From Nitrospira sp. (GTDB lineage: Bacteria > Nitrospirota > Nitrospiria > Nitrospirales > Nitrospiraceae): a stretch of 64,000 bases of DNA. The position numbers were made by a program, and so were the translations under genes. Within the stretch, counting starts at the first letter, position 1. Each line of letters opens with the position of its first letter. Shown one piece after another: positions 1 through 64,000 of the stretch. A model generated the notes under the pieces. That model was not told the origin of the DNA. It was given only the letters and a program-made list of their open reading frames with translations, and did no database searches. Location of the stretch: assembly GCA_016788885.1 (NCBI GenBank), contig JAEURX010000040.1, positions 1-64,000 of the forward strand. The letters are read 5' to 3'.

Positions 1-1
1 A

Positions 2-886
2 GTCGAAGGCGAAGCGCTCGCCACCTTGGTGGTCAACAAGCTCCGCGGCACCCTCAATGTGTCGGCGGTGAAGGCCCCGGGCTTCGGCGATCGCCGCAAG
101 GCCATGCTGGAGGACATCGCGATCCTGACCGGCGGCCAGGTTATCTCTGAAGACCTCGGCCTGAAGCTCGAGAACGTCAAGTTGACGGATCTCGGCCGCG
201 CCAAGCGCGTCACGATCGACAAGGACAACACCACGATCGTCGAAGGCCATGGCGACCCGAAGAAGATCGAAGGCCGCGTGAAGCAAATCAAGGCCCAGAT
301 CGAAGAGACCACGTCGGACTACGATCGCGAGAAGCTCCAGGAGCGGCTGGCAAAGATCGTCGGCGGTGTGGCCGTCATCAATGTCGGCGCCGCGACCGAG
401 ACCGAAATGAAGGAAAAGAAGGCGCGCGTGGAAGACGCGTTGCACGCCACCAAGGCGGCCGTTGAAGAAGGCATCGTTCCCGGCGGAGGCACGGCCTATC
501 TGCGCTGTCTCAAGGGCTTGGATTCCCTCAAGGACCTGCCCTTGGAGCAGAAAGTCGGCGTGGACATCGTGCGCCGCTCGCTCGAAGAGCCGGTTCGTCA
601 AATCGCCGCCAACGCGGGAGCCGAAGGTTCCGTGGTGGTCGGCCGCGTCCGTGAGGACAAGAATCCGAACGGCGGCTACAATGCCGCCGCCGACGAGTAC
701 GTGGATATGATCAAGGTGGGTATCATCGATCCGACCAAGGTGTCGCGTTGTGCCTTGCAGAACGCCGCCAGCGTCGCGGGCTTGATGCTGACGACCGAAG
801 TCATGATCACGGAGTTGCCGGAAGAGAAGAAAGAGCCTGCCGGTGGCCATGCTGGTCACAACCACGGCATGGAAGGCATGTACTAA
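2..886 (+). CDS. groL: Chaperonin GroEL, C-terminal part (5' end outside window)
   Basis: This is the C-terminal half of the 60 kDa chaperonin that folds cytosolic proteins in a double ring with GroES. The reading frame is open from base 2, so the gene enters from the left edge. Recognisable segments are [20 protein letters not shown] of the apical domain and, later, the intermediate/equatorial stretch around [14 protein letters not shown]. The usual GGM-rich tail is replaced by a His/Gly/Met-rich end ([14 protein letters not shown]), which could bind metal but is not unusual in function. The stop overlaps the stop of the convergent glnE-like gene by four bases, and a strong terminator follows. 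Confidence 0.98.
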
Positions 887-2697
887 GGTTTCCGTTTCTT
901 CTTCGCTGTCGAAGACCGGTCCGGCGGTGGCCCCGCCGGACCGGTCTCTTTTTCGAGCCGAGACGGGTGGCGGCGGGAGTGGCCTTCCGCCGCCACCAAC
1001 ACCGCTGACAAAAGATCAGACGTTTCCGGGTGGTAAAACAGCGACCGGAACGTATGATGCACTACCGCCGTATGCCGCTGCCGATCAGCCAGAAATTCCT
1101 CCAGCGCCGCTTCACGCGACTCCGCCTGATACCCCATTCGAATCGCACAACGCTGTAATTCTTCGTTGCTGTCGGGGAGCGCGTGCGTCTGCAAATCATG
1201 CATCATCTGCAATTTGTGTTCGACGTCCCGTAGGAACCAATAGGCTTCAGTCAGCCGTTGTTGATCCTCGTCGTTCACAAACTGCTGTCGGCAAAAACGG
1301 TGGAGCGCCCCCACGGTCTTGCGATCGAGGATTTCCGGAACGGACCGGCCGATCAATACCTGAATCGTCTGGACGAGGAACTCGATCTCCCGGATACCGC
1401 CGGTCCCCAGCTTTACATTTCGATGCTGATGGCCACGCATGGCGATTTTTTCATCGATCATTTCTTTGACGGAACGCACATCGCGAATCACCGCGAGCGC
1501 CCGCTCCCGCGTCAATGGATGGGGGTCCGGTTGAAAGACGAAGCCTTCCGCCATCTGCACAAACGCCTGCCCGACGGCAGGTGAACCGGCCACCGGCCAG
1601 GCTTTCAGCAGGGCCAACCGCTCCCACACCTGCCCGCGCTGTGCATAGTACTTCGCATACGCGTCCACCGACCGCGCCAGCTGTCCGACGGTTCCCTCGG
1701 CGCGGAGCCGAAGATCCACGCGAAACACCGCGCCTTCGCGAGTCTGTTCGGCCAGGGCTTTCGTCAACGACCGCGCGAGCATTTCAAAATATTCTTCATT
1801 GGACAGAGGCTCGATGCTGGCCTGGCGATGGCCTTTTCCCTTGCGCGTTTCGCCGTCTGCCGATGCATACACATAGATCAGATCGACGTCCGAGCTGTAA
1901 TTCAACTCATGCGCGCCCAGCTTGCCCATGCCGATCACGACAAATTCCGTTTCCTCCCATGTGCCATCCGCGCGTTGATGCATCGGCGTCCCGTGCTGAG
2001 CCTTGAGATCCTTGTCAACAATCTCGTAAGCCGCATGGATCAGCACCGACGCGAGATCGGACAATGATCCGACGGTCTCCTCAACGGTGGCCAGACGGAG
2101 AAGATCGCGCACACCGATGCGCAACATTTCGCGCCGGCGCACGCGCCGCAAGACGTCCAGCTTCAATTCCACGGCTTTGAGCGAGCCAAGATTCTGGCGA
2201 AGCGCCGCAACCATGCCCGCCCTGGTCGGAGCCGTCGTTAAGACATCTTCTTCCGCCAGCCAATAGATCAACATCGGATCGCGAATGAGGGCAAAGGCAA
2301 GCGAATCGCTGTTCCCGAAGATCGTGCAGAGCAGGCCCAGCATCCTGGGCGAGGACTGGAGGTATTGGAGCAACGACGCGCGATTGACGCCCCCCGTGAA
2401 CAACCGTTCCCAATGATTGAGGGCTTGGTCGGGATCGGCCGTTCGGGCAATTTCCGCCAATAGCATGGGCAGGATCGCGGCCAACAGTCGCCGGGTGTGC
2501 GGCTCCCCCGCCATGCTTTGAATATTGGCATCCGCCTCGGCCGGATGCGTGACACCGTAAGGGGTGAGAATATGCGCCACCTGCTCCGGTTCAAGACCGG
2601 ACGCGACCAGGAGGGGTGTCGGATCCGGATACGCGCGAGGAGCAGAAGCCTCGGGACGCGGAACAGGCCGGTCCTGCTGTGGCGGACGTCGTGTCAT
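883..2697 (-). CDS. glnE: GlnE-like glutamine synthetase adenylyltransferase/deadenylase, single-module (604 aa)
   Basis: GlnE transfers AMP to, or removes it from, a tyrosine of glutamine synthetase. A pol-beta-type nucleotidyltransferase motif is at residues 256-272 ([18 protein letters not shown], with D270 and D272 as the metal-binding pair). It is followed by VDLRLR, a WERLALLKA segment and [11 protein letters not shown], all typical of the N-terminal (adenylyl-removing) half of GlnE. The family usually has about 950 residues with two catalytic modules; this protein has one. A downstream target exists in the window: GlnA with Tyr397. It is divergent from a second GlnE-related gene (2768-5044), which may supply the other module. 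The proline- and lysine-rich tail is encoded across the groEL terminator. Which of the two activities it keeps cannot be read from sequence. Confidence 0.85.
913..953 (+). terminator. Intrinsic terminator of groEL, lying inside the 3' end of the convergent glnE-like gene
   Basis: A perfect 15-bp GC-rich stem (913-927 with 933-947, loop TGGCC) is followed by CTTTTTC. On the other strand the same bases encode the last residues of the opposite gene (a [11 protein letters not shown] stretch), so the protein tail is shaped by the terminator. Confidence 0.85.
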
Positions 2698-2705
2698 GGC
2701 GCCGC

Positions 2706-2734
2706 ATTATACTGACGCAATTCTTCCGGTACAA
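2706..2734 (-). promoter_or_regulatory. Sigma-70-like promoter of glnE-like gene 1; nearly leaderless
   Basis: On the minus strand, TTGTAC (2729-2734), a 17-bp spacer and a perfect TATAAT (2706-2711). Transcription would start near 2699, one or two bases before the ATG at 2697, implying a leaderless or almost leaderless mRNA unless the true start codon is further downstream. Confidence 0.55.
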
Positions 2735-2767
2735 CGAGCCCACCTTCAGGTATACTCCACGGGAATC

Positions 2768-5044
2768 ATGCCGCACGCGAACGTCGATCGCGACCAACTC
2801 CTCGCCACCTTGGCTCCACTCTGCCCGGGCATCGAGGCCGACATCCTGCAAGACTTCACAACCAGGATGGATCAGGATTATTTCGCGGCATTTCCTCCCA
2901 AACTGCTCGCCAGCCATGTGGCACTGGCCGCACTCCTAACGCCCGATCATCCCTGCGAAATTCGATTCACGAAACTTGACCGTACACGGTGGACCATCAC
3001 CATCGTCGCCTACGACTACTTCTCGGAATTCGCCACGATCTGCGGCCTCCTCTCAGCGTTCGGATTAAACATCGAAGAAGGCCGCATTTTTACCTCCGCG
3101 GAAAGCGAACCGGCACGGTCAGGTCGCTCGAGCACACCGTATGGCACACGTCCCAGGCCGCAGGGCCGCCCGGGACTCACGAGAAAAAAGATCGTGGACG
3201 TCTTCACCGTCACTCTCACAGAGGGAGATCCGTTCACCGCCGAAGACCAGAAGCGGCTGGCCGAACAACTCTCACGCATGATTGTGCTGCTGGACAGGAA
3301 CGAATTCGACGAGGCGCGTCAGCAGGTCAATCGGCAGCTCATCGAACACCTGGGCAAGCAGCGCAGTTCCTTCAGCGGTCTGCTCCACACCGTCCACATC
3401 ACCTTCGATAACAGCCAGTCGCCCGCCGATACCATCATGGACATCCGGTCGGACGACACGCCCGCTTTTCTCTACGCCTTCGCCAATGCACTGGCCATGC
3501 GCAACGTCTACATCAGCAAGGCCCAGTTCGCCATCGAAGAGGGGAAGCTGCACGATCGCTTCTACGTCAGGAACCGCTTCGGGCAGAAGCTGCTCGATCC
3601 GGCCGACCAGGAACAGCTGCGCCTGACTGCCGTGCTTATTAAACAATTTACGCACGCGCTGACCTGGGCGCCCGATCCGGCCAAAGCGCTGGAATCGTTT
3701 GATCAGTTTCTTGATCTTGTCTTGGAAGGCTCGCGGCAGGCCGGAAAAAAACAGGCGTGGGATTTCATCAACGACAAGAAGACGTTTCCACTATTAGCGC
3801 GACTGCTCGGCGCCAGCGACTTCTTATGGGAAGACTTCCTCCGGCGGCAGCACGTCAATCTGCTGCCGCTGCTCAAGGACTATCACGATGCGCCACTCAT
3901 CAAACCACAAGCCCTCTTGCGCAAGGAGCTGAACCGCGTCATCGCCAAAGCCAAGACCGCTGAAGCCCGCAAGGAGGCGCTCAACCGCTTCAAGGATCAG
4001 GAACTCTTCCGCATCGACATGAAGCACATCGTCGAACCTGGGACGAACCTCCCAGACTTCTCCCTGGCGATTTCCGAACTGGCTGAAGTCATCGTCGAGC
4101 GCAGCCTGATCGACTGCCAAGCTAAGTTGACCAAACTTTACGGATCGCCTCGTCTCGCCAATAAAAAGCCCTGCCCCTTCGCCATTCTCGGCGCAGGAAA
4201 ATTCGGCGGCCGGGAACTGGGGTATGCGTCCGACATCGAAGTGTTGTTTGTCTATGGCGGACCGGGGCGTACGAGCGGGAAAGAAGGCGTCGAGAACAGC
4301 GAATACTTCGAACGCCTCGCACAGGAATTTCTGCAATGGATCGAGGCCAAGCAGGAGGGCATCTTTCATATCGACGTGCGGCTCCGTCCCCACGGCGGCA
4401 AAGGCTCGCTCGCCAATGCCTTCGACGAAGTCTGCAAGTACTACAGCGCCGACGGCCTGGCGGCGCCCTTCGAGCGGCAGGCGCTCATCAAATTGCGCCA
4501 TATCGCGGGAGACGCCGCCCTTGGCAAGAAGGTCGAGGCCCATCGCGACAGCTTTGTGTACAGCGGCGCTCCCTGGGATCTTGCGACCGCGATCGATCTG
4601 CGTCGACAACAGGTCAAGCAACTCGTCGAGCCAGGACAGATCAACCTCAAACACAGTCACGGCGGCATTGTCACATTGGAATATGCGATCCAATACCTCC
4701 AGGTCATGCATGGCCATCGCGTTCCAAGCCTACGCACGCCGAACACACTCCGCGCCCTTGCCGCCCTCATTGAGGCAAGCCTCATCCCCCGCGCGACCGG
4801 TGAAAATCTCCGCAAGTCCTACCTCTTCATCCGCATGCTCATCGACGGCCTCCGGATGGTGCGAGGTAACACGAAGGACCTCGTGCTCCCGCCACCGGAG
4901 TCTGACGAATTCATCTTCCTCGCCCGCCGGGTCGGCTATCAAACCGAAGATTGGCAAGCCGGGGCAAAACACCTGCTCTCGGACATCGAACAGCACATGA
5001 CACAGAATCGAGACTTCTTCGAGAAAATGTTCGGGAAGGTGTGA
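2768..5044 (+). CDS. ACT-domain/GlnE-like nucleotidyltransferase fusion (758 aa)
   Basis: The open frame reaches back to 2564, but that part is the shadow of the opposite gene; the ATG at 2768 (MPHANVDRDQ) is the sensible start, just after a TATACT box at 2751. The C-terminal half carries a GlnE-type motif at about residues 474-492 (GAGKFGGRELGYASDIEVLF, with D-x-E instead of D-x-D), then VRLRPHGGKGS and HSHGGIVTLEYAIQYLQ, matching the GlnE core helices. The N-terminal half has two ACT-like stretches, around RWTITIVAYDYFSEF (about residue 75) and VHITFDNSQSP (about residue 210), a layout otherwise seen in GlnD. ACT domains bind amino acids, so direct glutamine sensing is plausible. Together with the divergent single-module GlnE this could be a split, sensor-equipped adenylylation system. 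The function is inferred. Confidence 0.75.
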   Translation: MPHANVDRDQLLATLAPLCPGIEADILQDFTTRMDQDYFAAFPPKLLASHVALAALLTPDHPCEIRFTKLDRTRWTITIVAYDYFSEFATICGLLSAFGLNIEEGRIFTSAESEPARSGRSSTPYGTRPRPQGRPGLTRKKIVDVFTVTLTEGDPFTAEDQKRLAEQLSRMIVLLDRNEFDEARQQVNRQLIEHLGKQRSSFSGLLHTVHITFDNSQSPADTIMDIRSDDTPAFLYAFANALAMRNVYISKAQFAIEEGKLHDRFYVRNRFGQKLLDPADQEQLRLTAVLIKQFTHALTWAPDPAKALESFDQFLDLVLEGSRQAGKKQAWDFINDKKTFPLLARLLGASDFLWEDFLRRQHVNLLPLLKDYHDAPLIKPQALLRKELNRVIAKAKTAEARKEALNRFKDQELFRIDMKHIVEPGTNLPDFSLAISELAEVIVERSLIDCQAKLTKLYGSPRLANKKPCPFAILGAGKFGGRELGYASDIEVLFVYGGPGRTSGKEGVENSEYFERLAQEFLQWIEAKQEGIFHIDVRLRPHGGKGSLANAFDEVCKYYSADGLAAPFERQALIKLRHIAGDAALGKKVEAHRDSFVYSGAPWDLATAIDLRRQQVKQLVEPGQINLKHSHGGIVTLEYAIQYLQVMHGHRVPSLRTPNTLRALAALIEASLIPRATGENLRKSYLFIRMLIDGLRMVRGNTKDLVLPPPESDEFIFLARRVGYQTEDWQAGAKHLLSDIEQHMTQNRDFFEKMFGKV

Positions 5045-5125
5045 GCCGGCCACGCCACCACTATTTTATTTCATAGACACTTACTCAGTCAGATCTGCAA
5101 AGAACCCATCCCGCTCCCCTCCCGT

Positions 5126-5156
5126 GTGAGTTATAGGAAGGCCTTCTATAACTCAC
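5126..5156. promoter_or_regulatory. 31-bp near-perfect palindrome upstream of fic (putative operator)
   Basis: Arms GTGAGTTATA (5126-5135) and TATAACTCAC (5147-5156) flank an 11-base centre containing AAGGCCTT. It ends 43 bases before the Fic start codon and is not followed by a T run, so an operator is more likely than a terminator. The Fic protein ends in a winged-helix-like region that might bind it. Confidence 0.55.
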
Positions 5157-5199
5157 AAAATTGGGTTACTATGAGCCATACGAAAGACCGGTATTGCTC

Positions 5200-6321
5200 A
5201 TGACCTGGAATTGGCAGCAAAAGCAGTGGCCAGCTTTTACATACAAAATAGAGGCATTGGCTACGCATGAAACTCGCTTCCTGCACGAAGCAGGAATAGT
5301 GCATGGTGCCGTCAAGCATTTGACCGGAGAGAACAAAACCCGCTTGATAATTGAACTCATCAGCACTGAAGCGGTGACGACATCAGAAATCGAAGGGGCG
5401 ATACTCAATCGGGATTCCGTGCAATCATCGCTTCTTCGGAACTTCGGACTCGAAACGGACAATCGCAAAATTCCCGCTGCCGAGAAAGGCATCGCGGCAA
5501 TGATGACTGATCTGTACCGTCACTACCACACCCCCCTGTCCGAGACACAATTATTCACCTGGCATGAGATGCTGACACAAGGTCGAAGAGATCTGAACTG
5601 CATTGGGGGCTATAGAAGACATGCAGACCCCATGCAGGTCGTTTCAGGTCCCATCGGCAAACCAAAAGTTCATTTCGAAGCGCCGCCGGCGAGAACCATG
5701 ACGGCGGAGATGAATCGGTTCCTTACCTGGTTTAACAACACCTCGCGCCAAGCACCACAGCCACTCCCAGCTTTGACACGCGCAGGAATTGCGCATCTCC
5801 ACTTTGTGTCGGTACATCCATTCGAAGACGGCAACGGGCGGATTGGACGGGCACTGTCCGAAAAGGCACTCGCCCAATGTCTCGGCCAGCCGACATTGAT
5901 TGCCCTCTCGCACACGATCTGCAAGCACCGCGCGGCATACTATGCGGCCCTCGAAGCCAACAACAAGCATCTGGAAATCACCGAGTGGCTGATCTATTTC
6001 GCCCGGACCGTATTAGATTCACAGCGCTACACTCAGCGGCTGATCGATTTTCTCATTGAGAAAACCAAGCTCTATGACCGCCTCCGAGGCCAACTCAATT
6101 CTCGGCAAGAAAAAGTGCTCGCACGAATTTTTCGGGAAGGGCTTGAAGGTTTTACAGGTGGACTCAGTGCGGAGAATTACCTGAAGATTACCAACACCTC
6201 CAGAGCCACCGCCACAAGAGACTTACAGGATCTTGTGGAGAAGGGAGTGCTCCGAAAAACCGGCGAACTAAAACACACCCGGTACTGGCTGAGTATGCTC
6301 GACGAATCGAGCGAGCCCTGA
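5200..6321 (+). CDS. Fic family protein (putative AMP transferase) with C-terminal winged-helix region
   Basis: Fic enzymes transfer AMP or another nucleotide moiety to target proteins. The catalytic loop HPFEDGNGRIGR is intact (His, acidic residue, Gly-Asn-Gly-Arg). An inhibitory helix motif TSEIEG lies N-terminal to it, the class II arrangement that keeps such enzymes auto-inhibited. The start MTWNWQQKQWPAF matches the usual beginning of this Fic subgroup; an in-frame TTG at 5161 is less likely. The last ~80 residues (LSAENYLKITNTSRATATRDLQDLVEKGVLRK) look like a winged-helix DNA-binding segment, suggesting autoregulation through the palindrome upstream. The gene lies between the intact and a decayed copy of the same GlnE-like 3' end, a sign of insertion or rearrangement. 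Confidence 0.9.
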   Translation: MTWNWQQKQWPAFTYKIEALATHETRFLHEAGIVHGAVKHLTGENKTRLIIELISTEAVTTSEIEGAILNRDSVQSSLLRNFGLETDNRKIPAAEKGIAAMMTDLYRHYHTPLSETQLFTWHEMLTQGRRDLNCIGGYRRHADPMQVVSGPIGKPKVHFEAPPARTMTAEMNRFLTWFNNTSRQAPQPLPALTRAGIAHLHFVSVHPFEDGNGRIGRALSEKALAQCLGQPTLIALSHTICKHRAAYYAALEANNKHLEITEWLIYFARTVLDSQRYTQRLIDFLIEKTKLYDRLRGQLNSRQEKVLARIFREGLEGFTGGLSAENYLKITNTSRATATRDLQDLVEKGVLRKTGELKHTRYWLSMLDESSEP

Positions 6322-6332
6322 TGGGGCAATGC

Positions 6333-6416
6333 ATGGTGGGTGGTGATCCTAAGAATCTTGTGCTTCCGCCGTTCGATGCTGATGAGTTCATCTCCTCGCC
6401 CGCCGGGCCAGCTATA
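6333..6416 (+). pseudogene. Decayed duplicate of the 3' end of the ACT/GlnE-like gene
   Basis: Bases 6333-6416 align with 4856-4940 of the intact gene. The translated remnant MVGGDPKNLVLPPFDADEFI matches MVRGNTKDLVLPPPESDEFI, and after a one-base deletion (TTCATCTCCTCG against TTCATCTTCCTCG) the match continues as ARR..Y. Nothing upstream of the match is preserved. By eye the copies share roughly 70% of bases, so this is an old or imported duplication. Confidence 0.8.
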
Positions 6417-6564
6417 TCACCAAGGGCTTTGAGGCAGACCGCTGCTGCCTCTCATTCATTTCTCATTCATTGGAACAGCAATTACATATTGAACCTGGAG
6501 GTAGTAATGGCCAAGAGTTCTTCTTATTAGCAGTAGGCAATTGTAGCAATAGGGACAAAGCAAT

Positions 6565-7920
6565 ATGCCTGTCAATTACGTTATTACACTTGTACACGGG
6601 ACATTTGCTCAAAACGCTCGTTGGACACACCCTGAGTCTATCTTCTCAAAGAAGCTGCTCGAATGCTTAGATGGGGCATCAGTTGTACTGATTCAATTCA
6701 AGTGGTCGGGTTTGAATTCTTCAGTGGCTCGCAGGAAAGCTGCTGTTCGGCTTCGGAGACAACTTATAAGCAACGGACACACCTATCCGGAAGCTCGTCA
6801 TTTAGTTATCGGTCACAGCCATGGAGGAACAATTGCTGTTAAGGCAGTTGGAGAGATGGAGTCGGTATCCAACATCGTGAATGGCATTGCGACACTGAGT
6901 ACGCCATTCATTCACGCTCAGGAGCGATCTGCTGATTATTGGGATTATGCAAAGATTCTTCACTGGGCCTATGGTCTGGTTTTATCATTCTTCAGCAGTG
7001 TTGGCATGTTTGAACTTCTTGGAAAGATAGAGCCCACTATCGAAACATGGGGGTTGTCCTGGGAACTAGTGGTTGTCCTAGGGACTCTGTCTCTGGGGGG
7101 AATGGTCACCCTGCATCTTTCCAAGATTGCAGCTAAATGGACTCTTCGATGTAGTAAAATTGTCCGATCAGATCTCGATTGCGAACCGCCACAGGCCCTC
7201 AACCTCTTGATCATTCGTTTTTCTGGAGATGAGGCCTCTTCCCTGCTCGCCATCTCTCATTTCTTTTCGTGGATCGTGGGGCGACTCTGGCGCGTCATGG
7301 GAATCATATTTTCGCCTTATCGGAGGCTTTTACAGTTTGTGGATGCTAGTTGGAAACGCCAGTTGATTCTGGCCTCTTCGCTTGTCTTTACTTGGGATGC
7401 CTTCTACTGGTCTCCCTATCCCCTTTCCGATGGTCATTCGTATTCGAGCTTGTTTCTCCGTAATGTCGATAAGACGATTAATGATTTCTTTACACAGCTT
7501 TGGGAAGGTTTTTATCAATCTGCCGAATTTATCTTCGCTTTGGCGGAGCCAGGGGAATTTCACGTGGAGCACCTAGGAGGCATACTTTTTTTCAGTTTCG
7601 TTCTCCTAGGTGCTGTCGTCATGGCAACCGCGGTCTGTGTATGTTGTTTATTAGGGTTGCTTTTTGCCATCTTGCTGCCCTTCGGGCCGTCAACGGTTTT
7701 GGCAAACATATTGGCAGAGGTTTCAGTGGAACCTGTTCCTAGAGGAGTTTGGGCTGTTCATCAGTTTGCTTCAGCCGGTAGTATTCATGAATCGTTGACC
7801 GGACTTGCACACAGCGCCAGCTATCATGATCCGAGGGTCATATCACTTATAGCGCGTTGGATCAAAGGGGAGGACGGGAAAAAGTTGACCAGGGCAAGGC
7901 AGAATCTACCTGACTTGTAA
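6565..7920 (+). CDS. Membrane-associated alpha/beta hydrolase (lipase/esterase-like), 451 aa
   Basis: The N-terminus has an oxyanion-hole type HGTF (residues 11-14) and a nucleophile elbow GHSHGG at about residue 88, the hallmarks of alpha/beta hydrolases. Later residues include several hydrophobic segments (around ILHWAYGLVLSFF, LVVVLGTLSLGGMV, a long one near LLGAVVMATAVCVCCLLGLL), so the enzyme is probably membrane-bound. A late histidine that could complete the triad is in QFASAGSIHESL or SASYHDPRV. The base composition is clearly more AT-rich than the neighbours, suggesting acquisition by transfer. The substrate is unknown. A short open frame with a good Shine-Dalgarno (6507-6530) precedes it but encodes only seven residues. 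Confidence 0.7.
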   Translation: MPVNYVITLVHGTFAQNARWTHPESIFSKKLLECLDGASVVLIQFKWSGLNSSVARRKAAVRLRRQLISNGHTYPEARHLVIGHSHGGTIAVKAVGEMESVSNIVNGIATLSTPFIHAQERSADYWDYAKILHWAYGLVLSFFSSVGMFELLGKIEPTIETWGLSWELVVVLGTLSLGGMVTLHLSKIAAKWTLRCSKIVRSDLDCEPPQALNLLIIRFSGDEASSLLAISHFFSWIVGRLWRVMGIIFSPYRRLLQFVDASWKRQLILASSLVFTWDAFYWSPYPLSDGHSYSSLFLRNVDKTINDFFTQLWEGFYQSAEFIFALAEPGEFHVEHLGGILFFSFVLLGAVVMATAVCVCCLLGLLFAILLPFGPSTVLANILAEVSVEPVPRGVWAVHQFASAGSIHESLTGLAHSASYHDPRVISLIARWIKGEDGKKLTRARQNLPDL

Positions 7921-8494
7921 ATAAGGTGGTGGTATCCCTACCCGACCATCACCGAATAAAAGAGCGGCTTCTGAAGTCGTTGAGAGTTCTGGCCGTGCTC
8001 CTGACAAAAGCGTTGAATGGTCTAGGCCGCACAAATGCAAAAGATTCTTTATCCGGGATCAATCTTTAAAAACCACGGGAGCGAGCGGTAGGCCAACCTT
8101 CTTCAACTCTAACTTCCTGAGGAACGCCCGGCCACCCGACTTGAGCATCCGCCAGACTTGCGCAACAAACCGAATTCAGGATCACCAATACACTTGCACA
8201 TTGATTCCAAGTGGACTGTGAGAGCATCGATGCATTGTCATCCTGGAAGGAACCAAAAAGATCGGAAGGCATTTCCTCCAACATCAATCTCGGTACCCCC
8301 CTCGCTACAGGTCCTGATAGCTTTGGACAGCAGCAAAGCATGCCGTTGCTACTTGCATCCACCACTCAACCATCGTCAGCCTAGCCTCTCTCGTTAGAAC
8401 GCATTCCGCTTATAAGCGCAGGCAAGCACTTGTGATCAGCCATGACCTTGTAAGTTGATCTTCTCAACCGATCCTGAAACAGAAGGGACTCCCC
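7921..8494. other. Intergenic region without a supportable gene
   Basis: About 570 bases between the hydrolase and the DJ-1-family gene. Short open frames on both strands (for example 8066-8365 minus) lack a convincing start, ribosome site or recognisable motif. No terminator or repeat was recognised. Confidence 0.5.
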
Positions 8495-9181
8495 ATGCCG
8501 AAGAAAATCCTGGTGGTGCTGACGACGACGGAAAAATATCCGAACCTGAACAGAGCGACCGGCATTTGGCTCGGAGAGGCGGTGCACTTCGTCGAGCGGG
8601 TGGAACGAGTCGGTTTTGTCGTGGATTACGTGTCACCCACCGGAGGCTATACACCGATTGATCCCCACAGTCTGGCCATGGCGGAGCCCATCGATTGGGA
8701 GTGGTACCACAATCGCAAATTTATGGACCGTCTCGGCGCGACGCTCAAACCCGCTGACGTGAACCCCGACGACTACGCCGTCATCTATTTCGTAGGCGGG
8801 CATGGCGTGCTCTGGGATTTTCCTGACAATGCCGAGTTACAAGCCTTGAGCCGCAAGATTTACGAGAAGGGTGGGATCGTCTCCTCCGTCTGTCACGGTG
8901 CCGTCGGCCTGCTGAACATCACTTTGTCAAACGGAACATCGTTGATCAAGGGTAAGCAGGTTACGGGTTTCTCCGATGAGGAGGAGCGGTTGGTCCAACT
9001 CGATCAGTACGTGCCGTTCCTAACCGAGACAGAGCTGAAGAAACGCGGTGTGGTATACAAAAAAGCGGACAAACCATGGGAAGCTTTTGCCGTGGCCGAC
9101 CATCGCGTGATCACGGGGCAGAACCCTGCTTCCGGTGGCGCCGTGGCTGACTTAGTTATTCAAGCCCTGACCAATCGATGA
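8495..9181 (+). CDS. DJ-1/PfpI family protein (type 1 glutamine amidotransferase-like), 228 aa
   Basis: The protein has the Hsp31/DJ-1 fold signature: MPKKILVVLTT at the start, FVGGHGVLWDF in the middle and the nucleophile elbow SVCHGAVGLL with the reactive cysteine at about residue 131. Relatives act as glyoxalase III/methylglyoxal deglycases or stress chaperones; which applies here is not decidable from sequence. The start ATG is preceded by AAGGGA. It stands alone, with the next gene on the opposite strand. Confidence 0.85.
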   Translation: MPKKILVVLTTTEKYPNLNRATGIWLGEAVHFVERVERVGFVVDYVSPTGGYTPIDPHSLAMAEPIDWEWYHNRKFMDRLGATLKPADVNPDDYAVIYFVGGHGVLWDFPDNAELQALSRKIYEKGGIVSSVCHGAVGLLNITLSNGTSLIKGKQVTGFSDEEERLVQLDQYVPFLTETELKKRGVVYKKADKPWEAFAVADHRVITGQNPASGGAVADLVIQALTNR

Positions 9182-9281
9182 CCGCTCGGCATGACCGGGA
9201 TACACACTCATCGCCCTCATGGCTTGGTGGTCGGTGCCTGACTTGCTGATCACGCCGCCAATTGCTTCTGCCCAACAGCCA

Positions 9282-10460
9282 CTACTCCACGCACCCGTGA
9301 TAGGCTTTCGGGCAGGAGGCATCCAATCCCCCGGCTGGACTTCCCTGCAGCGGTAGCTGTCGCATCTGTTCCAGCACCTGCTGGAAGTGGCCCGGTGCGC
9401 GCGTCCAGAAGAGGTAGTTCGCCCGGAGCCGGTCACGGCCAAACGAGAGCAGTTCCGCAATGGTCGGTATCCGCCCCTTCCCGTCGTGCCTGGTGTTGTC
9501 GTAGTTCGCCTGCATCACCGAGGGCGTCAGCGGAATCACGCCGGACATTTGGGGGTAATAGAAGTAGATGCCCTTGGGTTTGTTCGGGTGATCGAAGTTC
9601 AATCCCGGATCGTCCAAAAAAATGTCCGGCCCGCCCAACCCGGTGCCGATCGTGCGCATGTGGTCGATGAAGCCAGGCAACATCTCACGCGGATAGTTCA
9701 CAAACTGGTAGGTCAAGGTATTGGGAAAGGCGGCACGCATCTGCCGCTGCACGTCCAGCAGATTGTCGTAGAACTTTTCGGTGTCGTGACTGGACAGAAG
9801 TTCAATCGGCTGCCCCAAGGCGGTTTCCGGTAGCCCGATGCCTTCGAAGTTCGCGTGGCCGTTGAAGCGCTTCCCCAGCTCAGTCAGCAACGCCACCAGC
9901 CGGTCGTGTACACCTGAGTTCCAGAGTTTGAGATTGTATCCGCGCGGAGCACTCTGCCCATACGTGCTGAAGGGAAAGGCACCGCCTTCGTAGACTTCCG
10001 TTCGCATATAGGTCGGCACCGGCAGGATTTGCGGATTGAACGACTTCAGTTCCAGCAGAATGACCAAGTGTTTGTTTAAGGGAGCGAGTTCTGCGAGTAT
10101 TTTTTCAACCCCTTTGAAATCGTAACGGCCTTCCTCCGGTTCCAGTTCGGGCCAGGGAAATCGCATTTGCAGACCACGTAGCGCGGGAGTCGCCTTCAAC
10201 TCGGCATAAACCTGCGCCATGATGGTCGGATTCGACCGCATGAAGGTCATCGGCGCGTAATAGTGCCCCGGATGCCACTTCACCACACCCGGCTGCGTCG
10301 GCACATCAGCGGCGTTCCCTACGTCCCCCCCCATCCACGCCCCTGGCAGGCTCACAAACGTGAAAAGACTCAGGCTGAGAAGCAGCGGCAGCGTGTTTTT
10401 CCCGGAGAGGACAGACAAGCCTCCTTTACCTGGAGCCAATCCATTTTCTAGGTCGTGCAT
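9282..10460 (-). CDS. Secreted TIM-barrel protein, glycoside-hydrolase-like (392 aa)
   Basis: The ATG at 10460 is chosen because AAGGAG lies four bases upstream and is followed by a signal-peptide-like start (GKNTLPLLLSLSLFTFVSLP). The mature part contains MRFPWPELEPEEGRYDF, characteristic of barrel-type glycosidases whose first strand reads 'W..vEPeeG.ydf', and a possible acidic catalytic residue in GIGLPETALG. No specific family could be assigned and the substrate is unknown. It is monocistronic, facing the DJ-1 gene tail to tail. Confidence 0.65.
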   Translation of the reverse strand: MHDLENGLAPGKGGLSVLSGKNTLPLLLSLSLFTFVSLPGAWMGGDVGNAADVPTQPGVVKWHPGHYYAPMTFMRSNPTIMAQVYAELKATPALRGLQMRFPWPELEPEEGRYDFKGVEKILAELAPLNKHLVILLELKSFNPQILPVPTYMRTEVYEGGAFPFSTYGQSAPRGYNLKLWNSGVHDRLVALLTELGKRFNGHANFEGIGLPETALGQPIELLSSHDTEKFYDNLLDVQRQMRAAFPNTLTYQFVNYPREMLPGFIDHMRTIGTGLGGPDIFLDDPGLNFDHPNKPKGIYFYYPQMSGVIPLTPSVMQANYDNTRHDGKGRIPTIAELLSFGRDRLRANYLFWTRAPGHFQQVLEQMRQLPLQGSPAGGLDASCPKAYHGCVE

Positions 10461-10733
10461 ACGTCTCCTTTCCGAGCAGGTATACCGCGTGTGAGAGACC
10501 GCGATGGTTCTCACGAGAGGCGCCATACTAGCACGGGATTCCTTGTCGTACTGTCCTGCGTGGTTCCGTCTGGATGTAGTAGGAGGCACGAGGAAAATCG
10601 GCCCCCTCTCCTCGACTGCAGAGTGAAGCCGACCGAACGAGATGGATACCAAGTCAGCAGGACACGAGATGCGGGAGTATCAGGAAGGTGAGCTAAGCGG
10701 TCATAACGTCGGATACCTTTAAGGACCGCACAG
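10461..10733. other. Intergenic region, no gene seen
   Basis: About 270 bases upstream of the secreted barrel protein and downstream of the CBS gene terminator. It should hold the promoter of the barrel gene, but no clear -35/-10 pair could be assigned. Confidence 0.4.
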
Positions 10734-10759
10734 ACCGGCGGCGCTCTCACGCCGCCGGT
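10734..10759. terminator. Perfect 10-bp GC hairpin downstream of the CBS gene
   Basis: ACCGGCGGCG (10734-10743) pairs with CGCCGCCGGT (10750-10759) over a six-base loop, 21 bases past the stop of the CBS-domain gene. There is no U tract on either strand, so termination would be inefficient or factor-assisted. Confidence 0.5.
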
Positions 10760-10780
10760 TCGGTGCACAGAACATCGCGA

Positions 10781-11557
10781 CTACAATTCCAGCATCTTCT
10801 GGTAGGCGCGCAGTAGATCTCCAACCGACAACACGCCGATAATGGTGCCGTCTTCCGTAACCGGTAGATGCCGGATGCCTTCTTTCTTCATCAGCCTGAG
10901 CGCTTCCATCAACGGCTCGCTATCCTCGATGGTGACGACGGACTTGCTCATGCACGACAGCACAACGGTCGTGTTCGGATCCAGCCCCTTCGCGACCGCT
11001 TTCCGGCTCAGATCCGTATCGGTGATGATGCCGATGTAGCGCGAGCCGTCATCGACCAGCAAGGAGCCGATCCGCCACTTCTGCAGCAATCGTCCCGCCT
11101 CTTTGATCGAGGCGCTCTTGTGCACACTGCGGACCTCTGCCGACATGAACTCGGCCACCGTATGCCCATCGATCCGCTCGCCCAGAGTCCTCCGCCAATC
11201 CCGGCCGGCCCTCGTCGCCTTTCTCAACTCAAGTTGAGCCAGACAACTTTCCAACACCTGCTTCCGTTGATGCAGGCTTTCTCGCTCCACATTGTGCGTC
11301 CCAGCCTCCTGAGCCTCCTCCGGAAGAATCGCCGCTTCACCAAGCTTGGCATAGTGATAGGCTTCGAGTTCCTCAGACGCTCCGCCGAAGGTTTCGCTGA
11401 GCACCTCTTCAGCCTGCTCGTCAAAACTGTCCAACGATGCCGCCGTCTTACGTCGCGATAAAAATGGCTGGAACGCGGCCAATGTCTCGCGGATTTCCTC
11501 TATATGCCGGCTGAGCAGATCAGCCGGATCCTGACTCGATTTCGCTCTCTTGGCCAT
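10781..11557 (-). CDS. CBS-domain protein with N-terminal helical region (258 aa)
   Basis: The ATG at 11557 follows AAGGAGG by four to six bases. The C-terminal ~125 residues form a CBS pair: MSAEVRSVHKSASIKEAGRL..GSLLVDDGSRYIGIITDTDL and CMSKSVVTIEDSEPLMEALR..HLPVTEDGTIIGVLSVGDLL. CBS pairs bind adenosine nucleotides and regulate partner proteins. The N-terminal ~120 residues are helical and charged, with no recognisable domain. It is the last gene of the nirC-cynS-wHTH-nirA run and may be co-transcribed; its role in nitrite or cyanate assimilation is unknown. Confidence 0.8.
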   Translation of the reverse strand: MAKRAKSSQDPADLLSRHIEEIRETLAAFQPFLSRRKTAASLDSFDEQAEEVLSETFGGASEELEAYHYAKLGEAAILPEEAQEAGTHNVERESLHQRKQVLESCLAQLELRKATRAGRDWRRTLGERIDGHTVAEFMSAEVRSVHKSASIKEAGRLLQKWRIGSLLVDDGSRYIGIITDTDLSRKAVAKGLDPNTTVVLSCMSKSVVTIEDSEPLMEALRLMKKEGIRHLPVTEDGTIIGVLSVGDLLRAYQKMLEL

Positions 11558-11617
11558 GCTGCCTCCTTGTTGAGGCAGAGAATAACTCAACTCCAGCACC
11601 GGCTCAAGTCTCACGAC

Positions 11618-13225
11618 CTATGCCGGAAACGGTTGCGGCGTCAGACCTGACACGGCACCGGACGCTTCATTGCCGGAAGCCGCCGGCTTGCCCGAACCTG
11701 CCGGTTTTGGCGCAGCTTTCCCCCGCACACGATGCATTTTCTCCCGTGTATGGTACGGCATGAGGTTCTCGAGGACCGCCGGCAGTTTGTCGCAAGGGAC
11801 ATCTTCCATGATCTTGGTCGCCAATTTGGGATCAGGCCCCGAACGACCGCCGACAAAAATATCGACCGCGTCGACGACCTTGCCTCCGACTCTGGCTTTC
11901 TTACCCAGAAGCCCGATATCTGCCACCAGGTGATTGCCGCACCCGGCCGGGCAGCCGGACCAGTGCAAGGTAATCGGCTTCAGCCCCTCGCCCAACTTAC
12001 GCTCCAGCACCCGGGCCGTCTCCACGGCCCGGCTTTTTGTTTCAATGACGGCCAGATTGCAATAGTCGCTGCCCACGCAACTCACCAGGCCCTTGTAGAG
12101 CGGCGACGGATTGTACGCAAATTGCTTCACGAGCGGCTCCTCCGCCAATTCGCCCACCACACGGTCGCTGATGTGCGGGATCACGAAGGCCTGCCCGGGC
12201 GAAAGCCGCACCTCACCCGTCCCGTAGCGATCTGCCAGCGCGGCGATGTTGCGCACGTCGCCCGCTTTGATCCGCCCCACCAACACTTTCAAGCCGATAT
12301 AGTTCAAGCCACGTTGTTTTTGGCGAAAAATGCCGATGTGATCGCGCTCGTCCGCCGCCCTGGCATCCACTCCAGCCGTCGGTAGGGCACGGCCCATACG
12401 CGCCTCCACCTCATGCCGGAGCCGGGCCTCGCCCCAGGCGTCGACCAGAAATGCGAGGCGTGCTTGGGTGCGATTCTCACGCGGGCCATGATCACGATAG
12501 ATGTGCAGCAGCGTCCGGCATACGTCGAAGGCTTCCGCAGGATTCACGAACATATCCAGTGAACTCGCGATGCGATATCCGCCGGAACCCAACTTGCCCC
12601 CGACCAGCACGTTGTAACCGAAACATTTGTCGTGGCCTAAGTCATGATAAGCAGGCACCAGCGCGATATCTTGCGTCTCCGTATGCAGGCAATTGTCCGG
12701 GCAGCCCGTCACCGCGATGTTGCACTTCCGCGGCAAGTTCGTATAGGCCGGGTTGCCCAACACTTCCTGATTGATGGCGCGAACGATCTCCGTCCCATCC
12801 AGCAATTCATTCGGATTCAAGCCCGCCACCGGGCAGGTCATCACGTTGCGCACGCTGTCCATGCCGGTTTGCATCGACGTCAGGCCGGCCTCCTCGAGCT
12901 TGGCAAACACTGCCGGCACATGGGCAATCGTCAGATGGCGGAGTTGCACTTGTTGCCGCGTGGTCACATCGATGACACCATTGCCATAGGCGAGAGCGAT
13001 GTCCGCCAGCGTTTGGAGTTGACTCGACGTGGTTTGGCCGCCCGGGATCCGCACCCGTAACATGAAGAAACCCGGCGTGGGATTCCGCAGGAACAGGCCG
13101 TACCACTTCAGCCGTTGAATATCGTCTTCGGGAATGGCTTCCCACCCTGCTTGCGCGTAGTGCGCAAGCAGGTCGCGCACCGTCAGTCCATCCCGTTCCG
13201 ACTTGATTGCCTCAATCTTGTTCAT
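11618..13225 (-). CDS. nirA: Assimilatory ferredoxin-dependent nitrite reductase (NirA-like), 535 aa
   Basis: Reduces nitrite to ammonium with six electrons from ferredoxin, for nitrogen assimilation. Both halves of the sulfite/nitrite reductase fold are present. The siroheme/4Fe-4S ligands are visible as C-x5-C (CVGSDYC) and C-x3-C (SGCPAGCGNH) in the C-terminal part, and TGCPDNC in the middle. Typical family length is 510-590 residues. The C-terminus is extended by a low-complexity Ala/Pro/Gly stretch. The start overlaps the stop of a small winged-helix gene by four bases, so translation is coupled. The genes upstream are cynS and nirC, which fit nitrite and cyanate use; sulfite reductase is a less likely alternative. 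Confidence 0.9.
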   Translation of the reverse strand: MNKIEAIKSERDGLTVRDLLAHYAQAGWEAIPEDDIQRLKWYGLFLRNPTPGFFMLRVRIPGGQTTSSQLQTLADIALAYGNGVIDVTTRQQVQLRHLTIAHVPAVFAKLEEAGLTSMQTGMDSVRNVMTCPVAGLNPNELLDGTEIVRAINQEVLGNPAYTNLPRKCNIAVTGCPDNCLHTETQDIALVPAYHDLGHDKCFGYNVLVGGKLGSGGYRIASSLDMFVNPAEAFDVCRTLLHIYRDHGPRENRTQARLAFLVDAWGEARLRHEVEARMGRALPTAGVDARAADERDHIGIFRQKQRGLNYIGLKVLVGRIKAGDVRNIAALADRYGTGEVRLSPGQAFVIPHISDRVVGELAEEPLVKQFAYNPSPLYKGLVSCVGSDYCNLAVIETKSRAVETARVLERKLGEGLKPITLHWSGCPAGCGNHLVADIGLLGKKARVGGKVVDAVDIFVGGRSGPDPKLATKIMEDVPCDKLPAVLENLMPYHTREKMHRVRGKAAPKPAGSGKPAASGNEASGAVSGLTPQPFPA

Positions 13226-13419
13226 ATCGTGCTCCCCAATGCGACGGAATAGTCCAGACCTGATTTTCTCAACACCACTGCGCCCTCTCGACTCAAACGA
13301 TCCACCACCAGCAACACCTGCGAGGCGCTCAGACCGGAGAGGGCCATCAATTCTTCGAATGATTGCGGCGCCTGCCGCCTGAGCAGCGTCAGCACTGCGG
13401 TTTCTTCATTCGTCTTCAT
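13222..13419 (-). CDS. Small winged-helix protein coupled to nirA (65 aa)
   Basis: A 65-residue protein with a helix-turn-helix pattern (SFEELMALSGLSASQVLLVVDRLSREGAVVLRK) like a minimal winged-helix domain. AAGGAGG precedes its ATG. Its stop overlaps the nirA start (ATGA), indicating a shared mRNA and coupled translation. No ligand domain is present. It might regulate this operon or bind NirA; both ideas are inference. Confidence 0.7.
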   Translation of the reverse strand: MKTNEETAVLTLLRRQAPQSFEELMALSGLSASQVLLVVDRLSREGAVVLRKSGLDYSVALGSTI

Positions 13420-13469
13420 GTGGTCCTCCTTCGTCTGAGTGCCGCTTCAGCGTCACATTGGTGGTCTAC

Positions 13470-13910
13470 TTAGAATGTCTTGTACTCAAGCCACTTGCCG
13501 TTCAACGTGATCTTGCAGCGGGCTTCCCCCTGACTGCCGGTGACTTTTTCCATGTCCAGCGTAAAATCGATGGCGCTCATAATCCCGTCGCCGAACATTT
13601 CATTGGCCATCTCCCGCAGGGAGTCACCGTAGACACCGATGACTTCCATCAGGCGATATTTGAACGGATCCGTGAGATTCGGGAAATCCGCGCGGACCGG
13701 AAAGGCGCTCAGAGCCGCCACTTGATCCTTACTCAACCCCAGCAACGTGCCGACTTTCGCCGCCTCGGACGGGGCGAGGCGGTGATTGCCGTTCAACGCC
13801 GCCGCCACAAATGTCGGATTCTTCCCGACCGTTTTGGCCACCTCGGCAATCGTCACCTTCTTTTTCAACCGTTGCGCCTTGATCCCCTTCCGCATCGCGT
13901 CCTTCTCCAT
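13470..13910 (-). CDS. cynS: Cyanate hydratase (cyanase), 146 aa
   Basis: Cyanase converts cyanate and bicarbonate to ammonia and CO2, providing nitrogen and detoxification. The N-terminal helix-turn-helix-like region (VTIAEVAKTVGKNPTFVAAAL) and the catalytic domain are intact: Arg and Glu in YRLMEVIGVYGD and Ser in GIMSAIDF, corresponding to the Arg96/Glu99/Ser122 triad of the E. coli enzyme. I chose the ATG at 13910, five bases after AGGAGG; an in-frame ATG directly before it (13913) and one at 13955 are possible. It sits between nirC and nirA on the same strand, an arrangement familiar from nitrite-oxidising Nitrospira. Confidence 0.95.
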   Translation of the reverse strand: MEKDAMRKGIKAQRLKKKVTIAEVAKTVGKNPTFVAAALNGNHRLAPSEAAKVGTLLGLSKDQVAALSAFPVRADFPNLTDPFKYRLMEVIGVYGDSLREMANEMFGDGIMSAIDFTLDMEKVTGSQGEARCKITLNGKWLEYKTF

Positions 13911-13961
13911 CATGTCCTCCTGTGATTGATCCGCCTGCACTGATACGCTCGCCACTCTGCC

Positions 13962-14792
13962 CTACGACCCGACCGCCGCCGATGTGGCCGGTCGAGCTAC
14001 CGGCATCACCGGGGCTTCTGCCACACGATAGGGACTCACCATCCAGTACAACCCGCCGACAAACACTCCGCCGCCCACCAGATTCCCCAGCACGACAAAC
14101 AGCTGGTTGTACCAAAAGGCCGTCCAGGTCACGGCTGCGTCATGCGGCAGAAACAGCGCCATACCCAGCAAGGATTGATTCGCAACGCTGTGCTCAAACC
14201 CCGTGCCGATGAAGGCAAACAGACACCAAAAAATCAGCAGGATTTTCGCAGTATCATTCGTCGTCCGCCCCGTCATCCATACGGCCAGGCAGATCAGCCA
14301 ATTACAGAGAATGCCCCGCACGAACAGTTCCCAGGCAGGCAGCAACATTTTGACCGCCGCCACTTTCTCAATCAGTTCCGCAGATGGCCCCTTCGCAAAC
14401 ACCCCTGACTGGACGATCAACCAGGCCAAGCCCAACGATCCCGCCAGATTTCCGATCCAGGACCAGGCATTGAGTTGAATGACTTGTCCCCAGGACAGGC
14501 TTCGTGACAGGCCACCGATGACACCGATCAAGTTGTTGCCGGTGAACAGCTCGGAGCCCGCAAAAATGACCAGCGTCAACGCGATACCGAATGACACGCC
14601 CATGATCAGTTTCACCACCGGAGAGCCAGCCGCCGCCAACGGTCCTCCGAGACTGAAGATCAACGCGATGCCGAAGCCGAGGTAGATCCCGGCCAAGGCC
14701 GACAGGATGAAATACCCGCCCGGCGCTTGTTCCAGAAACGCCCACTTCTTTGCCGCCACCCCTGCGATCCGCTCATGATCCGCTGTGTGCAT
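13962..14792 (-). CDS. nirC: Formate/nitrite transporter family channel (NirC-like), 276 aa
   Basis: A six-helix inner-membrane channel of the FNT family, expected to carry nitrite (or formate). The hydrophobic segments begin near FILSALAGIYLGFGIALIF; family signatures GSELFTGNNLIGVIGGL and GTGFEHSVANQSLL (the central histidine region) are present. The start at 14792 is preceded by AAAGGAGAG; the longer open frame upstream is the regulatory leader, not protein. First gene of nirC-cynS-wHTH-nirA, controlled by a promoter at 15042-15070 and two consecutive hairpin/terminator units between 14820 and 15021. Confidence 0.92.
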   Translation of the reverse strand: MHTADHERIAGVAAKKWAFLEQAPGGYFILSALAGIYLGFGIALIFSLGGPLAAAGSPVVKLIMGVSFGIALTLVIFAGSELFTGNNLIGVIGGLSRSLSWGQVIQLNAWSWIGNLAGSLGLAWLIVQSGVFAKGPSAELIEKVAAVKMLLPAWELFVRGILCNWLICLAVWMTGRTTNDTAKILLIFWCLFAFIGTGFEHSVANQSLLGMALFLPHDAAVTWTAFWYNQLFVVLGNLVGGGVFVGGLYWMVSPYRVAEAPVMPVARPATSAAVGS

Positions 14793-14819
14793 GAGACTCT
14801 CCTTTGGTGATCCGTCAGC

Positions 14820-14892
14820 AAAAAAAAGACGCCCTCTTCCCTGTGGAGGGAGGAGGACGTCTTTGTCCTGTTCAACGAGGGGGCGATCCTCG
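14820..14892 (-). promoter_or_regulatory. Second (proximal) ANTAR-type antiterminator unit of the nirC leader
   Basis: Read on the minus strand: a hairpin CGAGG/CCTCG with a 7-base loop (14876-14892), six bases of linker, then AGGAC-AAAGAC-GTCCT (14854-14869) with a six-base loop having A1 and G4. The 3' arm of that hairpin also forms the 5' arm of a terminator (GAGGACGTCT region 14853-14862 is complementary to 14827-14836, one G-U pair) followed by eight U (14820-14827). Hairpin and terminator are mutually exclusive. Its first hairpin is less canonical than in the other units. Confidence 0.7.
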
Positions 14893-14927
14893 ACTGCTAT
14901 TTGTGCGCCGACTTCAACGTCGGCAGA

Positions 14928-15021
14928 AACAAAAACGGCGTCCGCCACTCTTGAAAGAATGACGGACGCCATTGTCCGTGTACCGTATGTAGTGCAGGTT
15001 CGATATCAGGCGTCGTTGCCT
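14928..15021 (-). promoter_or_regulatory. First (distal) ANTAR-type antiterminator unit of the nirC leader
   Basis: Read on the minus strand: hairpin AGGC-AACGAC-GCCT (15008-15021), 28-nt linker, hairpin ACGGAC-AATGGC-GTCCGT (14962-14979), then a terminator in which GGCGTCCG (14963-14970) pairs with CGGACGCC (14937-14944) before a GUUUUUGUUU tract. Both loops are six bases with A1 and G4, the recognition pattern of ANTAR proteins. The two forms exclude each other. Confidence 0.8.
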
Positions 15022-15041
15022 ACTCTCACCCACTCCCTGCA

Positions 15042-15070
15042 TGTATACCATCGCCTCCCGGATTCGTCAA
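15042..15070 (-). promoter_or_regulatory. Sigma-70-like promoter of the nirC operon
   Basis: TTGACG (15065-15070), 17-bp spacer, TATACA (15042-15047) on the minus strand. Start of transcription would be near 15035, just before the first hexaloop hairpin, placing both antiterminator units in the leader RNA. It lies 26 bases after the glnA stop, so nirC has its own promoter. Confidence 0.7.
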
Positions 15071-15095
15071 GCGCCCTTGACGAAGAGGCCACAGG

Positions 15096-16505
15096 CTACA
15101 CGTCGTAATACAGGAAAAACTCATACGGATGCGGCCGCAACCGCATGGTATCGACTTCCTTGGTCCGCTTGTATCCGATCCACGCCTCGATGAGGTCCTC
15201 GCTGAACACCCCGCCTTTGAGGAGGAACTGATGGTCCTTCTCCAGATGATTGAGCGCCTCGTCAAGGCTGCCTGGCATGGTGCGGATCTTCGCGGCTTCT
15301 TTGGCTTCGAGATCGTACAGATCCTTCTCAGCCGGCTCTCCCGGATTGATCTTGTTCTCGATGCCGTCCAGACCCGCCATCAGCATGGCCGCAAAGGCCA
15401 GGTACGGATTGGCAGCCGGGTCCGGGAAACGCACTTCGATCCGCTTCGCCTTCGGGCTCGGGGAGTACATGGGAATACGAATACCAGCCGACCGGTTACG
15501 GCTCGAGTAGGCCAACAACACCGGCGCTTCAAATCCCGGCGTCAATCGTTTGTATGAGTTGGTCGACGGGTTGGTGAAAGCCGCCAGCGCGGGCGCGTGC
15601 TTCAGAATGCCACCGATGTAGTGCAGGCACATCTGCGAGACGCCGGCATATTCCTTCCCGGCAAACAGCGGCTTGCCGTCCTTCCAGATGCTCTGGTGGG
15701 TGTGCATGCCCGATCCGTTATCGCCAAAAATCGGCTTCGGCATGAAGGTCACCGTCTTCCCATGGCGACGCGCAACGTTCTTGACGATGTACTTGAACAT
15801 CATCATTTTGTCGGCGGTCCTCAGAAGGCTATCGAAGCGAATATCGATTTCCGCCTGCCCCGCCGTCGCCACTTCGTGGTGATGCTTTTCGGTGGCGATG
15901 CCCGCTTTTTCCATTTCCAAAATCATTTCCGTGCGGATGTCCTGTTGCGTATCCGTCGGCGCAACCGGGAAATAGCCTTCCTTGTGCCGGATCTTGCCGC
16001 CCAGGTTGACGCCCTCCTGCCCCATGTTCCACACGCCTTCATCCGAATCGATGTGGTAGTAGGCACTGTGGTTCGTCTGGTCGTAGCGGGCATGGTCGAA
16101 AATGAAGAACTCGGCTTCAGGCCCCCAGTAGGAGGTGTCGCCGATCTTAGTACTCTGGAGATACTTTTCCGCCTTCTGGGCGATAAATCGCGGATCGCGG
16201 TCGTACATTTCGCGCGTGATTGGATCGACCACATTTCCGATCAGGCTCAGGGTGGGCACGGAGCAAAAGGGATCCATGCAGGCGGTTGCCGGGTCCGGCA
16301 CGAGCAGCATGTCGCTGTTGTTGATCGCCCTCCAGCCGCGAATCGACGACCCGTCGAGTCCGGATCCGTCCTTGAACAGGCCCTCGGTCAGCTCACTGAC
16401 AGGAATTGTAAAATGCTGCCAGGTGCCGATCAGGTCGACGAACTTCATGTCCACGACCTGGACCTTATTCTTCTTTGCAAAATCTAACACCTCACGAACG
16501 TTCAT
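15096..16505 (-). CDS. glnA: Glutamine synthetase type I (GlnA), 469 aa
   Basis: Makes glutamine from glutamate, ammonium and ATP; the entry point of ammonium into metabolism. All core motifs are present: [12 protein letters not shown] (beta-grasp part), [15 protein letters not shown], the NRSAGIRIP arginine motif and [12 protein letters not shown]. The adenylylation site is Tyr397 in KDLYDLE, the same number as in enterobacteria, consistent with control by the GlnE-like proteins at 883-5044. AAGGAGGAGG precedes the ATG. It is the last gene of the porin-amtB-glnB-glnD-glnA run, 51 bases after glnD. Confidence 0.98.
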
Positions 16506-16556
16506 CCCCCTCCTCCTTTCAACCGCCGATAAAAGAACTAGTCCACACCCTGTCGC

Positions 16557-19241
16557 TTACGCCGCATGAGCCCCAAGAAACACTTCAATCTCATTGAGAA
16601 TCGACGCCCGGATCGTTTCCAGGCGACCGGCCTCTTCCACCTTCTTCCCGTCCACACCGGTCACATAAAACACGTCGGCCACCTGATCGAGCCGGGTGGA
16701 AATCCGGGACGCATGCACCGACAAGCCCAATTGAAAAATGGCATTCGTGATAATGTACAGCAATCCCTGCCGATCATCCGCAAAAACATCAAGAATCGTA
16801 AACCGGTCGGATGTCTCGTTGTCGATGCGGACTTCCGCCGGTTGCCGATGGGCGGGCAATGATCGACCCAAGTGCAAGCGGGCACCGCGCCGCATCACGG
16901 CGTCGATCGATTGGCGGCCGGTCAACACCTCGACGATCGTCGCGCCGATGGATTCGCATCGCTCCGCCGGCGGAGCGCCCTGATAGTCGGGGTCGGCAAC
17001 TTGGAAGGTATCGACGACAACGCCGTCTTTCCTGGTCACAATCTGCGCGTCCAGAATCTGCAACCCGCCTGCCGCCATCACCCCGGCAATTTTTGAAAAC
17101 AATCCCGGGATGAGATCATTATGCGCAATCACGGCATATTCGCAGGTGCCTAACGGAGCATTGAATTCCGTTTCGACCACCACCCCGCCATCCTGCAGAC
17201 GGCGGACGGCGCCAAGGTGAGCGGCAATGCGCCGGGGGCTCGTACCGTAGGCATACCGTAACGGAAACTGTTCGAGTTCCGAGCGGATCCAGGTTTTGTC
17301 GGACGGGGAATTGTGATCTCCCTGCGACTGGGCCGCCACTTCATCCGCAATGCGCGCCAGCCGCTGCGGCTCATCGGCTGTCTCGCGCTCGCCGGACACT
17401 TCCTGCATCGCCCGCAGATACAGTTCAACCAGGAGGGACTCTTTCCATTTCGTGAGCACATCAGGACCGACGGCGGCGATGTCCGCGGCGGTCAAGGCCA
17501 GCAATTTGCGCAACACTTCCGGCGTGCCGACTTCGCGCGCGAACGGCAACAGCACCTTTTCATCGTAGGGATCGCGGCGGAAAGCGGTATGGGCCATCAA
17601 CAAATGCCGATGGACCAGCATGATCAGCGTTCGCGATTCCCGCTCATCGAACCCCAGGCGCGCCGCCGTTTCCTCCGCCAACCGCTTGCCGACTTCACTA
17701 TGGTCTTCTTCATGGCCCTTCCCCAGATCGTGAAGAAGCAGGGCCAGATGGAGCAGATCTTTCCGCTTGATCTCCCGATACACCTCTCCGAGTACGCCCG
17801 CATGATCGGTGAGCGCTTCCGCTTTCGCCACGGCCAGGAGACTATGCTCGTCAACCGTGTACTTGTGATACTGATTGAATTGCATCAGCCCACGGACACG
17901 CGAGAACGCCGGCACCAACTTCTCCAGCAGATGCGCACGATGCATCGCCTCAAGGGTTTTGGCCGTACCAGGTCCAGCTAGGATCGACAGGAACGTGCGT
18001 CCGGTCTCCGGCGTATGAAACTGCTCGACGGTGAGGGTTTCGGCATGCCGGTGAATGTCTTCCAGAAGAGAGGGATCAATACTGAGCTTGCGCGACCTGG
18101 CGAGATTGAACAGGGTCAGCAACAACGACGGCTGCCCCAGCACCTGGGAACGCAGTTCAACCGGGACGGTCAACGCCTCGCCATCGACGGCGAAATACTG
18201 GTCGATGCGGGGAGACGGCAGCCATCGCACGATTCGCTGCCAGAGCGAGCGGCGGCGGCAGCGTTCGACAAATCGCATCAAGGCCACATGCAGCCCCATC
18301 GTATGCCGATAGTATTGCTGCATGAACTGCTCAACCGCGAGCAAATGCGGCTGGTCGGCAAAGCCCCAGTGTTTGGCCAGCCAGACCTGTTCATCAAACG
18401 TCAGAATTTCCTGCGCCATGCCGGCTCGAATATGCAGAAATGAACGGACCCGCAGCAGGAACTCACGCGCATCCTTGATCGCGCGATAGTCCGCTTGGGA
18501 CAGAATGCCGCGGTCGGACAATTCTCGGATGGTGGGCGCCTGAAATCGCGCTGAGCCGATCCATTGCAGCAAATGCAGGTCCCGCAACCCGCCTTGGCTC
18601 TTCTTGACGTTCGGCTCGAGCAGATAGACCGTCTCGCCGAACTTCTGGTACTCACGCTGCCGTTCAGCCACCTTCTGGTCGAGATACCCGTCAAATCCGC
18701 TCGACACGACCTTGCGCACATACCGCGCATGAAATTGCTGAAAGAGCTCGGGGCTTCCCGCCAGAAACCGGGCCTCCATCATGGAGGTACGAACCGTCAG
18801 ATCAGCCAAGCCCAAATCGATACAATCCTGAATAGTTCGCACGCTATGACCGACCTGAAATCCGATGTCCCACAGCGGATGCAGCACCTGCTTCACCAAC
18901 TCGGGGATCACCTTGGCCGCATCCTGGTGAAAGAGGAACATCAGGTCGATATCGGAGTGCGGCGCCAATTCCCGCCGACCATAGCCTCCGATTGCCACGA
19001 GACAGCAATGCTGAAATCCGGCCGTGGTCAGCGCCTCGCCGCCGGTTCGCGCCGCAGTTCGGTATCGGCCGACGATCAATCCATCGACCAGATCCGTGGT
19101 GGCTGCGACCACCTCGTCACCGGACGCCCCGGCCAACAACCGCTGCTGAATGGCCTGGCGCTGTTCAGCCAGTAGTTGGGACACCACAATGGGAGCCGCG
19201 TCGCGCACCAACTGCGAATTTGCGTCCAACGCCTGCGACAT
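16557..19241 (-). CDS. glnD: PII uridylyltransferase/uridylyl-removing enzyme (GlnD), 894 aa
   Basis: Glutamine sensor that adds UMP to PII when glutamine is scarce and removes it when plentiful. Domain order: nucleotidyltransferase near residue 87 (GGYGRRELAPHSDIDLMFLF), PII-UTase linker, HD hydrolase near residue 507 (HDLGKGHEEDHSEVGK), and two C-terminal ACT domains (about 700-890). Length is normal for the family. It starts two bases after the glnB stop, so enzyme and substrate are made from one mRNA. Confidence 0.97.
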   Translation of the reverse strand: MSQALDANSQLVRDAAPIVVSQLLAEQRQAIQQRLLAGASGDEVVAATTDLVDGLIVGRYRTAARTGGEALTTAGFQHCCLVAIGGYGRRELAPHSDIDLMFLFHQDAAKVIPELVKQVLHPLWDIGFQVGHSVRTIQDCIDLGLADLTVRTSMMEARFLAGSPELFQQFHARYVRKVVSSGFDGYLDQKVAERQREYQKFGETVYLLEPNVKKSQGGLRDLHLLQWIGSARFQAPTIRELSDRGILSQADYRAIKDAREFLLRVRSFLHIRAGMAQEILTFDEQVWLAKHWGFADQPHLLAVEQFMQQYYRHTMGLHVALMRFVERCRRRSLWQRIVRWLPSPRIDQYFAVDGEALTVPVELRSQVLGQPSLLLTLFNLARSRKLSIDPSLLEDIHRHAETLTVEQFHTPETGRTFLSILAGPGTAKTLEAMHRAHLLEKLVPAFSRVRGLMQFNQYHKYTVDEHSLLAVAKAEALTDHAGVLGEVYREIKRKDLLHLALLLHDLGKGHEEDHSEVGKRLAEETAARLGFDERESRTLIMLVHRHLLMAHTAFRRDPYDEKVLLPFAREVGTPEVLRKLLALTAADIAAVGPDVLTKWKESLLVELYLRAMQEVSGERETADEPQRLARIADEVAAQSQGDHNSPSDKTWIRSELEQFPLRYAYGTSPRRIAAHLGAVRRLQDGGVVVETEFNAPLGTCEYAVIAHNDLIPGLFSKIAGVMAAGGLQILDAQIVTRKDGVVVDTFQVADPDYQGAPPAERCESIGATIVEVLTGRQSIDAVMRRGARLHLGRSLPAHRQPAEVRIDNETSDRFTILDVFADDRQGLLYIITNAIFQLGLSVHASRISTRLDQVADVFYVTGVDGKKVEEAGRLETIRASILNEIEVFLGAHAA

Positions 19242-19243
19242 AC

Positions 19244-19627
<384 letters not shown>

Positions 19628-20959
19628 TCACGAATAGGCGCGTTCATTATGTTGACTCAAATCCAGACCGGTCGCTTCCTCTTCGGGTGAAACCCGCAGT
19701 CCCGTCATCGCATCGACCAATTTGAGGATGGCAAAGGTGCCGACCAGTGAGAAGACCGTCGTGACGACCACGACCAGGAGTTGGATGCCGAACAAACCGG
19801 GATTGCCGAAGAACAGTCCATCGGCGCCTCCGGCATTGACGACTTTGCTGGCGAAGAGACCCGTCGCCAACACTCCGATCACCCCCCCGACTCCGTGGAT
19901 GCCCACGACGTCAAGCGAGTCATCATAGCCGAATCGCCCCTTCCAGACAATCGCCGCGTAGCAGGACATGCCTGCCACCAACCCGATTGCGATCGCGGAT
20001 AACGGGCCGATATACCCGGCTGCCGGCGTCACCGTCGCCAGACCGGCGACCGCGCCGCTGGCCAATCCCAATACCGTAGGTTTCCCGCGATGCATCCATT
20101 CCGCACCACACCAGGAGATGGCGCCCATACAGGCCGCCGCATGTGACGCAATAATGGCCGAGACCGCCACGCCGTTCGCCCCCAATGCGCTGCCTCCATT
20201 AAATCCAAACCAGCCGAACCACAGGAACCCGGTCCCGAGCAACGTCATCGGCAAATTGTGGGGCGCCATGTAATCCGTTCCATAGCCCCGCCGCTTCCCC
20301 AGCACAATTGCGCAGATCAGCGCCGACGCGCCGGAACTGATATGGATCACGGCCCCTCCGGCGAAGTCCAGCGCCCCCATCTGCGCCAACCATCCGCCGC
20401 CCCAGATCCAATGGGCCAGCGGCACATACACCAGCACCGACCACATGGCGGCAAACAGCACGACCGATGTGAACCGTTTGCGTTCGGCAAAGGCGCCCGT
20501 AATCAGCGCCGGCGCAATGGCCGCAAACATCAGCTGAAACAACATGAAGGCCTGGTGTGGAATCGTTGGGCCGTATACGGCATGCGGCGCGCTGCCCACC
20601 CCGCTGAGGCCGATCCAGTCCAGCCCTCCGATCACCCCGCCTTTATCCGGTCCGAAAGCCAGGCTATAGCCGAACAAGATCCATAGCAGGCTGACCACGC
20701 TCAGGATCATGATGCTCTGCATGATCGTCCCAAGCACATTCTTCGTACGCACGAGCCCACCGTAAAAGAGCGCCAACCCCGGCATCAGCATCGCCAGCAC
20801 GAATGCCGACGACACCAGCACCCATGCCGTATCCCCGCTATCCACCTTGAGCGGTGCTGTCTCCGCCCAGGCGTGCCCCCCTCCGAGCCCCATGAGCAGG
20901 GCCAATCCTGCCGCCGCACCCACGATGACCGTTTTCCGCAGTGCCGATGCCTTCACCAT
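19628..20959 (-). CDS. amtB: Ammonium transporter AmtB, 443 aa
   Basis: Trimeric inner-membrane ammonium channel. A cleavable signal-like start (MVKASALRKTVIVGAAAGLALLM..AWA) is followed by eleven hydrophobic helices. Family motifs are visible: FYGGLVRTKN, DFAGGAVIHISSG, HNLPMTLLGTGFLWFGWFGF (with a conserved histidine) and DVVGIHGVGG with the second pore histidine. The ATG at 20959 follows GAAGGAGGAC closely; a GTG one codon later is a possible alternative. The gene lies between a porin and PII, a functional set for ammonium uptake and its control. Confidence 0.96.
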   Translation of the reverse strand: MVKASALRKTVIVGAAAGLALLMGLGGGHAWAETAPLKVDSGDTAWVLVSSAFVLAMLMPGLALFYGGLVRTKNVLGTIMQSIMILSVVSLLWILFGYSLAFGPDKGGVIGGLDWIGLSGVGSAPHAVYGPTIPHQAFMLFQLMFAAIAPALITGAFAERKRFTSVVLFAAMWSVLVYVPLAHWIWGGGWLAQMGALDFAGGAVIHISSGASALICAIVLGKRRGYGTDYMAPHNLPMTLLGTGFLWFGWFGFNGGSALGANGVAVSAIIASHAAACMGAISWCGAEWMHRGKPTVLGLASGAVAGLATVTPAAGYIGPLSAIAIGLVAGMSCYAAIVWKGRFGYDDSLDVVGIHGVGGVIGVLATGLFASKVVNAGGADGLFFGNPGLFGIQLLVVVVTTVFSLVGTFAILKLVDAMTGLRVSPEEEATGLDLSQHNERAYS

Positions 20960-21033
20960 GTCCTCCTTCGGCTGTGCCGCCTGCCGAAAGGCCTCCCCCT
21001 TCACACCGCAAAGAAGGAGGCCCAGGCGGAAGC

Positions 21034-21912
21034 TTAAAACGTCTTCGTGAACTTCAGCTTATAGAAGTCTTGATTGTCTGTCAGGTCTTTACCCACCGTG
21101 AACCGGAAGGCCATGTTCCCCGGCAGCTTCATTTCGACATACGGGCCGATCCAGCGGTAGTAGTCTTGCGCTGCGCCCGGCGCACTGCTGTCCCGCGTGG
21201 TCAACAAATGCTCATAGTGCGCGCCGAGAGACCACATGCTGTTCATGCGCATGCCGGCGCTGACCCAGTAGTGGAGGAAATCCCACGTCCCACGGCCGCC
21301 GGTCTGACTGGTGCCCAAGCAATTGGTATCGACGAGCCCGCTGCACCCGGTCGCGCCGCCTCCGCCGCTGCCGCCTTCACTGCGGATCGCCTTGTAGTAG
21401 CCCAGGTAGAACTCGCCCTCGAACCGATCATCGACATAGTTCGCAATGATGTTCGGCACCGCGCCTTCAAAGGCCGTGGTGCGCTCGTTGACGCTCCCGC
21501 CACCGTTTGGAAAGAACCCGCCGCGTGACGACAAGAGGCTGCCATGCACGAACCCGATCATCGGCGTCACGGACAAACGCTTGTCGAGGAACGTGAAGTT
21601 CAGACCCACGTCCGTTTCGAGCCAGGGGGCGTTGTCATGCACGCCCACGCCGCTGATCATGGTCCAATAGGTGAAATTAAAGGCGAGTGCGATGTTGTCG
21701 GTCAATCCGTAGGTTCCGTAGATGGAGGGATTGAATCCGAAGAAACTGTCGGCCTGCATCGCCATGGTCACCGACACGGGGTGTTTGGTGGTGTCCATCA
21801 GGTCGTCCGTCGTCGCGGCTTGTGCCTCGACGAGCACCCCGCCCGCACCACCCACCACCAATGCCAACCCCAGGACCCATGCCCGTGCCATTCGCCCAAC
21901 CAGCATATTCAT
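21034..21912 (-). CDS. Outer-membrane beta-barrel protein (putative porin) ahead of amtB, 292 aa
   Basis: Start ATG at 21912 with GGAGG five bases upstream; a signal peptide follows (MNMLVGRMARAWVLGLALVV, cleavage near VEAQA). The mature protein has alternating beta-strand patterns (IALAFNFTYW, DVGLNFTFLDKRLSVTPMIGF, FEGEFYLGYYKAIR) and ends in phenylalanine (KFTKTF), typical of outer-membrane barrels. The position suggests ammonium or small-solute entry, but the substrate is inferred only from neighbours. First gene of the run to glnA. Confidence 0.7.
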   Translation of the reverse strand: MNMLVGRMARAWVLGLALVVGGAGGVLVEAQAATTDDLMDTTKHPVSVTMAMQADSFFGFNPSIYGTYGLTDNIALAFNFTYWTMISGVGVHDNAPWLETDVGLNFTFLDKRLSVTPMIGFVHGSLLSSRGGFFPNGGGSVNERTTAFEGAVPNIIANYVDDRFEGEFYLGYYKAIRSEGGSGGGGATGCSGLVDTNCLGTSQTGGRGTWDFLHYWVSAGMRMNSMWSLGAHYEHLLTTRDSSAPGAAQDYYRWIGPYVEMKLPGNMAFRFTVGKDLTDNQDFYKLKFTKTF

Positions 21913-21990
21913 GACGCCTCCAAAGAGAGAAGAAGTAAATGTGCCCTGCCCCCACACCGTCATACCCGACGATCTGTGAGCCCCGTCTCT

Positions 21991-22032
21991 CTGGCGCCAT
22001 TGCCAGTGTTGCTGACCGACGTCGTTGTCGGT
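21991..22032 (-). promoter_or_regulatory. Hexaloop hairpin pair without terminator, upstream of porin-amtB operon
   Basis: Minus strand: ACCGAC-AACGAC-GTCGGT (22015-22032), 8-nt linker, CTGGC-AATGGC-GCCAG (21991-22006). Both loops have six bases with A1 and G4. No U tract follows. Instead the bases after hairpin 2 (AGAGAGA, 21986-21992) are complementary to TCTCTCT (21924-21930) just before the GGAGG of the porin, and GGCG/CGCC adds pairs over the Shine-Dalgarno. Hairpin 2 would exclude that helix, suggesting translational rather than terminator control. Confidence 0.55.
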
Positions 22033-22046
22033 CTGGATGCTGCGGT

Positions 22047-23816
22047 CTAACGATACCCGTTGGTAATCGGCATCCGGCGATCTTTTCCGAATGCCCGATG
22101 CGTAATCTTGATGCCGAGGGGTGCCTGCCGCCGCTTATACTCGCTGCGATCGACCATCGCCATCACGCGCACGACCGTCTCCCGCGCGAACCCCATCGCC
22201 ACGATGTCTTCCAACGCGCGGTCTTCCTCGACATAGGCTTTGAGAATCGGATCCAGGATAGCGTATGGCGGCAGACTGTCTTCATCTTTTTGGTCGGGGC
22301 GCAACTCCGCAGTCGGAGGCCGCTCCAGCACACGTTTGGGAATGACCGGCGCAGGCCCGACCAGATTTCGCAGATGCGACAACTCATACACCATGGTTTT
22401 GGGCACGTCCTTGATCACGGCAAATCCCCCGGCCATGTCGCCGTACAACGTGGCATAGCCGACACTCATCTCGCTTTTGTTCCCGGTGGTCAGGACCAGG
22501 TGGCCGAACTTGTTCGAATAGGCCATGAGCAGATTTCCGCGAATCCGCGCCTGCAGATTTTCCTCGGTCGTGTCCGGACGACTCCCGGCGAATGGCTTCG
22601 ATAACACCCGGAGATAGCTCTTGAAGGTCGTCGTGATCGAGAGGGTATCCACCTGAATGCGAAGACGTCTGGCCAAATCGGCGACATCCTCCCGACTGGT
22701 GCGCGAGGTGTAGGGCGACGGCATGAAGACCCCGAGCACATTGTCCGCACCCAGCGCATCGACCGCAATCACCGCCGTCAACGCCGAATCCACGCCGCCG
22801 CTCAATCCGATGACCACTCGCCTGAACCCATTCTTGAGCACATAATCCTGCACGCCGAGCACCAGTGCGCGGTAGGCTTCATCCAGGCGCTCCAAGGGCA
22901 TTTCCAGAGGCGGCATCACCGTCGACGACGTTTTTCTCGCCGGCACCCGCACCTCCACCCGGTCGACCAATGCCGCAACGCGCGGCGACAGCGGCTTCTT
23001 CCGGCCCTCCCCCTGGCGCGCCCGCCCAACCGCCGCCACGTCCAGGTCGGCAACCAACAGGTCCTGCGCGAAGGCCTTGCCCCTCGCTACGACTTCCCCC
23101 GTCTGGTCCACAATCACGCTACAGCCGTCGAACACCAGCTCATCTTGCCCGCCAACCGTGTTCGTATAGGTGACGATCACTCGATTCTCGCGGGCCCGCG
23201 TCGCCAACACCTGCTCCCGCATCCGGCTCTTGCCCACATGAAACGGCGAGGCATTGATGTTCACGATCACCTCGGCACCCGCCGCCGCTTGTGCCCGGGT
23301 GGGACCTTCAGGAAACCAAATGTCTTCGCAGATATTGATCCCAATCGTGGTGCCGTTGAGGATCAGCAGCGGGAGGCGCGTCCCAGGGTGAAAATACCGG
23401 CTCTCATCGAACACCCCGTAGTTCGGCAGGTGCCGTTTGCAGTAGTTCGCCACGATTCGGCGCTCGGCGAGCACCGCCGCCGAGTTGTACAAACCATGCC
23501 GACCGACAGCGGGCGTAGTCGCTACCTTGGACAGGGAGTCTCCCGTTCCATCACGCCCGACATACCCCACCACCACCACCAGACCATGGGCATCCGCGGC
23601 CAACGCCTTCAGCGCGCGCTGCGCGTCATCGACAAACCGAGCCTTGAACAACAAGTCTTCGGGAGGATAGCCGGTAATGGCCAATTCGGGGAATGCCACG
23701 AGGTCCGCTTTGGCCCGACGCGCTTCTTTGATCCAAGCCTTGATCAACGCGGTGTTCCCGTCGATATCGCCGACCGTCGGATTGATCTGGGCCATGGCCA
23801 CCCGCAAGAACCGCAT
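22047..23816 (-). CDS. nadE: Glutamine-dependent NAD+ synthetase, 589 aa
   Basis: Last step of NAD synthesis: amidates deamido-NAD+ with ammonia drawn from glutamine. The N-terminal nitrilase-type glutaminase (about 1-270) has the catalytic Cys in NICEDIWFPEGP; the C-terminal ATP-pyrophosphatase domain has the P-loop SGGVDSALTAV near residue 337 and TGNKSEMSVGYATLYGD. Start at 23816 is favoured because it overlaps the stop of a small upstream ORF (TGATG); ATG at 23795 is an alternative. As a glutamine consumer linked to redox cofactors it carries an ANTAR-type leader like the nitrogen operons nearby. Confidence 0.96.
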   Translation of the reverse strand: MRFLRVAMAQINPTVGDIDGNTALIKAWIKEARRAKADLVAFPELAITGYPPEDLLFKARFVDDAQRALKALAADAHGLVVVVGYVGRDGTGDSLSKVATTPAVGRHGLYNSAAVLAERRIVANYCKRHLPNYGVFDESRYFHPGTRLPLLILNGTTIGINICEDIWFPEGPTRAQAAAGAEVIVNINASPFHVGKSRMREQVLATRARENRVIVTYTNTVGGQDELVFDGCSVIVDQTGEVVARGKAFAQDLLVADLDVAAVGRARQGEGRKKPLSPRVAALVDRVEVRVPARKTSSTVMPPLEMPLERLDEAYRALVLGVQDYVLKNGFRRVVIGLSGGVDSALTAVIAVDALGADNVLGVFMPSPYTSRTSREDVADLARRLRIQVDTLSITTTFKSYLRVLSKPFAGSRPDTTEENLQARIRGNLLMAYSNKFGHLVLTTGNKSEMSVGYATLYGDMAGGFAVIKDVPKTMVYELSHLRNLVGPAPVIPKRVLERPPTAELRPDQKDEDSLPPYAILDPILKAYVEEDRALEDIVAMGFARETVVRVMAMVDRSEYKRRQAPLGIKITHRAFGKDRRMPITNGYR

Positions 23817-23959
23817 CAGCAGATTTCCCCGGCATGGGCAGCATGCTCAAATCGGTCATTCAACGAGGCCGCAAGGAGCTCAGACACCGAGGCGTACTGT
23901 GAGTCGTACGTCGAGGTGGATGATCGACTGAGAACGAAGTTGAGGGCCGATTTCAGCAT
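23816..23959 (-). CDS. Small ORF translationally coupled to nadE (47 aa)
   Basis: ATG at 23959 and a TGA that overlaps the nadE ATG as TGATG. The 47 codons favour G or C at third positions like real genes of this genome. The product begins MLKSALNFVLSRSSTST and contains DSQYASVSELLAASLNDRFEH; I recognise no family. The start is 7 bases downstream of the terminator U tract of the antiterminator, so it is the first thing translated when transcription continues. It may be a small protein or a leader that couples translation to nadE. The ribosome site is weak (GAGCAGC). Confidence 0.45.
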   Translation of the reverse strand: MLKSALNFVLSRSSTSTYDSQYASVSELLAASLNDRFEHAAHAGEIC

Positions 23960-23966
23960 GCTGCTC

Positions 23967-24066
23967 AAAAAAAAAGTCCTCGGACCCACCATATTCGGTG
24001 GACCAGAGGACGTCGTTGTCCTGCGCCATCTCTATAAGGGATAGCCTCCTGAGACTCCGTTGTCCC
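23967..24066 (-). promoter_or_regulatory. ANTAR-type antiterminator leader of nadE
   Basis: Minus strand: GGGAC-AACGGA-GTCTC (24051-24066, one G-U pair), 28-nt linker, AGGAC-AACGAC-GTCCT (24007-24022), then a terminator where GAGGAC (24006-24011, sharing the second hairpin) pairs with GTCCTC (23976-23981) around an inner stem, followed by nine U (23967-23975). Six-base loops with A1 and G4 in both hairpins. Confidence 0.8.
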
Positions 24067-24082
24067 TGGAAAAGCTGGCGAA

Positions 24083-24112
24083 GGTATAACACCAGCCGGA
24101 ATCGGCTGTCAA
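24083..24112 (-). promoter_or_regulatory. Sigma-70-like promoter of the nadE leader
   Basis: TTGACA (24107-24112), 18-bp spacer, TATACC (24083-24088) on the minus strand; the transcript would begin near 24076, ten bases before hexaloop hairpin 1. Confidence 0.7.
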
Positions 24113-24181
24113 CCGACAGAGAAGGGCTTTTCTGACAACCTCCACGGTCCCGGCGCCGGTCTTGTGTTACAATCCCGGCCC

Positions 24182-25096
24182 ATGCGCCGCATGATTCAGC
24201 AGATGATGTCGCCGACAAGAGGCCACCTGCGTGGCTGGAAAACCTGGCTGATTATCCTCTCGTGTCTCGTGCTGGTCGCCTGCAGCTCAACCTCTCCACT
24301 GACCTCCGTCGGCGAAGGGCCGTTGGGATCCGTCTCGCTTGAACGCTTGCCCAGCCGGGGTACCACCGCGAAGTACGGGAGTCCTCAAGCCGCCTTTCAA
24401 GCGTCTCATCCGGCCACAGTGTCCGCATCGGCCATCTCCCACTTGCTCTCCGGACTGTTCATCTCAGGCCTCGATCGACCAGGGACCGTACTGCGGCAGG
24501 AGCGCTATCCATTGTTCTCTCAGGAAGAGACAGAATTTCTCACTCCGCTGATCATGCGCGCCCTCTCACAGGCAGGGCCGGACCAACGGGTGCGGTTCAC
24601 CCTGCAGGATGACGGACTCATCACCCAAGGCACGTTGTACCTGCACAGGACGACGCTTCGGATCGGTCTTTCTCACTATCGTGTCTCTCAGGGGCACAGC
24701 GACCCCAGGCCGGCGGTGCTCAGCTTGTCGTTTGCGCCAGCAGACGCGCTCGTGCGGGACGATGTGCCCCAGTCCTGGATGAATATCGAACCGGAACAAC
24801 CTCGCGTCGCAGTGTCACTCGAGGCCCTGAATCAACTCCCCGCTGCCGTCCCCGCTCCGACCGCGAACAAAACAGTCGCTGAAGTTGCACCTATTCCAGC
24901 CTCACCCGTATCTGAACAGACCAGCCTTCAACAGGAGCTGCAGGCCACGAAGGACGTGGTGGTCAAGCAGGCGCAGGAACTCCAGCAACTCAAGGCGGAA
25001 TTGGAATCGCTGCGACGCCAGCTCACGGAAAAAGAATCCGCCGCCCCGAAGACAAGACCGAAAACTGCTCCTCGCAAAGCTGCCCCTACCCCCTGA
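24182..25096 (+). CDS. Lipoprotein with C-terminal coiled coil, paralogue of 38662-39612 (304 aa)
   Basis: Start at 24182 (MRRMIQQMM). A signal peptide ends in the lipobox LVAC, so the protein should be lipid-anchored. The body shares with the protein at 38662-39612 the pattern V.LER.P.R..., FQASHP, VFSQE/LFSQEE, a following L.P.I..AL.QA..DQ.V.F, and a C-terminal heptad region (QELQQLKAELESLRRQL) with a Lys/Pro-rich tail. No known domain could be named. It is divergent from the nadE leader. Function unknown. Confidence 0.75.
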   Translation: MRRMIQQMMSPTRGHLRGWKTWLIILSCLVLVACSSTSPLTSVGEGPLGSVSLERLPSRGTTAKYGSPQAAFQASHPATVSASAISHLLSGLFISGLDRPGTVLRQERYPLFSQEETEFLTPLIMRALSQAGPDQRVRFTLQDDGLITQGTLYLHRTTLRIGLSHYRVSQGHSDPRPAVLSLSFAPADALVRDDVPQSWMNIEPEQPRVAVSLEALNQLPAAVPAPTANKTVAEVAPIPASPVSEQTSLQQELQATKDVVVKQAQELQQLKAELESLRRQLTEKESAAPKTRPKTAPRKAAPTP

Positions 25097-25148
25097 CGCC
25101 AGGTTCTCAGGTTCTGATGATCGTCACCAGACAGTCTTCAACCGCCTC

Positions 25149-26018
25149 CTAATAATGTCGAAGCGCCGGCCTCGTTAGACCGAGGACTTCGCGTCTGGTT
25201 GCATCCCAGAGGAGATCCTGCGCCATCGCCAACGCCTCGGGCGAACGGCTCACCAATTTGGCGGCCAATCCAGGGATGGGCGGCTCCGTGACTCCACCCA
25301 AGAGATCGCTGCCTAACGAGTCCAGTATTCCCGCGACCGTCTCGCGCACGACCGGCCATCGTGCCGGATCGACGGCATCACTCACCACGAAAAACGAGGC
25401 AACATAGTCGTACGGGGACAACAACCCGAACCCGGTCTGTTCCTGTTCCAGCCCGACATGATACCGCTCCAGCAATCGCGCCCCGGACGCCGTAGTGAGG
25501 TCAATTTCGTTGTGCAACGAAGTGAAGGCCCAGCGTTCGCCTCGGGCCACCCGGCCGGAGGCAAGACTGTCCCAGACAAGCGCGGTCGCGCCCTTGGCCA
25601 ATGTGACTGCCATGGTCTGAACGAAACGCGAGCCGGCGAACGGAATGGTGATCTCCGGGAACCACTCAATGACGGCACCCGGAGCAACCGACAGGGACAC
25701 AGACTGTTTCGACTCTTCCCCCAGAGAACGATACACGCGATTGGCGGAGGGAGTCGTCATGACCACATGCGCCCCCGCTTCCAGGACGGCATGAATCGAG
25801 AGAACGTCGCCGGCCACGAATCCCCCCGACGGGTTCACCAAGGAAGTGACGGCGCACCCGCTGTCGTCCAAATAGGCGGGGGGGAAGAAATGCCAGGGCG
25901 TAGAACAGCGGGATGTCGCCAGGATCGTGCGCGTTCCCTCGCGCCGATAACGAAGATCCAGGCAGCCGACCCGCCCGATGTTCGCCATGGCAGCGTGGTT
26001 CACAAGCAACGGCGGCAT
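25149..26018 (-). CDS. ureD: Urease accessory protein UreD, 289 aa
   Basis: Scaffold of the UreD-UreF-UreG complex that delivers nickel to apo-urease. Family features: LDLRYRREGTRTILA, the GGFVAGDVLSI segment, TTPSANRVYRS and the late region ASFFVVSD. Start at 26018 (MPPLLVNHAAMAN) is the first that leaves family-like sequence intact; an upstream in-frame codon at 26075 would overlap ureG. Last gene of the urea operon. Confidence 0.9.
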   Translation of the reverse strand: MPPLLVNHAAMANIGRVGCLDLRYRREGTRTILATSRCSTPWHFFPPAYLDDSGCAVTSLVNPSGGFVAGDVLSIHAVLEAGAHVVMTTPSANRVYRSLGEESKQSVSLSVAPGAVIEWFPEITIPFAGSRFVQTMAVTLAKGATALVWDSLASGRVARGERWAFTSLHNEIDLTTASGARLLERYHVGLEQEQTGFGLLSPYDYVASFFVVSDAVDPARWPVVRETVAGILDSLGSDLLGGVTEPPIPGLAAKLVSRSPEALAMAQDLLWDATRREVLGLTRPALRHY

Positions 26019-26032
26019 GATCGACTCGGCCC

Positions 26033-26704
26033 TCAGTGAGGATGGGCGTGCAATGGAAGGGTCTGTTCGATCCACTCAATGACACGAGCCAACCCTTCGC
26101 CCGTATGCAGATTAGTGAAGACGAATGGAAGACTGCCGCGCATTCTCCTGCTGTCGCGATCCATCACGGCCAGGTCCGCACCGACATGCGGGGCGAGATC
26201 GATTTTGTTGATCACCAGCAAATCGGACCTGGTGATCCCCGGTCCACCCTTGCGCGGGATCTTATCGCCGGCCGCGACGTCGATCACGTAAATGACGCGA
26301 TCGACTAATTCAGGGCTGAAGGTCGCAGCCAGATTGTCGCCCCCGCTTTCCACGAACATCAGATCCACATTCGGATGTCGCTTCAGCAAGTCGTCGAGCG
26401 CCGCCTGATTGTGAGACGCGTCTTCGCGAATCGCCGTGTGAGGGCAGCCTCCGGTTTCCACGCCCAGAATCCGGTCCTGGGGTAAGGCGCCGCGTCTGGT
26501 CAAAAACTCTGCGTCTTCCTTCGTGAAAATATCGTTGGTCACCACCGCCAGACTATACCGGTCGCGCAACTTCAAACAGAGCGCCTCGACCAACGCCGTC
26601 TTGCCTGACCCCACCGGTCCCCCGATCCCGATGATCGGAATACCCTTCGCCCGCGCGTCGGTCGTGCGACCGGATCCGCAAACATGTTCGTCTTCTCTAT
26701 GCAT
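26033..26704 (-). CDS. ureG: Urease accessory GTPase UreG, 223 aa
   Basis: GTPase that powers nickel insertion into urease. P-loop GPVGSGKT, the metal-binding CPH in [31 protein letters not shown] and NKIDL are all present. The N-terminus is slightly extended (about 22 residues with HVC). No ureE gene exists in this cluster, so UreG or a general nickel carrier must supply the metal. Confidence 0.97.
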
Positions 26705-26800
26705 AGATTCACGAAGGGGATATGCCTAATCGCGAATGGTGAAGAGCCTGAGGACCATCTTCATTCAGACTCTTCATCATAGGCTATAGACCATCCGCTC

Positions 26801-27490
26801 TTAGCTCCTAAAGAGCCGCGACTCCAGACGGCTGTGGCGCATGGCGTAAATATCCTGCACCGGCGACCAGGCGGTCATCGTGGTGGCCGCTGTGGCTTCC
26901 TTGGCACATTCGTCGAACAGCGGCGTCCAGCGTTCCAGCAGATGTTGTCCTTCCCGTTGGCCTATCGGCAGAAGTTTCAGCGCGGCAGACACAAACCCTA
27001 TGGCCGTCTGATAGCAGAACGCGGCGATGGTTTCCCTTCTGTCCCATCCGGCATCAGCCAGCGTCAATCCCAGCACCACAGGGAAATGGCCCGGCGTCCG
27101 ATCTGCTTCCATCGCGGCATAAAAATCTCTCAGGACCGTGTGCGCGGCCGGCCGTTCCACCGCAATCTTTACCACCTGCCGCCCCATCTGCTGACTGGCC
27201 ACCCGCGACTCTTGCCCGAGTTTCATGGCATGTAACTCATGATCGATAGCCAGCGCCACTTGGACGTCGTTGCGCAGCAACGCGTCATGAGCAATCCCTA
27301 CGGCCACAGCCTCTCGCCTCGCCACGCCATGCCGAAACATCTGTTCCACGTAGTGGGAGAGCTGTTCCCCGCTCCGTACTGCTCCAGCCTGTACCGCGGC
27401 CTCCAACCCGGACGAATAGGCATACCCGCCGGATGGAAAAAAGCTATCGATAAACCGGAGCCCGTGAAGCAGCGACAACGTAGTCAGCAT
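26801..27490 (-). CDS. ureF: Urease accessory protein UreF, 229 aa
   Basis: Acts as activator/regulator of UreG in urease maturation. Recognised by FIDSFFPSGGYAYSSGLEAAV near the start, the conserved helical middle and C-terminal DIYAMRHSRLESRLFRS. It lies 96 bases upstream of ureG and is separated from ureC by a dispersed repeat. Confidence 0.95.
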   Translation of the reverse strand: MLTTLSLLHGLRFIDSFFPSGGYAYSSGLEAAVQAGAVRSGEQLSHYVEQMFRHGVARREAVAVGIAHDALLRNDVQVALAIDHELHAMKLGQESRVASQQMGRQVVKIAVERPAAHTVLRDFYAAMEADRTPGHFPVVLGLTLADAGWDRRETIAAFCYQTAIGFVSAALKLLPIGQREGQHLLERWTPLFDECAKEATAATTMTAWSPVQDIYAMRHSRLESRLFRS

Positions 27491-27602
27491 AGAATGGCAC
27501 CTGATCCCTTCATGACGGTGGAACGCTCACCGCGGGCCTTCAATCAAGCCGCAAGCAACGCACGACTTGAGGCAAAAGAGTCACGGCACTCACGGATCCT
27601 TT

Positions 27603-27672
27603 CCCACTTCTTCACGGATGCTCAAAAAGGTTTCCCAACTAGGCCGGAGGCGCAGGCAAAGCTGGAGACCGA
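27603..27672 (+). repeat. Possible truncated half of the dispersed repeat
   Basis: GGATGCTCAAAAAGG followed by GGCCGGAGGCGCAGGC and GCTGGAGACC resembles the first half of the ~125 bp repeat found four times in this operon, but the GTAC core and the second half are missing. Confidence 0.35.
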
Positions 27673-27710
27673 TTAACCACAAGATTCACCCGACCTTCCC
27701 ACATTTCAAC

Positions 27711-27832
27711 AGGAGACTCAAAACGTTGTCCGGCAAGGCCGCAGCCGACGAATGCACCGGAGGCGTACCCTCGGGGTACGTTGAGGATGCGTTCGAGACG
27801 AGAACGCCGCCGGACGGCGTTTTCAGTCGCCG
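27711..27832 (+). repeat. Dispersed palindromic repeat, copy R1
   Basis: Copy of a repeat family: ACTCAAAA..., GGCCGCAG, a GTACCCTCGGGGTAC core, GTTGAGGAT, CGAGAACGCCG and a final TTTTCAG. The ends are inverted to each other so the RNA can fold into one long hairpin. It fills the ureF-ureC gap and ends at the ureC stop. Confidence 0.75.
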
Positions 27833-29560
27833 TCAGAAGAGGAAGTAGCGCTGCGCCATCGGCAACACCTCAACCGGCTCGCATTTCAACAAGATGCCGT
27901 CCGCACGCACCTCATAGGTTTCCGAATCCACCTCGATCTGCGGCAGCGCGTCGTTCAACTTGAGATCACGCTTCCCGATGCTCCGACAGCCTTTCACAGC
28001 GGCCACGCGCTTTTGCAATCCCAACTGTTTCGGCACGTCGCGCTCCATCGCCTGTTGCGAGAGAAAGGTCAAACTTGTGCTAAACGGCGCCCGCCCGAAA
28101 CTGCCGAACATCGGCCGCGTCAACACCGGTTGCGGTGTCGGGATTGAAGCATTCGGATCGCCCATGGCTGCCGACATGGGAAACCCGCCTTTCAAGACGA
28201 TCTCAGGCTTCACGCCGAAGAACGCCGGTTTCCATAATACAAGATCGGCCAGCTTGCCGACTTCGATCGAGCCGACGTCATGAGCAATCCCATGGGCAAT
28301 CGCCGGGTTGATCGTATACTTCGCCACATACCGGCGCGCGCGCCAGTTGTCATGCAGGCCGTCCGACGCTTCAACACCATGTTCGGACAGATGCCCCCGC
28401 TGGAGCTTCATCTTGTGCGCCGTTTGCCAGGTGCGGATGATCACTTCGCCCACCCGCCCCATGGCCTGCGAATCGGACGACATAATGCTGATGGCGCCCA
28501 TATCGTGCAGGATATCCTCGGCCGCAATCGTCTCACGGCGGATACGCGACTCGGCGAAGGCGATGTCTTCCGGCACGCGCGGGTTCAAGTGATGGCAGAC
28601 CATGAGCATGTCGAGATGCTCATCCATCGTATTGACCGTGAACGGCATGGTGGGATTCGTCGACGACGGCAATACGTTCGGCTCACCGCACACTTTGATG
28701 ACGTCCGGCGCATGTCCGCCGCCGGCGCCTTCCGTATGGAATGAATGGATCGTCCGGCCCTTGAAGGCCTTGATCGTATCTTCCACAAACCCGGCTTCAT
28801 TAATGGTGTCCGTGTGAATGGCCACCTGGATGTCATACCGTTCCGCTACGCTGAGGCAAGTATCGATGGCGGCTGGAGTCGTCCCCCAATCCTCGTGCAG
28901 CTTCAGTCCGATCGCCCCCGCTTCGACCTGCTCGTTCAAACCTTCAGGCAGTGACGAATTCCCCTTGCCCAGGAACCCCAAGTTGATCGGGAACCCATCC
29001 GCCGCCTCCAGCATACGATGAATGTTCCATGGGCCAGGGGTGCAGGTCGTCGCATTCGTCCCGGTGACCGGGCCCGTCCCGCCGCCGATCAGCGTTGTCA
29101 GTCCGTTCGCCAGCGCTTCGGTGATGATTTGCGGGCAGATAAAATGGATATGCGTATCGATCCCGCCGGCGGTGATGATCTTTCCCTCAGCCGATAACAC
29201 CTCGGTGCAAGGCCCGATCTCCAGGCCTTTCGTGACGCCGTCCATGAGATCGGAATTTCCGGCCTTGCCGATGCCGACAATGCGGCCGCCCCTGATCCCG
29301 ATGTCCGCCTTCACCACGCCCCACCAGTCGAGGATGATCGCATTCGTGATGACGAGGTCCAAGCCGCCTTCCGCACGCGTAGCCGCCGGCGATTGTCCCA
29401 TGCCGTCTCGAATCACCTTCCCGCCGCCGAACTTGGCCTCTTCGCCAGGAACGGTCAGATCGCGAGTGATCTCGACCAGCAGGTCCGTATCGGCCAACCG
29501 GATGCGATCACCAGCAGTAGGCCCATACAGGTCGTTGTATTGGCGTCTGGGAATCTTCAT
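27833..29560 (-). CDS. ureC: Urease subunit alpha (UreC), 575 aa
   Basis: Catalytic subunit hydrolysing urea to ammonia and CO2 at a dinuclear nickel site. Nickel-binding and catalytic motifs: [13 protein letters not shown], the carbamylated lysine in [22 protein letters not shown] and [12 protein letters not shown]. The flap region is in [21 protein letters not shown]. Start [15 protein letters not shown] at 29560 is the family start. ureB and ureC are separated by repeat R2, an unusually wide gap for urease structural genes. Confidence 0.98.
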
Positions 29561-29566
29561 GGTAGT

Positions 29567-29699
29567 CGGCTGCTGAAAATGGCTCCCAGCTTCGTTCTCG
29601 GCACGCCACAATCCTCAACGTACCGCTGCGGGTACGCTTCCGGTTGTGCTGCGCCTGCGGCCTTGCTGGAGTGCCATTTTGAGCAGCCGTGCCCCCTTC
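29567..29699 (-). repeat. Dispersed palindromic repeat, copy R2 (inverted)
   Basis: On the minus strand it reads CGGCTGCTCAAAATGGC..., GGCCGCAGGCG, GTACCCGCAGCGGTAC, GTTGAGGATTGTG, GCCGAGAACG and ATTTTCAGCAGCCG; ends form an inverted repeat (CGGCTGCT/AGCAGCCG). It fills the ureB-ureC gap. Confidence 0.8.
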
Positions 29700-29718
29700 T
29701 CTTAGAAAGGCTACGGTC

Positions 29719-30183
29719 CTAACCCTTTGTCCCTATAAAACCTTGTTCACGAGCGGCTGAGAACGCCTTCTCTCGCACACTCGCATCGTCAAGTTTGCCG
29801 TTCACCAATCCATTGATGCCATAGGCGATTCGATTCCCCCCGAGCGCGACCAACGTCACGCGTTTGGATTCACCGGGTTCAAACCGCAGCGCTGTTCCCG
29901 CCGGCACCTGAAGACGAAATCCGTAGCTTTGCTCACGATCGAATTTCAGCGCACGATTGGCTTCAAAGAAATGGCAATGAGAACCGACTTGAATCGGGCG
30001 GTCACCGATATTCGACACGGTGAGGTCAATCGTCTGCCGGCCGTGCAACGCGATGATGTCACCTTCGCCGGGGATAATTTCGCCGGGGATCACTGGGGCT
30101 AGCTTCGGCGTCTTCGATGAGCGCATTGTCGACTTCGGCTTTGACGCTGACGTTTTTGTAGCGCTTTTTGATGCCTGCTTCAT
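29719..30183 (-). CDS. ureB: Urease subunit beta (UreB), 154 aa
   Basis: Structural urease subunit. Core motif [36 protein letters not shown] and the [12 protein letters not shown] end are typical. About 30 Lys/Ser/Thr-rich residues precede the core (usual length 100-125), a basic N-terminal extension. It follows ureA by eight bases. Confidence 0.96.
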
Positions 30184-30191
30184 CCGGCTAC

Positions 30192-30494
30192 CTACCTGAT
30201 CGGCTCGTGGACGGTCACCAGTTTCGTTCCATCGGGAAAGGTTCCCTCGACCTGCAGTTCCGGTATCATTTCAGGCACTCCCGGCATGACATCCTTCCGA
30301 GCGAGCAAAGTCGCACCATAACTCATCAGCTCCGATACAGACTTCCCATCTCGAATCCCTTCGAGAATCTCGGCCGTGATGAAGGCGACAGCTTCCGGAT
30401 GGTTGAGCTTCAGGCCGCGTTTCTTGCGCTCCTTGGCCAAATTCGCCGCCACATAGATCAACAGCTTTTCCTGCTCGCGTGGTGTCAGATGCAT
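30192..30494 (-). CDS. ureA: Urease subunit gamma (UreA), 100 aa
   Basis: Smallest urease structural subunit; [37 protein letters not shown] and [24 protein letters not shown] are diagnostic. Full-length. First urease gene after the urea transporter genes. Confidence 0.97.
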
Positions 30495-30569
30495 CCGATA
30501 CTCTCGTTAGTGATCATTCATTCACCGTCAAAACATGCATGTGGGACAGGGAGGAGTACCCCGTGAAAG

Positions 30570-30968
30570 TTACTGTGCAGGCTCTGCCAGAACCTCTTTC
30601 GCCTCGTACACATCATCCGCACCGACCGGCTTCTTGCCCTTATACATCGTCACCGTCATCGACGTTCGACGCGAGAGTGCCAACACATCCGCCCGTTGTG
30701 CCAGGTGAAAGAAATCGTATCCCTCACGCAACGTCAGTTCCGCGCAGCGCCGACGCAAATAGGCGTCTAGTTGTTCCTGCGACGTAAACGAGCTGACACG
30801 ATATTCGACGCGGTAGACATTCTCCTTGAGCTGCTCGACCTCATCCTTATCGGCTCCAGCAAGTGGTTGATACTGCCCGGTGGCGCAAGCACATAGGAAG
30901 CTGAACACAAGAACCATGCAGGCACCATAACCGGTCCTGCCTCCCCCAAGTTTCCACACTCCCTCCAC
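30570..30968 (-). CDS. Small lipoprotein (132 aa) between urtE and ureA
   Basis: Signal peptide with lipobox LCAC (FSFLCACATGQ); mature part about 100 residues with CAELTLREGYDFFHLAQRADV, a pattern seen in small envelope lipoproteins of unknown function. GTG at 30968 is the longest start; ATG at 30917 would shorten the signal peptide. Its place inside the urea operon suggests an envelope role in urea use, but this is only context. Confidence 0.65.
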   Translation of the reverse strand: MEGVWKLGGGRTGYGACMVLVFSFLCACATGQYQPLAGADKDEVEQLKENVYRVEYRVSSFTSQEQLDAYLRRRCAELTLREGYDFFHLAQRADVLALSRRTSMTVTMYKGKKPVGADDVYEAKEVLAEPAQ

Positions 30969-31117
30969 GCTGCTATCGACCTTTCAACTCGTCACGCCAA
31001 TGGGATCGGACCATCGAGGCGAATAGTAGCGGGGAGAGCGCATGAGTTCAATGGTTCATCTTCACGAGAAACACGTCCTGAGTGGCGGACTGATGGCTCC
31101 ACGTGGTGAGTACGGCC

Positions 31118-31240
31118 CAGGATGCGCAAAAAGGCCGTCCAGCCAGGCCGCAGCAAGCGAAGCGGCGAATCGTACTCTTGCAGTACGGTGAGCCGCTGAG
31201 AGAAGCGAGAACGCCGCTGGCGGACTTTTTCCGCATCCTG
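31118..31240 (+). repeat. Dispersed palindromic repeat, copy R3
   Basis: CAGGATGCGCAAAAAGGC..., GGCCGCAGCAAGCG, GTACTCTTGCAGTAC, GAGAACGCCGCTGGCGGAC and TTTTTCCGCATCCTG. The ends (CAGGATGCG/CGCATCCTG) are a perfect inverted repeat. It lies directly after the urtE stop. Confidence 0.8.
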
Positions 31241-31951
31241 CTATACCGTCAGATGCTGCTTCACCATTTCCGCGCTCAGGTCCTCCTTTTTCCCCGCAGC
31301 CATCACGGAACCTTTGGCCATCACCACATAACTGTCCGCCAGCCGCGCCGCGAAGTGCAGCCCCTGTTCGACCAGCACGATGGCAAATCGCCGAGCTGTC
31401 TTGAAGCCGATGATCACGTCTTCGATCTGATCGACAATGGAGGGCTGAATGCCTTCCGTCGGTTCATCGAGCAAGAGCACTTTCGGGCTCGACAGGATCG
31501 CCCGGCCAATAGCAAGTTGTTGTTGCTCTCCACCGCTCAGCACACCGCCCGGCCGCTCGAGAATTTGCGTGAGCTTGGGGAACAAGGTGTACACCTCGTC
31601 GAACGCCGCTTTTTCGGTCATGCCGTTGGACGACGTTCCGCGCGCCCAATATCCCAGCTTCAAGTTTTCGCGCACCGAGAGATGAGAGATAATCTCTCGC
31701 CCCTGAGGCACATACGCCAGACCGCGCTTGGCGCGACGATCGGTCGGGGCTTTCGTAATATCCGTTCCGTCAAAGACCACCTGCCCGCTACGCACCGGCA
31801 GTAGACCCATGATGGCCTTGAGCGTGGTCGATTTGCCGACGCCGTTACGACCCATCACGCATGCCACTTGTCCTGCCTCGATGTGAAAGGACACGTTGCG
31901 CAGAATATGGCTTTCGCCATAGTACACGTTGACGTTTTCGAGCCGCAGCAT
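31241..31951 (-). CDS. urtE: Urea ABC transporter ATP-binding protein UrtE, 236 aa
   Basis: One of two ATPases driving the high-affinity urea importer. Walker A GRNGVGKST, signature LSGGEQQQLAIGRA, Walker B VLLLDEPTEGIQPS. Branched-chain-amino-acid (LivF) type; assigned to urea by its neighbours UrtABCD and urease. Confidence 0.94.
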   Translation of the reverse strand: MLRLENVNVYYGESHILRNVSFHIEAGQVACVMGRNGVGKSTTLKAIMGLLPVRSGQVVFDGTDITKAPTDRRAKRGLAYVPQGREIISHLSVRENLKLGYWARGTSSNGMTEKAAFDEVYTLFPKLTQILERPGGVLSGGEQQQLAIGRAILSSPKVLLLDEPTEGIQPSIVDQIEDVIIGFKTARRFAIVLVEQGLHFAARLADSYVVMAKGSVMAAGKKEDLSAEMVKQHLTV

Positions 31952-31972
31952 GGTCTTCCTTTAGTGGTCACT

Positions 31973-32095
31973 CAGGATGTTCAAAAGGCTCTCCGGCGAG
32001 GCCGCAGGCAAGAGAAGACCGGAGACGTACCCTTGCGGTACGTTGAGGATCTTGTCGAGCCGAGAACGACGCTGGAGGGACTTTTCAACATCCTG
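31973..32095 (+). repeat. Dispersed palindromic repeat, copy R4
   Basis: CAGGATGTTCAAAAGGCTC..., GAGGCCGCAGGC, GTACCCTTGCGGTAC, GTTGAGGATC, GAGAACGACGCTGG, ACTTTTCAACATCCTG; outer arms CAGGATGTT/AACATCCTG are a perfect inverted repeat. It occupies nearly the whole urtD-urtE gap. Confidence 0.8.
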
Positions 32096-32863
32096 TTACA
32101 CATGCGCCACTTTCTGGCGCCCCAGATAAATCTCTCTCACCCGGTCGTCGGACTGCACTTTTTCTACCGTCCCTTCGCAGATCACAGTGCCTTCGTGCAG
32201 CACCGTCACGATACGGGCGATTTGCCGCACAAACTCCATGTCGTGTTCGATCACGATGATGGCATGTTTTTCGGCCAGCGATTGGAGCAAGCGCCCGGTT
32301 TGTTCCGTTTCCTCGTCGGTCATGCCGGCGACCGGTTCATCGACCAGCAACAACTCCGGATCCTGCAAAATGACCATGCCGATTTCTAGCCATTGTTTCT
32401 GCCCATGCGACAAAGACCCCGCACGCTTGTGCACCTGCGCCGTCAAGCCAATGGTTTCCAACGTCCGGTCGATCTCCTCTCGCTCAGCCGCCGTCGATAC
32501 GCCCCTCAGTGTGGCTAAGACGCCCTTACTGGGGCGGCTCAATGAGAGGTCCAGATTCTCCCACACACTCAAATTCCCGTAGATCGACGGCGCTTGGAAT
32601 TTCCGGCCGATGCCGAGTTGGGTAATCTCATACTCGCGCATCCCCATCAAATCCCTGTCCTTGCCGAAGATCACCCGCCCCGCCGCCGGTTTGGTCTTGC
32701 CGGATATCACGTCGAGGAGAGTCGTCTTGCCCGCACCGTTCGGCCCGATGACGACACGCAATTCGCGGTGATTGACGATGAAGTTCAGATTGTTCAACGC
32801 CTTGAACCCGTCATAGTCGACAGTGACACCTTCCAGATAAATGATGGAGCCGTGTTCGGTCAT
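32096..32863 (-). CDS. urtD: Urea ABC transporter ATP-binding protein UrtD, 255 aa
   Basis: LivG-type ATPase of the urea importer. Walker [13 protein letters not shown], signature LSHGQKQWLEIGM (the LSHGQ variant typical of UrtD), Walker B LLLVDEPVAGMTDEE. Start overlaps the urtC stop by four bases. Confidence 0.95.
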   Translation of the reverse strand: MTEHGSIIYLEGVTVDYDGFKALNNLNFIVNHRELRVVIGPNGAGKTTLLDVISGKTKPAAGRVIFGKDRDLMGMREYEITQLGIGRKFQAPSIYGNLSVWENLDLSLSRPSKGVLATLRGVSTAAEREEIDRTLETIGLTAQVHKRAGSLSHGQKQWLEIGMVILQDPELLLVDEPVAGMTDEETEQTGRLLQSLAEKHAIIVIEHDMEFVRQIARIVTVLHEGTVICEGTVEKVQSDDRVREIYLGRQKVAHV

Positions 32864-34008
32864 GCCTGCTGCCCTTCCACCGCCTGAGTCTTGGGCTGCG
32901 CGGCGGCCCTCTCCGCGAGTTTTCCTCGGACTTGCCGCGCAATCCCCATCACCCCGTCAGGAAACAGCAGGACCACCACCACGAAGAGTCCGCCGAGGAA
33001 AAATGGCCACAGCTCGGGAAAAGAGTTCGTGAGAATACTGCGGCCCAGGTTGACTCCCACCGCGCCCACGATAGCTCCCACCAGCGTGGCACGCCCTCCC
33101 ACCGCCACCCACACCACCATTTCCAATGACGGCAAGACGCCCATCTGCGCCGGGGTGATAATGCCGACTTGCGGTACATAGAGAATGCCGGCCAGTCCTG
33201 CCAATACTGCCGACACCACGAAGACGAAGAGTTTATAGGTGGCCGGAGAGTAGCCCGAGAACCGCACACGCTGCTCGCTATCACGAATGGCAATCAAAAC
33301 CCGGCCGGCTCGCGAGGCAATAATCCACCGGCACAGAGCATAGGCTCCGCCGAGGCAGAGCACCGTAATCACATAGAGCGCGAGTTGCGTTCCCGGAGAG
33401 GACAGGCGGAACCCGAGAATGGTTTTGAAATCGGTCAGCCCGTTCGTGCCGCCCAGATTCGTTTCGTTGCGATTGAAGACCAACCAGGCCATCAGCGCCA
33501 AGGCCTGCGTGATGATGGCGAAATAGACGCCCCGGATGCGGCTGCGAAAGGCGAGAAATCCGAAAATCAGCGCAAAGCAGGCCGGTGCCAGGAGGCCCGC
33601 CAGGACGGCGGCAGTGAAGCTATAAAAGGGTTTCCAGAAGAACGGTAATTCCGTCACCTGATTCCAGACCATGAAATCCGGCAACGCGCTGCCATAGACG
33701 CTTTGATTTCCGATCGTGAGCATGAGGTGCATGCCCATACAATAGGCGCCGATTCCGAAAAACACTCCCTGTCCCAGGCTCAGGATGCCTGCATAGCCCC
33801 AGATCAAATCAAGCCCCAGTGCCAGGATGGCAAAGGCCAAAAACTTCCCGAACCGGTTGAGCGCGAAGTCTGACACATGCAGCCAGGAATCCTCCGCCGG
33901 CAAGACATTGAGCACCGGCAGGACAAACAGCAGCACGAATCCGACAACCCAGAACATGGTTCCTTCATGTCGTTCCGCGCTCGATGGTGGTGGCACTGAT
34001 TCTCCCAT
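32860..34008 (-). CDS. urtC: Urea ABC transporter permease UrtC, 382 aa
   Basis: LivM-type inner-membrane permease. About ten hydrophobic helices; conserved ALGLDLIWGYAGILSLGQG loop near the N-terminus, GVYFAIITQALALM and ESEQRVRFSGY-like coupling loop (AIRDSEQRVRFSGY). Full-length for the family. Confidence 0.95.
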   Translation of the reverse strand: MGESVPPPSSAERHEGTMFWVVGFVLLFVLPVLNVLPAEDSWLHVSDFALNRFGKFLAFAILALGLDLIWGYAGILSLGQGVFFGIGAYCMGMHLMLTIGNQSVYGSALPDFMVWNQVTELPFFWKPFYSFTAAVLAGLLAPACFALIFGFLAFRSRIRGVYFAIITQALALMAWLVFNRNETNLGGTNGLTDFKTILGFRLSSPGTQLALYVITVLCLGGAYALCRWIIASRAGRVLIAIRDSEQRVRFSGYSPATYKLFVFVVSAVLAGLAGILYVPQVGIITPAQMGVLPSLEMVVWVAVGGRATLVGAIVGAVGVNLGRSILTNSFPELWPFFLGGLFVVVVLLFPDGVMGIARQVRGKLAERAAAQPKTQAVEGQQA

Positions 34009-34036
34009 GCGCTCTGCTCGACTCCTCCTCTACGTG

Positions 34037-35599
34037 TTAGCTTTCGGCATGACGCCCCTTGACCGCAAACAACCCTGAGGGCCTCCGCTGCAGGAACAGA
34101 ATCACCAACACAAGGATCAAGACTTTGCCATAGACGGCGCCGAGACTCGGCTCCATCAGCTTGTTCAGCCCGCCGATCCCCAGCGACGCGATGATCGTCC
34201 CCGCAAGTTTGCCGACCCCGCCTGTGACCACTACCATGAAGGAATCCACGATATAGTTCTGTCCGAGACCCGGTTCGACATTGCCCACCAGCGTCAATGC
34301 CCAGCCCGCAATGCCGGCCAGGCCGGAGCCGAAGGCGAAGGTATAGGCATCCACTTTTCTCGTGGGAATCCCCAAACAGGCGCTCATGCTGCGATTCTGC
34401 GTGACGGCTCGCACTCGCAATCCGATGCTGGAGCGAAACAGCAGGGCGTAAATTCCGATCACGCTGAGGATGGAGAGTCCGATGATGAACAACCGGTTGA
34501 AGGGCAGGAACACACCCACCAGTACTTGCGTGCCGCCGTTCAGCCACGACGGCGCGGTAATGGCCGTGAGATCTCCAAAGTACATGCGCGCGCCTTGAAT
34601 CAAGATCAGACTGACGCCCCAGGTGGCCAACATCGTCTCCAGCGGGCGACCGTACAGAAAGCGAATGACGGTGGCTTCCAGGATCAACCCAAACAGGGCT
34701 GCGGCAAGGAACGCAGCGGGAAGGGCGGCCAGATAATAAGAATCGAACCAGCTCTCAGGGAAATACAACTTAAAGCATTCCTGCATGACGAAGGTCGCAT
34801 AGGCGCCGATCATCATCAACTCGCCATGCGCCATGTTGATGACACCCATCAAGCCAAACACGATCGCGAGCCCGAGGGACATGATGAGGAGAATGGAACT
34901 CAGACTGATGCCGCGAAACAGGGTTTCGATCGTGCTGGACCAGACATTCCAGGATTCGATCCGTTCGATCGCGGCGGTGGCGGTCTGTGCCACCGCCTTC
35001 TGCTCTCCGGTCGCGGACTCGCCATCTCCCGCCTGTACCAAGGCTTGTAACGCCGGCACGGCGTTCTGACTGCGCATGTCCCCCAGCGTTGCCGCCGCCT
35101 GCTGCTGATGCGCAGGATTGCCGGAGGCCAGTTGCAAGAGCAGCGCGGACTCCTCCATCGCATAACGAACCCAACGATGAGATTCGTGTGCCGCCGCGGC
35201 CTGCAGCCAGGGAATGGCCGCAGGGCGCCCATTCATGCCGAGATCTGTAGCGGCCGTTCGGCGCGTATCAGAATCCGGACTGGCCAGGTTCGTGCGATTG
35301 CGCCAGGTGTCGATCACCGGCTTGATCGCCATACGCAGGCTGCGGTCTGCGTTGGCCCGCAATTCTTCCAATCGCGGCAGCAGCGACGCATCGCCTCGCT
35401 CGATGAGAAGAGCAACCGCCTGCTCTCGCGTGGTTTCTACCTCACTCGACAAGTCCGCGAGCGCCTGCTCCAGTTGAGACGGCGGAGACGCATTCAGCTG
35501 CGCCTCCGCCGCGACACCATCCAGCGCACACCAGCCCAGGAACCATGCGAGCAACCCGATTCCGATCACTGCCTTCATGCGATGACGACTCTCATCCAC
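34037..35599 (-). CDS. urtB: Urea ABC transporter permease UrtB, 520 aa
   Basis: LivH-type permease with the N-terminal periplasmic helical-repeat domain (about residues 40-210) characteristic of UrtB, followed by the membrane part starting near SLSSILLIMSLGLAIVFGLMGVINMAHGE and ending in FLQRRPSGLF. A signal peptide (IGIGLLAWFLGWCALDGVAA) precedes. GTG at 35599 has GGAAGGA upstream; ATG at 35578 is an alternative. Confidence 0.95.
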   Translation of the reverse strand: MDESRHRMKAVIGIGLLAWFLGWCALDGVAAEAQLNASPPSQLEQALADLSSEVETTREQAVALLIERGDASLLPRLEELRANADRSLRMAIKPVIDTWRNRTNLASPDSDTRRTAATDLGMNGRPAAIPWLQAAAAHESHRWVRYAMEESALLLQLASGNPAHQQQAAATLGDMRSQNAVPALQALVQAGDGESATGEQKAVAQTATAAIERIESWNVWSSTIETLFRGISLSSILLIMSLGLAIVFGLMGVINMAHGELMMIGAYATFVMQECFKLYFPESWFDSYYLAALPAAFLAAALFGLILEATVIRFLYGRPLETMLATWGVSLILIQGARMYFGDLTAITAPSWLNGGTQVLVGVFLPFNRLFIIGLSILSVIGIYALLFRSSIGLRVRAVTQNRSMSACLGIPTRKVDAYTFAFGSGLAGIAGWALTLVGNVEPGLGQNYIVDSFMVVVTGGVGKLAGTIIASLGIGGLNKLMEPSLGAVYGKVLILVLVILFLQRRPSGLFAVKGRHAES

Positions 35600-35616
35600 T
35601 CTGTCCTTCCCAACTC

Positions 35617-36981
35617 TCAGGCCTTCTTATAGGTCCCTTCATGCTTCACCCAGTCACAGCCCTTGTCAGGGTTCGTGTATTCGCTCCATGGCTCCGGCTT
35701 GACCAATCCCTTGGATCGCCAGACGACTTTGATCTGGCCGTCTTTCATGATCTCGCCGATCAACACCGGCTTATGCGTGTGGTGGTTGGCCTCATCCATC
35801 ATGATCTCTCCGCCCGGCGCGAGAAACTTCTGCCCGTACACCGCCTTGCGCACCGCGTTCACTTCCGTCGTGCCCGCCTTCTCGACGGCCTGTTTCCAGA
35901 CATGCACACCCAAATAGGCCGCTTCAATCGGATCGTCGGTGACGCGTTTGTCGCCATCCGGGAGATTATTTTTTTTGCAGTACGCCTTGAAATCGGCGAC
36001 GAACTGCTTGTTCTGCGGCGTGTCGACGCTCTGGTAATAGTTCCAGGCGGCAAGGTGGCCGACCAGCGCGGTCTTGTCCATTCCGCGCAACTCGTCTTCC
36101 GCCACGCTAAACGCCATGATCGGCGCATCTTCGGCGCGCAATCCCTGATTGGCGAACTCTTTATAGAACGGCACGTTGCTGTCGCCGTTAATCGTGCTGA
36201 TAATGCAGGCGCCTCCGCCGGCGGCGAACTTTTTAATCTTGCCGACAATTGTCTGGTAGTCTTGATGGTGGAAGGGCGTGTACTCTTCCATGATATTGGC
36301 GGCCGGCACTTTCTTCGCCAGTAACATGGCGCGCAAGATCTTGTTGGTCGTTTTGGGATAGACGTAGTCAGTTCCCAGGAGATAGAACTTCTTGTAGCTC
36401 CCCCCTTCTTTGCTCATCAGGTATTCGACCGCCGGCACCGCCTGCTGGTTGACCGCTGCCCCGGTGTAGAATACGTTCTTCGAACATTCCTCGCCCTCGT
36501 ATTGCACGGGATAAAAGAGCAAGCCGTTATGTTCCTCGAATACCGGCAAGACGGATTTCCGGCTGACCGATGTCCAGCAGCCGAACACGACCGCCACCTT
36601 CTCCTGCACCAGCAACTGTTTGGCTTTCTCCGCAAACAGATCCCAGTTGGAGGCGGGATCCACGATCACCAATTTCAACTGGCGGCCCAACACCCCGCCT
36701 TTCGCATTGATTTCCTGAACAGCCATCGAGACGACGTCCTTCAACGACACTTCACTGATGGCCATCGTGCCACTTAACGAGTGCAGCACCCCGACCTTGA
36801 TGGGCTCATTCTCTGCCCCCAACGCCAAGGCCCAGGTGCCCAGATTGCCTAACATTGCCGCGATCCCGATACCCGCGGCTGTACGGGAACTCTGCAGCAG
36901 GAAGTCTCGTCGTGAGGGAACGTGTTCATTACCGCTCTTCGCGATCACGGTATCTTTGCCCTGTGATTTCCGATTCATCAT
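35617..36981 (-). CDS. urtA: Urea ABC transporter substrate-binding protein UrtA, 454 aa
   Basis: Periplasmic urea receptor. A twin-arginine-type export signal (PSRRDFLLQSSRTAAGIGIA) precedes the mature protein, so it may fold before export. Family motifs: KVGVLHSLSGTMAISEVSLKD, VFGCWTSVSRKSVLPVFEE, NGLLFYPVQYEGEE and PGGEIMMDEANHHTHKPVLIGE. First transporter gene after the porin. Confidence 0.96.
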   Translation of the reverse strand: MMNRKSQGKDTVIAKSGNEHVPSRRDFLLQSSRTAAGIGIAAMLGNLGTWALALGAENEPIKVGVLHSLSGTMAISEVSLKDVVSMAVQEINAKGGVLGRQLKLVIVDPASNWDLFAEKAKQLLVQEKVAVVFGCWTSVSRKSVLPVFEEHNGLLFYPVQYEGEECSKNVFYTGAAVNQQAVPAVEYLMSKEGGSYKKFYLLGTDYVYPKTTNKILRAMLLAKKVPAANIMEEYTPFHHQDYQTIVGKIKKFAAGGGACIISTINGDSNVPFYKEFANQGLRAEDAPIMAFSVAEDELRGMDKTALVGHLAAWNYYQSVDTPQNKQFVADFKAYCKKNNLPDGDKRVTDDPIEAAYLGVHVWKQAVEKAGTTEVNAVRKAVYGQKFLAPGGEIMMDEANHHTHKPVLIGEIMKDGQIKVVWRSKGLVKPEPWSEYTNPDKGCDWVKHEGTYKKA

Positions 36982-37008
36982 TCAGCTCCTTTCGCCGTCA
37001 GATCTGGA

Positions 37009-38379
37009 CTAAAAGTTGTACCAAGTCGACAGCATGAAATTGTCCCCGGCGAAATGCTCCCTCGTGGACCATTCGGTCATGAGGTGATTCCACTCCAGGG
37101 ACGCGTACAAGTCGCCCCAAATGTGACGGACGGCTGTGAGATAGGTGCGGTGATTCAGTATGTATTGTGTATCTGCACCGGCGGTTGTGCCGTTCAGGTC
37201 GGAGTTCAATGGATTGTCGAACCCGTATCCGGCAATGAGCGTGAGTTGGCGATCATACGCGTAATCCAACTCGCCCCATCCGACCACGGTCCTGATGGCC
37301 TTGCCGGTGCCCAAGTTGCGCTCCTGGCCGAACCGGAAGAACTCCACGCCTAGCGCTTGTCCATAGGCGATCTCACCGGTGAATTTCAGTCTATTCGTAA
37401 TGGGCACGGCCAGTTCAGCCCCGACGAGATAGGAATTGATGTCCTGACCGGAAGGAATGCCGCCCGCCGTGGGCGCGGACCGGTAATGCCGGAAGGCGGC
37501 ATTCAGCGCCACCATGAAGCCCGCCTGGTCACCAGTTCCCATATAGGCGAAACGGGTCCCGACATAGGGCATTTGCACCGGATCATTGAAGGCATTTTCA
37601 GAACAGGCGAATCCGCTGCTGCCGCAACTGCCCGGTGCTGCCGCCGCTGCGCCGGCCCCTTGGAAAGTCCGTCGTTGCGTCTGCGGCTGAATGGCTGACA
37701 GTCCGCGCTCGAATCGCATGACGGTCAGCAGGCCGTTGACGTTTTCGGTGAATTGATGTTTCACGGTGACCTGCGGAAGACGCTGCCACAGATTGCCATT
37801 GTAGCCCATGATGGAGAAATCGATCAGGTTCGGATGGGAGGACATGATCGGCGTCCAATCCATACCAGCCGTGATGGTGGTCCGACTATTGTTGGGAGAA
37901 TATTTGACGTTCGCCAACCGCAAGCGAGGGGAGATGTTTCCCGCATTGTCGGTTTGGCTGTAGAAGTCCGCTTCCACGACACCCGTCAACGAATGGGTGC
38001 CGTCGGTTCGATCCGCGCGTAACCCGAATACGCTGTAGCGCGGATTCAACGTCGATGAGGCGTTGCTGCTTTTTCCTGCCGCGGTCGCATAGCCATTGAA
38101 CTGGCCCGGATCGAGCGGGTTGGTGTTCCGGTTGCTGTAAATCCCGTCTAATTCGATACGACCGTACGGCACAATACTGCCCTTGCCCTCGCCGGCAAAG
38201 GTGGGCGTCACACAGCCACCGCAAATCACTGCTGGTGGCGCTTCCACTTCCCGCGAGAGTCGCCCGGCCCCGGCCGCCTCTCCGGCACTCTGTTCCTCTG
38301 CTCCCACCGACGTGGTGATGGCCATGGCCACCATGACACTCACGCAGAACGCAATTTTTCTTAGCCCCCGTATCTCCAT
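37009..38379 (-). CDS. Outer-membrane porin of the urea operon, 456 aa
   Basis: ATG at 38379 (AGGAGG nine bases upstream) gives a signal peptide (RKIAFCVSVMVAMAITTSVGAEE). The mature chain shows beta-strand periodicity (IVPYGRIELDGIYSN, HSLTGVVEADFYSQ, FTGEIAYGQALGVEFF) and ends in STWYNF, a beta-barrel C-terminus. It is the first gene of the urt-ure run, so passage of urea or short amides through the outer membrane is the best guess. A pair of cysteines near the mature start (VICGGCVTPTF) is unusual for porins. Confidence 0.8.
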   Translation of the reverse strand: MEIRGLRKIAFCVSVMVAMAITTSVGAEEQSAGEAAGAGRLSREVEAPPAVICGGCVTPTFAGEGKGSIVPYGRIELDGIYSNRNTNPLDPGQFNGYATAAGKSSNASSTLNPRYSVFGLRADRTDGTHSLTGVVEADFYSQTDNAGNISPRLRLANVKYSPNNSRTTITAGMDWTPIMSSHPNLIDFSIMGYNGNLWQRLPQVTVKHQFTENVNGLLTVMRFERGLSAIQPQTQRRTFQGAGAAAAAPGSCGSSGFACSENAFNDPVQMPYVGTRFAYMGTGDQAGFMVALNAAFRHYRSAPTAGGIPSGQDINSYLVGAELAVPITNRLKFTGEIAYGQALGVEFFRFGQERNLGTGKAIRTVVGWGELDYAYDRQLTLIAGYGFDNPLNSDLNGTTAGADTQYILNHRTYLTAVRHIWGDLYASLEWNHLMTEWSTREHFAGDNFMLSTWYNF

Positions 38380-38439
38380 CCTGGTCGCCCTCCTGGTTCG
38401 GAACGATGTGACTGTCACCGGCCGGATGGGCTTGCAGGC

Positions 38440-38536
38440 AAAAAAAAACGCCCTTCCGGTCCAACCGTTGGACCAAAAGGACGTCATTGTCCTCTGCCTT
38501 TGTAGCGTCTGTGAAAATTCAGGACGTCGTTGTCCT
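38440..38536 (-). promoter_or_regulatory. ANTAR-type antiterminator leader of the porin-urt-ure operon
   Basis: Minus strand: AGGAC-AACGAC-GTCCT (38521-38536), 27-nt linker, AGGAC-AATGAC-GTCCT (38478-38493), then a terminator: ACGTCCTTTT pairs with GGAAGGGCGT (several G-U pairs) around the inner stem GGTCCAA/TTGGACC, followed by nine U (38440-38448). Hairpin 2 and terminator share GACGTCC and exclude each other. This is the clearest of the units. Confidence 0.85.
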
Positions 38537-38559
38537 GCCTTCACCGCACACGGGAGAGG

Positions 38560-38589
38560 TCTATACGCCCCTTTCCATCATCTTGTCAA
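38560..38589 (-). promoter_or_regulatory. Sigma-70-like promoter of the porin-urt-ure operon
   Basis: TTGACA (38584-38589), 18-bp spacer, TATAGA (38560-38565) on the minus strand; start near 38553, 17 bases before hexaloop hairpin 1. Confidence 0.75.
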
Positions 38590-38661
38590 GCAGCTCTTCA
38601 GCCATTTCTGCCTCTTCGTGAGTGAATCCTGTGATACACTACGCCGCATGCAGGCCTGTGT

Positions 38662-39612
38662 ATGATGAACATGTTTTTCTTGAGCCGTCGCTACGCATTG
38701 ACCCTGTGCGTTTTCCTGTCTCTGTTCGTGACCGGTTGCGCCACCGGCCCCCAACGTGATGTGACCATCCAGGAATCGGCCAGAGGCGGAGTGTATCTCG
38801 AGCGTATCCCGACACGCCAATTTCAAGCCTCACACCCGGTCCGACTTGCCCCCGAACTCATTGCCAAGACCCTGCAAGGTGTCCAGATCCGCGAGGGAAA
38901 GGGCCTGCTTCAATCTTTCAGCGCCCAGCAAAACCAGGCGACCGCCGTCTTCTCCCAGGAGGATATCGCCCTTTTCGCTCCTGCCATTGCGGATGGATTG
39001 AATCAAGCCGCGTCGGACCAGCAAGTAGGCTTTCGCATCGTGCAGACAGGAGACATCGTGATGCGGGACAGAACCGGCGCCGGGGTCGGGGCAGGGACAG
39101 CCTCCCCCCAACGGAATCAGGACAGCATCACCGCCGGAAGGCTATTCGTCTATGGGCGATCGTTGTACCTGACGATTCACCAGTTCCGCCAGTACACAGA
39201 GTCGCCCGACACCATCAACATGCCGAATCGCCGCCTTCCCGAGCCGACCGGATTGAGACATCGAACGGTGCTGTTCATGCCGGAATCCGCACTCCGCCCC
39301 GACAGCTACGCGCCGCCCTTTGCCGCGGAAGACGGGCTGACCACACTGGTCATTGACTATGATGCTCTTGCGAAAACGCCCGCCGTTGCACTGCCCACAC
39401 TACCTTCTCTGCCTGAACCGGCTCCTGCCGTGGCGCCGACGGCGACACCTGCCACTGCGCCGCCGCTTCACGAGGATGTGCAACAGATCAAGGCCCAGAT
39501 GAAACAAAAGGAATTAGAAGTAGAGGAGCTGCGAAAGGAGTTGCAGGAAATCAAACGTCAGCTGGGAAAGCAGCCGACCAAGGGCGGCCAGCCCCCTTCA
39601 AACAAGCCGTAG
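38662..39612 (+). CDS. Lipoprotein with C-terminal coiled coil, paralogue of 24182-25096 (316 aa)
   Basis: Signal peptide with lipobox VTGC (LSLFVTGCATG). Shares GGVYLERIPTRQFQASHPV, VFSQEDIALFAPAIADGLNQA, DQQVGF and the terminal heptad region (MKQKELEVEELRKELQEIKRQL) with the lipoprotein beside nadE. No known domain. Like its paralogue it is divergent from an operon led by an ANTAR-type antiterminator. Two adjacent ATG codons (38662, 38665) may start it. Confidence 0.75.
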   Translation: MMNMFFLSRRYALTLCVFLSLFVTGCATGPQRDVTIQESARGGVYLERIPTRQFQASHPVRLAPELIAKTLQGVQIREGKGLLQSFSAQQNQATAVFSQEDIALFAPAIADGLNQAASDQQVGFRIVQTGDIVMRDRTGAGVGAGTASPQRNQDSITAGRLFVYGRSLYLTIHQFRQYTESPDTINMPNRRLPEPTGLRHRTVLFMPESALRPDSYAPPFAAEDGLTTLVIDYDALAKTPAVALPTLPSLPEPAPAVAPTATPATAPPLHEDVQQIKAQMKQKELEVEELRKELQEIKRQLGKQPTKGGQPPSNKP

Positions 39613-39631
39613 CGCCATCAACCGGCCGCTG

Positions 39632-40891
39632 TCACCCCCGGTTCTTGTCTGCCCGGTCTTCAATTTCACCCGCCAGTAAAATCGCTTCGGCAATCTCCCG
39701 CATGGACTTGCGTAGGTCCATACTCTGTCGCTGAATCAGCTTGAACGCCTCCTCTTCAGACAGGCGTTTGGACCGCATGAGATACCCCTTGGCCCTGTCG
39801 AGCAACTTGCGGACTTGTAATGCCTCTTGCATCTCAAACGACTTCTCTAACAGCGTCGTGTGCTCGATGGAGATCGCCGCTTGATTGGCGATGGCCTGCA
39901 TGAGCTTCACATCCTCCGACGAAAACGTATGGGGTTTCGACGTATACGTATTGATGACCCCGATGGCTTTTTCCCGCACCAGCATGGGGACACAGAGCAG
40001 CGAACAAAGGCCTTCCTTCGCGGCCATGTCCGGGTACATGTAGGAGCCTTCTTTGGTGACATCCGGAACGATGATCGGCCGGCGATCCTGAACCGCGCGC
40101 CCGCTGATACTTTGGCCGATCTTCACATTGGGCTTGCGCCGGTATTGCTCGCTCAAGCTTTGTGTGGCCGCGATACGAAGTTCACCGGTCGGCTGATCCA
40201 ACAGGATGATGGAACAGATTTTCGACCCCATCATTTGCGCCGTCATCGTCACAATCAGCTGCAACACATCTTCCATCAGACGATTCGATGAGACGGTCTC
40301 CGACACTTGAGACAAGGTGTCGAGTTGCAGCGCCTTGCGGGTCATCTGATCGTAGAGTCGAGCGTTCTCGATCGCACCGCCGACCTGCGTCGCGATGGTC
40401 GACAGCAGGGCCAGCTCATCGGGGCGGTACCGTCGGGACCGTTTGTGTTGCACATTGATGACGCCGACCACCTCCTGCTTGGTCGTGATCGGCACGGAGA
40501 CAAATGCCTGATAGCGGTCTTCCGGCAGGTTGTGAAAAAACTTGAACCGCGAATCGTCACTCGCGCTGTTCGGAATCACCACGCGCGTTCTCTCGCGCGC
40601 AACCCAGCCGGTGATCCCCTCTCCCAATCCGATCGTAATGCGCCCGATGAGCTTCGGATGGGGATTCTTGGAGGCTCGAAGAATCAGCTCGTCCCGGTTA
40701 TCGGACAGCAAATACAGCAGACAGGCATCCGCTTTCGTCGCTTCCACCACTACATCGACGATATGCCGGAGGACGGACTCCAGATCGAGCGTGCTACTGA
40801 TCGATTCGCTGATACGATGCAGGACATCGACTTCGCGTGTCTTTTCACGCAACGCCTGTTCCAATTGAGTTACGGTTCGCTTCGGTGCCAT
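39632..40891 (-). CDS. GAF-GAF-ANTAR antiterminator regulator, 419 aa
   Basis: The ATG at 40891 (MAPKRTVTQLEQAL, AGGAG upstream) is the true start; the longer frame is a shadow of aroB. Domains: a short N-terminal coiled coil, GAF 1 (about 27-175, with LGEGITGWVARERT and FVSVPITTKQEVVGVINVQH), GAF 2 (about 195-345, with IGQSISGRAVQDRRPIIVPDV and LLCVPMLVREKAIGVINTY), then an ANTAR domain (about 355-410: RKLLDRAKGYLMRSKRLSEEEAFKLIQRQSM split around the conserved Ala and hydrophobic core). ANTAR domains bind paired hexaloop RNA hairpins and prevent termination. GAF domains bind small molecules, so the signal is sensed directly rather than through a receiver domain. Several matching RNA leaders occur in this window. 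It follows aroB by seven bases. Confidence 0.9.
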   Translation of the reverse strand: MAPKRTVTQLEQALREKTREVDVLHRISESISSTLDLESVLRHIVDVVVEATKADACLLYLLSDNRDELILRASKNPHPKLIGRITIGLGEGITGWVARERTRVVIPNSASDDSRFKFFHNLPEDRYQAFVSVPITTKQEVVGVINVQHKRSRRYRPDELALLSTIATQVGGAIENARLYDQMTRKALQLDTLSQVSETVSSNRLMEDVLQLIVTMTAQMMGSKICSIILLDQPTGELRIAATQSLSEQYRRKPNVKIGQSISGRAVQDRRPIIVPDVTKEGSYMYPDMAAKEGLCSLLCVPMLVREKAIGVINTYTSKPHTFSSEDVKLMQAIANQAAISIEHTTLLEKSFEMQEALQVRKLLDRAKGYLMRSKRLSEEEAFKLIQRQSMDLRKSMREIAEAILLAGEIEDRADKNRG

Positions 40892-40898
40892 GAGGCTC

Positions 40899-42056
40899 CT
40901 ACCGCCCCCGCCGTTTGTCGGTGACGGCACCTCGAATTCGTGGTTCGCGGCGCCGAATGGACGTAAACCAGGCGCGAGTCTCCTCCTTGACCAAGCCAAC
41001 CACCCGCACCGTTCCGATGGTGTCCGGAACCACGCAATACACGGTTCCTGCCGAAACTTTCTTGTCCTGCTGCATGGACTCCCACAGGGCAGAGAACGAG
41101 ACGTCCGGCAGACGGGCAGGCAACCCCGCCGCCTCGACCAATCGGCACACACGAGTTACAACGTCTTCATGGCAGTAGCCCAGGTGTCGCGCCAAATCAG
41201 CCTCATACACCATTCCAACCGCGACCGCCTCGCCGTGGATCAGCCCTTTGTATCCGCCAAGCGATTCCAAGGCATGGCCGATCGTGTGCCCGAAATTCAG
41301 GATTCGCCGGCGATCAGCTTCACGCTCGTCTTCCGACACCACCTCTGCCTTAATTTCACAGGACCGTTTCACAATGTGTGCGACCGCGGCATTGTCCAGC
41401 GCTAAGATCTGCTCGATGTGCTGTTCCAAATATTCAAAAAACGACCGGTCGGCGATTACCCCGTACTTAATGACTTCCGCCAATCCTGCAATCCATTCAC
41501 GCGAAGGCAAGGTCTTGAGCGTAACCGGATCAATCAGTACGGCCTGAGGCTGATTGAACGCACCGATCAGGTTCTTCCCTTTTGGATGATCCACTCCTGT
41601 TTTTCCCCCGACACTCGAGTCCACTTGCGCAACGAGACTCGTCGGAACTTGCACAAAAGGGATTCCCCGTTGGTAGATGGCCGCAGCGAATCCTGTGAGA
41701 TCGCCGATCACGCCGCCTCCTAAGGCCAGCAGCGTGGAACTGCGCTCAAACCTGGCGTCCACCAATGCGTCCATGACTTTCGCGATGGAGCGCAGGGTTT
41801 TCGTGCGCTCACCGGGCGGCAAGATGATCGGCACAACCGTGAAACCGGACGCCTGTAACACGCGCATCACCGGTTTCAGGTAATGTCCGGCAAGATTACG
41901 ATCGGTGACCACCCCAACTTTGCCGCTACGACCCAGCCGCATGAGTTCCGCGCCGAGATCCTTCAGCAGCCCGCGCCGAATACGGATATCGTAGCTGCGT
42001 GCCCCCAGTGCTACGTGGATCGTCTGCTGAGACATATCGGTGCTATCTGTGGCCAT
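40899..42056 (-). CDS. aroB: 3-dehydroquinate synthase, 385 aa
   Basis: Second step of the shikimate pathway. NAD- and metal-binding motifs: GGGVIGDLTGFAAAIYQRGIPF, TTS-type VPTSLVAQVDSSVGGKTGVDHPKGKN, and HTIGHALE and HGEAVAVGM with zinc-ligand histidines. ATG at 42056 is the longest start; the ATG at 42035 is possible. The linkage of aroB to pilMNOPQ is common in bacteria. Confidence 0.96.
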   Translation of the reverse strand: MATDSTDMSQQTIHVALGARSYDIRIRRGLLKDLGAELMRLGRSGKVGVVTDRNLAGHYLKPVMRVLQASGFTVVPIILPPGERTKTLRSIAKVMDALVDARFERSSTLLALGGGVIGDLTGFAAAIYQRGIPFVQVPTSLVAQVDSSVGGKTGVDHPKGKNLIGAFNQPQAVLIDPVTLKTLPSREWIAGLAEVIKYGVIADRSFFEYLEQHIEQILALDNAAVAHIVKRSCEIKAEVVSEDEREADRRRILNFGHTIGHALESLGGYKGLIHGEAVAVGMVYEADLARHLGYCHEDVVTRVCRLVEAAGLPARLPDVSFSALWESMQQDKKVSAGTVYCVVPDTIGTVRVVGLVKEETRAWFTSIRRREPRIRGAVTDKRRGR

Positions 42057-42255
42057 GAATCGTCAATCAGGAACTCAGGGACGGGCTAATCGCACCCCGT
42101 CAACTCTCGCCACACCCACAGGAAGCCGTCGGGACGATCCGGCAACTCTCCGACGGGGAGCAGCCGGATGGACGATTTCAAGTCCGGGTGTTTACTGGAA
42201 GAAGCTGCCTGGAAGGAGCGCCACGCAGGAGGGGGGATAAGACAGCGTAAATGGG

Positions 42256-42300
42256 AATCGCCCCCACTGAGACGGTGCACCATCGTCAATGGGGGCGATT
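42256..42300 (-). terminator. Hairpin downstream of pilQ
   Basis: AATCGCCCCCA (42256-42266) and TGGGGGCGATT (42290-42300) form a perfect 11-bp stem, with a smaller inner palindrome (GACGGTGCACCATCGTC). No long U tract, but the stem alone is strong. It separates pilQ from aroB. Confidence 0.6.
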
Positions 42301-42324
42301 ATTAACGTGCTGTGCTAGAACCTG

Positions 42325-44277
42325 TCAAGTTGTCGTGCGAACGATCGTCGGCGTCAGGAAGATCAGGAGTTCCTGCTTCGACACATTCTCAGTCTTGTTC
42401 TTGAACAACCATCCCAAGACCGGGATTCGCGACAGATAGGGGATGCCCGCGACGTTGTTCGACTGGGTATCCACAAAGACTCCACCGATCACCATCGTCT
42501 CCCCGTCACGGACCAACACCTGGGTGGTCGCTTCACGACGATCGATGCTCGGACCGGCAGGGTTGCTCCGGGCGCCGACTGCATTCCTGGTCGCGCGCAC
42601 CTTCATGAGGATCTGCTTGCCGATTTCTTTCGGATCGCGTGAGGTGATCTGGGGCGTCACGTTCAACTCAAGATTGGCGTCCACAAAGGTCGTCTGTGTA
42701 CCCTGAAGCGACGTCGTCTGGAAGGGAATGGATTCACCCTGCGCGATCTTGGCATCCCGCTTATCCAACGTCGTGATCTTGGGTGCCGCGATGACTTTGG
42801 TCAACCCCAAGAGTTCGCCGGCCGACAAGCGGACATCCAACATGGCCCCGTCGGTTTTCCCGATCGAGAATCCCGCACCAGGCACCGACGGCAAGCCGGG
42901 GTTCGCCGGCAGGTTGATCAGAAAGTCCGAGACCTGCGCACCGAAGGCTCCGGTGGTGCCGGTCTTGAACGCAGAGGTTCCGCTGGCGCCGCCAAGTTGG
43001 TTCACGTTCTGAATGCCCCATTGCACACCGAGCGAACGCGTGTACGTCGTATCCGCCTGGACGATCCGGGCCTCAATCTGCACTTGGGGGACTTCCAGGT
43101 CGACACCGTCCAACAACTGCCGCAGGACTTCCAACTTGGATTCCGTATCGCTGATGATCAGCGCGTTGCTGGCTGCGCTGACGGTCATCGTACCTCGGGG
43201 GCTCAGATTCTGCCGCAACGAGGTGTGGACTTCGGTTGCGTTGAGATTCCGAATATAGAACACGCGCGTGACGATCGGCTCAGCCTTGGCCTTGGAGTCC
43301 TTGGCACGCGCTTCTTCGTCCTGCTGCTTGGCAATATTCTGCAGGGTATCAACCCACACGATGTTGCCTTGGCGAATCATGCCCAAGGCGTTCATCTTCA
43401 GGAGCATGTCGAGCGCCTGATCCCATGGCACGTTGGCTAACTTCATGGTGACCTTGCTCTTGACGCCTTCACCGACGACAATGTTGAAGCCGCTGACCTC
43501 TGCAATCAATCGCAGCACGTTGCTGATGTCGGCTTGCTGAAAGTCGAGCGAGATACGGCGTCCGACGAACCGCGACGACCCGTTCACAACCTCATTGCCC
43601 TCAGGCTTTCGGTCTTCCTTCTGGACAACTTCGGAGGTCAACTGCACCGGCATAACACGGAACAGTGCTTTGGATGCCTTATGCGCCGCCGGCATCGAAG
43701 GCGACGCCACTGCCGGCTCAGTCGTCACAGGCATATCCGCGTCGGCGGCCTTTTGATCAGCCGATGCCTTCGGCGCAAGCGTCAGGATCAGGCGCCCATC
43801 AATTGAATCGACGCTGTGCTCGGCAGGCTGTGCGAGATCCAGCACCAACCGCACTTTGTCCTGGTGATAGCCAAATCGTACCCGCGACAGGAGGGCGTGA
43901 CCGACAGCCAACTGGGACTGGTGCCGCTCCGACTGCATGTGCGGCATATCGAGCACCATCCGGCGGTCCCCGAGCATTTTGACCGTGTGCGCAAACACCC
44001 CGTTGCCGGTCAACACCAGCGAGAGCCGCTCGCCCTCAGGCTTGACCTCTACCTTGGTCAACAGGGTCGCGGCGGAGCTGGCTACGCCCGTGTGCGCCTG
44101 ATCGGAACCGACGACCTCCGCAGCCCCTGCAATCTGCTGGTCGGAAGCCTGTGAGAACCCGGCCAATCCTGTCGTCTCGGCGGATGTCGCGAGCGGCACG
44201 TACCCGGCGAGCCCCAGGATTCCGGCCATCACGGTGACACTCAGCAGCGGATGAACACCAACCTGTGATTGTTTCAT
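42325..44277 (-). CDS. pilQ: Type IV pilus secretin PilQ, 650 aa
   Basis: Outer-membrane secretin pore for type IV pili. Order: signal peptide, AMIN-type domain (about 85-170), a short secretin/TonB N-terminal segment (RRISLDFQQADISNVLRLIAEVSGFNIVVGEGVKSKVTM), secretin N0/N1-like repeats, and the C-terminal secretin domain with VPQVQIEARIVQADTTY and GETMVIGGVFVDTQS..GIPYLSRIPVLGWLFK. Start overlaps pilP stop by four bases. Confidence 0.97.
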   Translation of the reverse strand: MKQSQVGVHPLLSVTVMAGILGLAGYVPLATSAETTGLAGFSQASDQQIAGAAEVVGSDQAHTGVASSAATLLTKVEVKPEGERLSLVLTGNGVFAHTVKMLGDRRMVLDMPHMQSERHQSQLAVGHALLSRVRFGYHQDKVRLVLDLAQPAEHSVDSIDGRLILTLAPKASADQKAADADMPVTTEPAVASPSMPAAHKASKALFRVMPVQLTSEVVQKEDRKPEGNEVVNGSSRFVGRRISLDFQQADISNVLRLIAEVSGFNIVVGEGVKSKVTMKLANVPWDQALDMLLKMNALGMIRQGNIVWVDTLQNIAKQQDEEARAKDSKAKAEPIVTRVFYIRNLNATEVHTSLRQNLSPRGTMTVSAASNALIISDTESKLEVLRQLLDGVDLEVPQVQIEARIVQADTTYTRSLGVQWGIQNVNQLGGASGTSAFKTGTTGAFGAQVSDFLINLPANPGLPSVPGAGFSIGKTDGAMLDVRLSAGELLGLTKVIAAPKITTLDKRDAKIAQGESIPFQTTSLQGTQTTFVDANLELNVTPQITSRDPKEIGKQILMKVRATRNAVGARSNPAGPSIDRREATTQVLVRDGETMVIGGVFVDTQSNNVAGIPYLSRIPVLGWLFKNKTENVSKQELLIFLTPTIVRTTT

Positions 44278-44912
44278 TCTGTACCCTCTTTCGGGTGCAG
44301 GAGCTTCACATATTCTCGCTCCTGTTTGTTCCCGTACACATCCGTGAACCGCTCTTGAACGATAATGCCTCGTTCGGTGATTGAACTAACCACGCCGTTG
44401 TTCGGCCCGATTCGCGTCCCGCGGCGGATGCTGTAGCCCTTGCCGTCCGGCGTCTGAACCATGGCCGTGTACCCGTAATTGCCCCAGAGCACACCAATTA
44501 AACTCAATTCCGTGAGGCCGACACGTTGCAGCGGCGGCAGACTCGCGTCTTGCTCCACCTGTTGTCCGAGTTGGATCATCGGCAGGAACGGATCACGACG
44601 TCCCGAAGGATCATAGGATGTCCCTGAAAACTCCATCGACAGCGAGTCCCCCGGCTGCGAGACTGTGGCCTCGGCGCGTGGAGCGGGAGCATCGACTACC
44701 GGCGCCGACTTCTGCCCCTCAGGCAGCGGCATGATTTTCAAGGAATCCGCCGGCCGCATAGATGCGACCTGCCGTAAGTGCGGGAGAGACTTCGATTCGA
44801 CCGGAAGCGTGAGGCCGACAACCGCCAGCACGGCCGCCCCGATACGCACCGGCTGTCTCCAGTCATTCCACCATCCTCGTGTCTTCACGGTGCAACCCCT
44901 TACGTTGGACAT
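44274..44912 (-). CDS. pilP: Type IV pilus assembly lipoprotein-like PilP, 212 aa
   Basis: Periplasmic connector between the PilMNO platform and the PilQ secretin. The ATG at 44912 has GGAG eight bases upstream. The C-terminal HR domain carries YDPSGRRDPFLPM and ELSLIGVLWGNYGYTAMVQTPDG, then GYSIRRGTRIG. A hydrophobic stretch near residue 25 could be a signal or anchor; no lipobox cysteine is evident. Confidence 0.93.
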   Translation of the reverse strand: MSNVRGCTVKTRGWWNDWRQPVRIGAAVLAVVGLTLPVESKSLPHLRQVASMRPADSLKIMPLPEGQKSAPVVDAPAPRAEATVSQPGDSLSMEFSGTSYDPSGRRDPFLPMIQLGQQVEQDASLPPLQRVGLTELSLIGVLWGNYGYTAMVQTPDGKGYSIRRGTRIGPNNGVVSSITERGIIVQERFTDVYGNKQEREYVKLLHPKEGTE

Positions 44913-44929
44913 GAGCCGGACTCCATTCC

Positions 44930-45553
44930 TCACTTCGGCTTCGCCGCAGGAGCCGGCGCAGTGGCCTTCTTTTCCTGGGGAGCGGCATACGCAACCAAGT
45001 CGAACACCGTCTGCGTTACGACTCGACCTTGATCGACCCGTGCCGCGCCGATTCGCACATCCTGCACCGTCACGATGCGGGACAACTTGCTGATGCGATC
45101 GAAGAATATCGCTGCCGTATGGTATCCACCCGCCACTTCCACGTTGATAGGCATCCGGATGAACAGCTTGGACGGATCTTCGGCTTGCGTGCCCGGCTTC
45201 CACAACTTCACATCAAGGCCCAACCGAAGCCCCAGATCAGAGACTTGCTTGAGCAACATCACCGCTTCCTCTTCCGGCGGGAGGCGCTCCTTCTTGGCCG
45301 CCAATTCGATTTCCAATTGTTTATTGGCCGCCACGAGTTCATCCAGGTGTTTGACCTTGAGCGTCAGGTTCTGGATCTCCGTATCCAACTGAGCGACCTG
45401 CCCTTGCACGGCTTCGAGCTCGACGGTCTTGGGATCGACGACGTAGAAATAAAACCCGACGAGGATACCCGCCACCAGCAGTCCAAGCAACGCAACCTTT
45501 TGGCCTGTCGGAATGCTGCGGAGGCTGTCTAAGCTGATTGCATTCAGACTCAT
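44930..45553 (-). CDS. pilO: Type IV pilus assembly protein PilO, 207 aa
   Basis: Bitopic inner-membrane protein pairing with PilN. One membrane segment (KVALLGLLVAGILVGFYFYVV), a coiled coil (VQGQVAQLDTEIQNLTLKVKHLDEL) and a ferredoxin-like C-terminal domain with the VAGGYHTAAIFFDRISKLSRIV motif. It is followed by an Ala/Pro/Lys tail. Confidence 0.95.
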   Translation of the reverse strand: MSLNAISLDSLRSIPTGQKVALLGLLVAGILVGFYFYVVDPKTVELEAVQGQVAQLDTEIQNLTLKVKHLDELVAANKQLEIELAAKKERLPPEEEAVMLLKQVSDLGLRLGLDVKLWKPGTQAEDPSKLFIRMPINVEVAGGYHTAAIFFDRISKLSRIVTVQDVRIGAARVDQGRVVTQTVFDLVAYAAPQEKKATAPAPAAKPK

Positions 45554-45554
45554 G

Positions 45555-46109
45555 TTAGCCTTTCATCGCCAGGTCGAGACGGAATTGATAGGTATTCATC
45601 TTGTTATCGAGACCCGCCCGGCTTTCCATCAACTTGATGGCGCCGAACTGATCGGTCCGCCGAAGGTTATTCACAAATTCGACGACGTCATCGTTGGTCA
45701 AGGCACGCCCCTCAAGCTCGACGCTGTTACCCTTGAGATTCAGCCGTACCAGCCAGACTTTAAGGGGATTCAGGCTCTGGCTAACATGGTCCAGCACCTT
45801 GACGGGCCCTGTCCGGCTTTTCTCCAACTGATCGATGATACGGTTCTTGGCTTCGAGCTGCTTTTTTCTCTCTTCAAAGTCCTGAACCGCCTTGACCTGC
45901 TCCTTCAGCTGCGCCACCTGCTTATCCTTGAGCTGCTTCTCTGCCTGCTTGGCCTGAATATCTTCATCGAGCGACGACGCATAGAACCAGCAACCGGTCA
46001 GGGTGATCAGCAGCACGCCGACACCAATCAATGCCTCTGCCCGTACATCCCACTGCGGCTTGGCTTTTCTGGACCGGGGTCCAGTTGCGAGTAAGTTGAT
46101 TCTAATCAT
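45555..46109 (-). CDS. pilN: Type IV pilus assembly protein PilN, 184 aa
   Basis: Starts with the conserved MIRINLLAT motif by which PilN binds PilM, then one membrane helix, a coiled coil and a ferredoxin-like domain. The start overlaps the pilM stop by four bases; pilO begins one base after the pilN stop. Confidence 0.95.
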   Translation of the reverse strand: MIRINLLATGPRSRKAKPQWDVRAEALIGVGVLLITLTGCWFYASSLDEDIQAKQAEKQLKDKQVAQLKEQVKAVQDFEERKKQLEAKNRIIDQLEKSRTGPVKVLDHVSQSLNPLKVWLVRLNLKGNSVELEGRALTNDDVVEFVNNLRRTDQFGAIKLMESRAGLDNKMNTYQFRLDLAMKG

Positions 46110-47203
46110 CGGTCCCCCACCGTCCGCAGTGCGAGGCCGACCCCGACTGCCGCAAGCGGCCCCATCTCCGCCAACTGATCAGGATCGACGTTGCACTGTG
46201 AGGTGTCGATCTCGTTAAAGGGATTCGCGATCTCGACATCCACGTGCATTCGATCGCGAAGCTGTTGAGCCAGCCCCTTCACTTTGGCTCCCCCGCCGAA
46301 CAGCAATACTCGGGCGATATCGTTGTCAGACGACGTGGTCTTGAAGTAGTCAATCGTCCGTGCAATCTCCGACGCCACCTCGGCATTGACGCTCTCCATC
46401 ACGGCAGCAAGTGTATGATCGTCATCCTGATCATTTTTCTTGAGTTGTTCCGCTTCCTCGAACGACACTCCCATCTCCCGCTGCACCGCCTCGGAGTACC
46501 GATTCCCGCCCAGCGGGATGTCACGGGTGAAAAGGGAGACGCCGCCGCCCACGATATTCACGTTCATGACGCTGGCCCCGATGTTCACCAGAATCGTGGT
46601 GTCATCCTGAGTCGTCGGAGAGGTCACGCCGTACATGTTTTCCACCGCAAAGGCATCGACGTCCATCACGATGGGAACCAGCCCCGCCGCCTTGACCAAC
46701 TCGGTCAATTCGTTGATTTTGTCTTTTTTTGCCGCAACCAGCACGATCTGCATTTCGCTCTGCTCGTCCGGATTCTCAGACGGAGGTAACACGTAAAAAT
46801 CGAGATTCACTTCATTGATATCGAAGGGGATGTACTGCTCCGCGGCCAGCCTTACTTGCGCATCCAATTCCTCATCCGGCATCGGCGGCAGGGTGATTTT
46901 CTTCACAATCACCGCATGACCGGAAATCGACACCGCCACTTGCTTCAGTTTCACGTTTTGTTCGGCCAGCAATTCCTTGATGGCCGAGACGACACGCCCT
47001 TCATCCATGACCGTACCATCCACGATCACCTCGGGCTCGAGTTCCTTCACGCCGAATTTCTGCAGGATGTGGTGCCCCCTCTGCTCCTTGATCTGCACGA
47101 GCTTGATGCTGCTTGAACCGATGTCCAGCCCCAGCAATTGGCGCTGCGGGGAAAACATCGACAGGAACTCCAGATCGCCCAAGTGTTTCAGTGAATCCAG
47201 CAT
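46106..47203 (-). CDS. pilM: Type IV pilus assembly ATPase-like PilM, 365 aa
   Basis: Cytoplasmic actin-like protein that anchors PilN. Actin/FtsA-fold motifs: LLGLDIGSSSIKLVQI, PFDINEVNLDFYVLPP, ILVNIGASVMNVNIV and VLLFGGGAKVKGLAQQL. ATG at 47203 has an AGAGG eight bases upstream; the ATG two codons earlier (47209) is equally in frame. It starts 14 bases after an HTH gene. Confidence 0.96.
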   Translation of the reverse strand: MLDSLKHLGDLEFLSMFSPQRQLLGLDIGSSSIKLVQIKEQRGHHILQKFGVKELEPEVIVDGTVMDEGRVVSAIKELLAEQNVKLKQVAVSISGHAVIVKKITLPPMPDEELDAQVRLAAEQYIPFDINEVNLDFYVLPPSENPDEQSEMQIVLVAAKKDKINELTELVKAAGLVPIVMDVDAFAVENMYGVTSPTTQDDTTILVNIGASVMNVNIVGGGVSLFTRDIPLGGNRYSEAVQREMGVSFEEAEQLKKNDQDDDHTLAAVMESVNAEVASEIARTIDYFKTTSSDNDIARVLLFGGGAKVKGLAQQLRDRMHVDVEIANPFNEIDTSQCNVDPDQLAEMGPLAAVGVGLALRTVGDR

Positions 47204-47216
47204 GCTCATGTCCTCT

Positions 47217-47432
47217 CTACGCGACCTCTTTGCGCCCGCCACTCATCACATGCTTGATTTGTTCGACATTCTCCGCCGTGTACACGCGCCAGTTTCGCCA
47301 ATCACGCGGCGGTCCGGTAATCACTCCCTCGCGCTCCCAGCGGAACAGGGTCGCGCGCGAGATATCGAACATCTCGCAGACCTCATTGGTCTTGTACAAT
47401 TTCCGTTTCGGAATTTCGTTTAGCTTCTTCAC
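47217..47432 (-). CDS. MerR-like helix-turn-helix protein at the head of the pil operon (71 aa)
   Basis: A small DNA-binding protein: KLYKTNEVCEMFDISRATLFRWEREGVITGPPRDWRNWRVYT is a MerR/excisionase-type helix-turn-helix with wing. No effector domain. GTG at 47432 follows GAGG with six bases of spacing. It is transcribed from the strong promoter just upstream and probably regulates the pilus genes behind it, but the target is inferred. Confidence 0.8.
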   Translation of the reverse strand: MKKLNEIPKRKLYKTNEVCEMFDISRATLFRWEREGVITGPPRDWRNWRVYTAENVEQIKHVMSGGRKEVA

Positions 47433-47483
47433 TGACGGCCTCAAACGCCTCTATTCATCGCATAATTCCAGCCCACGAAATTA

Positions 47484-47511
47484 AGTATAGTTGATATAGT
47501 CCACCTGTCAA
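47484..47511 (-). promoter_or_regulatory. Strong sigma-70-like promoter of the HTH-pilMNOPQ operon
   Basis: TTGACA (47506-47511), 16-bp spacer, TATACT (47484-47489) on the minus strand. A TATATC/CTATAT stretch in the spacer gives the region dyad character that the HTH protein could recognise. Confidence 0.75.
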
Positions 47512-47566
47512 GAAAGTGGACTGCGAGGGAATGTGAGGGTGAAAAACGACGAAACAGCGCTGTGGG

Positions 47567-48433
47567 CTAGGGTTTTTGGAGGTCCCTGTTCGTCACAGTC
47601 ACGTCATAGCCGAGGGCGGCAAATTGTGCCTGGAGGCGCAAGGCGATGGTCACGGACCGATGCCTCCCGCCGGTACAGCCGATGCCGATACTGAGGTAGC
47701 TACGTTGGTCCCGCTCATAGAGTGGGATCAGAAACCCGAAGAGTTTCTCCAGGTGTTCCAGGAGTTGACCCGTCATAGGATCGCCGAATACATACTGCTG
47801 CACTCGTGCATCTTCACCAGTCAGCGCTTTCAGCTCCGGAACAAAAAATGGATTACGAATGAAGCGAACATCGAAGAGGAGATCGATGTCATAGGGCACG
47901 CCGAATTTATAACCGAACGTCACGAGAGAAATGGTCATACGGCGGACGGTCGTGTCCTGCCGAAATTCACGGATCAGCAAGTCACGCAACTCATGCACCG
48001 TGAGTGTTGAGGTATCGATGACACGGTCGGCATGCTTTCGTAGTTCGCTCAAACGCTCGCGTTCAAACCGCACCCCTTCCAACACAGGCATGTGAGGCAG
48101 CAACGGGTGCGGGCGACGGCTCTCCGAAAACCGGCGAACCAGCACTTCCTCTCGCGCTTCGAGAAACACCAATTGCAACACATGTCCCTTCGCCTTGAGT
48201 TCACCGAGAACGTTGGCTAAATCGCCGAAGAAGACCCGTTCTCGAATGTCGATCCCGAGGGCGACATTCTTTATCTCACCACCCTGTTGGTTGCACAATT
48301 CGACGAACGTGGGCAGAAGAGCCGGAGGGAGGTTATCGACGCAAAAGTAGCCTGCGTCTTCGAAGGCTTTGAGGGCGTGGCTCTTTCCGGATCCGGAAAG
48401 GCCGCTGATGACGACGAGATTAAGCGCGGCCAT
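47567..48433 (-). CDS. rapZ: RNase adapter protein RapZ, 288 aa
   Basis: P-loop nucleotide-binding protein that in enterobacteria steers RNase E to the GlmZ RNA; elsewhere its target is uncertain. Walker A GLSGSGKS, the FLEAREEVLVRRFSESRRPHPL segment and the C-terminal GIGCTGGRHRSVTIALRL are diagnostic. Start at 48433 (MAALNLVVISG) overlaps the hpf stop by 14 bases. In the usual rpoN-hpf-(ptsN)-rapZ neighbourhood; ptsN is absent here. Confidence 0.95.
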   Translation of the reverse strand: MAALNLVVISGLSGSGKSHALKAFEDAGYFCVDNLPPALLPTFVELCNQQGGEIKNVALGIDIRERVFFGDLANVLGELKAKGHVLQLVFLEAREEVLVRRFSESRRPHPLLPHMPVLEGVRFERERLSELRKHADRVIDTSTLTVHELRDLLIREFRQDTTVRRMTISLVTFGYKFGVPYDIDLLFDVRFIRNPFFVPELKALTGEDARVQQYVFGDPMTGQLLEHLEKLFGFLIPLYERDQRSYLSIGIGCTGGRHRSVTIALRLQAQFAALGYDVTVTNRDLQKP

Positions 48434-48971
48434 GAGAGGTGCGAGCACGATCGCTCGCGGGATCGATCAAGGATAATCTTCCGTTCGGCAAGCGCTGCAA
48501 CACCTGGATTGTTCCCGACAACGCGTTCACAAACATCAACAGACCCAGTTTCGACCCGCTGAACGTTTCAACCGCCTCCTCGAGCGTGAGGAACTCGAGT
48601 TTCGGGCGGACGACTTCAAGCCCGTTATTCTCCGCTCGCGGAGCCTTTTTCGCCACGGCACGCACACGGGCGACATCGCCAACTTTGTGATTCACCTTCC
48701 GCTCTTTCAGCTTTCGCAGCTGGGCGCCCAGCTTATCAACCACCTCGTCGATCGACGCATACATTTCTTCCGTGGAGGTCTTCGCCTGTAACCGCCGCCC
48801 CTGCACAACTCCCACCACTTCTGCGACATGGTGGAACTTCTCCAGACTCAAAAGAATCTGCAGCGTTCCCAGCTTGAGTCCATAGCGATCGAGCCGCTCC
48901 ATGCGTGTTTCGATATAGTCCCGCAGCGCAGGAGTGACCGCCACATGCCGTCCCGTAATCATCAATCGCAT
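48420..48971 (-). CDS. hpf: Ribosome hibernation promoting factor, long form, 183 aa
   Basis: Binds 30S subunits and dimerises 70S ribosomes in resting cells. N-terminal S30AE domain (MRLMITGRHVAVTPALRDYIETRMERLDRY..) and a C-terminal dimerisation domain (LEFLTLEEAVETFSGSKLGLLMFVNALSG) show it is the long form. It lies between rpoN and rapZ. Confidence 0.96.
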   Translation of the reverse strand: MRLMITGRHVAVTPALRDYIETRMERLDRYGLKLGTLQILLSLEKFHHVAEVVGVVQGRRLQAKTSTEEMYASIDEVVDKLGAQLRKLKERKVNHKVGDVARVRAVAKKAPRAENNGLEVVRPKLEFLTLEEAVETFSGSKLGLLMFVNALSGTIQVLQRLPNGRLSLIDPASDRARTSHGRA

Positions 48972-49073
48972 GCCATCCTCATTTCTCGGGCCGCCGGCAC
49001 TCCCCTGTGCTCAAGCCCGTCGCAATATTATGCCCTCACAGAGCCGCCTCCGTGAGAAGCGGCGTTGAGTCGG

Positions 49074-50594
49074 TCAGAAAAATTTCCGTCGTTGTGTAGC
49101 CGAGGGAATATTGTCTTCCGCGCGATACTTGGCAACCGTCCGACGGGCGATCAAGACTTGTTGCGTGCGAAGTTTCGCCGCAATTTCTTCATCCTTGAGA
49201 GGCTTGCGGGCATCCTCTGCCGCCACCATCTGCCGAATCATTTCCCGAACCGTAAGCGACGACAGCATGTCCGTCGGCTGATCTGCCCGCTGCAACCCGG
49301 CATTGAAAAAGAACTTCAGCTCCAGCATGCCCTGCGGGCAATACATATATTTATTCGCCGTGACCCGACTAATCGTCGATTCATGCATACCGATGTCTTC
49401 GGCCACCTGTTTCAACACCAGTGGCTTCAGATACTGAATCCCGTGTTCAAAAAATCCTTCCTGAAATTTCACGATACTGGACACAACTTTCACAATCGTC
49501 TTATTGCGCTGCTCAATGCTCCTGATGACCCATTGCGCCGCACGGAGCTTGTCATCTAGATATGCCTTGGTCTCCGCCGATCCGGACTGTCCTGAAGACA
49601 TCAGTTGCTTATAATAGGGACTAATCCGCATCCGAGGGAGGCCGTCGTCATTGAGCAACACCTCCCACACCCCTTCGTTCTTGACGACGAACACATCCGG
49701 CACAATGGCATAGTTCTGCGTATTGGAAAAGGGACGCCCCGGTTTCGGTTCAAGGCCTTCGATAATCCGAGTCGCTTCGAAGACATCGTCCATCGAGATG
49801 TTCAACGCTTTGGCGATGCGGTTGTATTGTTTCTTCTCCAAATCCTTGAGGTGGTGCAGCACGATCGCTTCCAGCACCGACCCTTTCAGGACGCCGGGTC
49901 TGGCGCCAAGTGAGCCTATTTGGCTTCGACCTAAAAACTTCAATTGGAGCAGCAGACACTCCGATAAGTCCCTTGCCGCAACCCCGTTCGGATCAAATCC
50001 CTGCACGTCTCGCAACACCGATTCCGCTTCAGTCACGGGGTAGTCGGTACCCGTTACCAGTTCTTCCAGCGTCATGCGCAGATATCCGTCATCGTCGAGG
50101 TTTCCGATAATCAGCCGCCCGATCGCTTTCTCCCGATCGGACAGACCCGACAGGGATAATTGCCAGACAAGATGATCCTCCAGTGAGGTCGACTTTGCGA
50201 CAGTTTGCTCATACGAGGGAAACTCTTCTTTGGACGAGGAGTTATACTCTGTTTCACCACGGCGCATATCCGTGTCGAAATAATCCTCCCAGCTCGACGC
50301 TGAAAACTCTTCCGCGTTCTCACCACTTTCTGCCGGCTTGTCATCCGCTTCGCTGCGTGCCTCTCCGGAGAGCGTGGTCGTCGTGTCCGGCTGTTCACGC
50401 TCCGTCGTCGTCGCCTCCTCGGCTTCTTCAGTCTCTGCGACGAGTTCGTCCAGCAAAGGATTTTCCATCAGATGCTGCTGCAGGCTTTGCTGAAGTTCCA
50501 ATCGCGACAATTGCAGCAACTTGATTGCCTGCTGCAATTGCGGCGTCATAATCAGTTTTTGACTGAGCCTCAGATCCAGTCGCAGCTTCATCAC
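49074..50594 (-). CDS. rpoN: RNA polymerase sigma-54 factor RpoN, 506 aa
   Basis: Alternative sigma factor that recognises -24/-12 promoters and needs AAA+ activators. Region I is Gln/Leu-rich (MKLRLDLRLSQKLIMTPQLQQAIKLLQLSRLELQQ), region II acidic, and the C-terminus carries the RpoN box (ARRTVAKYR). Full-length. No convincing sigma-54 promoter was found ahead of the nitrogen operons here; their leaders use sigma-70-like promoters instead. Confidence 0.97.
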   Translation of the reverse strand: MMKLRLDLRLSQKLIMTPQLQQAIKLLQLSRLELQQSLQQHLMENPLLDELVAETEEAEEATTTEREQPDTTTTLSGEARSEADDKPAESGENAEEFSASSWEDYFDTDMRRGETEYNSSSKEEFPSYEQTVAKSTSLEDHLVWQLSLSGLSDREKAIGRLIIGNLDDDGYLRMTLEELVTGTDYPVTEAESVLRDVQGFDPNGVAARDLSECLLLQLKFLGRSQIGSLGARPGVLKGSVLEAIVLHHLKDLEKKQYNRIAKALNISMDDVFEATRIIEGLEPKPGRPFSNTQNYAIVPDVFVVKNEGVWEVLLNDDGLPRMRISPYYKQLMSSGQSGSAETKAYLDDKLRAAQWVIRSIEQRNKTIVKVVSSIVKFQEGFFEHGIQYLKPLVLKQVAEDIGMHESTISRVTANKYMYCPQGMLELKFFFNAGLQRADQPTDMLSSLTVREMIRQMVAAEDARKPLKDEEIAAKLRTQQVLIARRTVAKYRAEDNIPSATQRRKFF

Positions 50595-50612
50595 ACACTC
50601 GCTCCCTGCCTG

Positions 50613-51398
50613 CTACAGGCGAAATCCTTCGCCCAAATACACGGCTCTGGCCATCTCGCTTTTCTCGATCACCCCGGGAGGGCCGGCCTCCAGAATCGTG
50701 CCCTCATTGATGATGTAGGCACGATCGGTGATCGACAAGGTTTCCCTCACATTATGATCCGTAATCAACACCCCGATATGGCGTTGCTTCAACCGGATAA
50801 TGATTTGCTGAATATCGGCCACCGCAATAGGATCGATACCGGCAAAGGGTTCATCCAACAACATAAACAATGGATTGGTTGCCAACGCCCTGGTGATCTC
50901 GAGACGTCGACGTTCCCCCCCAGATAGCGCATAGGCCTTGCTTTTTCGAATATGCACCAGATCCAGTTCTTTCAGCAACGTCTCGACCCGTTCCGTCCGC
51001 TCACTTCTCGAATATCCCAGCATTTCGAGAATCGCAAGGATATTGTGTTCCACCGACAGTCGACGAAACACCGACGATTCTTGGGGGAGGTAGCCGATTC
51101 CCCGCCGGGCCCGTCGGTACATCGGCAGGTCGGTGATTTCGCTGCCGCTTAATGAGATTTGTCCCTCATCCGGCTGACACAGGCCTACCATCATATCGAA
51201 GATCGTGGTCTTCCCAGCGCCGTTCGGTCCCAATAGACCAACGACTTCGCCGGCCTGCACATCGAGCGAAACCCCTTTGACGACCTTTCGTCCGCGAAAA
51301 CTCTTCACTAAGCCGCTGGCAGCAAGTCGATCCGGCGCCCCGGGAGACGGAGAGCCAGTCTCCTGCGCGTGTGGAGTCACCACCTTCGTTTCGATCAC
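50613..51398 (-). CDS. lptB: LPS export ATPase LptB, 261 aa
   Basis: ATPase of the LptBFG transporter that moves lipopolysaccharide to the outer membrane. Walker [10 protein letters not shown], signature [15 protein letters not shown], Walker [14 protein letters not shown]. About 25 extra residues precede the usual start. Start overlaps lptA stop by four bases. Confidence 0.96.
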
Positions 51399-52009
51399 CG
51401 CTTCCCACCGCCTTCACCCTCGATGATCACCCGGGAATCGCCTTCGACGACGCTGCGATCTTCATCCAGGAACATGATGATCTGCTTGCCCGAGACACGG
51501 GTTCCCTTTTGCCAAGCCACGGGATCACCTGTGAGGACTATCTTCTTTTGATCTTCGTAGTACACCGCTTTTTGACAGGTAGCGTGGCCATCTTCTTTTT
51601 CAATGTTGACCCGCCCGGTTGCCTCAACCATTCGAATACTGCGCTCAGATACCGCGGGGGCCGTGTCACGATCCTTTTGGCCATGGCCATTCGCGCCCGC
51701 ATTGGACGGCACCTTCGCACTCGTCGTACTTCCGGCATTCTTGTTGTCAGCCCCGTTACGGCTGGGGTGAAACGACACCACCATGTGATCGGAATGCACC
51801 ACCAGTCGCCCTCTGGTCAACACCACGGCTCCATCAAAAATTGCCGTGTTTTCTTGATTACTGACAGTCATGGTTCGAGAAGTGATCGTCGTAGGTGCGC
51901 CATTCGTCTCGGACTCTTTGGCCTGTCGAGTATCAGCACCATGGACCAACGGGACGGTGGCCACCGCGCCGACACTAAGAAGCAGGCACCACATCCACGC
52001 GTACGTCAT
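51395..52009 (-). CDS. lptA: LPS transport periplasmic protein LptA, 204 aa
   Basis: Periplasmic bridge for LPS. ATG at 52009 gives a signal peptide ([20 protein letters not shown]). OstA-like domain: [25 protein letters not shown], a Ser/Gly/Asn-rich insert (about residues 100-130), then [25 protein letters not shown]. The gene overlaps lptC by 35 bases. Confidence 0.88.
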
Positions 52010-52547
52010 CCAAGACCTGAAATTCCTCGGTGTCCATCTTTCCCAATAACCCGCGTCCCGTAACCTGCAACCCATGCCCTTGAATAGTGACATGGTCTGG
52101 AGTTTGGATTTCATGCCGCGCATCCGTCCACGCAAGATGATTTGTCTGAATGGTATAGCCACTTTGCATTTCAACCACAATCGGTGTGGTCTTATTCGAT
52201 AATTGAAAATTCTTACTCTGGGTGTCCAGCGTCCCTTCGTCGCCTGACAGGGTCAGTTCTTTTCCTTGCACACCGTACAAGGTGATCTGCACGTTGCTCA
52301 GAACAGCGCGGCTCTCCTTTTCGTACAGACGTGCCTGTTCCGCCTGCACTTTCCACTGCACAAGATCGCCTTTGGTCTGAGTAAAGGTGAAATCCTGGAT
52401 TCTGGCGTCGGCGGACTCGCTACCGACCGGAGTGACTGAACGCGACGCCGCACCGGGATTTGAGCGTGTGATGAGCAAAAACCCGAGAAATGCCGCCAGA
52501 ACCACACTAAGTGCGAGAAGACCTCGTCGAATCCAACGTTCCCACAT
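51975..52547 (-). CDS. lptC: LPS export protein LptC, 190 aa
   Basis: Bitopic inner-membrane protein passing LPS from LptBFG to LptA. One N-terminal membrane helix (GLLALSVVLAAFLGFLLI), then an OstA-like fold (IQDFTFTQTKGDLVQWKVQAEQA..). ATG at 52547 (MWERWIRRG) was preferred; no clear Shine-Dalgarno. First gene of the lptCAB-rpoN-hpf-rapZ cluster. Confidence 0.88.
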   Translation of the reverse strand: MWERWIRRGLLALSVVLAAFLGFLLITRSNPGAASRSVTPVGSESADARIQDFTFTQTKGDLVQWKVQAEQARLYEKESRAVLSNVQITLYGVQGKELTLSGDEGTLDTQSKNFQLSNKTTPIVVEMQSGYTIQTNHLAWTDARHEIQTPDHVTIQGHGLQVTGRGLLGKMDTEEFQVLDDVRVDVVPAS

Positions 52548-52690
52548 GGAAAAAAGCCCATAATTTAAAGAGCTTCCCAGCCGAGTGCCTGGTGGCATGA
52601 TAGTAGCATTCCGGCAGAGTCAAGTAAACCAAACACCTGGCAATCAGTGGAGGAAAATCGAGGATGGGAGGAAAACAGGGAAGGGCAAAC

Positions 52691-52719
52691 GCCACGGCGA
52701 CCATCAGGGCCGCCGTGGC
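52691..52719 (-). terminator. Terminator of the ribosomal protein operon
   Basis: GCCACGGCG (52691-52699) and CGCCGTGGC (52711-52719) form a perfect 9-bp stem 11 bases past the rplQ stop, followed on the minus strand by GTTTGCC; only a short U tract. Confidence 0.65.
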
Positions 52720-52729
52720 ATTTTCGCGC

Positions 52730-53176
52730 TTAGCTTTCTGCAGGAGTAGACGTCTTTTCGGTCGTCTCTTTTTTCTCAGTCGCCGCCGCATCAGTGGCCG
52801 GAACCGCTTTTGGCTTTTCCGGTCTGGTCACCAATTCAATGGCCACCATCTCTGCCGCATCGCCAATCCGACGACGCGTCCTGATGATTCGTGTGTACCC
52901 ACCAGGCCGATCACGGAAGCGTGAGGCAACGTCGCTGAACAACTTCGACACCACGGCCTTGCTGCGCAAGAAGCTGAGGGCACGCCGACGAGCGGGCAAA
53001 CTCCCCTCTTTCCCGAGGGAAATCATGCGATCAGTGAACCCGCGAATTTCTTTGGCCTTCGCTTCCGTGGTTTCGATTCGCTCCTGTTCCAACAACGAGG
53101 TCACAAGACTCCGGAACAGAGCCCATCGGTGTTTGGTTTGACGTCCGAGCTGTCGACCCTTCTTTTTGTGGCGCAC
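52730..53176 (-). CDS. rplQ: Ribosomal protein L17, 148 aa
   Basis: Large-subunit protein; [24 protein letters not shown] and [20 protein letters not shown] are diagnostic. Alanine/threonine/lysine-rich C-terminal tail of about 30 residues. Last gene of the operon, after rpoA. Confidence 0.97.
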
Positions 53177-53194
53177 GGTAGTCCTGTTCCTTTC

Positions 53195-54196
53195 TTACTC
53201 TGAACGCACGCCCGCGTCGCCGGACGGCAAGGCGTCAACTTTCATTCCAAGGCTCAGTCCCATTTCAGTCAGGATTTCCTTGATTTCATTGAGCGACTTT
53301 TTCCCGAAATTCTTGGTCTTCAACATTTCGGCTTCGGTCTTCTGAACCAAATCGGCAATCGTCTTGATATTGGCATTCTTGAGACAGTTGGCTGCCCGAA
53401 CCGACAGTTCCAACTCGTTCACACTTCGGTAGAGATTCTTATTCACTTCATCGGAAAGATCTTCACCGCCGACAGCGGGTTTCGCATCGGTCCGTTCCTC
53501 AGGATTAATGAAGATATCAAGATGTTCACGAAGAATACCCGCTGCATTGGACAAGGCATCCCGCGGAGAAATCGTCCCGTCGGTCCAGATCTCAAGGGTC
53601 AGCTTGTCGTAATCGGTCATACGACCGACACGGGCATTCTCCACATGAAAGTTCACCCGCTTGATCGGAGAAAAAATCGAATCGATGGCAATGACGCCGA
53701 TCGGCAAGCCTTCTTCCTTGTTTCGTTCCGCCGGGACAAAACCTCGGCCATGCTTGATGGTCATTTCCATATCGAGCGCGGCATCCTTGTCCAGCGTGGC
53801 GATATGCAAATCGGGCGTGAGAATCGTCACATCTCCATCGTGAGTGATGTCCGATCCTTTCGCTTCGCCAGGCCCCTTCTTCTTCAAGCGAATCGTCTTC
53901 GGTTTGTCACCTTGCAAGGCCAACCGAAGGCTCTTCACATTCAAAATAATCGTCGTGACATCCTCGGTAACACCCGGAATCGTAGAGAATTCGTGCAGCA
54001 CTCCCTCAATCTTGACGGTCGTCACTGCAGCCCCTGTCAAGGAAGACAACAACACACGGCGAAGAGAATTCCCCACCGTGGTGCCAAATCCTCGTTCAAA
54101 TGCCTCGGTCGTAAATCTGCCGAATGTCGGGGAAAGAGTGTCCTTATCGACTTCCACCCGCATGGGGATCTGAAAGTCTTTCATCGCTTTAATCAT
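53195..54196 (-). CDS. rpoA: RNA polymerase alpha subunit, 333 aa
   Basis: Assembly platform of RNA polymerase. N-terminal domain ([22 protein letters not shown]) and C-terminal DNA/activator-binding domain ([18 protein letters not shown]..) are both present. GGGGGAG precedes the ATG. Confidence 0.98.
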
Positions 54197-54278
54197 GACT
54201 CCCCCTTCATTAACTCGTGTGTGCCCATATATCGTTCAGCCATAGCGGCGAAAGCCAGCAGGCGCCAACCATGGGTTC

Positions 54279-54905
54279 CTAGCGTGAGTAGAGTTCAACG
54301 ACCATCTGCTCGTTGACTGGGAGCACGATGTGCTCCTTGGTGGGCAAGGACCGAATGGTCCCTTTGCACGCTGCCCTGTCCAACTCAAGCCACTCCGGAA
54401 TACCACGACCATCGACTGCCGCCAATGCGCCCTGAATGGGGAGCAATTCACGGCTCTTCTCCCGAACCTCGATCGAATCTCCGGCTTTGACGAGGGCCCC
54501 AGGCGCCTTCACCTTCCGTCCGTTGAGCATCAAGTGGCCATGATTGACCAATTGCCTGGCTTCCTTTCTTGATGCACCGAAACCGAGCCGATATACAACG
54601 TTATCCAACCGGCACTCCAACAAGCGCAACAACGTATCGCCGGTCACGCCGGTCTGACGCTCGGCTCGCTCAAAAATGCCACGGAACTGGCACTCCTGGA
54701 GGCCATAGATTCTTTTCAGTTTCTGCTTCTCGCGTAACTGCAGACTGTAGTCGGATGTCCGCTGGCGAGCCTGACCATGCTGCCCAGGGGGATAACTCCG
54801 GCGCTCGATGGCGCACTTCTCGGTCATGCAACGAGACCCCTTCAAGAAGAGCTTTTCGCCTTCTCTCCGACACAAGCGGCAGACAGGTCCACTATATTTT
54901 GCCAC
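54279..54905 (-). CDS. rpsD: Ribosomal protein S4, 208 aa
   Basis: Primary 16S rRNA binder. N-terminal CRLCRREGEKLFLKGSRC has the C-x2-C...C zinc-type cysteines, and the S4 domain reads RLDNVVYRLGFGASRKEARQ..GHLMLNGRKV. Confidence 0.98.
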   Translation of the reverse strand: MAKYSGPVCRLCRREGEKLFLKGSRCMTEKCAIERRSYPPGQHGQARQRTSDYSLQLREKQKLKRIYGLQECQFRGIFERAERQTGVTGDTLLRLLECRLDNVVYRLGFGASRKEARQLVNHGHLMLNGRKVKAPGALVKAGDSIEVREKSRELLPIQGALAAVDGRGIPEWLELDRAACKGTIRSLPTKEHIVLPVNEQMVVELYSR

Positions 54906-54984
54906 GCTACTACCCCTCCTCTACCTCAACAACGTACGTACGACTAGATCGGCAACGATTATATTTTCACGCTGGAAGGCTGGC

Positions 54985-55368
54985 CTACACACGCCGACGC
55001 TTCGGCGGGCGGCAACCGTTGTGAGGGATCGGCGTGACATCGCGAATCAAATTGATGCGCAATCCAGCACTCTGCAGCGAACGAATGGCAGACTCTCGTC
55101 CCGCGCCTGGACCGTTGACGTACACATCCACCTGGCGCATCCCATTTTCCATCGCCTTCCGTGCCGCAGCCTCTCCCGCTCGCTGAGCCGCAAACGGCGT
55201 GCTCTTACGTGATCCCTTAAATCCCTGGTTCCCTGAGCTGGCCCATACCACCGTGTTGCCGCTCATATCGGTAATGGTCACAATCGTATTATTGAACGAT
55301 GCTTGGACATGCGCCACTCCGCTTTGGACAATCTTGCGTTCCTTCTTCTTCCCCTTCTTCACACTCAT
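54985..55368 (-). CDS. rpsK: Ribosomal protein S11, 127 aa
   Basis: Platform protein of the 30S subunit; [34 protein letters not shown] and the terminal [15 protein letters not shown] are diagnostic. Confidence 0.98.
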
Positions 55369-55408
55369 AGCTTCTCCCTCAGCGCATGGCGCCTGATCGT
55401 TCTAACTC

Positions 55409-55798
55409 TTAGCCTCTGGAACCCGCGGGCTTCTGCGGCTTGCTACCGACACCAGCGCGACGACCTTTGCGGGTGCGCGCATTGGTTTTCGTCCGCTGTC
55501 CGCGGACCGGCAATCCCTTGCGATGCCGCAACCCACGAAACGTTCCAGTATCGACCAATCGCTTAATGTTCATCGAGACTTCTTTTCGCAAGTCACCCTC
55601 GACGCGATAGTCACGTTCGATGACTTCTCGAATTTTCACGATTTTGTCTTCACTGACATCTTTCACGCGAATGGATCCATCGACCCCTGCTTTTTTGAGG
55701 ATCTCCCGAGCGGCGACTCGACCGATTCCATAGACGTAGGTCAGTCCGATTTCGATTCGCTTGTCTTTTGGCAAATCCACGCCAGCAATACGTGCCAT
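55409..55798 (-). CDS. rpsM: Ribosomal protein S13, 129 aa
   Basis: Head protein of the 30S subunit; [33 protein letters not shown] and the basic end [20 protein letters not shown] are diagnostic. Confidence 0.98.
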
Positions 55799-55933
55799 AA
55801 TTACCCCCTAATTCCTTCACTTCCTCGCATGGTAGGCTGGCTCGCCCAGTGTTTCAGCGCCACATTCGACGGAACCGTGTCGAATGACACTCCATGGTCG
55901 AAGACACCATGTGCCAAGGCAGCCGACATCGAG

Positions 55934-56047
55934 TTATCCCTGCCGTTGTTTGTGACGAGGATTGGCGCAGAGCACCCGCACCACCCCACGCCTGCGGACC
56001 ACTTTACATTTTGCACAAATCGGCTTCACTGACGACTTGACCTTCAT
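55934..56047 (-). CDS. rpmJ: Ribosomal protein L36, 37 aa
   Basis: Translated directly: [20 protein letters not shown], then [17 protein letters not shown]. The C-x2-C...C...H zinc ribbon is intact (C11, C14, C27, H32). Normal length of 37 residues, between infA and rpsM. Confidence 0.97.
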
Positions 56048-56065
56048 AGCAATTCCATTTCTCCA

Positions 56066-56284
56066 CTACTTGAAGCGATAGGTAATCCTGCCCCGTGTTA
56101 AGTCATAGGGCGATAATTGCACTGTCACCTTATCGCCGGGAAGGATACGGATAAAATGCATGCGCATTTTCCCTGAAATGTGCGCCAAAATCCGGTGCCC
56201 ATGCTCCAGCTCTACGCGGAACATTGCGTTCGGAAGCGTCTCAGCTACCGTGCCGGTCACTTCTATGACATCTTCTTTTGGCAC
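56066..56284 (-). CDS. infA: Translation initiation factor IF-1, 72 aa
   Basis: OB-fold factor binding the ribosomal A site during initiation; [20 protein letters not shown] and [19 protein letters not shown] are diagnostic. Starts with MPKEDV. Confidence 0.97.
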
Positions 56285-56305
56285 GTATTGGCAACTCCCC
56301 CCGTC

Positions 56306-57061
56306 TTAATGTGACAACTGTGAAAGAATCCGCGCAGGCCCGCTGGGCTGGATGGCGATCGTATGTTCAAAATGTGCTGATAGACGTCCGTCTTCGGTCA
56401 CCGCCGTCCACCGATCTTCCAAAATGCGTACGGCACTTCCTCCCATATTGACCATCGGCTCGATGGCTAGCACCATTCCAACTTGTAGACGAGGCCCTTG
56501 CCCAGGGCGCCCATAATTGGGAACCTGCGGTTCCTCATGGAGCTGCCTTCCTATACCATGACCAACAAATTCAGTCACTACCGTAAATCCAGCTTGCTCC
56601 ACGTGACTCTGTATAGCATGAGACACGTCTGAGAGGCGATTACCGACCACGGCCTTCTCGATCCCGCAGTACATGGCAGCCTCAGTGACCTGAATAAGAC
56701 GCAAGGCCTCAGCTCTTACGTTTCCTACCGGAACGGTAACCGCCGAGTCTCCGTAAAATCCTGAAACGATGGCCCCGAGGTCTAGCCCAATGATATCGCC
56801 ATCTTTGAGCTTGCGTTTCGAAGGGATGCCGTGCACGACCTGTTCGTTGACTGAGGCGCAAAGGGTCTTGGGATAGTTCCGATAACCCTTGAACGCAGGA
56901 ACCGCCCCCCTTGAACGTATAGCTTCCTCAGCCATACGATCCAAATCATCTGTCGTGACCCCTGGCACAACCTTTCCTTTGAGTAACTCCAGCACCTCAG
57001 CCACAACCCTGGAGGCATGCGCCATCAGCGCAACCTCGTCCGGCGTCTTGAATACGATCAT
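56306..57061 (-). CDS. map: Methionine aminopeptidase type I, 251 aa
   Basis: Removes N-terminal methionine. Metal ligands lie in DGDIIGLDLGAIVSGFYGDSA, GHGIGRQLHEEP (histidine), AIEPMVN and TEDGRLSAHFEHTIAI. The start overlaps the adk stop by four bases. Confidence 0.97.
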   Translation of the reverse strand: MIVFKTPDEVALMAHASRVVAEVLELLKGKVVPGVTTDDLDRMAEEAIRSRGAVPAFKGYRNYPKTLCASVNEQVVHGIPSKRKLKDGDIIGLDLGAIVSGFYGDSAVTVPVGNVRAEALRLIQVTEAAMYCGIEKAVVGNRLSDVSHAIQSHVEQAGFTVVTEFVGHGIGRQLHEEPQVPNYGRPGQGPRLQVGMVLAIEPMVNMGGSAVRILEDRWTAVTEDGRLSAHFEHTIAIQPSGPARILSQLSH

Positions 57062-57714
57062 TTATGGCCAAGCCCAGCGAGCAAGCTTGAGAGCCTACCG
57101 TACACCTGCTCCATTTCGCCAGCGCCATCGAGATGACTGAGGACTCCCTTCTGCTCGTAGTATGCAATCAAGGGAGCCGTCTGCTCGTCATACACTTTTA
57201 AACGGGCCTCGATAGTCTCCGGCTTGTCATCGCTTCGTTGAACGAGGGGCTCGCTGCAGCGATCACACTGTCCCACGACCTTAGGTGGAGCAAAGTCAAC
57301 GTGAAACACGCTCTGACACTTCGGGCAGCTTCGGCGACCACTCAACCGCTTGACGATGTCCTCACGAGAAACTCGAAAATTGACGACACGATCAAGACTG
57401 AGCCCTTTTTGGCTCAACATTGCCTGGAGTTCTTCAGCTTGGGGGACGGTTCTCGGAAACCCATCGAGAATGAATCCCTTCTCACACGAACGCTCGGACA
57501 GTTTTTCTCGGACCATACCGATCACGACGGAATCGGGAACCAGTTTCCCGGCGTCCATACTTTTCTTGGCTTCGATTCCCAGCACGGTCTGATTCCGAAC
57601 GGCTTCACGCAGCAGATCTCCGGTGGAAATCTTCGGCCATCCGTACTGAGCGGTAACCCGATCAGCCTGTGTCCCTTTGCCAACGCCTGGAGCACCGAGA
57701 AATACAATTCGCAT
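57058..57714 (-). CDS. adk: Adenylate kinase with zinc-type lid, 218 aa
   Basis: Interconverts AMP, ADP and ATP. P-loop GAPGVGKGTQ, DGFPRT motif, and a long LID domain with four cysteines (CPKCQ and CDRCSE), the structural zinc site of the long bacterial form. Confidence 0.97.
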   Translation of the reverse strand: MRIVFLGAPGVGKGTQADRVTAQYGWPKISTGDLLREAVRNQTVLGIEAKKSMDAGKLVPDSVVIGMVREKLSERSCEKGFILDGFPRTVPQAEELQAMLSQKGLSLDRVVNFRVSREDIVKRLSGRRSCPKCQSVFHVDFAPPKVVGQCDRCSEPLVQRSDDKPETIEARLKVYDEQTAPLIAYYEQKGVLSHLDGAGEMEQVYGRLSSLLAGLGHK

Positions 57715-57720
57715 GCAGAC

Positions 57721-59034
57721 CTACGTTGTCCTGCCTCGGAGTTTTCCCTTTTGGAGGAATCCGTCGTAGTTTCGGTTCAACAAATGGGATTCGATCTGTT
57801 GCGCGGTATCCAATCCTACTCCGATCACGATGAGGAGAGACGTGCCGCCGAAATAAAATGGCATGTTCAATTTATAGATCAGAAACTCCGGAATCACACA
57901 CACGATGGCCAAATAAATCGCACCGGCGAAGGTAATTTTCGTAAGGACGGAGTAGATGTAATCAGAGGTTCGTTGTCCGGGCCGAATACCAGGGACGAAA
58001 CCACCATATTTTTTTAAATTATCTGCCATATCGACCGGGTTCATGACTACCGCAGTGTAGAAGAAACAGAAAAACACGATCAGGCCGACATACATCAGGG
58101 TATATAACAACGAACCAGGCGCGAGTTGAGCGCCAATGGCCTTGATCCACGGTGTTTCAAAAAACCCGGCGATGGTTGCCGGAAATGCGATGATCGACGA
58201 GGCAAATATCGGAGGAATAACCCCCGCTGTGTTGATCTTCAGCGGAATATGCGTACTCTGTCCGCCATAGACTCTACGGCCGATCACACGCTTGGCATAT
58301 TGCACCGGAACTTTTCGCCGGCCACTCTCCAGAAACACGATCGCCGCAACCACGCCGAACATGACGACGGTCAGGACGATCAACAAGGGGAAACTCAACT
58401 GCCCAACCTTGTACAAGTCGAAAGTCTGGGCGACGGCCGCAGGTAATCTGGCGACAATGCCAGCAAAAATAATCAAGGAAATGCCGTTACCGATGCCTCG
58501 TTCTGTGATCTGCTCTCCGAGCCACATCAAGAAGCCGGTGCCGGCACACAAGGTGATGACCGTCATAAAGCGGAAACCCCAGCCAGGTCCCAGCACAAAC
58601 GCTCCCTGGTTCATCTGCTCGAGACCGACGGCGATCCCGAATCCTTGAATCAAGGCAATGACGATCGTACCAAAGCGAGTATATTGAATGATCTTTTTAC
58701 GTCCGCGCTCCCCCTCTTTTGCCAGCTTTGAAAGATGCGGGATAACGACGGTCAGCAGCTGCAGAATGATAGAGGCGCTGATGTAGGGCATAATGCCCAG
58801 CGCAAAAATCGTCAACCTCGAGAGGGAGCCACCTGAGAAAATGTCCAAAAACCCAAGCAGGGCTCCGCCCTGTTTCTGCAGAAAATCAGACAGGGCTTCG
58901 CCGTTAATCCCAGGCGTGGGAATGTGCGCACCGACGCGGTACACAATCAACATTCCAAGCGTGAAGAGTACGCGCGTGCGAAGCTCAGGAATCTTGAAAA
59001 TGTTTTGGAAACTGGCTAGCAGACGCTCAAACAC
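57721..59034 (-). CDS. secY: Preprotein translocase subunit SecY, 437 aa
   Basis: Channel subunit of the Sec translocon with ten membrane helices; plug region after GINGEALSDFLQKQGG, GLEQMNQGAFVLG..GFLMWLGEQITERGIGNGIS and FVPGIRPGQRTSDY are characteristic. Start overlaps the rplO stop by eight bases. Confidence 0.98.
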   Translation of the reverse strand: MFERLLASFQNIFKIPELRTRVLFTLGMLIVYRVGAHIPTPGINGEALSDFLQKQGGALLGFLDIFSGGSLSRLTIFALGIMPYISASIILQLLTVVIPHLSKLAKEGERGRKKIIQYTRFGTIVIALIQGFGIAVGLEQMNQGAFVLGPGWGFRFMTVITLCAGTGFLMWLGEQITERGIGNGISLIIFAGIVARLPAAVAQTFDLYKVGQLSFPLLIVLTVVMFGVVAAIVFLESGRRKVPVQYAKRVIGRRVYGGQSTHIPLKINTAGVIPPIFASSIIAFPATIAGFFETPWIKAIGAQLAPGSLLYTLMYVGLIVFFCFFYTAVVMNPVDMADNLKKYGGFVPGIRPGQRTSDYIYSVLTKITFAGAIYLAIVCVIPEFLIYKLNMPFYFGGTSLLIVIGVGLDTAQQIESHLLNRNYDGFLQKGKLRGRTT

Positions 59035-59476
59035 AGGGAATGACCTCGGCCCTCCCCCCGGCTGCCTGAATCTTTGCCTCCGCTGATTTGCTGAATTTAT
59101 GAGCCTGGATCACCAGTGGCTTGGTCAGCTCACCTTGAGCCAGGATCTTAATCAGCTCTCCTTTGCGTCGAACAAGGCCTTCATTCATCAAGAGTTGGGG
59201 CGTAATAGCTTCGGTCGTTTCGAGACCAGCCAAGCTTTTTAAGTTGATGATCGTGTATTCAGTTCGAAATTGATTCGTGAATCCATATTTGGGAACCCGA
59301 CGGATCAAGGGCATTTGGCCACCTTCAAAGCCGGGGCGCTTTCCACCGCCAGACCTGGCCTTTAACCCTTTATGCCCCTTAGTGGCCGTCTTCCCATGAC
59401 CCGAGCCTGGGCCACGTCCGATTCGCTTTCGCTTGTGTTTCGCTCCGCGAGAGGGAGCAAGATCATGCAACTTCAT
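59027..59476 (-). CDS. rplO: Ribosomal protein L15, 149 aa
   Basis: MKLHDLAPSRGAKHKRKRIG followed by GRGPGSGHGKTATKGHKG is diagnostic; complete. Confidence 0.97.
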   Translation of the reverse strand: MKLHDLAPSRGAKHKRKRIGRGPGSGHGKTATKGHKGLKARSGGGKRPGFEGGQMPLIRRVPKYGFTNQFRTEYTIINLKSLAGLETTEAITPQLLMNEGLVRRKGELIKILAQGELTKPLVIQAHKFSKSAEAKIQAAGGRAEVIPCV

Positions 59477-59682
59477 TGGGGACTCACTTCCAGTAAATAG
59501 CCGACCTTCGCGATCATACCTTTGACTTGATCACTGGCAGGTCTCAGCACCGTGGCGTTGAGTTTTCTCAGCCCTAAGCCCCTCAATACGAGCCGATGCT
59601 TGTACGGCGTACCAATGGGGCTTCGCTTCAGGGTAATTCGTAGGCTCTGTTGAGAGCTTGCTGATTTCTTTTCAGTAGTCAT
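59473..59682 (-). CDS. rpmD: Ribosomal protein L30, 69 aa
   Basis: Short L30 with the core LRITLKRSPIGTPYKHRLVLRG minus its usual flanks; LGLRKLNATV follows. Overlaps rplO by four bases. Confidence 0.95.
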   Translation of the reverse strand: MTTEKKSASSQQSLRITLKRSPIGTPYKHRLVLRGLGLRKLNATVLRPASDQVKGMIAKVGYLLEVSPQ

Positions 59683-60185
59683 TAGACGTGCACCTGCGCA
59701 TCGCTGCCAACCGTGCGTCGGAGTCGCATCACTTCCTGTGGATCACACAGCTGTTGCAGTCCATTAAGGGTCGCCCTCACTGCGTTGAAGGGGTTTCCCC
59801 GCCCAAGGGTTTTGGCGATAATATTGTGAGCCCCGGCCAATTCGACCACAGCACGAACGGCGCCACCGGCAATGATCCCGGTACCATCCGCAGCCGGCTT
59901 TAACAAAACATGTTCGGCGCCAAAAAGGCCGTGCACTTCGTGAGGAATGGTTCCCGCCTTGATCGGCACCTTGACCAAGTGCTTCTTGGCCTGCTCGACG
60001 GCCTTGGAAATGGCTACCGGGACCTCGGCCGCCTTTCCTTTGCCGACTCCGACATACCCTTGCCCGTCCCCCACGACGACCAGGGCGCAAAAGTTGAAGC
60101 GCTTTCCGCCCTTCACAACCTTTGCGACGCGGTTGATGAATACCACTTTGTCTTTTAAGCTTAATTCTTCGGGATTCACTCGCAC
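59682..60185 (-). CDS. rpsE: Ribosomal protein S5, 167 aa
   Basis: Double-stranded-RNA-binding N-domain ([41 protein letters not shown]) and C-domain ([18 protein letters not shown]). Complete. Confidence 0.97.
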
Positions 60186-60261
60186 AACGTCATTCTCCTT
60201 TAGGTCGTCTCATGCGCTACCGACGAACAGCGGACGGCAGCCTTCTGGACATACGTTTCCC

Positions 60262-60627
60262 CTAAAACTGCAGGCCCCCTTCACGAGAGGCATCGGCCAG
60301 AGCCTTTACGCGTCCATGATAGAGGCGTCCGCCACGATCAAAGACGACGGTCGAAACCTTCGCCGCCTTTGCGCGTTCGGCAATCAGCTTACCAACCGCC
60401 TTGGCCCCTTCAATTCCACCCGTCGATTTCACTGATTTCCGGAGTGACTCGTCAAGCGTCGAGGCAGCGGCCACGGTATGACCGCGGAGATCGTCGATAA
60501 TTTGCGCATAGATATGGGCACGGCTCCGAAACACGTTGAGCCGAGGGCGATCGGTCGTACCAGCTACGGATTTTCGAACCCGCTGTTTGCGACGGGCTAA
60601 TTTTCTATTTTTCTCTTGAGTATTCAT
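60262..60627 (-). CDS. rplR: Ribosomal protein L18, 121 aa
   Basis: 5S rRNA binder; [29 protein letters not shown] and [19 protein letters not shown] are diagnostic. Confidence 0.97.
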
Positions 60628-60636
60628 GAGCTGCCT

Positions 60637-61173
60637 CTACTTGCCGGTTTTGCCGGCCTTCTTTCTCAATACCTCACCAGCGTAACGAATGCCCTTTTGC
60701 TTGTATACGTCGGGAGGTTTAATGGATCGAATATTTGCCGCGACCTGTCCTACGAGACGCTTATCTATGCCGCGGATAGAAATCAAGGTCTGCTTGTCGA
60801 CTTTGACATCAATTCCCTGAGGAACCGTGTAGGTCACAGGATTGATGTAGCCAACGTTGAAGCTCATCTCTCTACCCTGGAGCTGAGCCTTGTATCCGAC
60901 ACCAGTTATCTCTAAGGCTTTTTCGTAGCCCTTTGTCACCCCTTGAACGATATTGCTCAGCTCAGCACGAACCAAGCCATGCATCGCACGGAGATCTCGG
61001 GCATCTCCCGCTCGGTTCACGACAAGATGTCCATCATTCACGGCAACACTTAATCCGTCGGTCAACTTCCAGTCCAGCTTGCCCATTGGCCCTTTGACCG
61101 ACACCAGACGACCGGCGACTTTAACATCCACCCCCGCTGGCACTGAAATTGGTTTCCGTCCAATCCTCGACAT
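60637..61173 (-). CDS. rplF: Ribosomal protein L6, 178 aa
   Basis: MSRIGRKPISVPAGVDV start and the conserved LRKKAGKTGK end with IRSIKPPDVYKQKGIRYAGE. Complete. Confidence 0.97.
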   Translation of the reverse strand: MSRIGRKPISVPAGVDVKVAGRLVSVKGPMGKLDWKLTDGLSVAVNDGHLVVNRAGDARDLRAMHGLVRAELSNIVQGVTKGYEKALEITGVGYKAQLQGREMSFNVGYINPVTYTVPQGIDVKVDKQTLISIRGIDKRLVGQVAANIRSIKPPDVYKQKGIRYAGEVLRKKAGKTGK

Positions 61174-61229
61174 ACGATCCCCGTTACGTTTCTTCGATCC
61201 AGTTATTACGGCGCCTTAACAAGGCCGTT

Positions 61230-61625
61230 TCACCACACAGAACAAAGTACTTCCCCGCCCAATCCGGCCTTTCTGGAATCCGCATCCGTCATCAGACCCT
61301 TTGATGTCGAGATGACGGCCAGACCGATGCCATTCCTGACCTTTGGGACGTCCTCTCGCCCAACGTAAACACGACGCCCCGGCTTGCTGACTCGTCGCAT
61401 ACCCGTGATCATCGGTCTCGCTTCGTCAACGTAGCGAAGTTGAACGGAGAACATTGGGTGCCCGTTCTCCTTTTGCTCATCGAATCCTTGAATGAAACCT
61501 TCCCGCCCAAGGATATTCAGAATTTGCCGCTTGACCTTTGAAACTGGGATTTTGACGACATCCTGGCGTCGACGAGCGGCATTCCCAAGACGCACCAGCA
61601 AATCAGCAATCGGATCAGTTATCAT
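61230..61625 (-). CDS. rpsH: Ribosomal protein S8, 131 aa
   Basis: MITDPIADLLVRLGNAARRR start and VISTSKGLMTDADSRKAGLG near the end are diagnostic. Confidence 0.97.
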   Translation of the reverse strand: MITDPIADLLVRLGNAARRRQDVVKIPVSKVKRQILNILGREGFIQGFDEQKENGHPMFSVQLRYVDEARPMITGMRRVSKPGRRVYVGREDVPKVRNGIGLAVISTSKGLMTDADSRKAGLGGEVLCSVW

Positions 61626-61673
61626 TCGTTCCTCTTTTACACTCGCGAGCTCATGCTCACCCCTCTTGGGGGA

Positions 61674-61859
61674 TTACCAACTTGACTTACGCACCCCAGG
61701 AATCTCACCCTTGAGGCTCAAGAATCTGAAACAAATACGGCACATGCGAAAGCGACGCAAAAACCCTCTTACCCTGCCGCAAATGCCACATCGATGATAA
61801 TCGCGACAAGAAAACTTTGATTTTACGGCCGCTTTATTCTTCAGCGCTAATCTTGACAC
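61674..61859 (-). CDS. rpsN: Ribosomal protein S14, zinc-binding type, 61 aa
   Basis: GTG start at 61859 preceded by AAGGGGG. 61 residues with C-x2-C (CGIC) and C-x2-C (CRIC), the short zinc-containing form, ending [11 protein letters not shown]. Confidence 0.96.
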
Positions 61860-61917
61860 ACAATCCCCCTTACTCGCGCCGCGACAGATCGCGGGCAAAG
61901 CTATTCACCAACGTCCA

Positions 61918-62571
61918 TTAGGTCCGAAACGGCATCCCAAGGTGTTTCAACAGTGCTTTGCCCTCATCGTTCGTTTGCGCTGTGGTCACGATGGTAATGT
62001 CCATTCCGTGAATGGAGGCCACACTGTCGTACTCGATCTCCGGAAAAATCAATTGCTCTTTCAATCCCAAGGTGTAGTTCCCGCGCCCGTCGAACGCCTT
62101 TGGAGAAATCCCGCGGAAGTCTCGAATACGCGGGAGAGCGAGAGTAATCAACCTGTCTAGGAACTCCCACATTCTTCGGCTACGCAGCGTAACTTTGGCG
62201 CCAATCGGCATACCCTGCCGTAATTTAAAACCAGCAATCGCCTTCTTGGCTCTTGTGGTTACAGGTTTTTGGCCGGTGATAATACCCAGCTCGTTCGCCG
62301 CACTCTCGAGCAATTTCACGTTTTGGATGGCTTCGCCCATGCCGACATTGAGCACGATGCGGTCGAGCCGGGGAACTTGCATCAAATTCCCATAAGCAAA
62401 TTCCTTCATCAGGGCTGGAATGACCTGATCGCGATAGGTATCCCTGAGCCTCGGTGAGAATTGGTGCTCCGTTCCGGCCTCCTGAGAAACCTCCGGCGTA
62501 GCGACTTCTTTTTTACCTGATGATTTGGGCGCAGCTCCCTTTCCGCCCTTACCCTTCTCTACTTTTGCCAT
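61918..62571 (-). CDS. rplE: Ribosomal protein L5 with N-terminal extension, 217 aa
   Basis: The core from [17 protein letters not shown] to the end is a normal L5 ([30 protein letters not shown]). About 38 residues rich in Lys, Gly, Ser and Ala precede it (starting [16 protein letters not shown]). AGGAAAG lies upstream of that ATG, and no better internal start is apparent, so the extension is probably translated. A basic, probably disordered extension of this kind is unusual for L5. Confidence 0.95.
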
Positions 62572-62591
62572 GAACGTCTTTCCTGTTCCGA

Positions 62592-62918
62592 CTATTCGAC
62601 AGTTTCTTTTGATTTCTTACTCAGCCTGATCCGACGCCCATCTTCCTGGCGTCTAATCCCAAGGCGAGTCGGCTTCTTCGTCACTGGACACAAAAACATG
62701 ACATTTGAAATGGCGAGAGGGGCCTCACGCTCAAGAATTCCACCCTGCCGCAAGTTCTGATTCGGCTTCGTGTGACGCTTGATCATGTTGAGCTTTTCTA
62801 CGAGAACCTTTCCGTTCACCGTATCTACCGACAGAACTTTGCCGGATTTTCCCCGCTCACGCCCGGTCGTCACCACCACAGTGTCGCCCTTGCGAATTTT
62901 TGTTTTGATTCGTGCCAT
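62592..62918 (-). CDS. rplX: Ribosomal protein L24, 108 aa
   Basis: ATG at 62918 ([19 protein letters not shown] motif with [11 protein letters not shown]); [18 protein letters not shown]-like C-terminal ribbon present. The longer open frame upstream is not coding. Confidence 0.96.
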
Positions 62919-62944
62919 CCCTACCAGAACCTTTCTTCCGTCAA

Positions 62945-63313
62945 CTACAAGACTTCCGGCGCAAGCGAAATAATTTTCATGAACTTCTTCCAACGAAGCT
63001 CACGAGCCACCGGGCCGAAAATACGTGTACCCACAGGCTCCCCTTGGGCGTTAATCAAGACACAGGCGTTGCGGTCAAACTTGATGTAAGAACCATCGTC
63101 ACGCCGGACCTCTTTGGTCGTACGTACGATGACGGCCCGACTCACATCACCCTTCTTCACGCCAGCCTGAGGGATGGCCTCTTTCACTGCCACTACCACG
63201 ATGTCTCCCAGCGATCCATATCGACGCCTGGTCCCGCCGAGAACGTGAAAACACATGACTTGCTTCGCGCCGGAATTATCGGCCACATCCATGTATGTGT
63301 AATTCTGAATCAT
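62945..63313 (-). CDS. rplN: Ribosomal protein L14, 122 aa
   Basis: [20 protein letters not shown] start, [11 protein letters not shown] and FGPVARELR end motif; complete. Confidence 0.97.
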
Positions 63314-63372
63314 TCCCTGCCCTACTCACTGCCAAGAGTGCAACCCCTCGGCTGCTGAAGTGTAATCCGCGG

Positions 63373-63642
63373 TTACTTTTCCGGTTGGCCCTTGACCATG
63401 ACGCGAACCACGCGCCAATGCTTATCCTTACTGATGGGGCGTGTTTCGCTTAACTGCACCCGATCCCCTACCTTACACGCATTTCCCTCATCATGGGCCT
63501 TCAGTTTCGTGACCCGGCGGAGAACTTTCTTGTACACGGGATGAATGACAGAGCGTTCAACGGCAACAACGACGGTCTTATTCATCTTGTTGCTGACGAC
63601 ATTCCCATACCACTGACGTCGATGTTCTTGACCTTCCTTCAT
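63373..63642 (-). CDS. rpsQ: Ribosomal protein S17, 89 aa
   Basis: [18 protein letters not shown] and [20 protein letters not shown] then [20 protein letters not shown] are diagnostic. Confidence 0.97.
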
Positions 63643-63656
63643 ACGCCCCTTCTCTC

Positions 63657-63893
63657 TTACTTCACGACCGCGTGACCGGTCTGCTCCTGCAACAGTTCCA
63701 GTTGACGTCTGACCGTCTTCACCCGGGCAATATCGCGCTTGGTCGAGCGCACTTGCATCGGATTTTCAAGGCGGCCAATGCCAAGCTGAAATCGAAAATT
63801 AAAGAGCTCTTGTCGCAGCTGTTTTTCTTTTTGTACTAACTCTTCAACAGAGAGCGCACTGAGATCTTTCACATCCATCACATCACCACTCAC
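63657..63893 (-). CDS. rpmC: Ribosomal protein L29, 78 aa
   Basis: [35 protein letters not shown] and RDIARVKTV are typical. Start at 63893 or the ATG five codons later (63878). Confidence 0.95.
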
Positions 63894-63905
63894 ACGAACT
63901 ACAGG

Positions 63906-64000
63906 TTACTGAAATTCACCACGGATCACGAACTTCGTCGCAATCGGTAGCTTGTACGAAGCTAACCGCAAGGCTTGCTTCGCAATGTCCGGAGCCACGC
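63906..64000 (-). CDS. rplP: Ribosomal protein L16, C-terminal fragment (cut by window edge)
   Basis: The last 30 or so codons read VAPDIAKQALRLASYKLPIA then TKFVIRGEFQ and stop at 63906-63908, the standard L16 end. The rest lies beyond the right edge. Confidence 0.93.
   Translation of the reverse strand, partial: VAPDIAKQALRLASYKLPIATKFVIRGEFQ

Follow-up and report, generated by a model that had tools for sequence, protein, structure and literature searches.

The leader between glnA and nirC of this Nitrospira genome contains two transcription terminators in series, each overlapped by an antiterminator hairpin of the type recognized by ANTAR proteins. As judged from the sequence and its conservation, this leader is likely to be a serial, protein-dependent transcription gate, with the same ANTAR protein acting at both units. 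Two antiterminator units in series had been proposed in an earlier note on this DNA. The proposal is supported by 55 leaders from seven genera in which both units are conserved, by the occurrence of one ANTAR protein per genome of the same genus, and by the co-occurrence of this protein with the RNA units. Within the analyzed stretch of 64,000 nucleotides (the window), the leader and the operon behind it comprise the following features:

14792..15096, minus strand: leader, bounded by the stop of glnA (15096) and the start of nirC (14792), by sequence
15042..15070, minus strand: promoter TTGACG (15070-15065), 17-nt spacer, extended -10 element TGgTATACA (hexamer 15047-15042), by sequence and conservation
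14995..15032, minus strand: outer stem of P1a, arms 15032-15028 and 14999-14995, by RNAalifold consensus and pair counts
15007..15022, minus strand: P1a, recruiting hairpin of unit 1, UAGGC-AACGAC-GCCUG, by loop conservation and covariance model
14962..14979, minus strand: P2a, antiterminator hairpin 1, ACGGAC-AAUGGC-GUCCGU, by conservation and overlap with terminator 1
14927..14973, minus strand: terminator 1 (T1), stem 14973-14934, U tract 14935-14927 (UUUUUGUUU), by terminator scans
14907..14924, minus strand: P1b, proposed recruiting hairpin of unit 2, GCCGAC-GUUGAA-GUCGGC (G1, G4), directly after terminator 1
14876..14892, minus strand: spacer hairpin CGAGG-AUCGCCC-CCUCG, the first hairpin of unit 2 in the earlier note, by stem conservation
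14854..14869, minus strand: P2b, antiterminator hairpin 2, AGGAC-AAAGAC-GUCCU, by conservation and overlap with terminator 2
14820..14864, minus strand: terminator 2 (T2), stem 14864-14825, U tract 14827-14820, by terminator scan
13962..14792, minus strand: nirC, formate/nitrite transporter, first gene of the operon (Pfam PF01226, E 1.3e-65)
13470..13910, minus strand: cynS, cyanase (Pfam PF02560 and PF21291)
11618..13225, minus strand: nirA, ferredoxin-type nitrite reductase (Pfam PF01077, PF03460)

That a single promoter precedes both terminators could be confirmed: same-genus relatives have kept the element TTGACG-17-TGgTATACA ahead of the leader. The case for this promoter is its conservation; the output of a promoter scan that applied a stricter sigma-70 rule did not include it. 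The ribosome site of nirC comes after terminator 2. An Rfam search of the window returned no family match for the leader. The same search matched RF02514 (5' ureB sRNA, 87.8 bits) to positions 29119-29410 of the plus strand, antisense to the gene for the urease alpha subunit; this match is more likely due to the conserved urease gene than to a genuine sRNA.

Both the sequence and the terminator scan bore out the description of two serial terminators, each with an overlapping hairpin that presents a loop of six bases with A in position 1 and G in position 4 (A1/G4 hexaloop; AAUGGC and AAAGAC). In both units the second hairpin overlaps an intrinsic terminator, and base pairing makes the P2 hairpin and the terminator mutually exclusive. 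The calculated energies are -29.8 kcal/mol for T1 and -26.6 kcal/mol for T2, compared to -8.1 kcal/mol for P2a and -5.6 kcal/mol for P2b. The terminators are therefore far more stable than the hairpins they exclude, as expected if a protein must hold P2. When we scanned for A1/G4 hexaloop hairpins with a 3' arm that starts a terminator, the 64-kb window yielded four, compared to 0.15 on average over 20 block shuffles. Two of the four lie in the nirC leader and the others at 23968-24022 and 38441-38495. Three are preceded by a second A1/G4 hairpin 24-28 nt upstream; the exception is unit 2 of the nirC leader. The upper stem of terminator 1 (UCAUUCU...AGAGUGG; 14934-14973, minus strand) is almost invariant across genera, beyond the needs of a terminator.

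In unit 1 both hairpins have hexaloops with A1 and G4, and across 23 leaders A1 and G4 of the P1a and P2a loops as well as the P2a stem are invariant. The outer stem of P1a consists of five pairs, of which three have changed on both sides, and 93% of its alignment cells are paired (RNAalifold consensus, pair counts). This stem folds away part of the P1a-P2a linker. By sequence, the P1-P2 linker of unit 1 measures 27 nt and that of unit 2 measures 37 nt, in part folded into the outer stem and the spacer hairpin, respectively. Both exceed the range of approximately 2-25 nt used for ANTAR-target RNAs. Since this range is a curation filter for actinobacterial ANTAR RNAs and not an absolute rule (PMC8164766), the long linkers are a departure in detail and no ground to exclude the two units from the ANTAR-target attenuators. 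Antitermination by EutV is abolished by 20 additional nucleotides between the hairpins (PMC8934654), and the long P1-P2 distances count against the double-gate reading unless folding brings the loops together.

To compare this leader with those of relatives, we used the NirC protein as an anchor, so that the RNA pattern was no part of the selection. A close NirC is encoded in 24 of 29 same-genus genomes, and at 23 of these 24 nirC loci the whole leader is present with both units. The 24th genome (G016) contains the same double leader after glnA, ahead of another gene. Three genomes that do not encode this nirC (G012, G004, and G002) also carry the double leader after glnA; the next genes across these three genomes and G016 are cynS or a transporter gene. 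In other genera, both units occur at all 12 glnA-nirC loci inspected, and nirC genes located after cynS carry a single unit. Several of these cynS-nirC cases have an extra unit match about 3.9 kb farther upstream, which turned out to be the double leader that follows glnA. In total, we found 55 double leaders in seven genera, which as related sequences are not independent observations. The C-terminus of glnA lies directly upstream in 54 of them, including leaders followed by cynS or nrtA as the first gene. This comparison therefore found not one conserved terminator but both units in 55 leaders. Loss of the second unit was seen in one genome only, a reduced genome of 1.7 Mb (G083) that has kept unit 1 after glnA (L142). 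A phylum-wide sample from outside the family gave one weak match.

The antitermination structure itself is also conserved. We scored P1a with its outer stem, P2a, the hairpin 14924-14907, the spacer hairpin, and P2b in an alignment of 23 sequences: 96.7% of the cells are paired, and ten pairs have changed on both sides. Shuffled alignments gave 3.1 such pairs, and none of 500 shuffles reached ten. Sliding the pairing partners against each other destroys the pairing. Covariation is uninformative for P2a and P2b, whose stems are nearly constant.

A covariance model of the P1-P2 unit (CM R1) was built on unit 1. In the whole 3.9-Mb genome the model identified three full units, all on the contig of the window and none elsewhere; these three sequences were also part of the alignment behind the model, so that the informative outcome is the lack of additional units outside this contig. 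The P1a-P2a unit scored 66.7 bits (E 6.5e-16). Unit 2 appeared only as a half match with 18.7 bits for P2b, and we therefore searched for its true first hairpin. The hairpin 14924-14907 is the better candidate for this role. In the 23 aligned same-genus leaders it invariably has a hexaloop with a purine in position 1, mostly G, and G4 is present in 22 (missing in one relative, G021); the P2b loop shows A1/G4 in 23 of 23. A hexaloop hairpin with a purine in position 1, G4, and a C-G closing pair (R1/G4 hairpin) occurs between T1 and P2b in 53 of the 55 leaders, compared to 1.9% of shuffled segments, although loop positions 1 and 4 were used in the search so that their tally is partly by construction. 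The choice between A and G in position 1 was free: 47 of the 53 hairpins have G and six have A, whereas the other three hexaloops of the leader have A. These pooled P1b hairpins were kept out of the covariation count because they had been chosen for pairing.

P1b seems to represent a tolerated but different loop. In this respect the suggestion that the first hairpin of unit 2 is off-consensus was right in spirit, with the deviation being G instead of A in loop position 1. A1 is required in EutV, and this deviation counts against the double-gate reading. Ahead of an outer-membrane/lipoprotein-like gene, two genomes contain a second, separate double ANTAR leader (L134 at G020 C1:642174, minus strand; L135 at G021 C1:1638393, plus strand). 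Their elements are arranged in the order P1-P2/T1-P1b-spacer-P2b/T2, and G1 loops are found not only in P1b but in P2 positions as well (GAUGAG, GAUGAA, GAGGAC), which supports G1 as an accepted variant.

Could P1a serve both terminators? An ANTAR dimer recruited by P1a might hold P2a and then pass to P2b, with the intervening hairpins as mere spacers. Such a mechanism would agree with the lack of A1 in P1b and the full A1/G4 loop of P2b, and hand-over together with a second dimer on the recruiting hairpin has been proposed for EutV (PMC8934654). We consider this reading unlikely. The distance from P1a to P2b is more than 130 nt, and the R1/G4 hairpin is retained in nearly all leaders despite changes of position and stem between genera. 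In the genus of the source genome and several genomes of g10, g13, g15, and g17 this hairpin adjoins T1 and is followed by the spacer hairpin; it adjoins P2b instead of T1 in G002, g2, and most of g6; and in G072 it is the sole hairpin between T1 and P2b.

The earlier note had placed the first hairpin of unit 2 at 14892-14876, with a seven-base loop and a linker of six bases to P2b. This hairpin does exist, and its stem is kept with compensatory changes in four of seven pairs. Its loop in the source genome begins with A..G (AUCGCCC), and the R1/G4 hexaloop hairpin occupies the same place in G002, g2, and most of g6. Within the genus, however, the loop varies from 3 to 9 nt and shows A1/G4 in only about three of 23 leaders, whereas the hairpin upstream keeps its hexaloop and, with one exception, its G4. 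We therefore dropped this candidate for the genus as an improbable assignment and regard the seven-base-loop hairpin as a spacer and 14924-14907 as the better placement of P1b. The least probable alternative, that one of the terminators is plain (for example T1 stopping read-through from glnA, or T2 as a constitutive brake) and just one is regulated, can draw on the frequent occurrence of paired fail-safe terminators, but is very unlikely in view of a conserved promoter ahead of T1 and of the finding that the 5' arm of each terminator doubles as the 3' arm of an A1/G4 hexaloop hairpin that is invariant, an element for which a plain terminator has no need.

A serial gate of two ANTAR units would depend on a cognate protein, for which the genome offers one candidate:

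39632..40891, minus strand: GAF-GAF-ANTAR protein, proposed regulator (by Pfam)

This is the only ANTAR protein in the genome, and each of the 29 same-genus genomes encodes exactly one. Among 147 genomes of the family, 90 contain both an ANTAR protein and RNA units, seven contain the RNA only, nine the protein only, and 41 neither (Fisher p 2e-20, uncorrected for relatedness). In the structure of EutV bound to RNA, loop base G4 is stacked against Tyr164, and Arg142, Lys149, and Glu160 bind this base (PMC8934654). Alignment with 6wsh, for which we worked out a numbering offset of two, indicates that the Nitrospira protein keeps Arg142, Lys143, Lys149, Glu160, Met172, and Arg175, and has Phe in place of Tyr164. 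Retention of the residues that contact G4 and the substitution of Tyr164 would fit a strict G4 and a relaxed position 1.

The two remaining full units identified by CM R1 are single attenuators:

38441..38537, minus strand: single ANTAR attenuator with terminator, upstream of a porin-like gene beside urea transporter genes (CM R1 56.1 bits, E 7.1e-13, 38537-38477)
23960..24067, minus strand: single ANTAR attenuator with terminator, upstream of an NAD synthetase-like gene (CM R1 48.5 bits, E 1.0e-10, 24067-24006)

In addition, a close pair of A1/G4 hexaloop hairpins without a U tract occurs at 21990-22030 on the minus strand (CCGAC-AACGAC-GUCGG and CUGGC-AAUGGC-GCCAG), upstream of a gene for an outer-membrane protein (start at about 21911) that precedes amtB-glnB-glnD-glnA. 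The sequence AGAGAGA after P2 of this pair could pair with UCUCUCU adjoining the ribosome site, and the pair may be a translational ANTAR switch. Because it was out of register in alignment A2 (21991-22036), it was excluded from the model. Together, the nirC leader, the two single attenuators, and this pair suggest one ANTAR regulon in a nitrogen island.

Proteins with known ANTAR-target attenuator RNAs include NasR, AmiR, and EutV (PMC3369931). The nirC leader resembles the targets of NasR (Klebsiella nasF), AmiR, and EutV (E. faecalis eut) by its two A1/G4 hexaloop hairpins, the second of which overlaps an intrinsic terminator, and as in those systems an ANTAR protein is encoded in the genome. 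Like nasF, the leader serves nitrite/nitrate assimilation. It differs from these targets by the presence of two complete units in series, with G1 in P1b, and from eut, where the linkers measure 5-12 nt, by folded P1-P2 linkers of 27-37 nt. The regulator also differs from NasR, AmiR, and EutV because it contains two GAF domains instead of a NIT or REC domain. By its predicted function, the leader is a case of the known ANTAR attenuator mechanism. Among the papers open to our literature search, we found no description of ANTAR RNAs in Nitrospira or of tandem ANTAR units.

Closer parallels to the tandem arrangement exist among riboswitches. Tandem riboswitches for TPP, c-di-GMP (class I), and others have been called pseudo-cooperative (PMC9481103). 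They likewise place two complete modules, each with sensor and terminator, before one gene to be read in turn by the polymerase, and the anatomy of the nirC leader, as seen in the sequence, fits this two-module layout. Unlike in these riboswitches, the Nitrospira sensor would be a protein rather than a metabolite aptamer, and its second module shows systematic differences from the first. The c-di-GMP riboswitch Bc1 (PMC11218506) also has two terminators per leader, 28 bp apart, but combines one aptamer with a long expression platform, whereas the Nitrospira terminators each have an antiterminator hairpin of their own.

How might a leader with two gates operate? In the off-state, a polymerase starting from the promoter between glnA and nirC would stop at T1, and any polymerase that leaks through would stop at T2. 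The active GAF-GAF-ANTAR protein would bind P1a and P2a and hold P2a, so that T1 is prevented. For T2 to be prevented as well, the same protein would next have to bind P1b and P2b. Since there is only one ANTAR protein, both gates should read the same signal. The activating state is probably nitrogen limitation. This assignment fits the expression of nirA by N. tepida in the absence of ammonium (PMC12342949). The G1 loop in P1b and the spacer hairpin before P2b probably make unit 2 a weaker or differently tuned step. A gate of two non-identical ANTAR units, the second with a G1 recruiting loop and a structured spacer, would require two actions of the regulator, perhaps with two thresholds, to switch on the assimilation of nitrite and cyanate; we put this refinement forward as a possibility at somewhat less than even chances.

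The suggestion that a serial gate sharpens the response survives only in part. Simple arithmetic for two identical, independent gates gives an effective Hill coefficient of 1.19 instead of 1 (2.38 instead of 2 for dimers), so that slight sharpening is only weakly expected. The other effect named in the earlier note, integration of the copy number of the active regulator, would be a mere possibility. The same arithmetic lowers a leak of 0.1 to 0.01, that is, from 10% to 1%. According to this model, the gain from the second gate would mainly consist of a tighter off-state by multiplicative suppression of leakage. Such tightness would suit a nitrite oxidizer, for which nitrite is always around and which should not use it for assimilation in the presence of ammonium.

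If the leader works as proposed, it represents a regulator-driven attenuator built as two serial gates and maintained across seven genera of Nitrospira relatives. Its G1 loop and long folded spacers would widen the accepted consensus of ANTAR RNAs. Leaders after glnA are double, whereas those of the porin gene, the NAD synthetase gene, and cynS-nirC are single, and with this natural difference the benefit of the second gate is directly testable. Finally, these observations point to a single ANTAR protein as a switch for nitrogen assimilation genes in nitrite oxidizers, organisms whose gene regulation is little known.

Follow-up and report, generated by a model that had tools for sequence, protein, structure and literature searches.

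The leader of the probable porin gene that stands first in a porin-amtB-glnB-glnD-glnA cluster of Nitrospira sp. is probably a translational ANTAR switch, in which translation would be activated by an ANTAR protein. It lies on the minus strand of the window, by which we mean the whole 64,000-nt stretch of DNA analysed, in the 134-nt gap between nadE and the porin gene. It carries two hexaloop hairpins, P1 (13 nt downstream of the nadE stop codon) and P2, and a long downstream hairpin that uses part of P2 to mask the porin ribosome binding site (RBS). The features are collected in Table 1.

Table 1. Features of the porin leader and of its surroundings in the window
Feature	Coordinates	Strand	Score, family or remark
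Classic ANTAR antiterminator (P1-P2 24066-24007) with U8 terminator, nadE leader	23967..24066	-	25.3 bits
nadE, glutamine-dependent NAD+ synthetase, upstream gene	22047..23816	-	PF02540/PF00795
P1 hexaloop hairpin GACCGAC-AACGAC-GTCGGTC, 7 bp, predicted ANTAR recruitment hairpin	22014..22033	-	
P2 hexaloop hairpin CTGGC-AATGGC-GCCAG, 5 bp, predicted ANTAR-bound switching hairpin	21991..22006	-	
Anti-start arm AUGGCGCC (loop and 3' stem of P2), pairs with 21918-21911	21993..22000	-	
Anti-SD-flank arm AGAGAGA, pairs with UCUCUCU 21930-21924	21986..21992	-	
P3 stalk hairpin within the anti-RBS hairpin	21948..21981	-	mean z -1.8 over 12 clades
Masked ribosome site: UCUCUCU flank, SD GGAGG (21921-21917), spacer CGUC, AUG (21912-21910)	21910..21930	-	
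First gene, DUF6733 protein, signal-peptide-like N-terminus, probable outer-membrane porin	21034..21912	-	PF20507
amtB, ammonium transporter	19628..21004	-	PF00909
glnB (P-II)	19244..19582	-	PF00543
glnD, P-II uridylyltransferase	16557..19241	-	PF08335
glnA, glutamine synthetase	15096..16505	-	PF00120/PF03951
Probable regulator, GAF-GAF-ANTAR protein; no other ANTAR protein was found in the genome	39632..41152	-	

The closest named loci of the porin gene are Nitrospira defluvii records, with a protein identity of up to 97%. The N-terminus of the protein is conserved starting at the ATG 21912; an in-frame ATG at 21963 was rejected as the start, being devoid of a Shine-Dalgarno sequence (SD) and missing in L003. 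On the 3' side of glnA, the minus strand continues with genes for a transporter of the formate/nitrite type and for a nitrite/sulfite reductase of the ferredoxin type. The gap between nadE and the porin gene showed no sigma-70-like promoter; for a sigma-54 promoter, the leader was judged by eye alone. Rfam returned nothing at gathering scores in the porin-leader region, and one meaningless match below gathering.

Both hexaloop hairpins lie where the earlier note had placed them, and both six-base loops (AACGAC in P1 and AATGGC in P2) carry A1 and G4. They are separated by the linker AGCAACA, whose 7 nt is a permissive length for an ANTAR-target RNA (5-12 nt in eut leaders, PMC3369931), and the genome encodes an ANTAR protein. 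A covariance model of the P1-P2 module (R1), composed of the porin leader, its relatives and antiterminators, matched this position with 62 bits and an E value of 3e-14 across the whole genome, a score obtained with a model partly trained on the same leader. Scanning the whole window for hexaloop pairs gave one further pair of like anatomy, at 38537-38476.

The arm AUGGCGCC, formed by the loop and 3' stem of P2, is complementary to GGCGUCAU, that is, to the final GG of the SD, the spacer and the AU of the start codon. A second segment pairs AGAGAGA with the UCUCUCU that flanks the SD, and UUGGA (21923-21919) bulges out between the two. The pairing of 21986-21996 with 21915-21930 proposed in the earlier note is therefore real, but it is the middle of a larger helix, which hides the start codon as well. 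P2 and this anti-RBS helix have bases in common and are mutually exclusive. The stalk of the long hairpin, P3, has a clade-specific sequence, yet is a hairpin in most clades.

In foldings of the free RNA, the probability of P2 was about 0; the bases of its loop and 3' arm sat in the long anti-RBS hairpin. Forcing P1-P2 has a computed cost of 7.1 kcal/mol, which is the amount that protein binding would have to pay. The computed cost of opening the region from SD to AUG is 10.5 kcal/mol in the free leader versus 3.9 kcal/mol with P1-P2 held; the corresponding averages for 28 leaders are 8.9 and 5.1 kcal/mol. Holding P2 brought no computed gain in 4 of the 28 (L020, L016, L059 and L060), and in G000 some local SD pairing persists when P2 is held. 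The arm:RBS duplex reaches -25.2 kcal/mol, as compared to a mean of -11.4 (sd 3.8) and a best value of -19.8 for the window's 74 other ATG-start sites. Many of these ORFs are not genes, so the comparison is with a start-like background. None of the 74 pairs with the arm as strongly. Against dinucleotide shuffles, the anti-RBS hairpin of the window leader scored z = -3.4. Of 12 clade representatives, 11 scored between -2.0 and -4.5 and the remaining one, L020, scored 0.15 (mean of the 12, -3.1); the 12 values are not independent tests because the sequences are related. Conservation, folding and energetics across genera thus give good support to the central proposal of the earlier note, exclusion between P2 and the anti-RBS helix as a way of freeing the ribosome site, with the correction that the helix first described was too small and that the proposed switch draws on the loop and 3' arm of P2 itself.

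The module itself is common to classic antiterminators, and the main alternative is that the porin leader is one of them with a degenerate or Rho-dependent terminator, the long hairpin or the untranslated RNA stopping the polymerase and the ANTAR protein preventing this. Among the non-porin ANTAR RNAs fetched from Nitrospiraceae, 58 of 60 have a U-tract terminator that uses the 3' arm of P2. The remaining two are L184, a terminator-like element whose U tract is weak, and L182, probably a false match. Untranslated mRNA would, moreover, bring polarity. However, no terminator-like site was detected by a simple scan of the minus strand over 21850-24300. Since the same scan also missed the terminator of the nadE leader, which is plain by eye, 28 leaders were also read to check that the porin leader lacks a terminator, and none has a U tract after the anti-RBS hairpin. 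The lack of a terminator behind the hairpin pair, claimed before, is confirmed. In the window leader, no intrinsic terminator follows P2 or P3, and P2 overlaps no U-tract terminator; the T5 run found after P3 in one relative (L005), which would suit antitermination, is unshared. In addition, the 3' arm of the anti-RBS hairpin ends within the start codon, and P3 does not overlap P2, so that P3 would not be switched. We consider antitermination at this site unlikely: in the porin leader, the terminator is replaced by an RBS-masking hairpin.

It is less probable still that ANTAR binding represses translation here, as in mycobacteria, or merely stabilises or processes the mRNA. Repression is the translational ANTAR mode that has been reported (PMC8164766), and the position of P1-P2 just past the nadE stop codon would be a plausible decay or processing junction. 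Nevertheless, P1-P2 overlaps neither the RBS nor the start codon, and P2 ends 70 nt ahead of the SD, which makes it unlikely that the ribosome site is covered when protein is bound. With P2 held, the cost of opening the RBS falls rather than rises in most leaders, and an arm complementary to the start site is present across genera.

The leader recurs in 27 relatives from four genera (g1, g2, g6 and g15), N. moscoviensis included, and precedes the orthologous porin gene in its own genus and in the three further ones. Among the relatives, compensatory changes occur at two pairs of P1, whose cells are 100% paired, and its loop varies outside A1/G4. The P2 sequence is nearly fixed, loop included; a double duty in protein binding and start-site pairing would explain this near-invariance. 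A1 is replaced by G1 in loop 2 of L020 and in loop 1 of L059 and L060. The last two, like L220 and L084, are leaders of genus g6, and the P1 loops of these four read AAGGGA or GAAGGG/GAAGTG; in L059 and L060, loop 1 departs from the A1 rule with G4 kept.

In the proximal part of the anti-RBS helix, pairing holds for 97.3% of cells, as compared to 30-61% when the alignment of the two strands is slid by 1-3. Changes are one-sided throughout (G-C/G-U) and fall mostly in the SD-AUG spacer, whose variants are CGUC, CGCC and UGCC, plus CGUU in L018, which is left out of the 97.3% count. The helix is broken in two leaders: L020 has lost both A1 of loop 2 and the helix, and one pair is broken in L016. 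The conservation of the anti-SD pairing, whose lack would have refuted the switch according to the earlier note, was therefore observed as pairing, but no compensatory double change occurred in the anti-RBS helix. Of the distinct GGAGG-N4-ATG contexts, 15 of 16 from porin genes fit the arm versus 1 of 12 others, the exception being L064, an unrelated start site. Swapping arms between clades weakened whole-arm pairing (p 0.006); the distal AGAGA:UCUCU segment alone did not beat the swaps (p 0.23), and its covariation was not significant. The pairing is thus strongly conserved, whereas its covariation is weak. That P1-P2 is real and its RBS complementarity a coincidence, with GGAGG-YGYC-AUG kept for ribosomes and P2 GC-rich and partly self-complementary, would fit the missing compensatory changes, the match of L064 and the failure of the distal segment, but is very improbable given that none of the 74 start sites pairs equally well, that the fit separates porin contexts from the others and that the hairpin z-scores are low across clades.

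Two genomes, G040 and G088, have the porin gene with no P1-P2 ahead of it. G040 retains the upstream element at the nadE position, which indicates that the translational layer is optional.

Taken together, these results describe an SD/AUG-masking helix, predicted and conserved, that is mutually exclusive with P2, and they point to ANTAR-activated translation of the porin gene. From its sequence, the leader can form either P2 or the long anti-RBS hairpin, never both. According to the computed energies, the anti-RBS hairpin is favoured by about 7 kcal/mol without protein, masking the porin ribosome site. The GAF-GAF-ANTAR protein, presumably activated by a nitrogen-related signal, may then bind P1 and P2; by holding P2 shut, it would free the ribosome site and allow translation to begin. 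The antiterminator of the nadE leader, 2 kb upstream, may already gate the transcription that reaches the porin leader, so one regulator would act twice per transcript, on its elongation and, further down, on its translation. We somewhat favour this picture of one ANTAR protein acting on one transcript at two levels, antitermination before nadE and translational activation before the porin gene. The sign of the putative ON switch agrees with the polarity of the antiterminators, which are presumably under the same protein.

The ANTAR gene lies 17.6 kb from the porin leader, and its listed start codon is probably too far upstream. R1 elements were found in all 40 ANTAR-bearing genomes tried. Genomes with no detected ANTAR protein had an R1 match in 8 of 20 cases, five of the eight being less complete assemblies; in well-assembled ANTAR-less genomes there were matches in 3 of 15, two of the three apparently inside coding sequence. 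The third, L202 (G097:C17:157109-157169), is a real-looking antiterminator, either a relic or a sign of a missed protein. In most genomes that have the porin leader, the position of the nadE leader, about 2 kb upstream, is also occupied by a classic element.

The ANTAR RNA motif was defined by Ramesh et al. (2012), with links to nitrogen genes including those for P-II and ammonium transporters (PMC3369931); the structural basis of the ANTAR-RNA system is given in PMC8934654. Like the targets of the antiterminators NasR, AmiR and EutV (PMC3369931, PMC8934654), the porin leader has two A1/G4 hexaloop hairpins ahead of nitrogen genes, a P2 3' arm common to a competing downstream hairpin and a protein-bound state predicted to be ON. 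In contrast to them, its competing hairpin covers the SD flank, the spacer and the start codon, and there is no U-tract terminator. With the RBS-overlapping actinobacterial ANTAR RNAs (PMC8164766), it shares a predicted action on translation; in those, P1-P2 contains the RBS or the AUG and the bound protein represses, whereas here P1-P2 lies upstream and binding should activate. Translational control by ANTAR proteins, which the earlier note had presented as a new mode, is not new: Ramesh et al. proposed in 2012 that terminator-less matches might control translation initiation (PMC3369931), and activated ANTAR protein represses translation in M. tuberculosis and M. smegmatis, possibly via RBS occlusion (PMC8164766). 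What would be new is activation through release of a sequestered RBS. No description of such ANTAR-dependent release, nor of Nitrospira ANTAR RNAs, was found in the searched literature, which was mostly outside subscription journals.

In translational ON riboswitches, a ligand-stabilised helix sequesters the anti-RBS arm and the SD is freed. The porin leader would differ in that its ligand is the ANTAR protein and not a metabolite. PAL (Weber et al. 2019, cited in PMC8934654) is reportedly a light-receptor ANTAR protein that binds RNA and regulates translation; the system proposed here shares with it the ANTAR domain, the predicted RNA binding and the predicted translational control, and PAL differs in being light-controlled. 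If the two-level picture is true, the P2-swap module can have its terminator exchanged for an RBS, like the expression platforms of riboswitches. As a translational switch, the leader would be a case of an ANTAR protein that activates translation by RBS release, a protein replacing the riboswitch ligand. The genes for ammonium uptake and glutamine synthesis of these globally important nitrifiers would then be under a single nitrogen-linked RNA-binding regulator, and the locus would offer a clean natural comparison in which the output of one protein and one RNA module is a terminator in some places and an RBS in another.

Several further elements were observed. R1 also matches 14979-14854, ahead of the nitrite transporter gene, as an antiterminator, and in this element, as in that of nadE, the 3' arm of P2 runs on into a U-tract terminator. 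The gap between glnA and the nitrite transporter gene appears to hold tandem ANTAR antiterminators (15021-14820, minus strand), the first with AGGC-AACGAC-GCCT, ACGGAC-AATGGC-GTCCGT and a U-tract terminator, the second with GCCGAC-GTTGAA-GTCGGC, AGGAC-AAAGAC-GTCCT and a U8 terminator. In other genera, TGGC-type P2 antiterminators are located 3' of glnA (L143, L153, L166, L168 and L221), before genes for an NtrC-like sigma-54 activator or an NMT1-like transporter. Elements with a CTGGC-type P2 in this position were considered as ancestors of the porin leader and rejected, as they are classic antiterminators before NtrC-like/NMT1-like genes. An Rfam 5_ureB_sRNA match (29119-29410, plus strand, 87.8 bits) is antisense to the minus-strand ORF 27833-29611 and lies near urease accessory genes; it may merely mirror conserved urease coding sequence. 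Finally, the minus strand at 38537-38440 carries a classic ANTAR antiterminator, with P1 and P2 hexaloops followed by a U-tract terminator of 18 pairs, which precedes a second porin-like gene, unassigned but outer-membrane-like, at 37009-38544 as listed.

Follow-up and report, generated by a model that had tools for sequence, protein, structure and literature searches.

A GAF-GAF-ANTAR protein and paired-hexaloop RNA leaders point to an antitermination system for nitrogen supply in Nitrospira

We identified a putative antitermination system for nitrogen supply in Nitrospira sp. (GenBank assembly GCA_016788885.1), encoded in a window of 64,000 nucleotides, the whole stretch of DNA analyzed here (contig JAEURX010000040.1, positions 1 to 64,000). 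A GAF-GAF-ANTAR protein of 419 amino acids is encoded together with four RNA leaders that carry paired hexaloop hairpins, and we consider it highly probable, judging from the sequences, that the protein is a one-component ANTAR antiterminator acting on these leaders. The protein architecture, the RNA sites, the overlap of the second hairpin (P2) with intrinsic terminators, their conservation, and their joint loss in one lineage were observed in silico. Nitrospira, to which the comammox bacteria belong, are major nitrite oxidizers, and the finding bears on how they switch between the nitrogen sources nitrite, cyanate, urea, and ammonium.

Results

Regulator protein

The regulator gene (39632..40891, ATG at 40891) and aroB (40899..42056), both assigned by Pfam and both on the minus strand, are immediate neighbors, with the regulator start codon 7 nt past the aroB stop, and this synteny is kept across the order. 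The protein comprises GAF1 (residues ~35–175), GAF2 (~205–345), and an ANTAR domain (residues 354–405; PF03861, E 3.6e-19, 68.7 bits against a curated Pfam cut-off of 27.3). The original prediction of one GAF-GAF-ANTAR protein in the window agrees with Pfam and extends to the entire 3.92-Mb assembly, where the protein at 39632–40891 was the sole ANTAR match. When RNA contacts as named for EutV (PMC8934654) were mapped by alignment with 6wsh/6ww6, R142, K143, K149, E160, and M172 were identical in the regulator (R361, K362, K368, E379, and M391), and K147 and Y164 had conservative replacements (R366 and F383). These positions were invariant in 14 orthologues spanning the order, except R366, which was at least 90% conserved.

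An AlphaFold model based on the 14 orthologues (mean pLDDT 80, pTM 0.48) showed two GAF domains and a long helix (325–375) running into the ANTAR helices; given the pTM, its domain packing was not trusted. The ANTAR part matched 4akk (NasR). The nearest relatives of GAF1 were the GAF protein 3e0y, for which no function is named, PtsP (3ci6), and NifA-like GAF domains, the match to PtsP having an E-value of 1e-23 and TMt 0.90, with rmsd 1.8 over 164 columns and 30% identity.

RNA leaders and their operons

All four leaders and the operons behind them lie on the minus strand. The urea leader (38441..38538; fold z −4.7) has P1 at 38537–38520 (loop AACGAC), P2 at 38495–38476 (loop AATGAC), and a terminator stem at 38485–38447 followed by a U run, and precedes a porin-like gene, urtABCDE, and urease structural and accessory genes (25149..38379, gene limits approximate). 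The nadE leader (23967..24068) has P1 at 24066–24051 (loop AACGGA), P2 at 24022–24007 (loop AACGAC), and a terminator at 24011–23976 with U9, ahead of the gene for glutamine-dependent NAD+ synthase (nadE, 22047..23816; NCBIfam PRK13981, E 1e-224). A sigma70-like TTGACA-17-TTATAC before this leader (24112–24084) was read by eye and is absent from the output of the consensus promoter scan, which returned chance-level matches only across 14800–24300.

The tandem FNT leader consists of unit A (14928..15024), with P1 at 15022–15007 (loop AACGAC), P2 at 14979–14962 (loop AATGGC), and a terminator at 14970–14937 with a U run, and unit B (14820..14926), with a P1-like hairpin at 14923–14908 (loop GTTGAA, without A1), P2 at 14869–14854 (loop AAAGAC), and a terminator at ~14861–14828, also with a U run. 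A second FNT unit is present in many relatives too. Behind the tandem lies an operon (10781..14792) for an FNT nitrite transporter (ATG at 14792), cyanase, a nitrite/sulfite reductase-like protein, and a CBS protein.

The ammonium leader (21985..22033) begins 14 nt past the nadE stop, with P1 at 22033–22014 (loop AACGAC), a 7-nt linker, and P2 at 22006–21991 (loop AATGGC), and lacks a U-run terminator; the operon behind it (15096..21963) holds a DUF6733 gene, amtB, glnB, glnD, and glnA. Its paired-hexaloop site was near-invariant in 19 genomes, in all of them without a terminator. Its hairpins are followed by pyrimidine-rich sequence and a strong Shine-Dalgarno motif. All of the at least four leaders with paired A1/G4 hexaloop hairpins (A and G at loop positions 1 and 4) that had been proposed were thus confirmed in the window. 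Their predicted placement, before nitrite/cyanate, NAD, and urea operons and, as a variant, before the ammonium/glutamine operon, also held; antitermination of the ammonium operon found no support in silico, its leader being without a terminator.

Two further features were noted in the window. A hairpin-rich dispersed repeat of 140 bp (23825–23964, minus strand) separates the terminator of the nadE leader from the nadE start and has at least eight further copies in the genome (71–75% identity, E below 1e-5); similar-looking sequence occupies the same place at two related loci (L230 and L231). The sole gathering-level Rfam match in the window, where no ANTAR or riboswitch family was matched, was 5_ureB_sRNA (RF02514; 29119–29410, plus strand, 87.8 bits), antisense over the ureC coding region and probably reflecting coding-sequence conservation rather than an RNA gene.

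Strength of the RNA-site evidence

A mechanical scan for A1/G4 hexaloop hairpins (P2) whose loop or 3′ arm forms the 5′ arm of an intrinsic terminator found four units in the window, whereas 60 shuffled windows averaged 0.17; three of the four also had an upstream A1/G4 P1, a combination seen in none of the 60 shuffles. The four overlaps are spread over three leaders, the FNT tandem contributing two, so that four of the five window units end in a terminator. For each of the three leaders with terminators that were folded, the minimum-energy structure placed the 3′ arm of P2 inside the terminator, which makes termination the predicted default.

MAFFT misaligned the ammonium unit when given raw leaders, and a hand-registered alignment was used instead. 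In the genome-wide covariance-model search that the original prediction had proposed, models built from the four window leaders (R1) and from 29 leaders (R2) both returned exactly four strong sites, all within the window; as these are seed members, the informative part is the absence of others. A weaker fifth match was FNT unit B (E 0.12 to 2.7), and the remainder were at chance level. The search of the 3.92-Mb genome gave no further significant site, which points to a local regulon, with the proviso that other layouts, such as single hexaloops, could escape these models.

The window and fetched related loci together yielded 128 non-redundant units of P2 plus terminator. The gene behind was nadE in 45, FNT in 30, porin/urt in 16, cynS in 5, and urtA in 1; the other 31 had no recognized gene within 600 nt, several of them being second FNT units or lying upstream of transporter genes. 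The scan imposed A1 and G4 and left the other positions free, among which A2 occurred in 126, C6 in 121, and a C-G closing pair in 126 of the 128 units. P1 accompanied 82/128 units, compared with a rate of 8% when the upstream sequence was shuffled; the strict scan did not recognize it in about a third of units, including several nadE leaders of family f3 and second FNT units. P1 stems in FNT and urea leaders were 90–100% paired and included changes on both sides, with four such compensatory cells in FNT leaders and seven in urea leaders, counts reached in none of 500 shuffles. Pair covariation was weak in nadE and ammonium leaders, and P2 stems were nearly invariant, so that covariation speaks neither for nor against them. 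Alignments of the FNT, nadE, and urea leaders showed conserved terminator stems and U runs. At one related locus (L115, ~426, minus strand), three hexaloop hairpins follow one another, the last being followed by a U run.

P1-P2 linkers in the window measured 24–27 nt in the urea leader (by stem length counted), 28 nt in the nadE leader, 27–28 nt in FNT unit A, and 7 nt in the ammonium leader; in related units the median was 28 nt (mostly 27–28, range 7–43). The first three exceed the 5–12 nt that EutV tolerates. According to PMC3369931 and PMC8934654, EutV antitermination fails with a 14-nt linker in vivo and with 20 additional nt in vitro. A survey of actinobacterial ANTAR RNAs allowed 2–25 nt (PMC8164766), and we therefore took 5–12 nt to characterize EutV and did not exclude the present leaders on that count. 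Folding of the long linker that would bring P1 and P2 together was rejected as a general rule: some nadE leaders had stable folds, down to −14 kcal/mol, but most FNT and urea leaders gave values near zero. Linkers of ~28 nt, mostly unstructured, question the generality of the EutV linker constraint.

Conservation across the order

All 28 genus relatives had a regulator orthologue (94–99% identity), in one case divided between two contigs, as did nearly all of the remaining members of the order tested; four genomes of family f4 had neither an orthologue (weak GAF-level matches only) nor leaders. Leaders, recovered in relatives by search, likewise occurred in 28/28 genus relatives, in most genomes of family f1, and in 9 of 12 genomes of f3, many of them weak. 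Preservation of both the ANTAR gene and hexaloop leaders in other genomes, on which the original prediction hinged, thus extends to every genus relative. Family f2 had the protein, with leaders weak or absent (one weak match).

In f3, aroB-ANTAR-[leader]-nadE-glnD is a widespread gene order, and Candidatus Nitrospira defluvii (L142) has aroB-ANTAR, two further genes, and then [leader]-nadE-DUF6733-amtB. In the present genome, the urea cluster lies between ANTAR and nadE. Since deeper lineages read aroB-ANTAR-[leader]-nadE, we conclude from gene order that the regulator adjoins its predicted targets by ancestry. The regulator had been described as lying behind aroB, which is correct, and as not lying beside its targets, which is not: the urea leader starts ~1.1 kb from the regulator stop codon, and the nadE leader is directly downstream in other families. 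ANTAR orthologues of 57–64% identity over most of the protein (higher at L206 and L213) were also found at further loci (L203–L215), hosted by Manganitrophaceae, Troglogloeales, and bins labeled Acidobacteria and Acidimicrobiia; a scan revealed no convincing hexaloop leader beside them, except at L206 and L213.

Joint loss of regulator and leaders

Within the same family, 15 of the 19 genomes of genus g6 lacked ANTAR by both the orthologue profile and PF03861. Leaders were absent from 12 of these 15, weak (E 0.05) in two, and strong in one (G208), and the four ANTAR-bearing genomes had two to three leaders each (Fisher p 0.0013, not corrected for ancestry). AMO was found in 12 of the 15 ANTAR-less genomes and in none of the four ANTAR-bearing ones; three AMO genomes of genus g21 retain ANTAR, so AMO alone does not predict its loss. 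Six ANTAR-less genomes have nadE directly after aroB, with glnB-glnA behind, and no hexaloop and no U run upstream of nadE. In G208, which has AMO, an N-terminal remnant of the ANTAR gene with an internal stop lies between aroB and nadE (L229, ~1178–1342), and one orphan dual-hexaloop leader with terminator lies downstream of ureD (L227, ~1517, minus strand), with no recognized gene behind it. The seven ANTAR-less genomes sampled for a nadE tree formed one group with G208 basal (support 100/98), and the co-loss therefore counts as a single phylogenetic observation. This pattern fits a single loss caught at two stages of decay, and its occurrence in one AMO-rich lineage amounts to a natural deletion experiment.

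Discussion

Proposed mechanism and rival explanations

We propose that RNA polymerase would, by default, stop at the leader terminators of the FNT/cyanase/nitrite-reductase, nadE, and porin-urt-ure operons. Nitrogen shortage, for which low glutamine or high 2-oxoglutarate is a candidate cue, would be reported by the GAF domains, and the GAF-GAF-helix dimer would then present its ANTAR domains. These would be recruited to the P1 hexaloop and then stabilize the P2 hexaloop, as described for EutV (PMC8934654); with the 3′ arm of P2 being the 5′ arm of the terminator, stabilized P2 would block termination and the operon would be read. The FNT operon would pass two such gates in series. Binding, antitermination, direction of response, and signal are predictions drawn from the sequence data. 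The ammonium/PII/glutamine-synthetase operon is probably bound by the same protein and regulated at a different step, be it RNA stability, translation, or read-through from nadE, given that its site is conserved without a terminator. The view of the protein as master of a nitrogen antitermination regulon is upheld by a single regulator, at least four conserved leaders, three of them with P2/terminator overlap, and the co-loss, and at the ammonium leader extends only to the paired hairpins.

That same ammonium site, near-invariant and without a terminator in 19 genomes, would suit a protein that binds the leaders and works mainly via RNA stability or translation, as proposed for terminator-less actinobacterial ANTAR RNAs (PMC8164766). 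We regard this as unlikely, given that four window units end in a terminator sharing its 5′ arm with the 3′ arm of P2 and that terminator stems and U runs are conserved in the FNT, nadE, and urea alignments. Linkers outside the EutV range, and the fact that ANTAR binding is itself a prediction, would leave room for attenuators run by a riboswitch, ribosome stalling, or another RNA-binding protein, with the ANTAR protein acting elsewhere. However, the loops follow the recognition rule for ANTAR proteins, and the leaders overlap no Rfam riboswitch and read as short hairpins only, with no aptamer-like core; moreover, protein and leaders vanish together, a pseudogene accompanying the orphan leader. 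Such attenuators are, in our judgment, very improbable. It is scarcely credible that the hexaloop units have no regulatory role and represent only dispersed palindromic repeats or simple operon terminators: hairpin-rich dispersed repeats do exist in this genome, as at 23825–23964, but the strong sites number only four in 3.9 Mb, recur at orthologous places ahead of the same genes in relatives, show compensatory changes, and are lost together with the ANTAR gene.

Candidate signal

PtsP and NifA act through phosphotransfer and sigma54 activation, respectively, and not through RNA binding. Their GAF domains are the closest relatives of GAF1 in the GAF-GAF-ANTAR antiterminator favored here, and the GAF domain of PtsP (EINtr) responds to glutamine, which it has been reported to bind (PMC4848567). 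The type of NAD synthase that depends on glutamine is controlled by PII elsewhere (PMC7196632). This GAF similarity, together with target operons that supply nitrogen or handle glutamine, suggests glutamine or 2-oxoglutarate as the leading candidate signal. The two GAF sensors of the original prediction are retained, and its wholly open signal is narrowed. A bolder reading, which we hold only tentatively and think rather doubtful, is that, through direct sensing of glutamine or 2-oxoglutarate, the protein serves as the principal switch for nitrogen status in the Nitrospirales, that the long P1-P2 spacing implies a dimer geometry unlike that of EutV, and that the system decayed in the ammonia-oxidizer lineage because ammonia was then rarely scarce.

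Comparison with known systems

The suggestion of the original prediction that multi-operon ANTAR systems for nitrogen are undescribed is not supported. For Desulfotomaculum acetoxidans, Ramesh et al. (2012) had already predicted 13 sites distributed over six transcription units, and in various bacteria they predicted ANTAR RNAs ahead of PII, ammonium, urea, and nitrite transporter genes (PMC3369931). The nitrogen regulon of NasT also spans several genes (PMC6759348). The predicted regulons of D. acetoxidans and Pelobacter carbinolicus resemble the present one in having sites before nitrogen genes in several operons and terminators overlapping P2; they differ in belonging to other bacteria, in not being known to include nadE or cyanase, and in that no GAF-ANTAR protein was characterized there (PMC3369931). 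GAF-ANTAR proteins were uncharacterized as of 2012 (PMC3369931) and 2020 (PMC7496416); our literature search, with most subscription journals outside its coverage, found no later GAF-ANTAR study and nothing on an ANTAR-domain system in Nitrospira.

Among characterized systems, NasR of Klebsiella (nitrate assimilation) is likewise a one-component, nitrogen-related ANTAR antiterminator, but it senses through a NIT domain and serves one nas operon. NasS-NasT, for example in Bradyrhizobium, shares ANTAR antitermination on several nitrogen-metabolism genes, but its NasT is set free by the nitrate/nitrite sensor NasS and has no GAF tandem (PMC6759348). The two-component EutV/EutW system of Enterococcus faecalis shares conserved RNA-contact residues, paired A1/G4 hexaloops, P2/terminator overlap, and several leaders per protein, and differs in its receiver domain (GAF-GAF in the one-component protein here), its ethanolamine rather than nitrogen-supply operons, and its linkers of 5–12 rather than mostly 27–28 nt. 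What is new in Nitrospira is the GAF-GAF sensor, the long P1-P2 linkers, the order-wide conservation, and the co-loss of protein and leaders.
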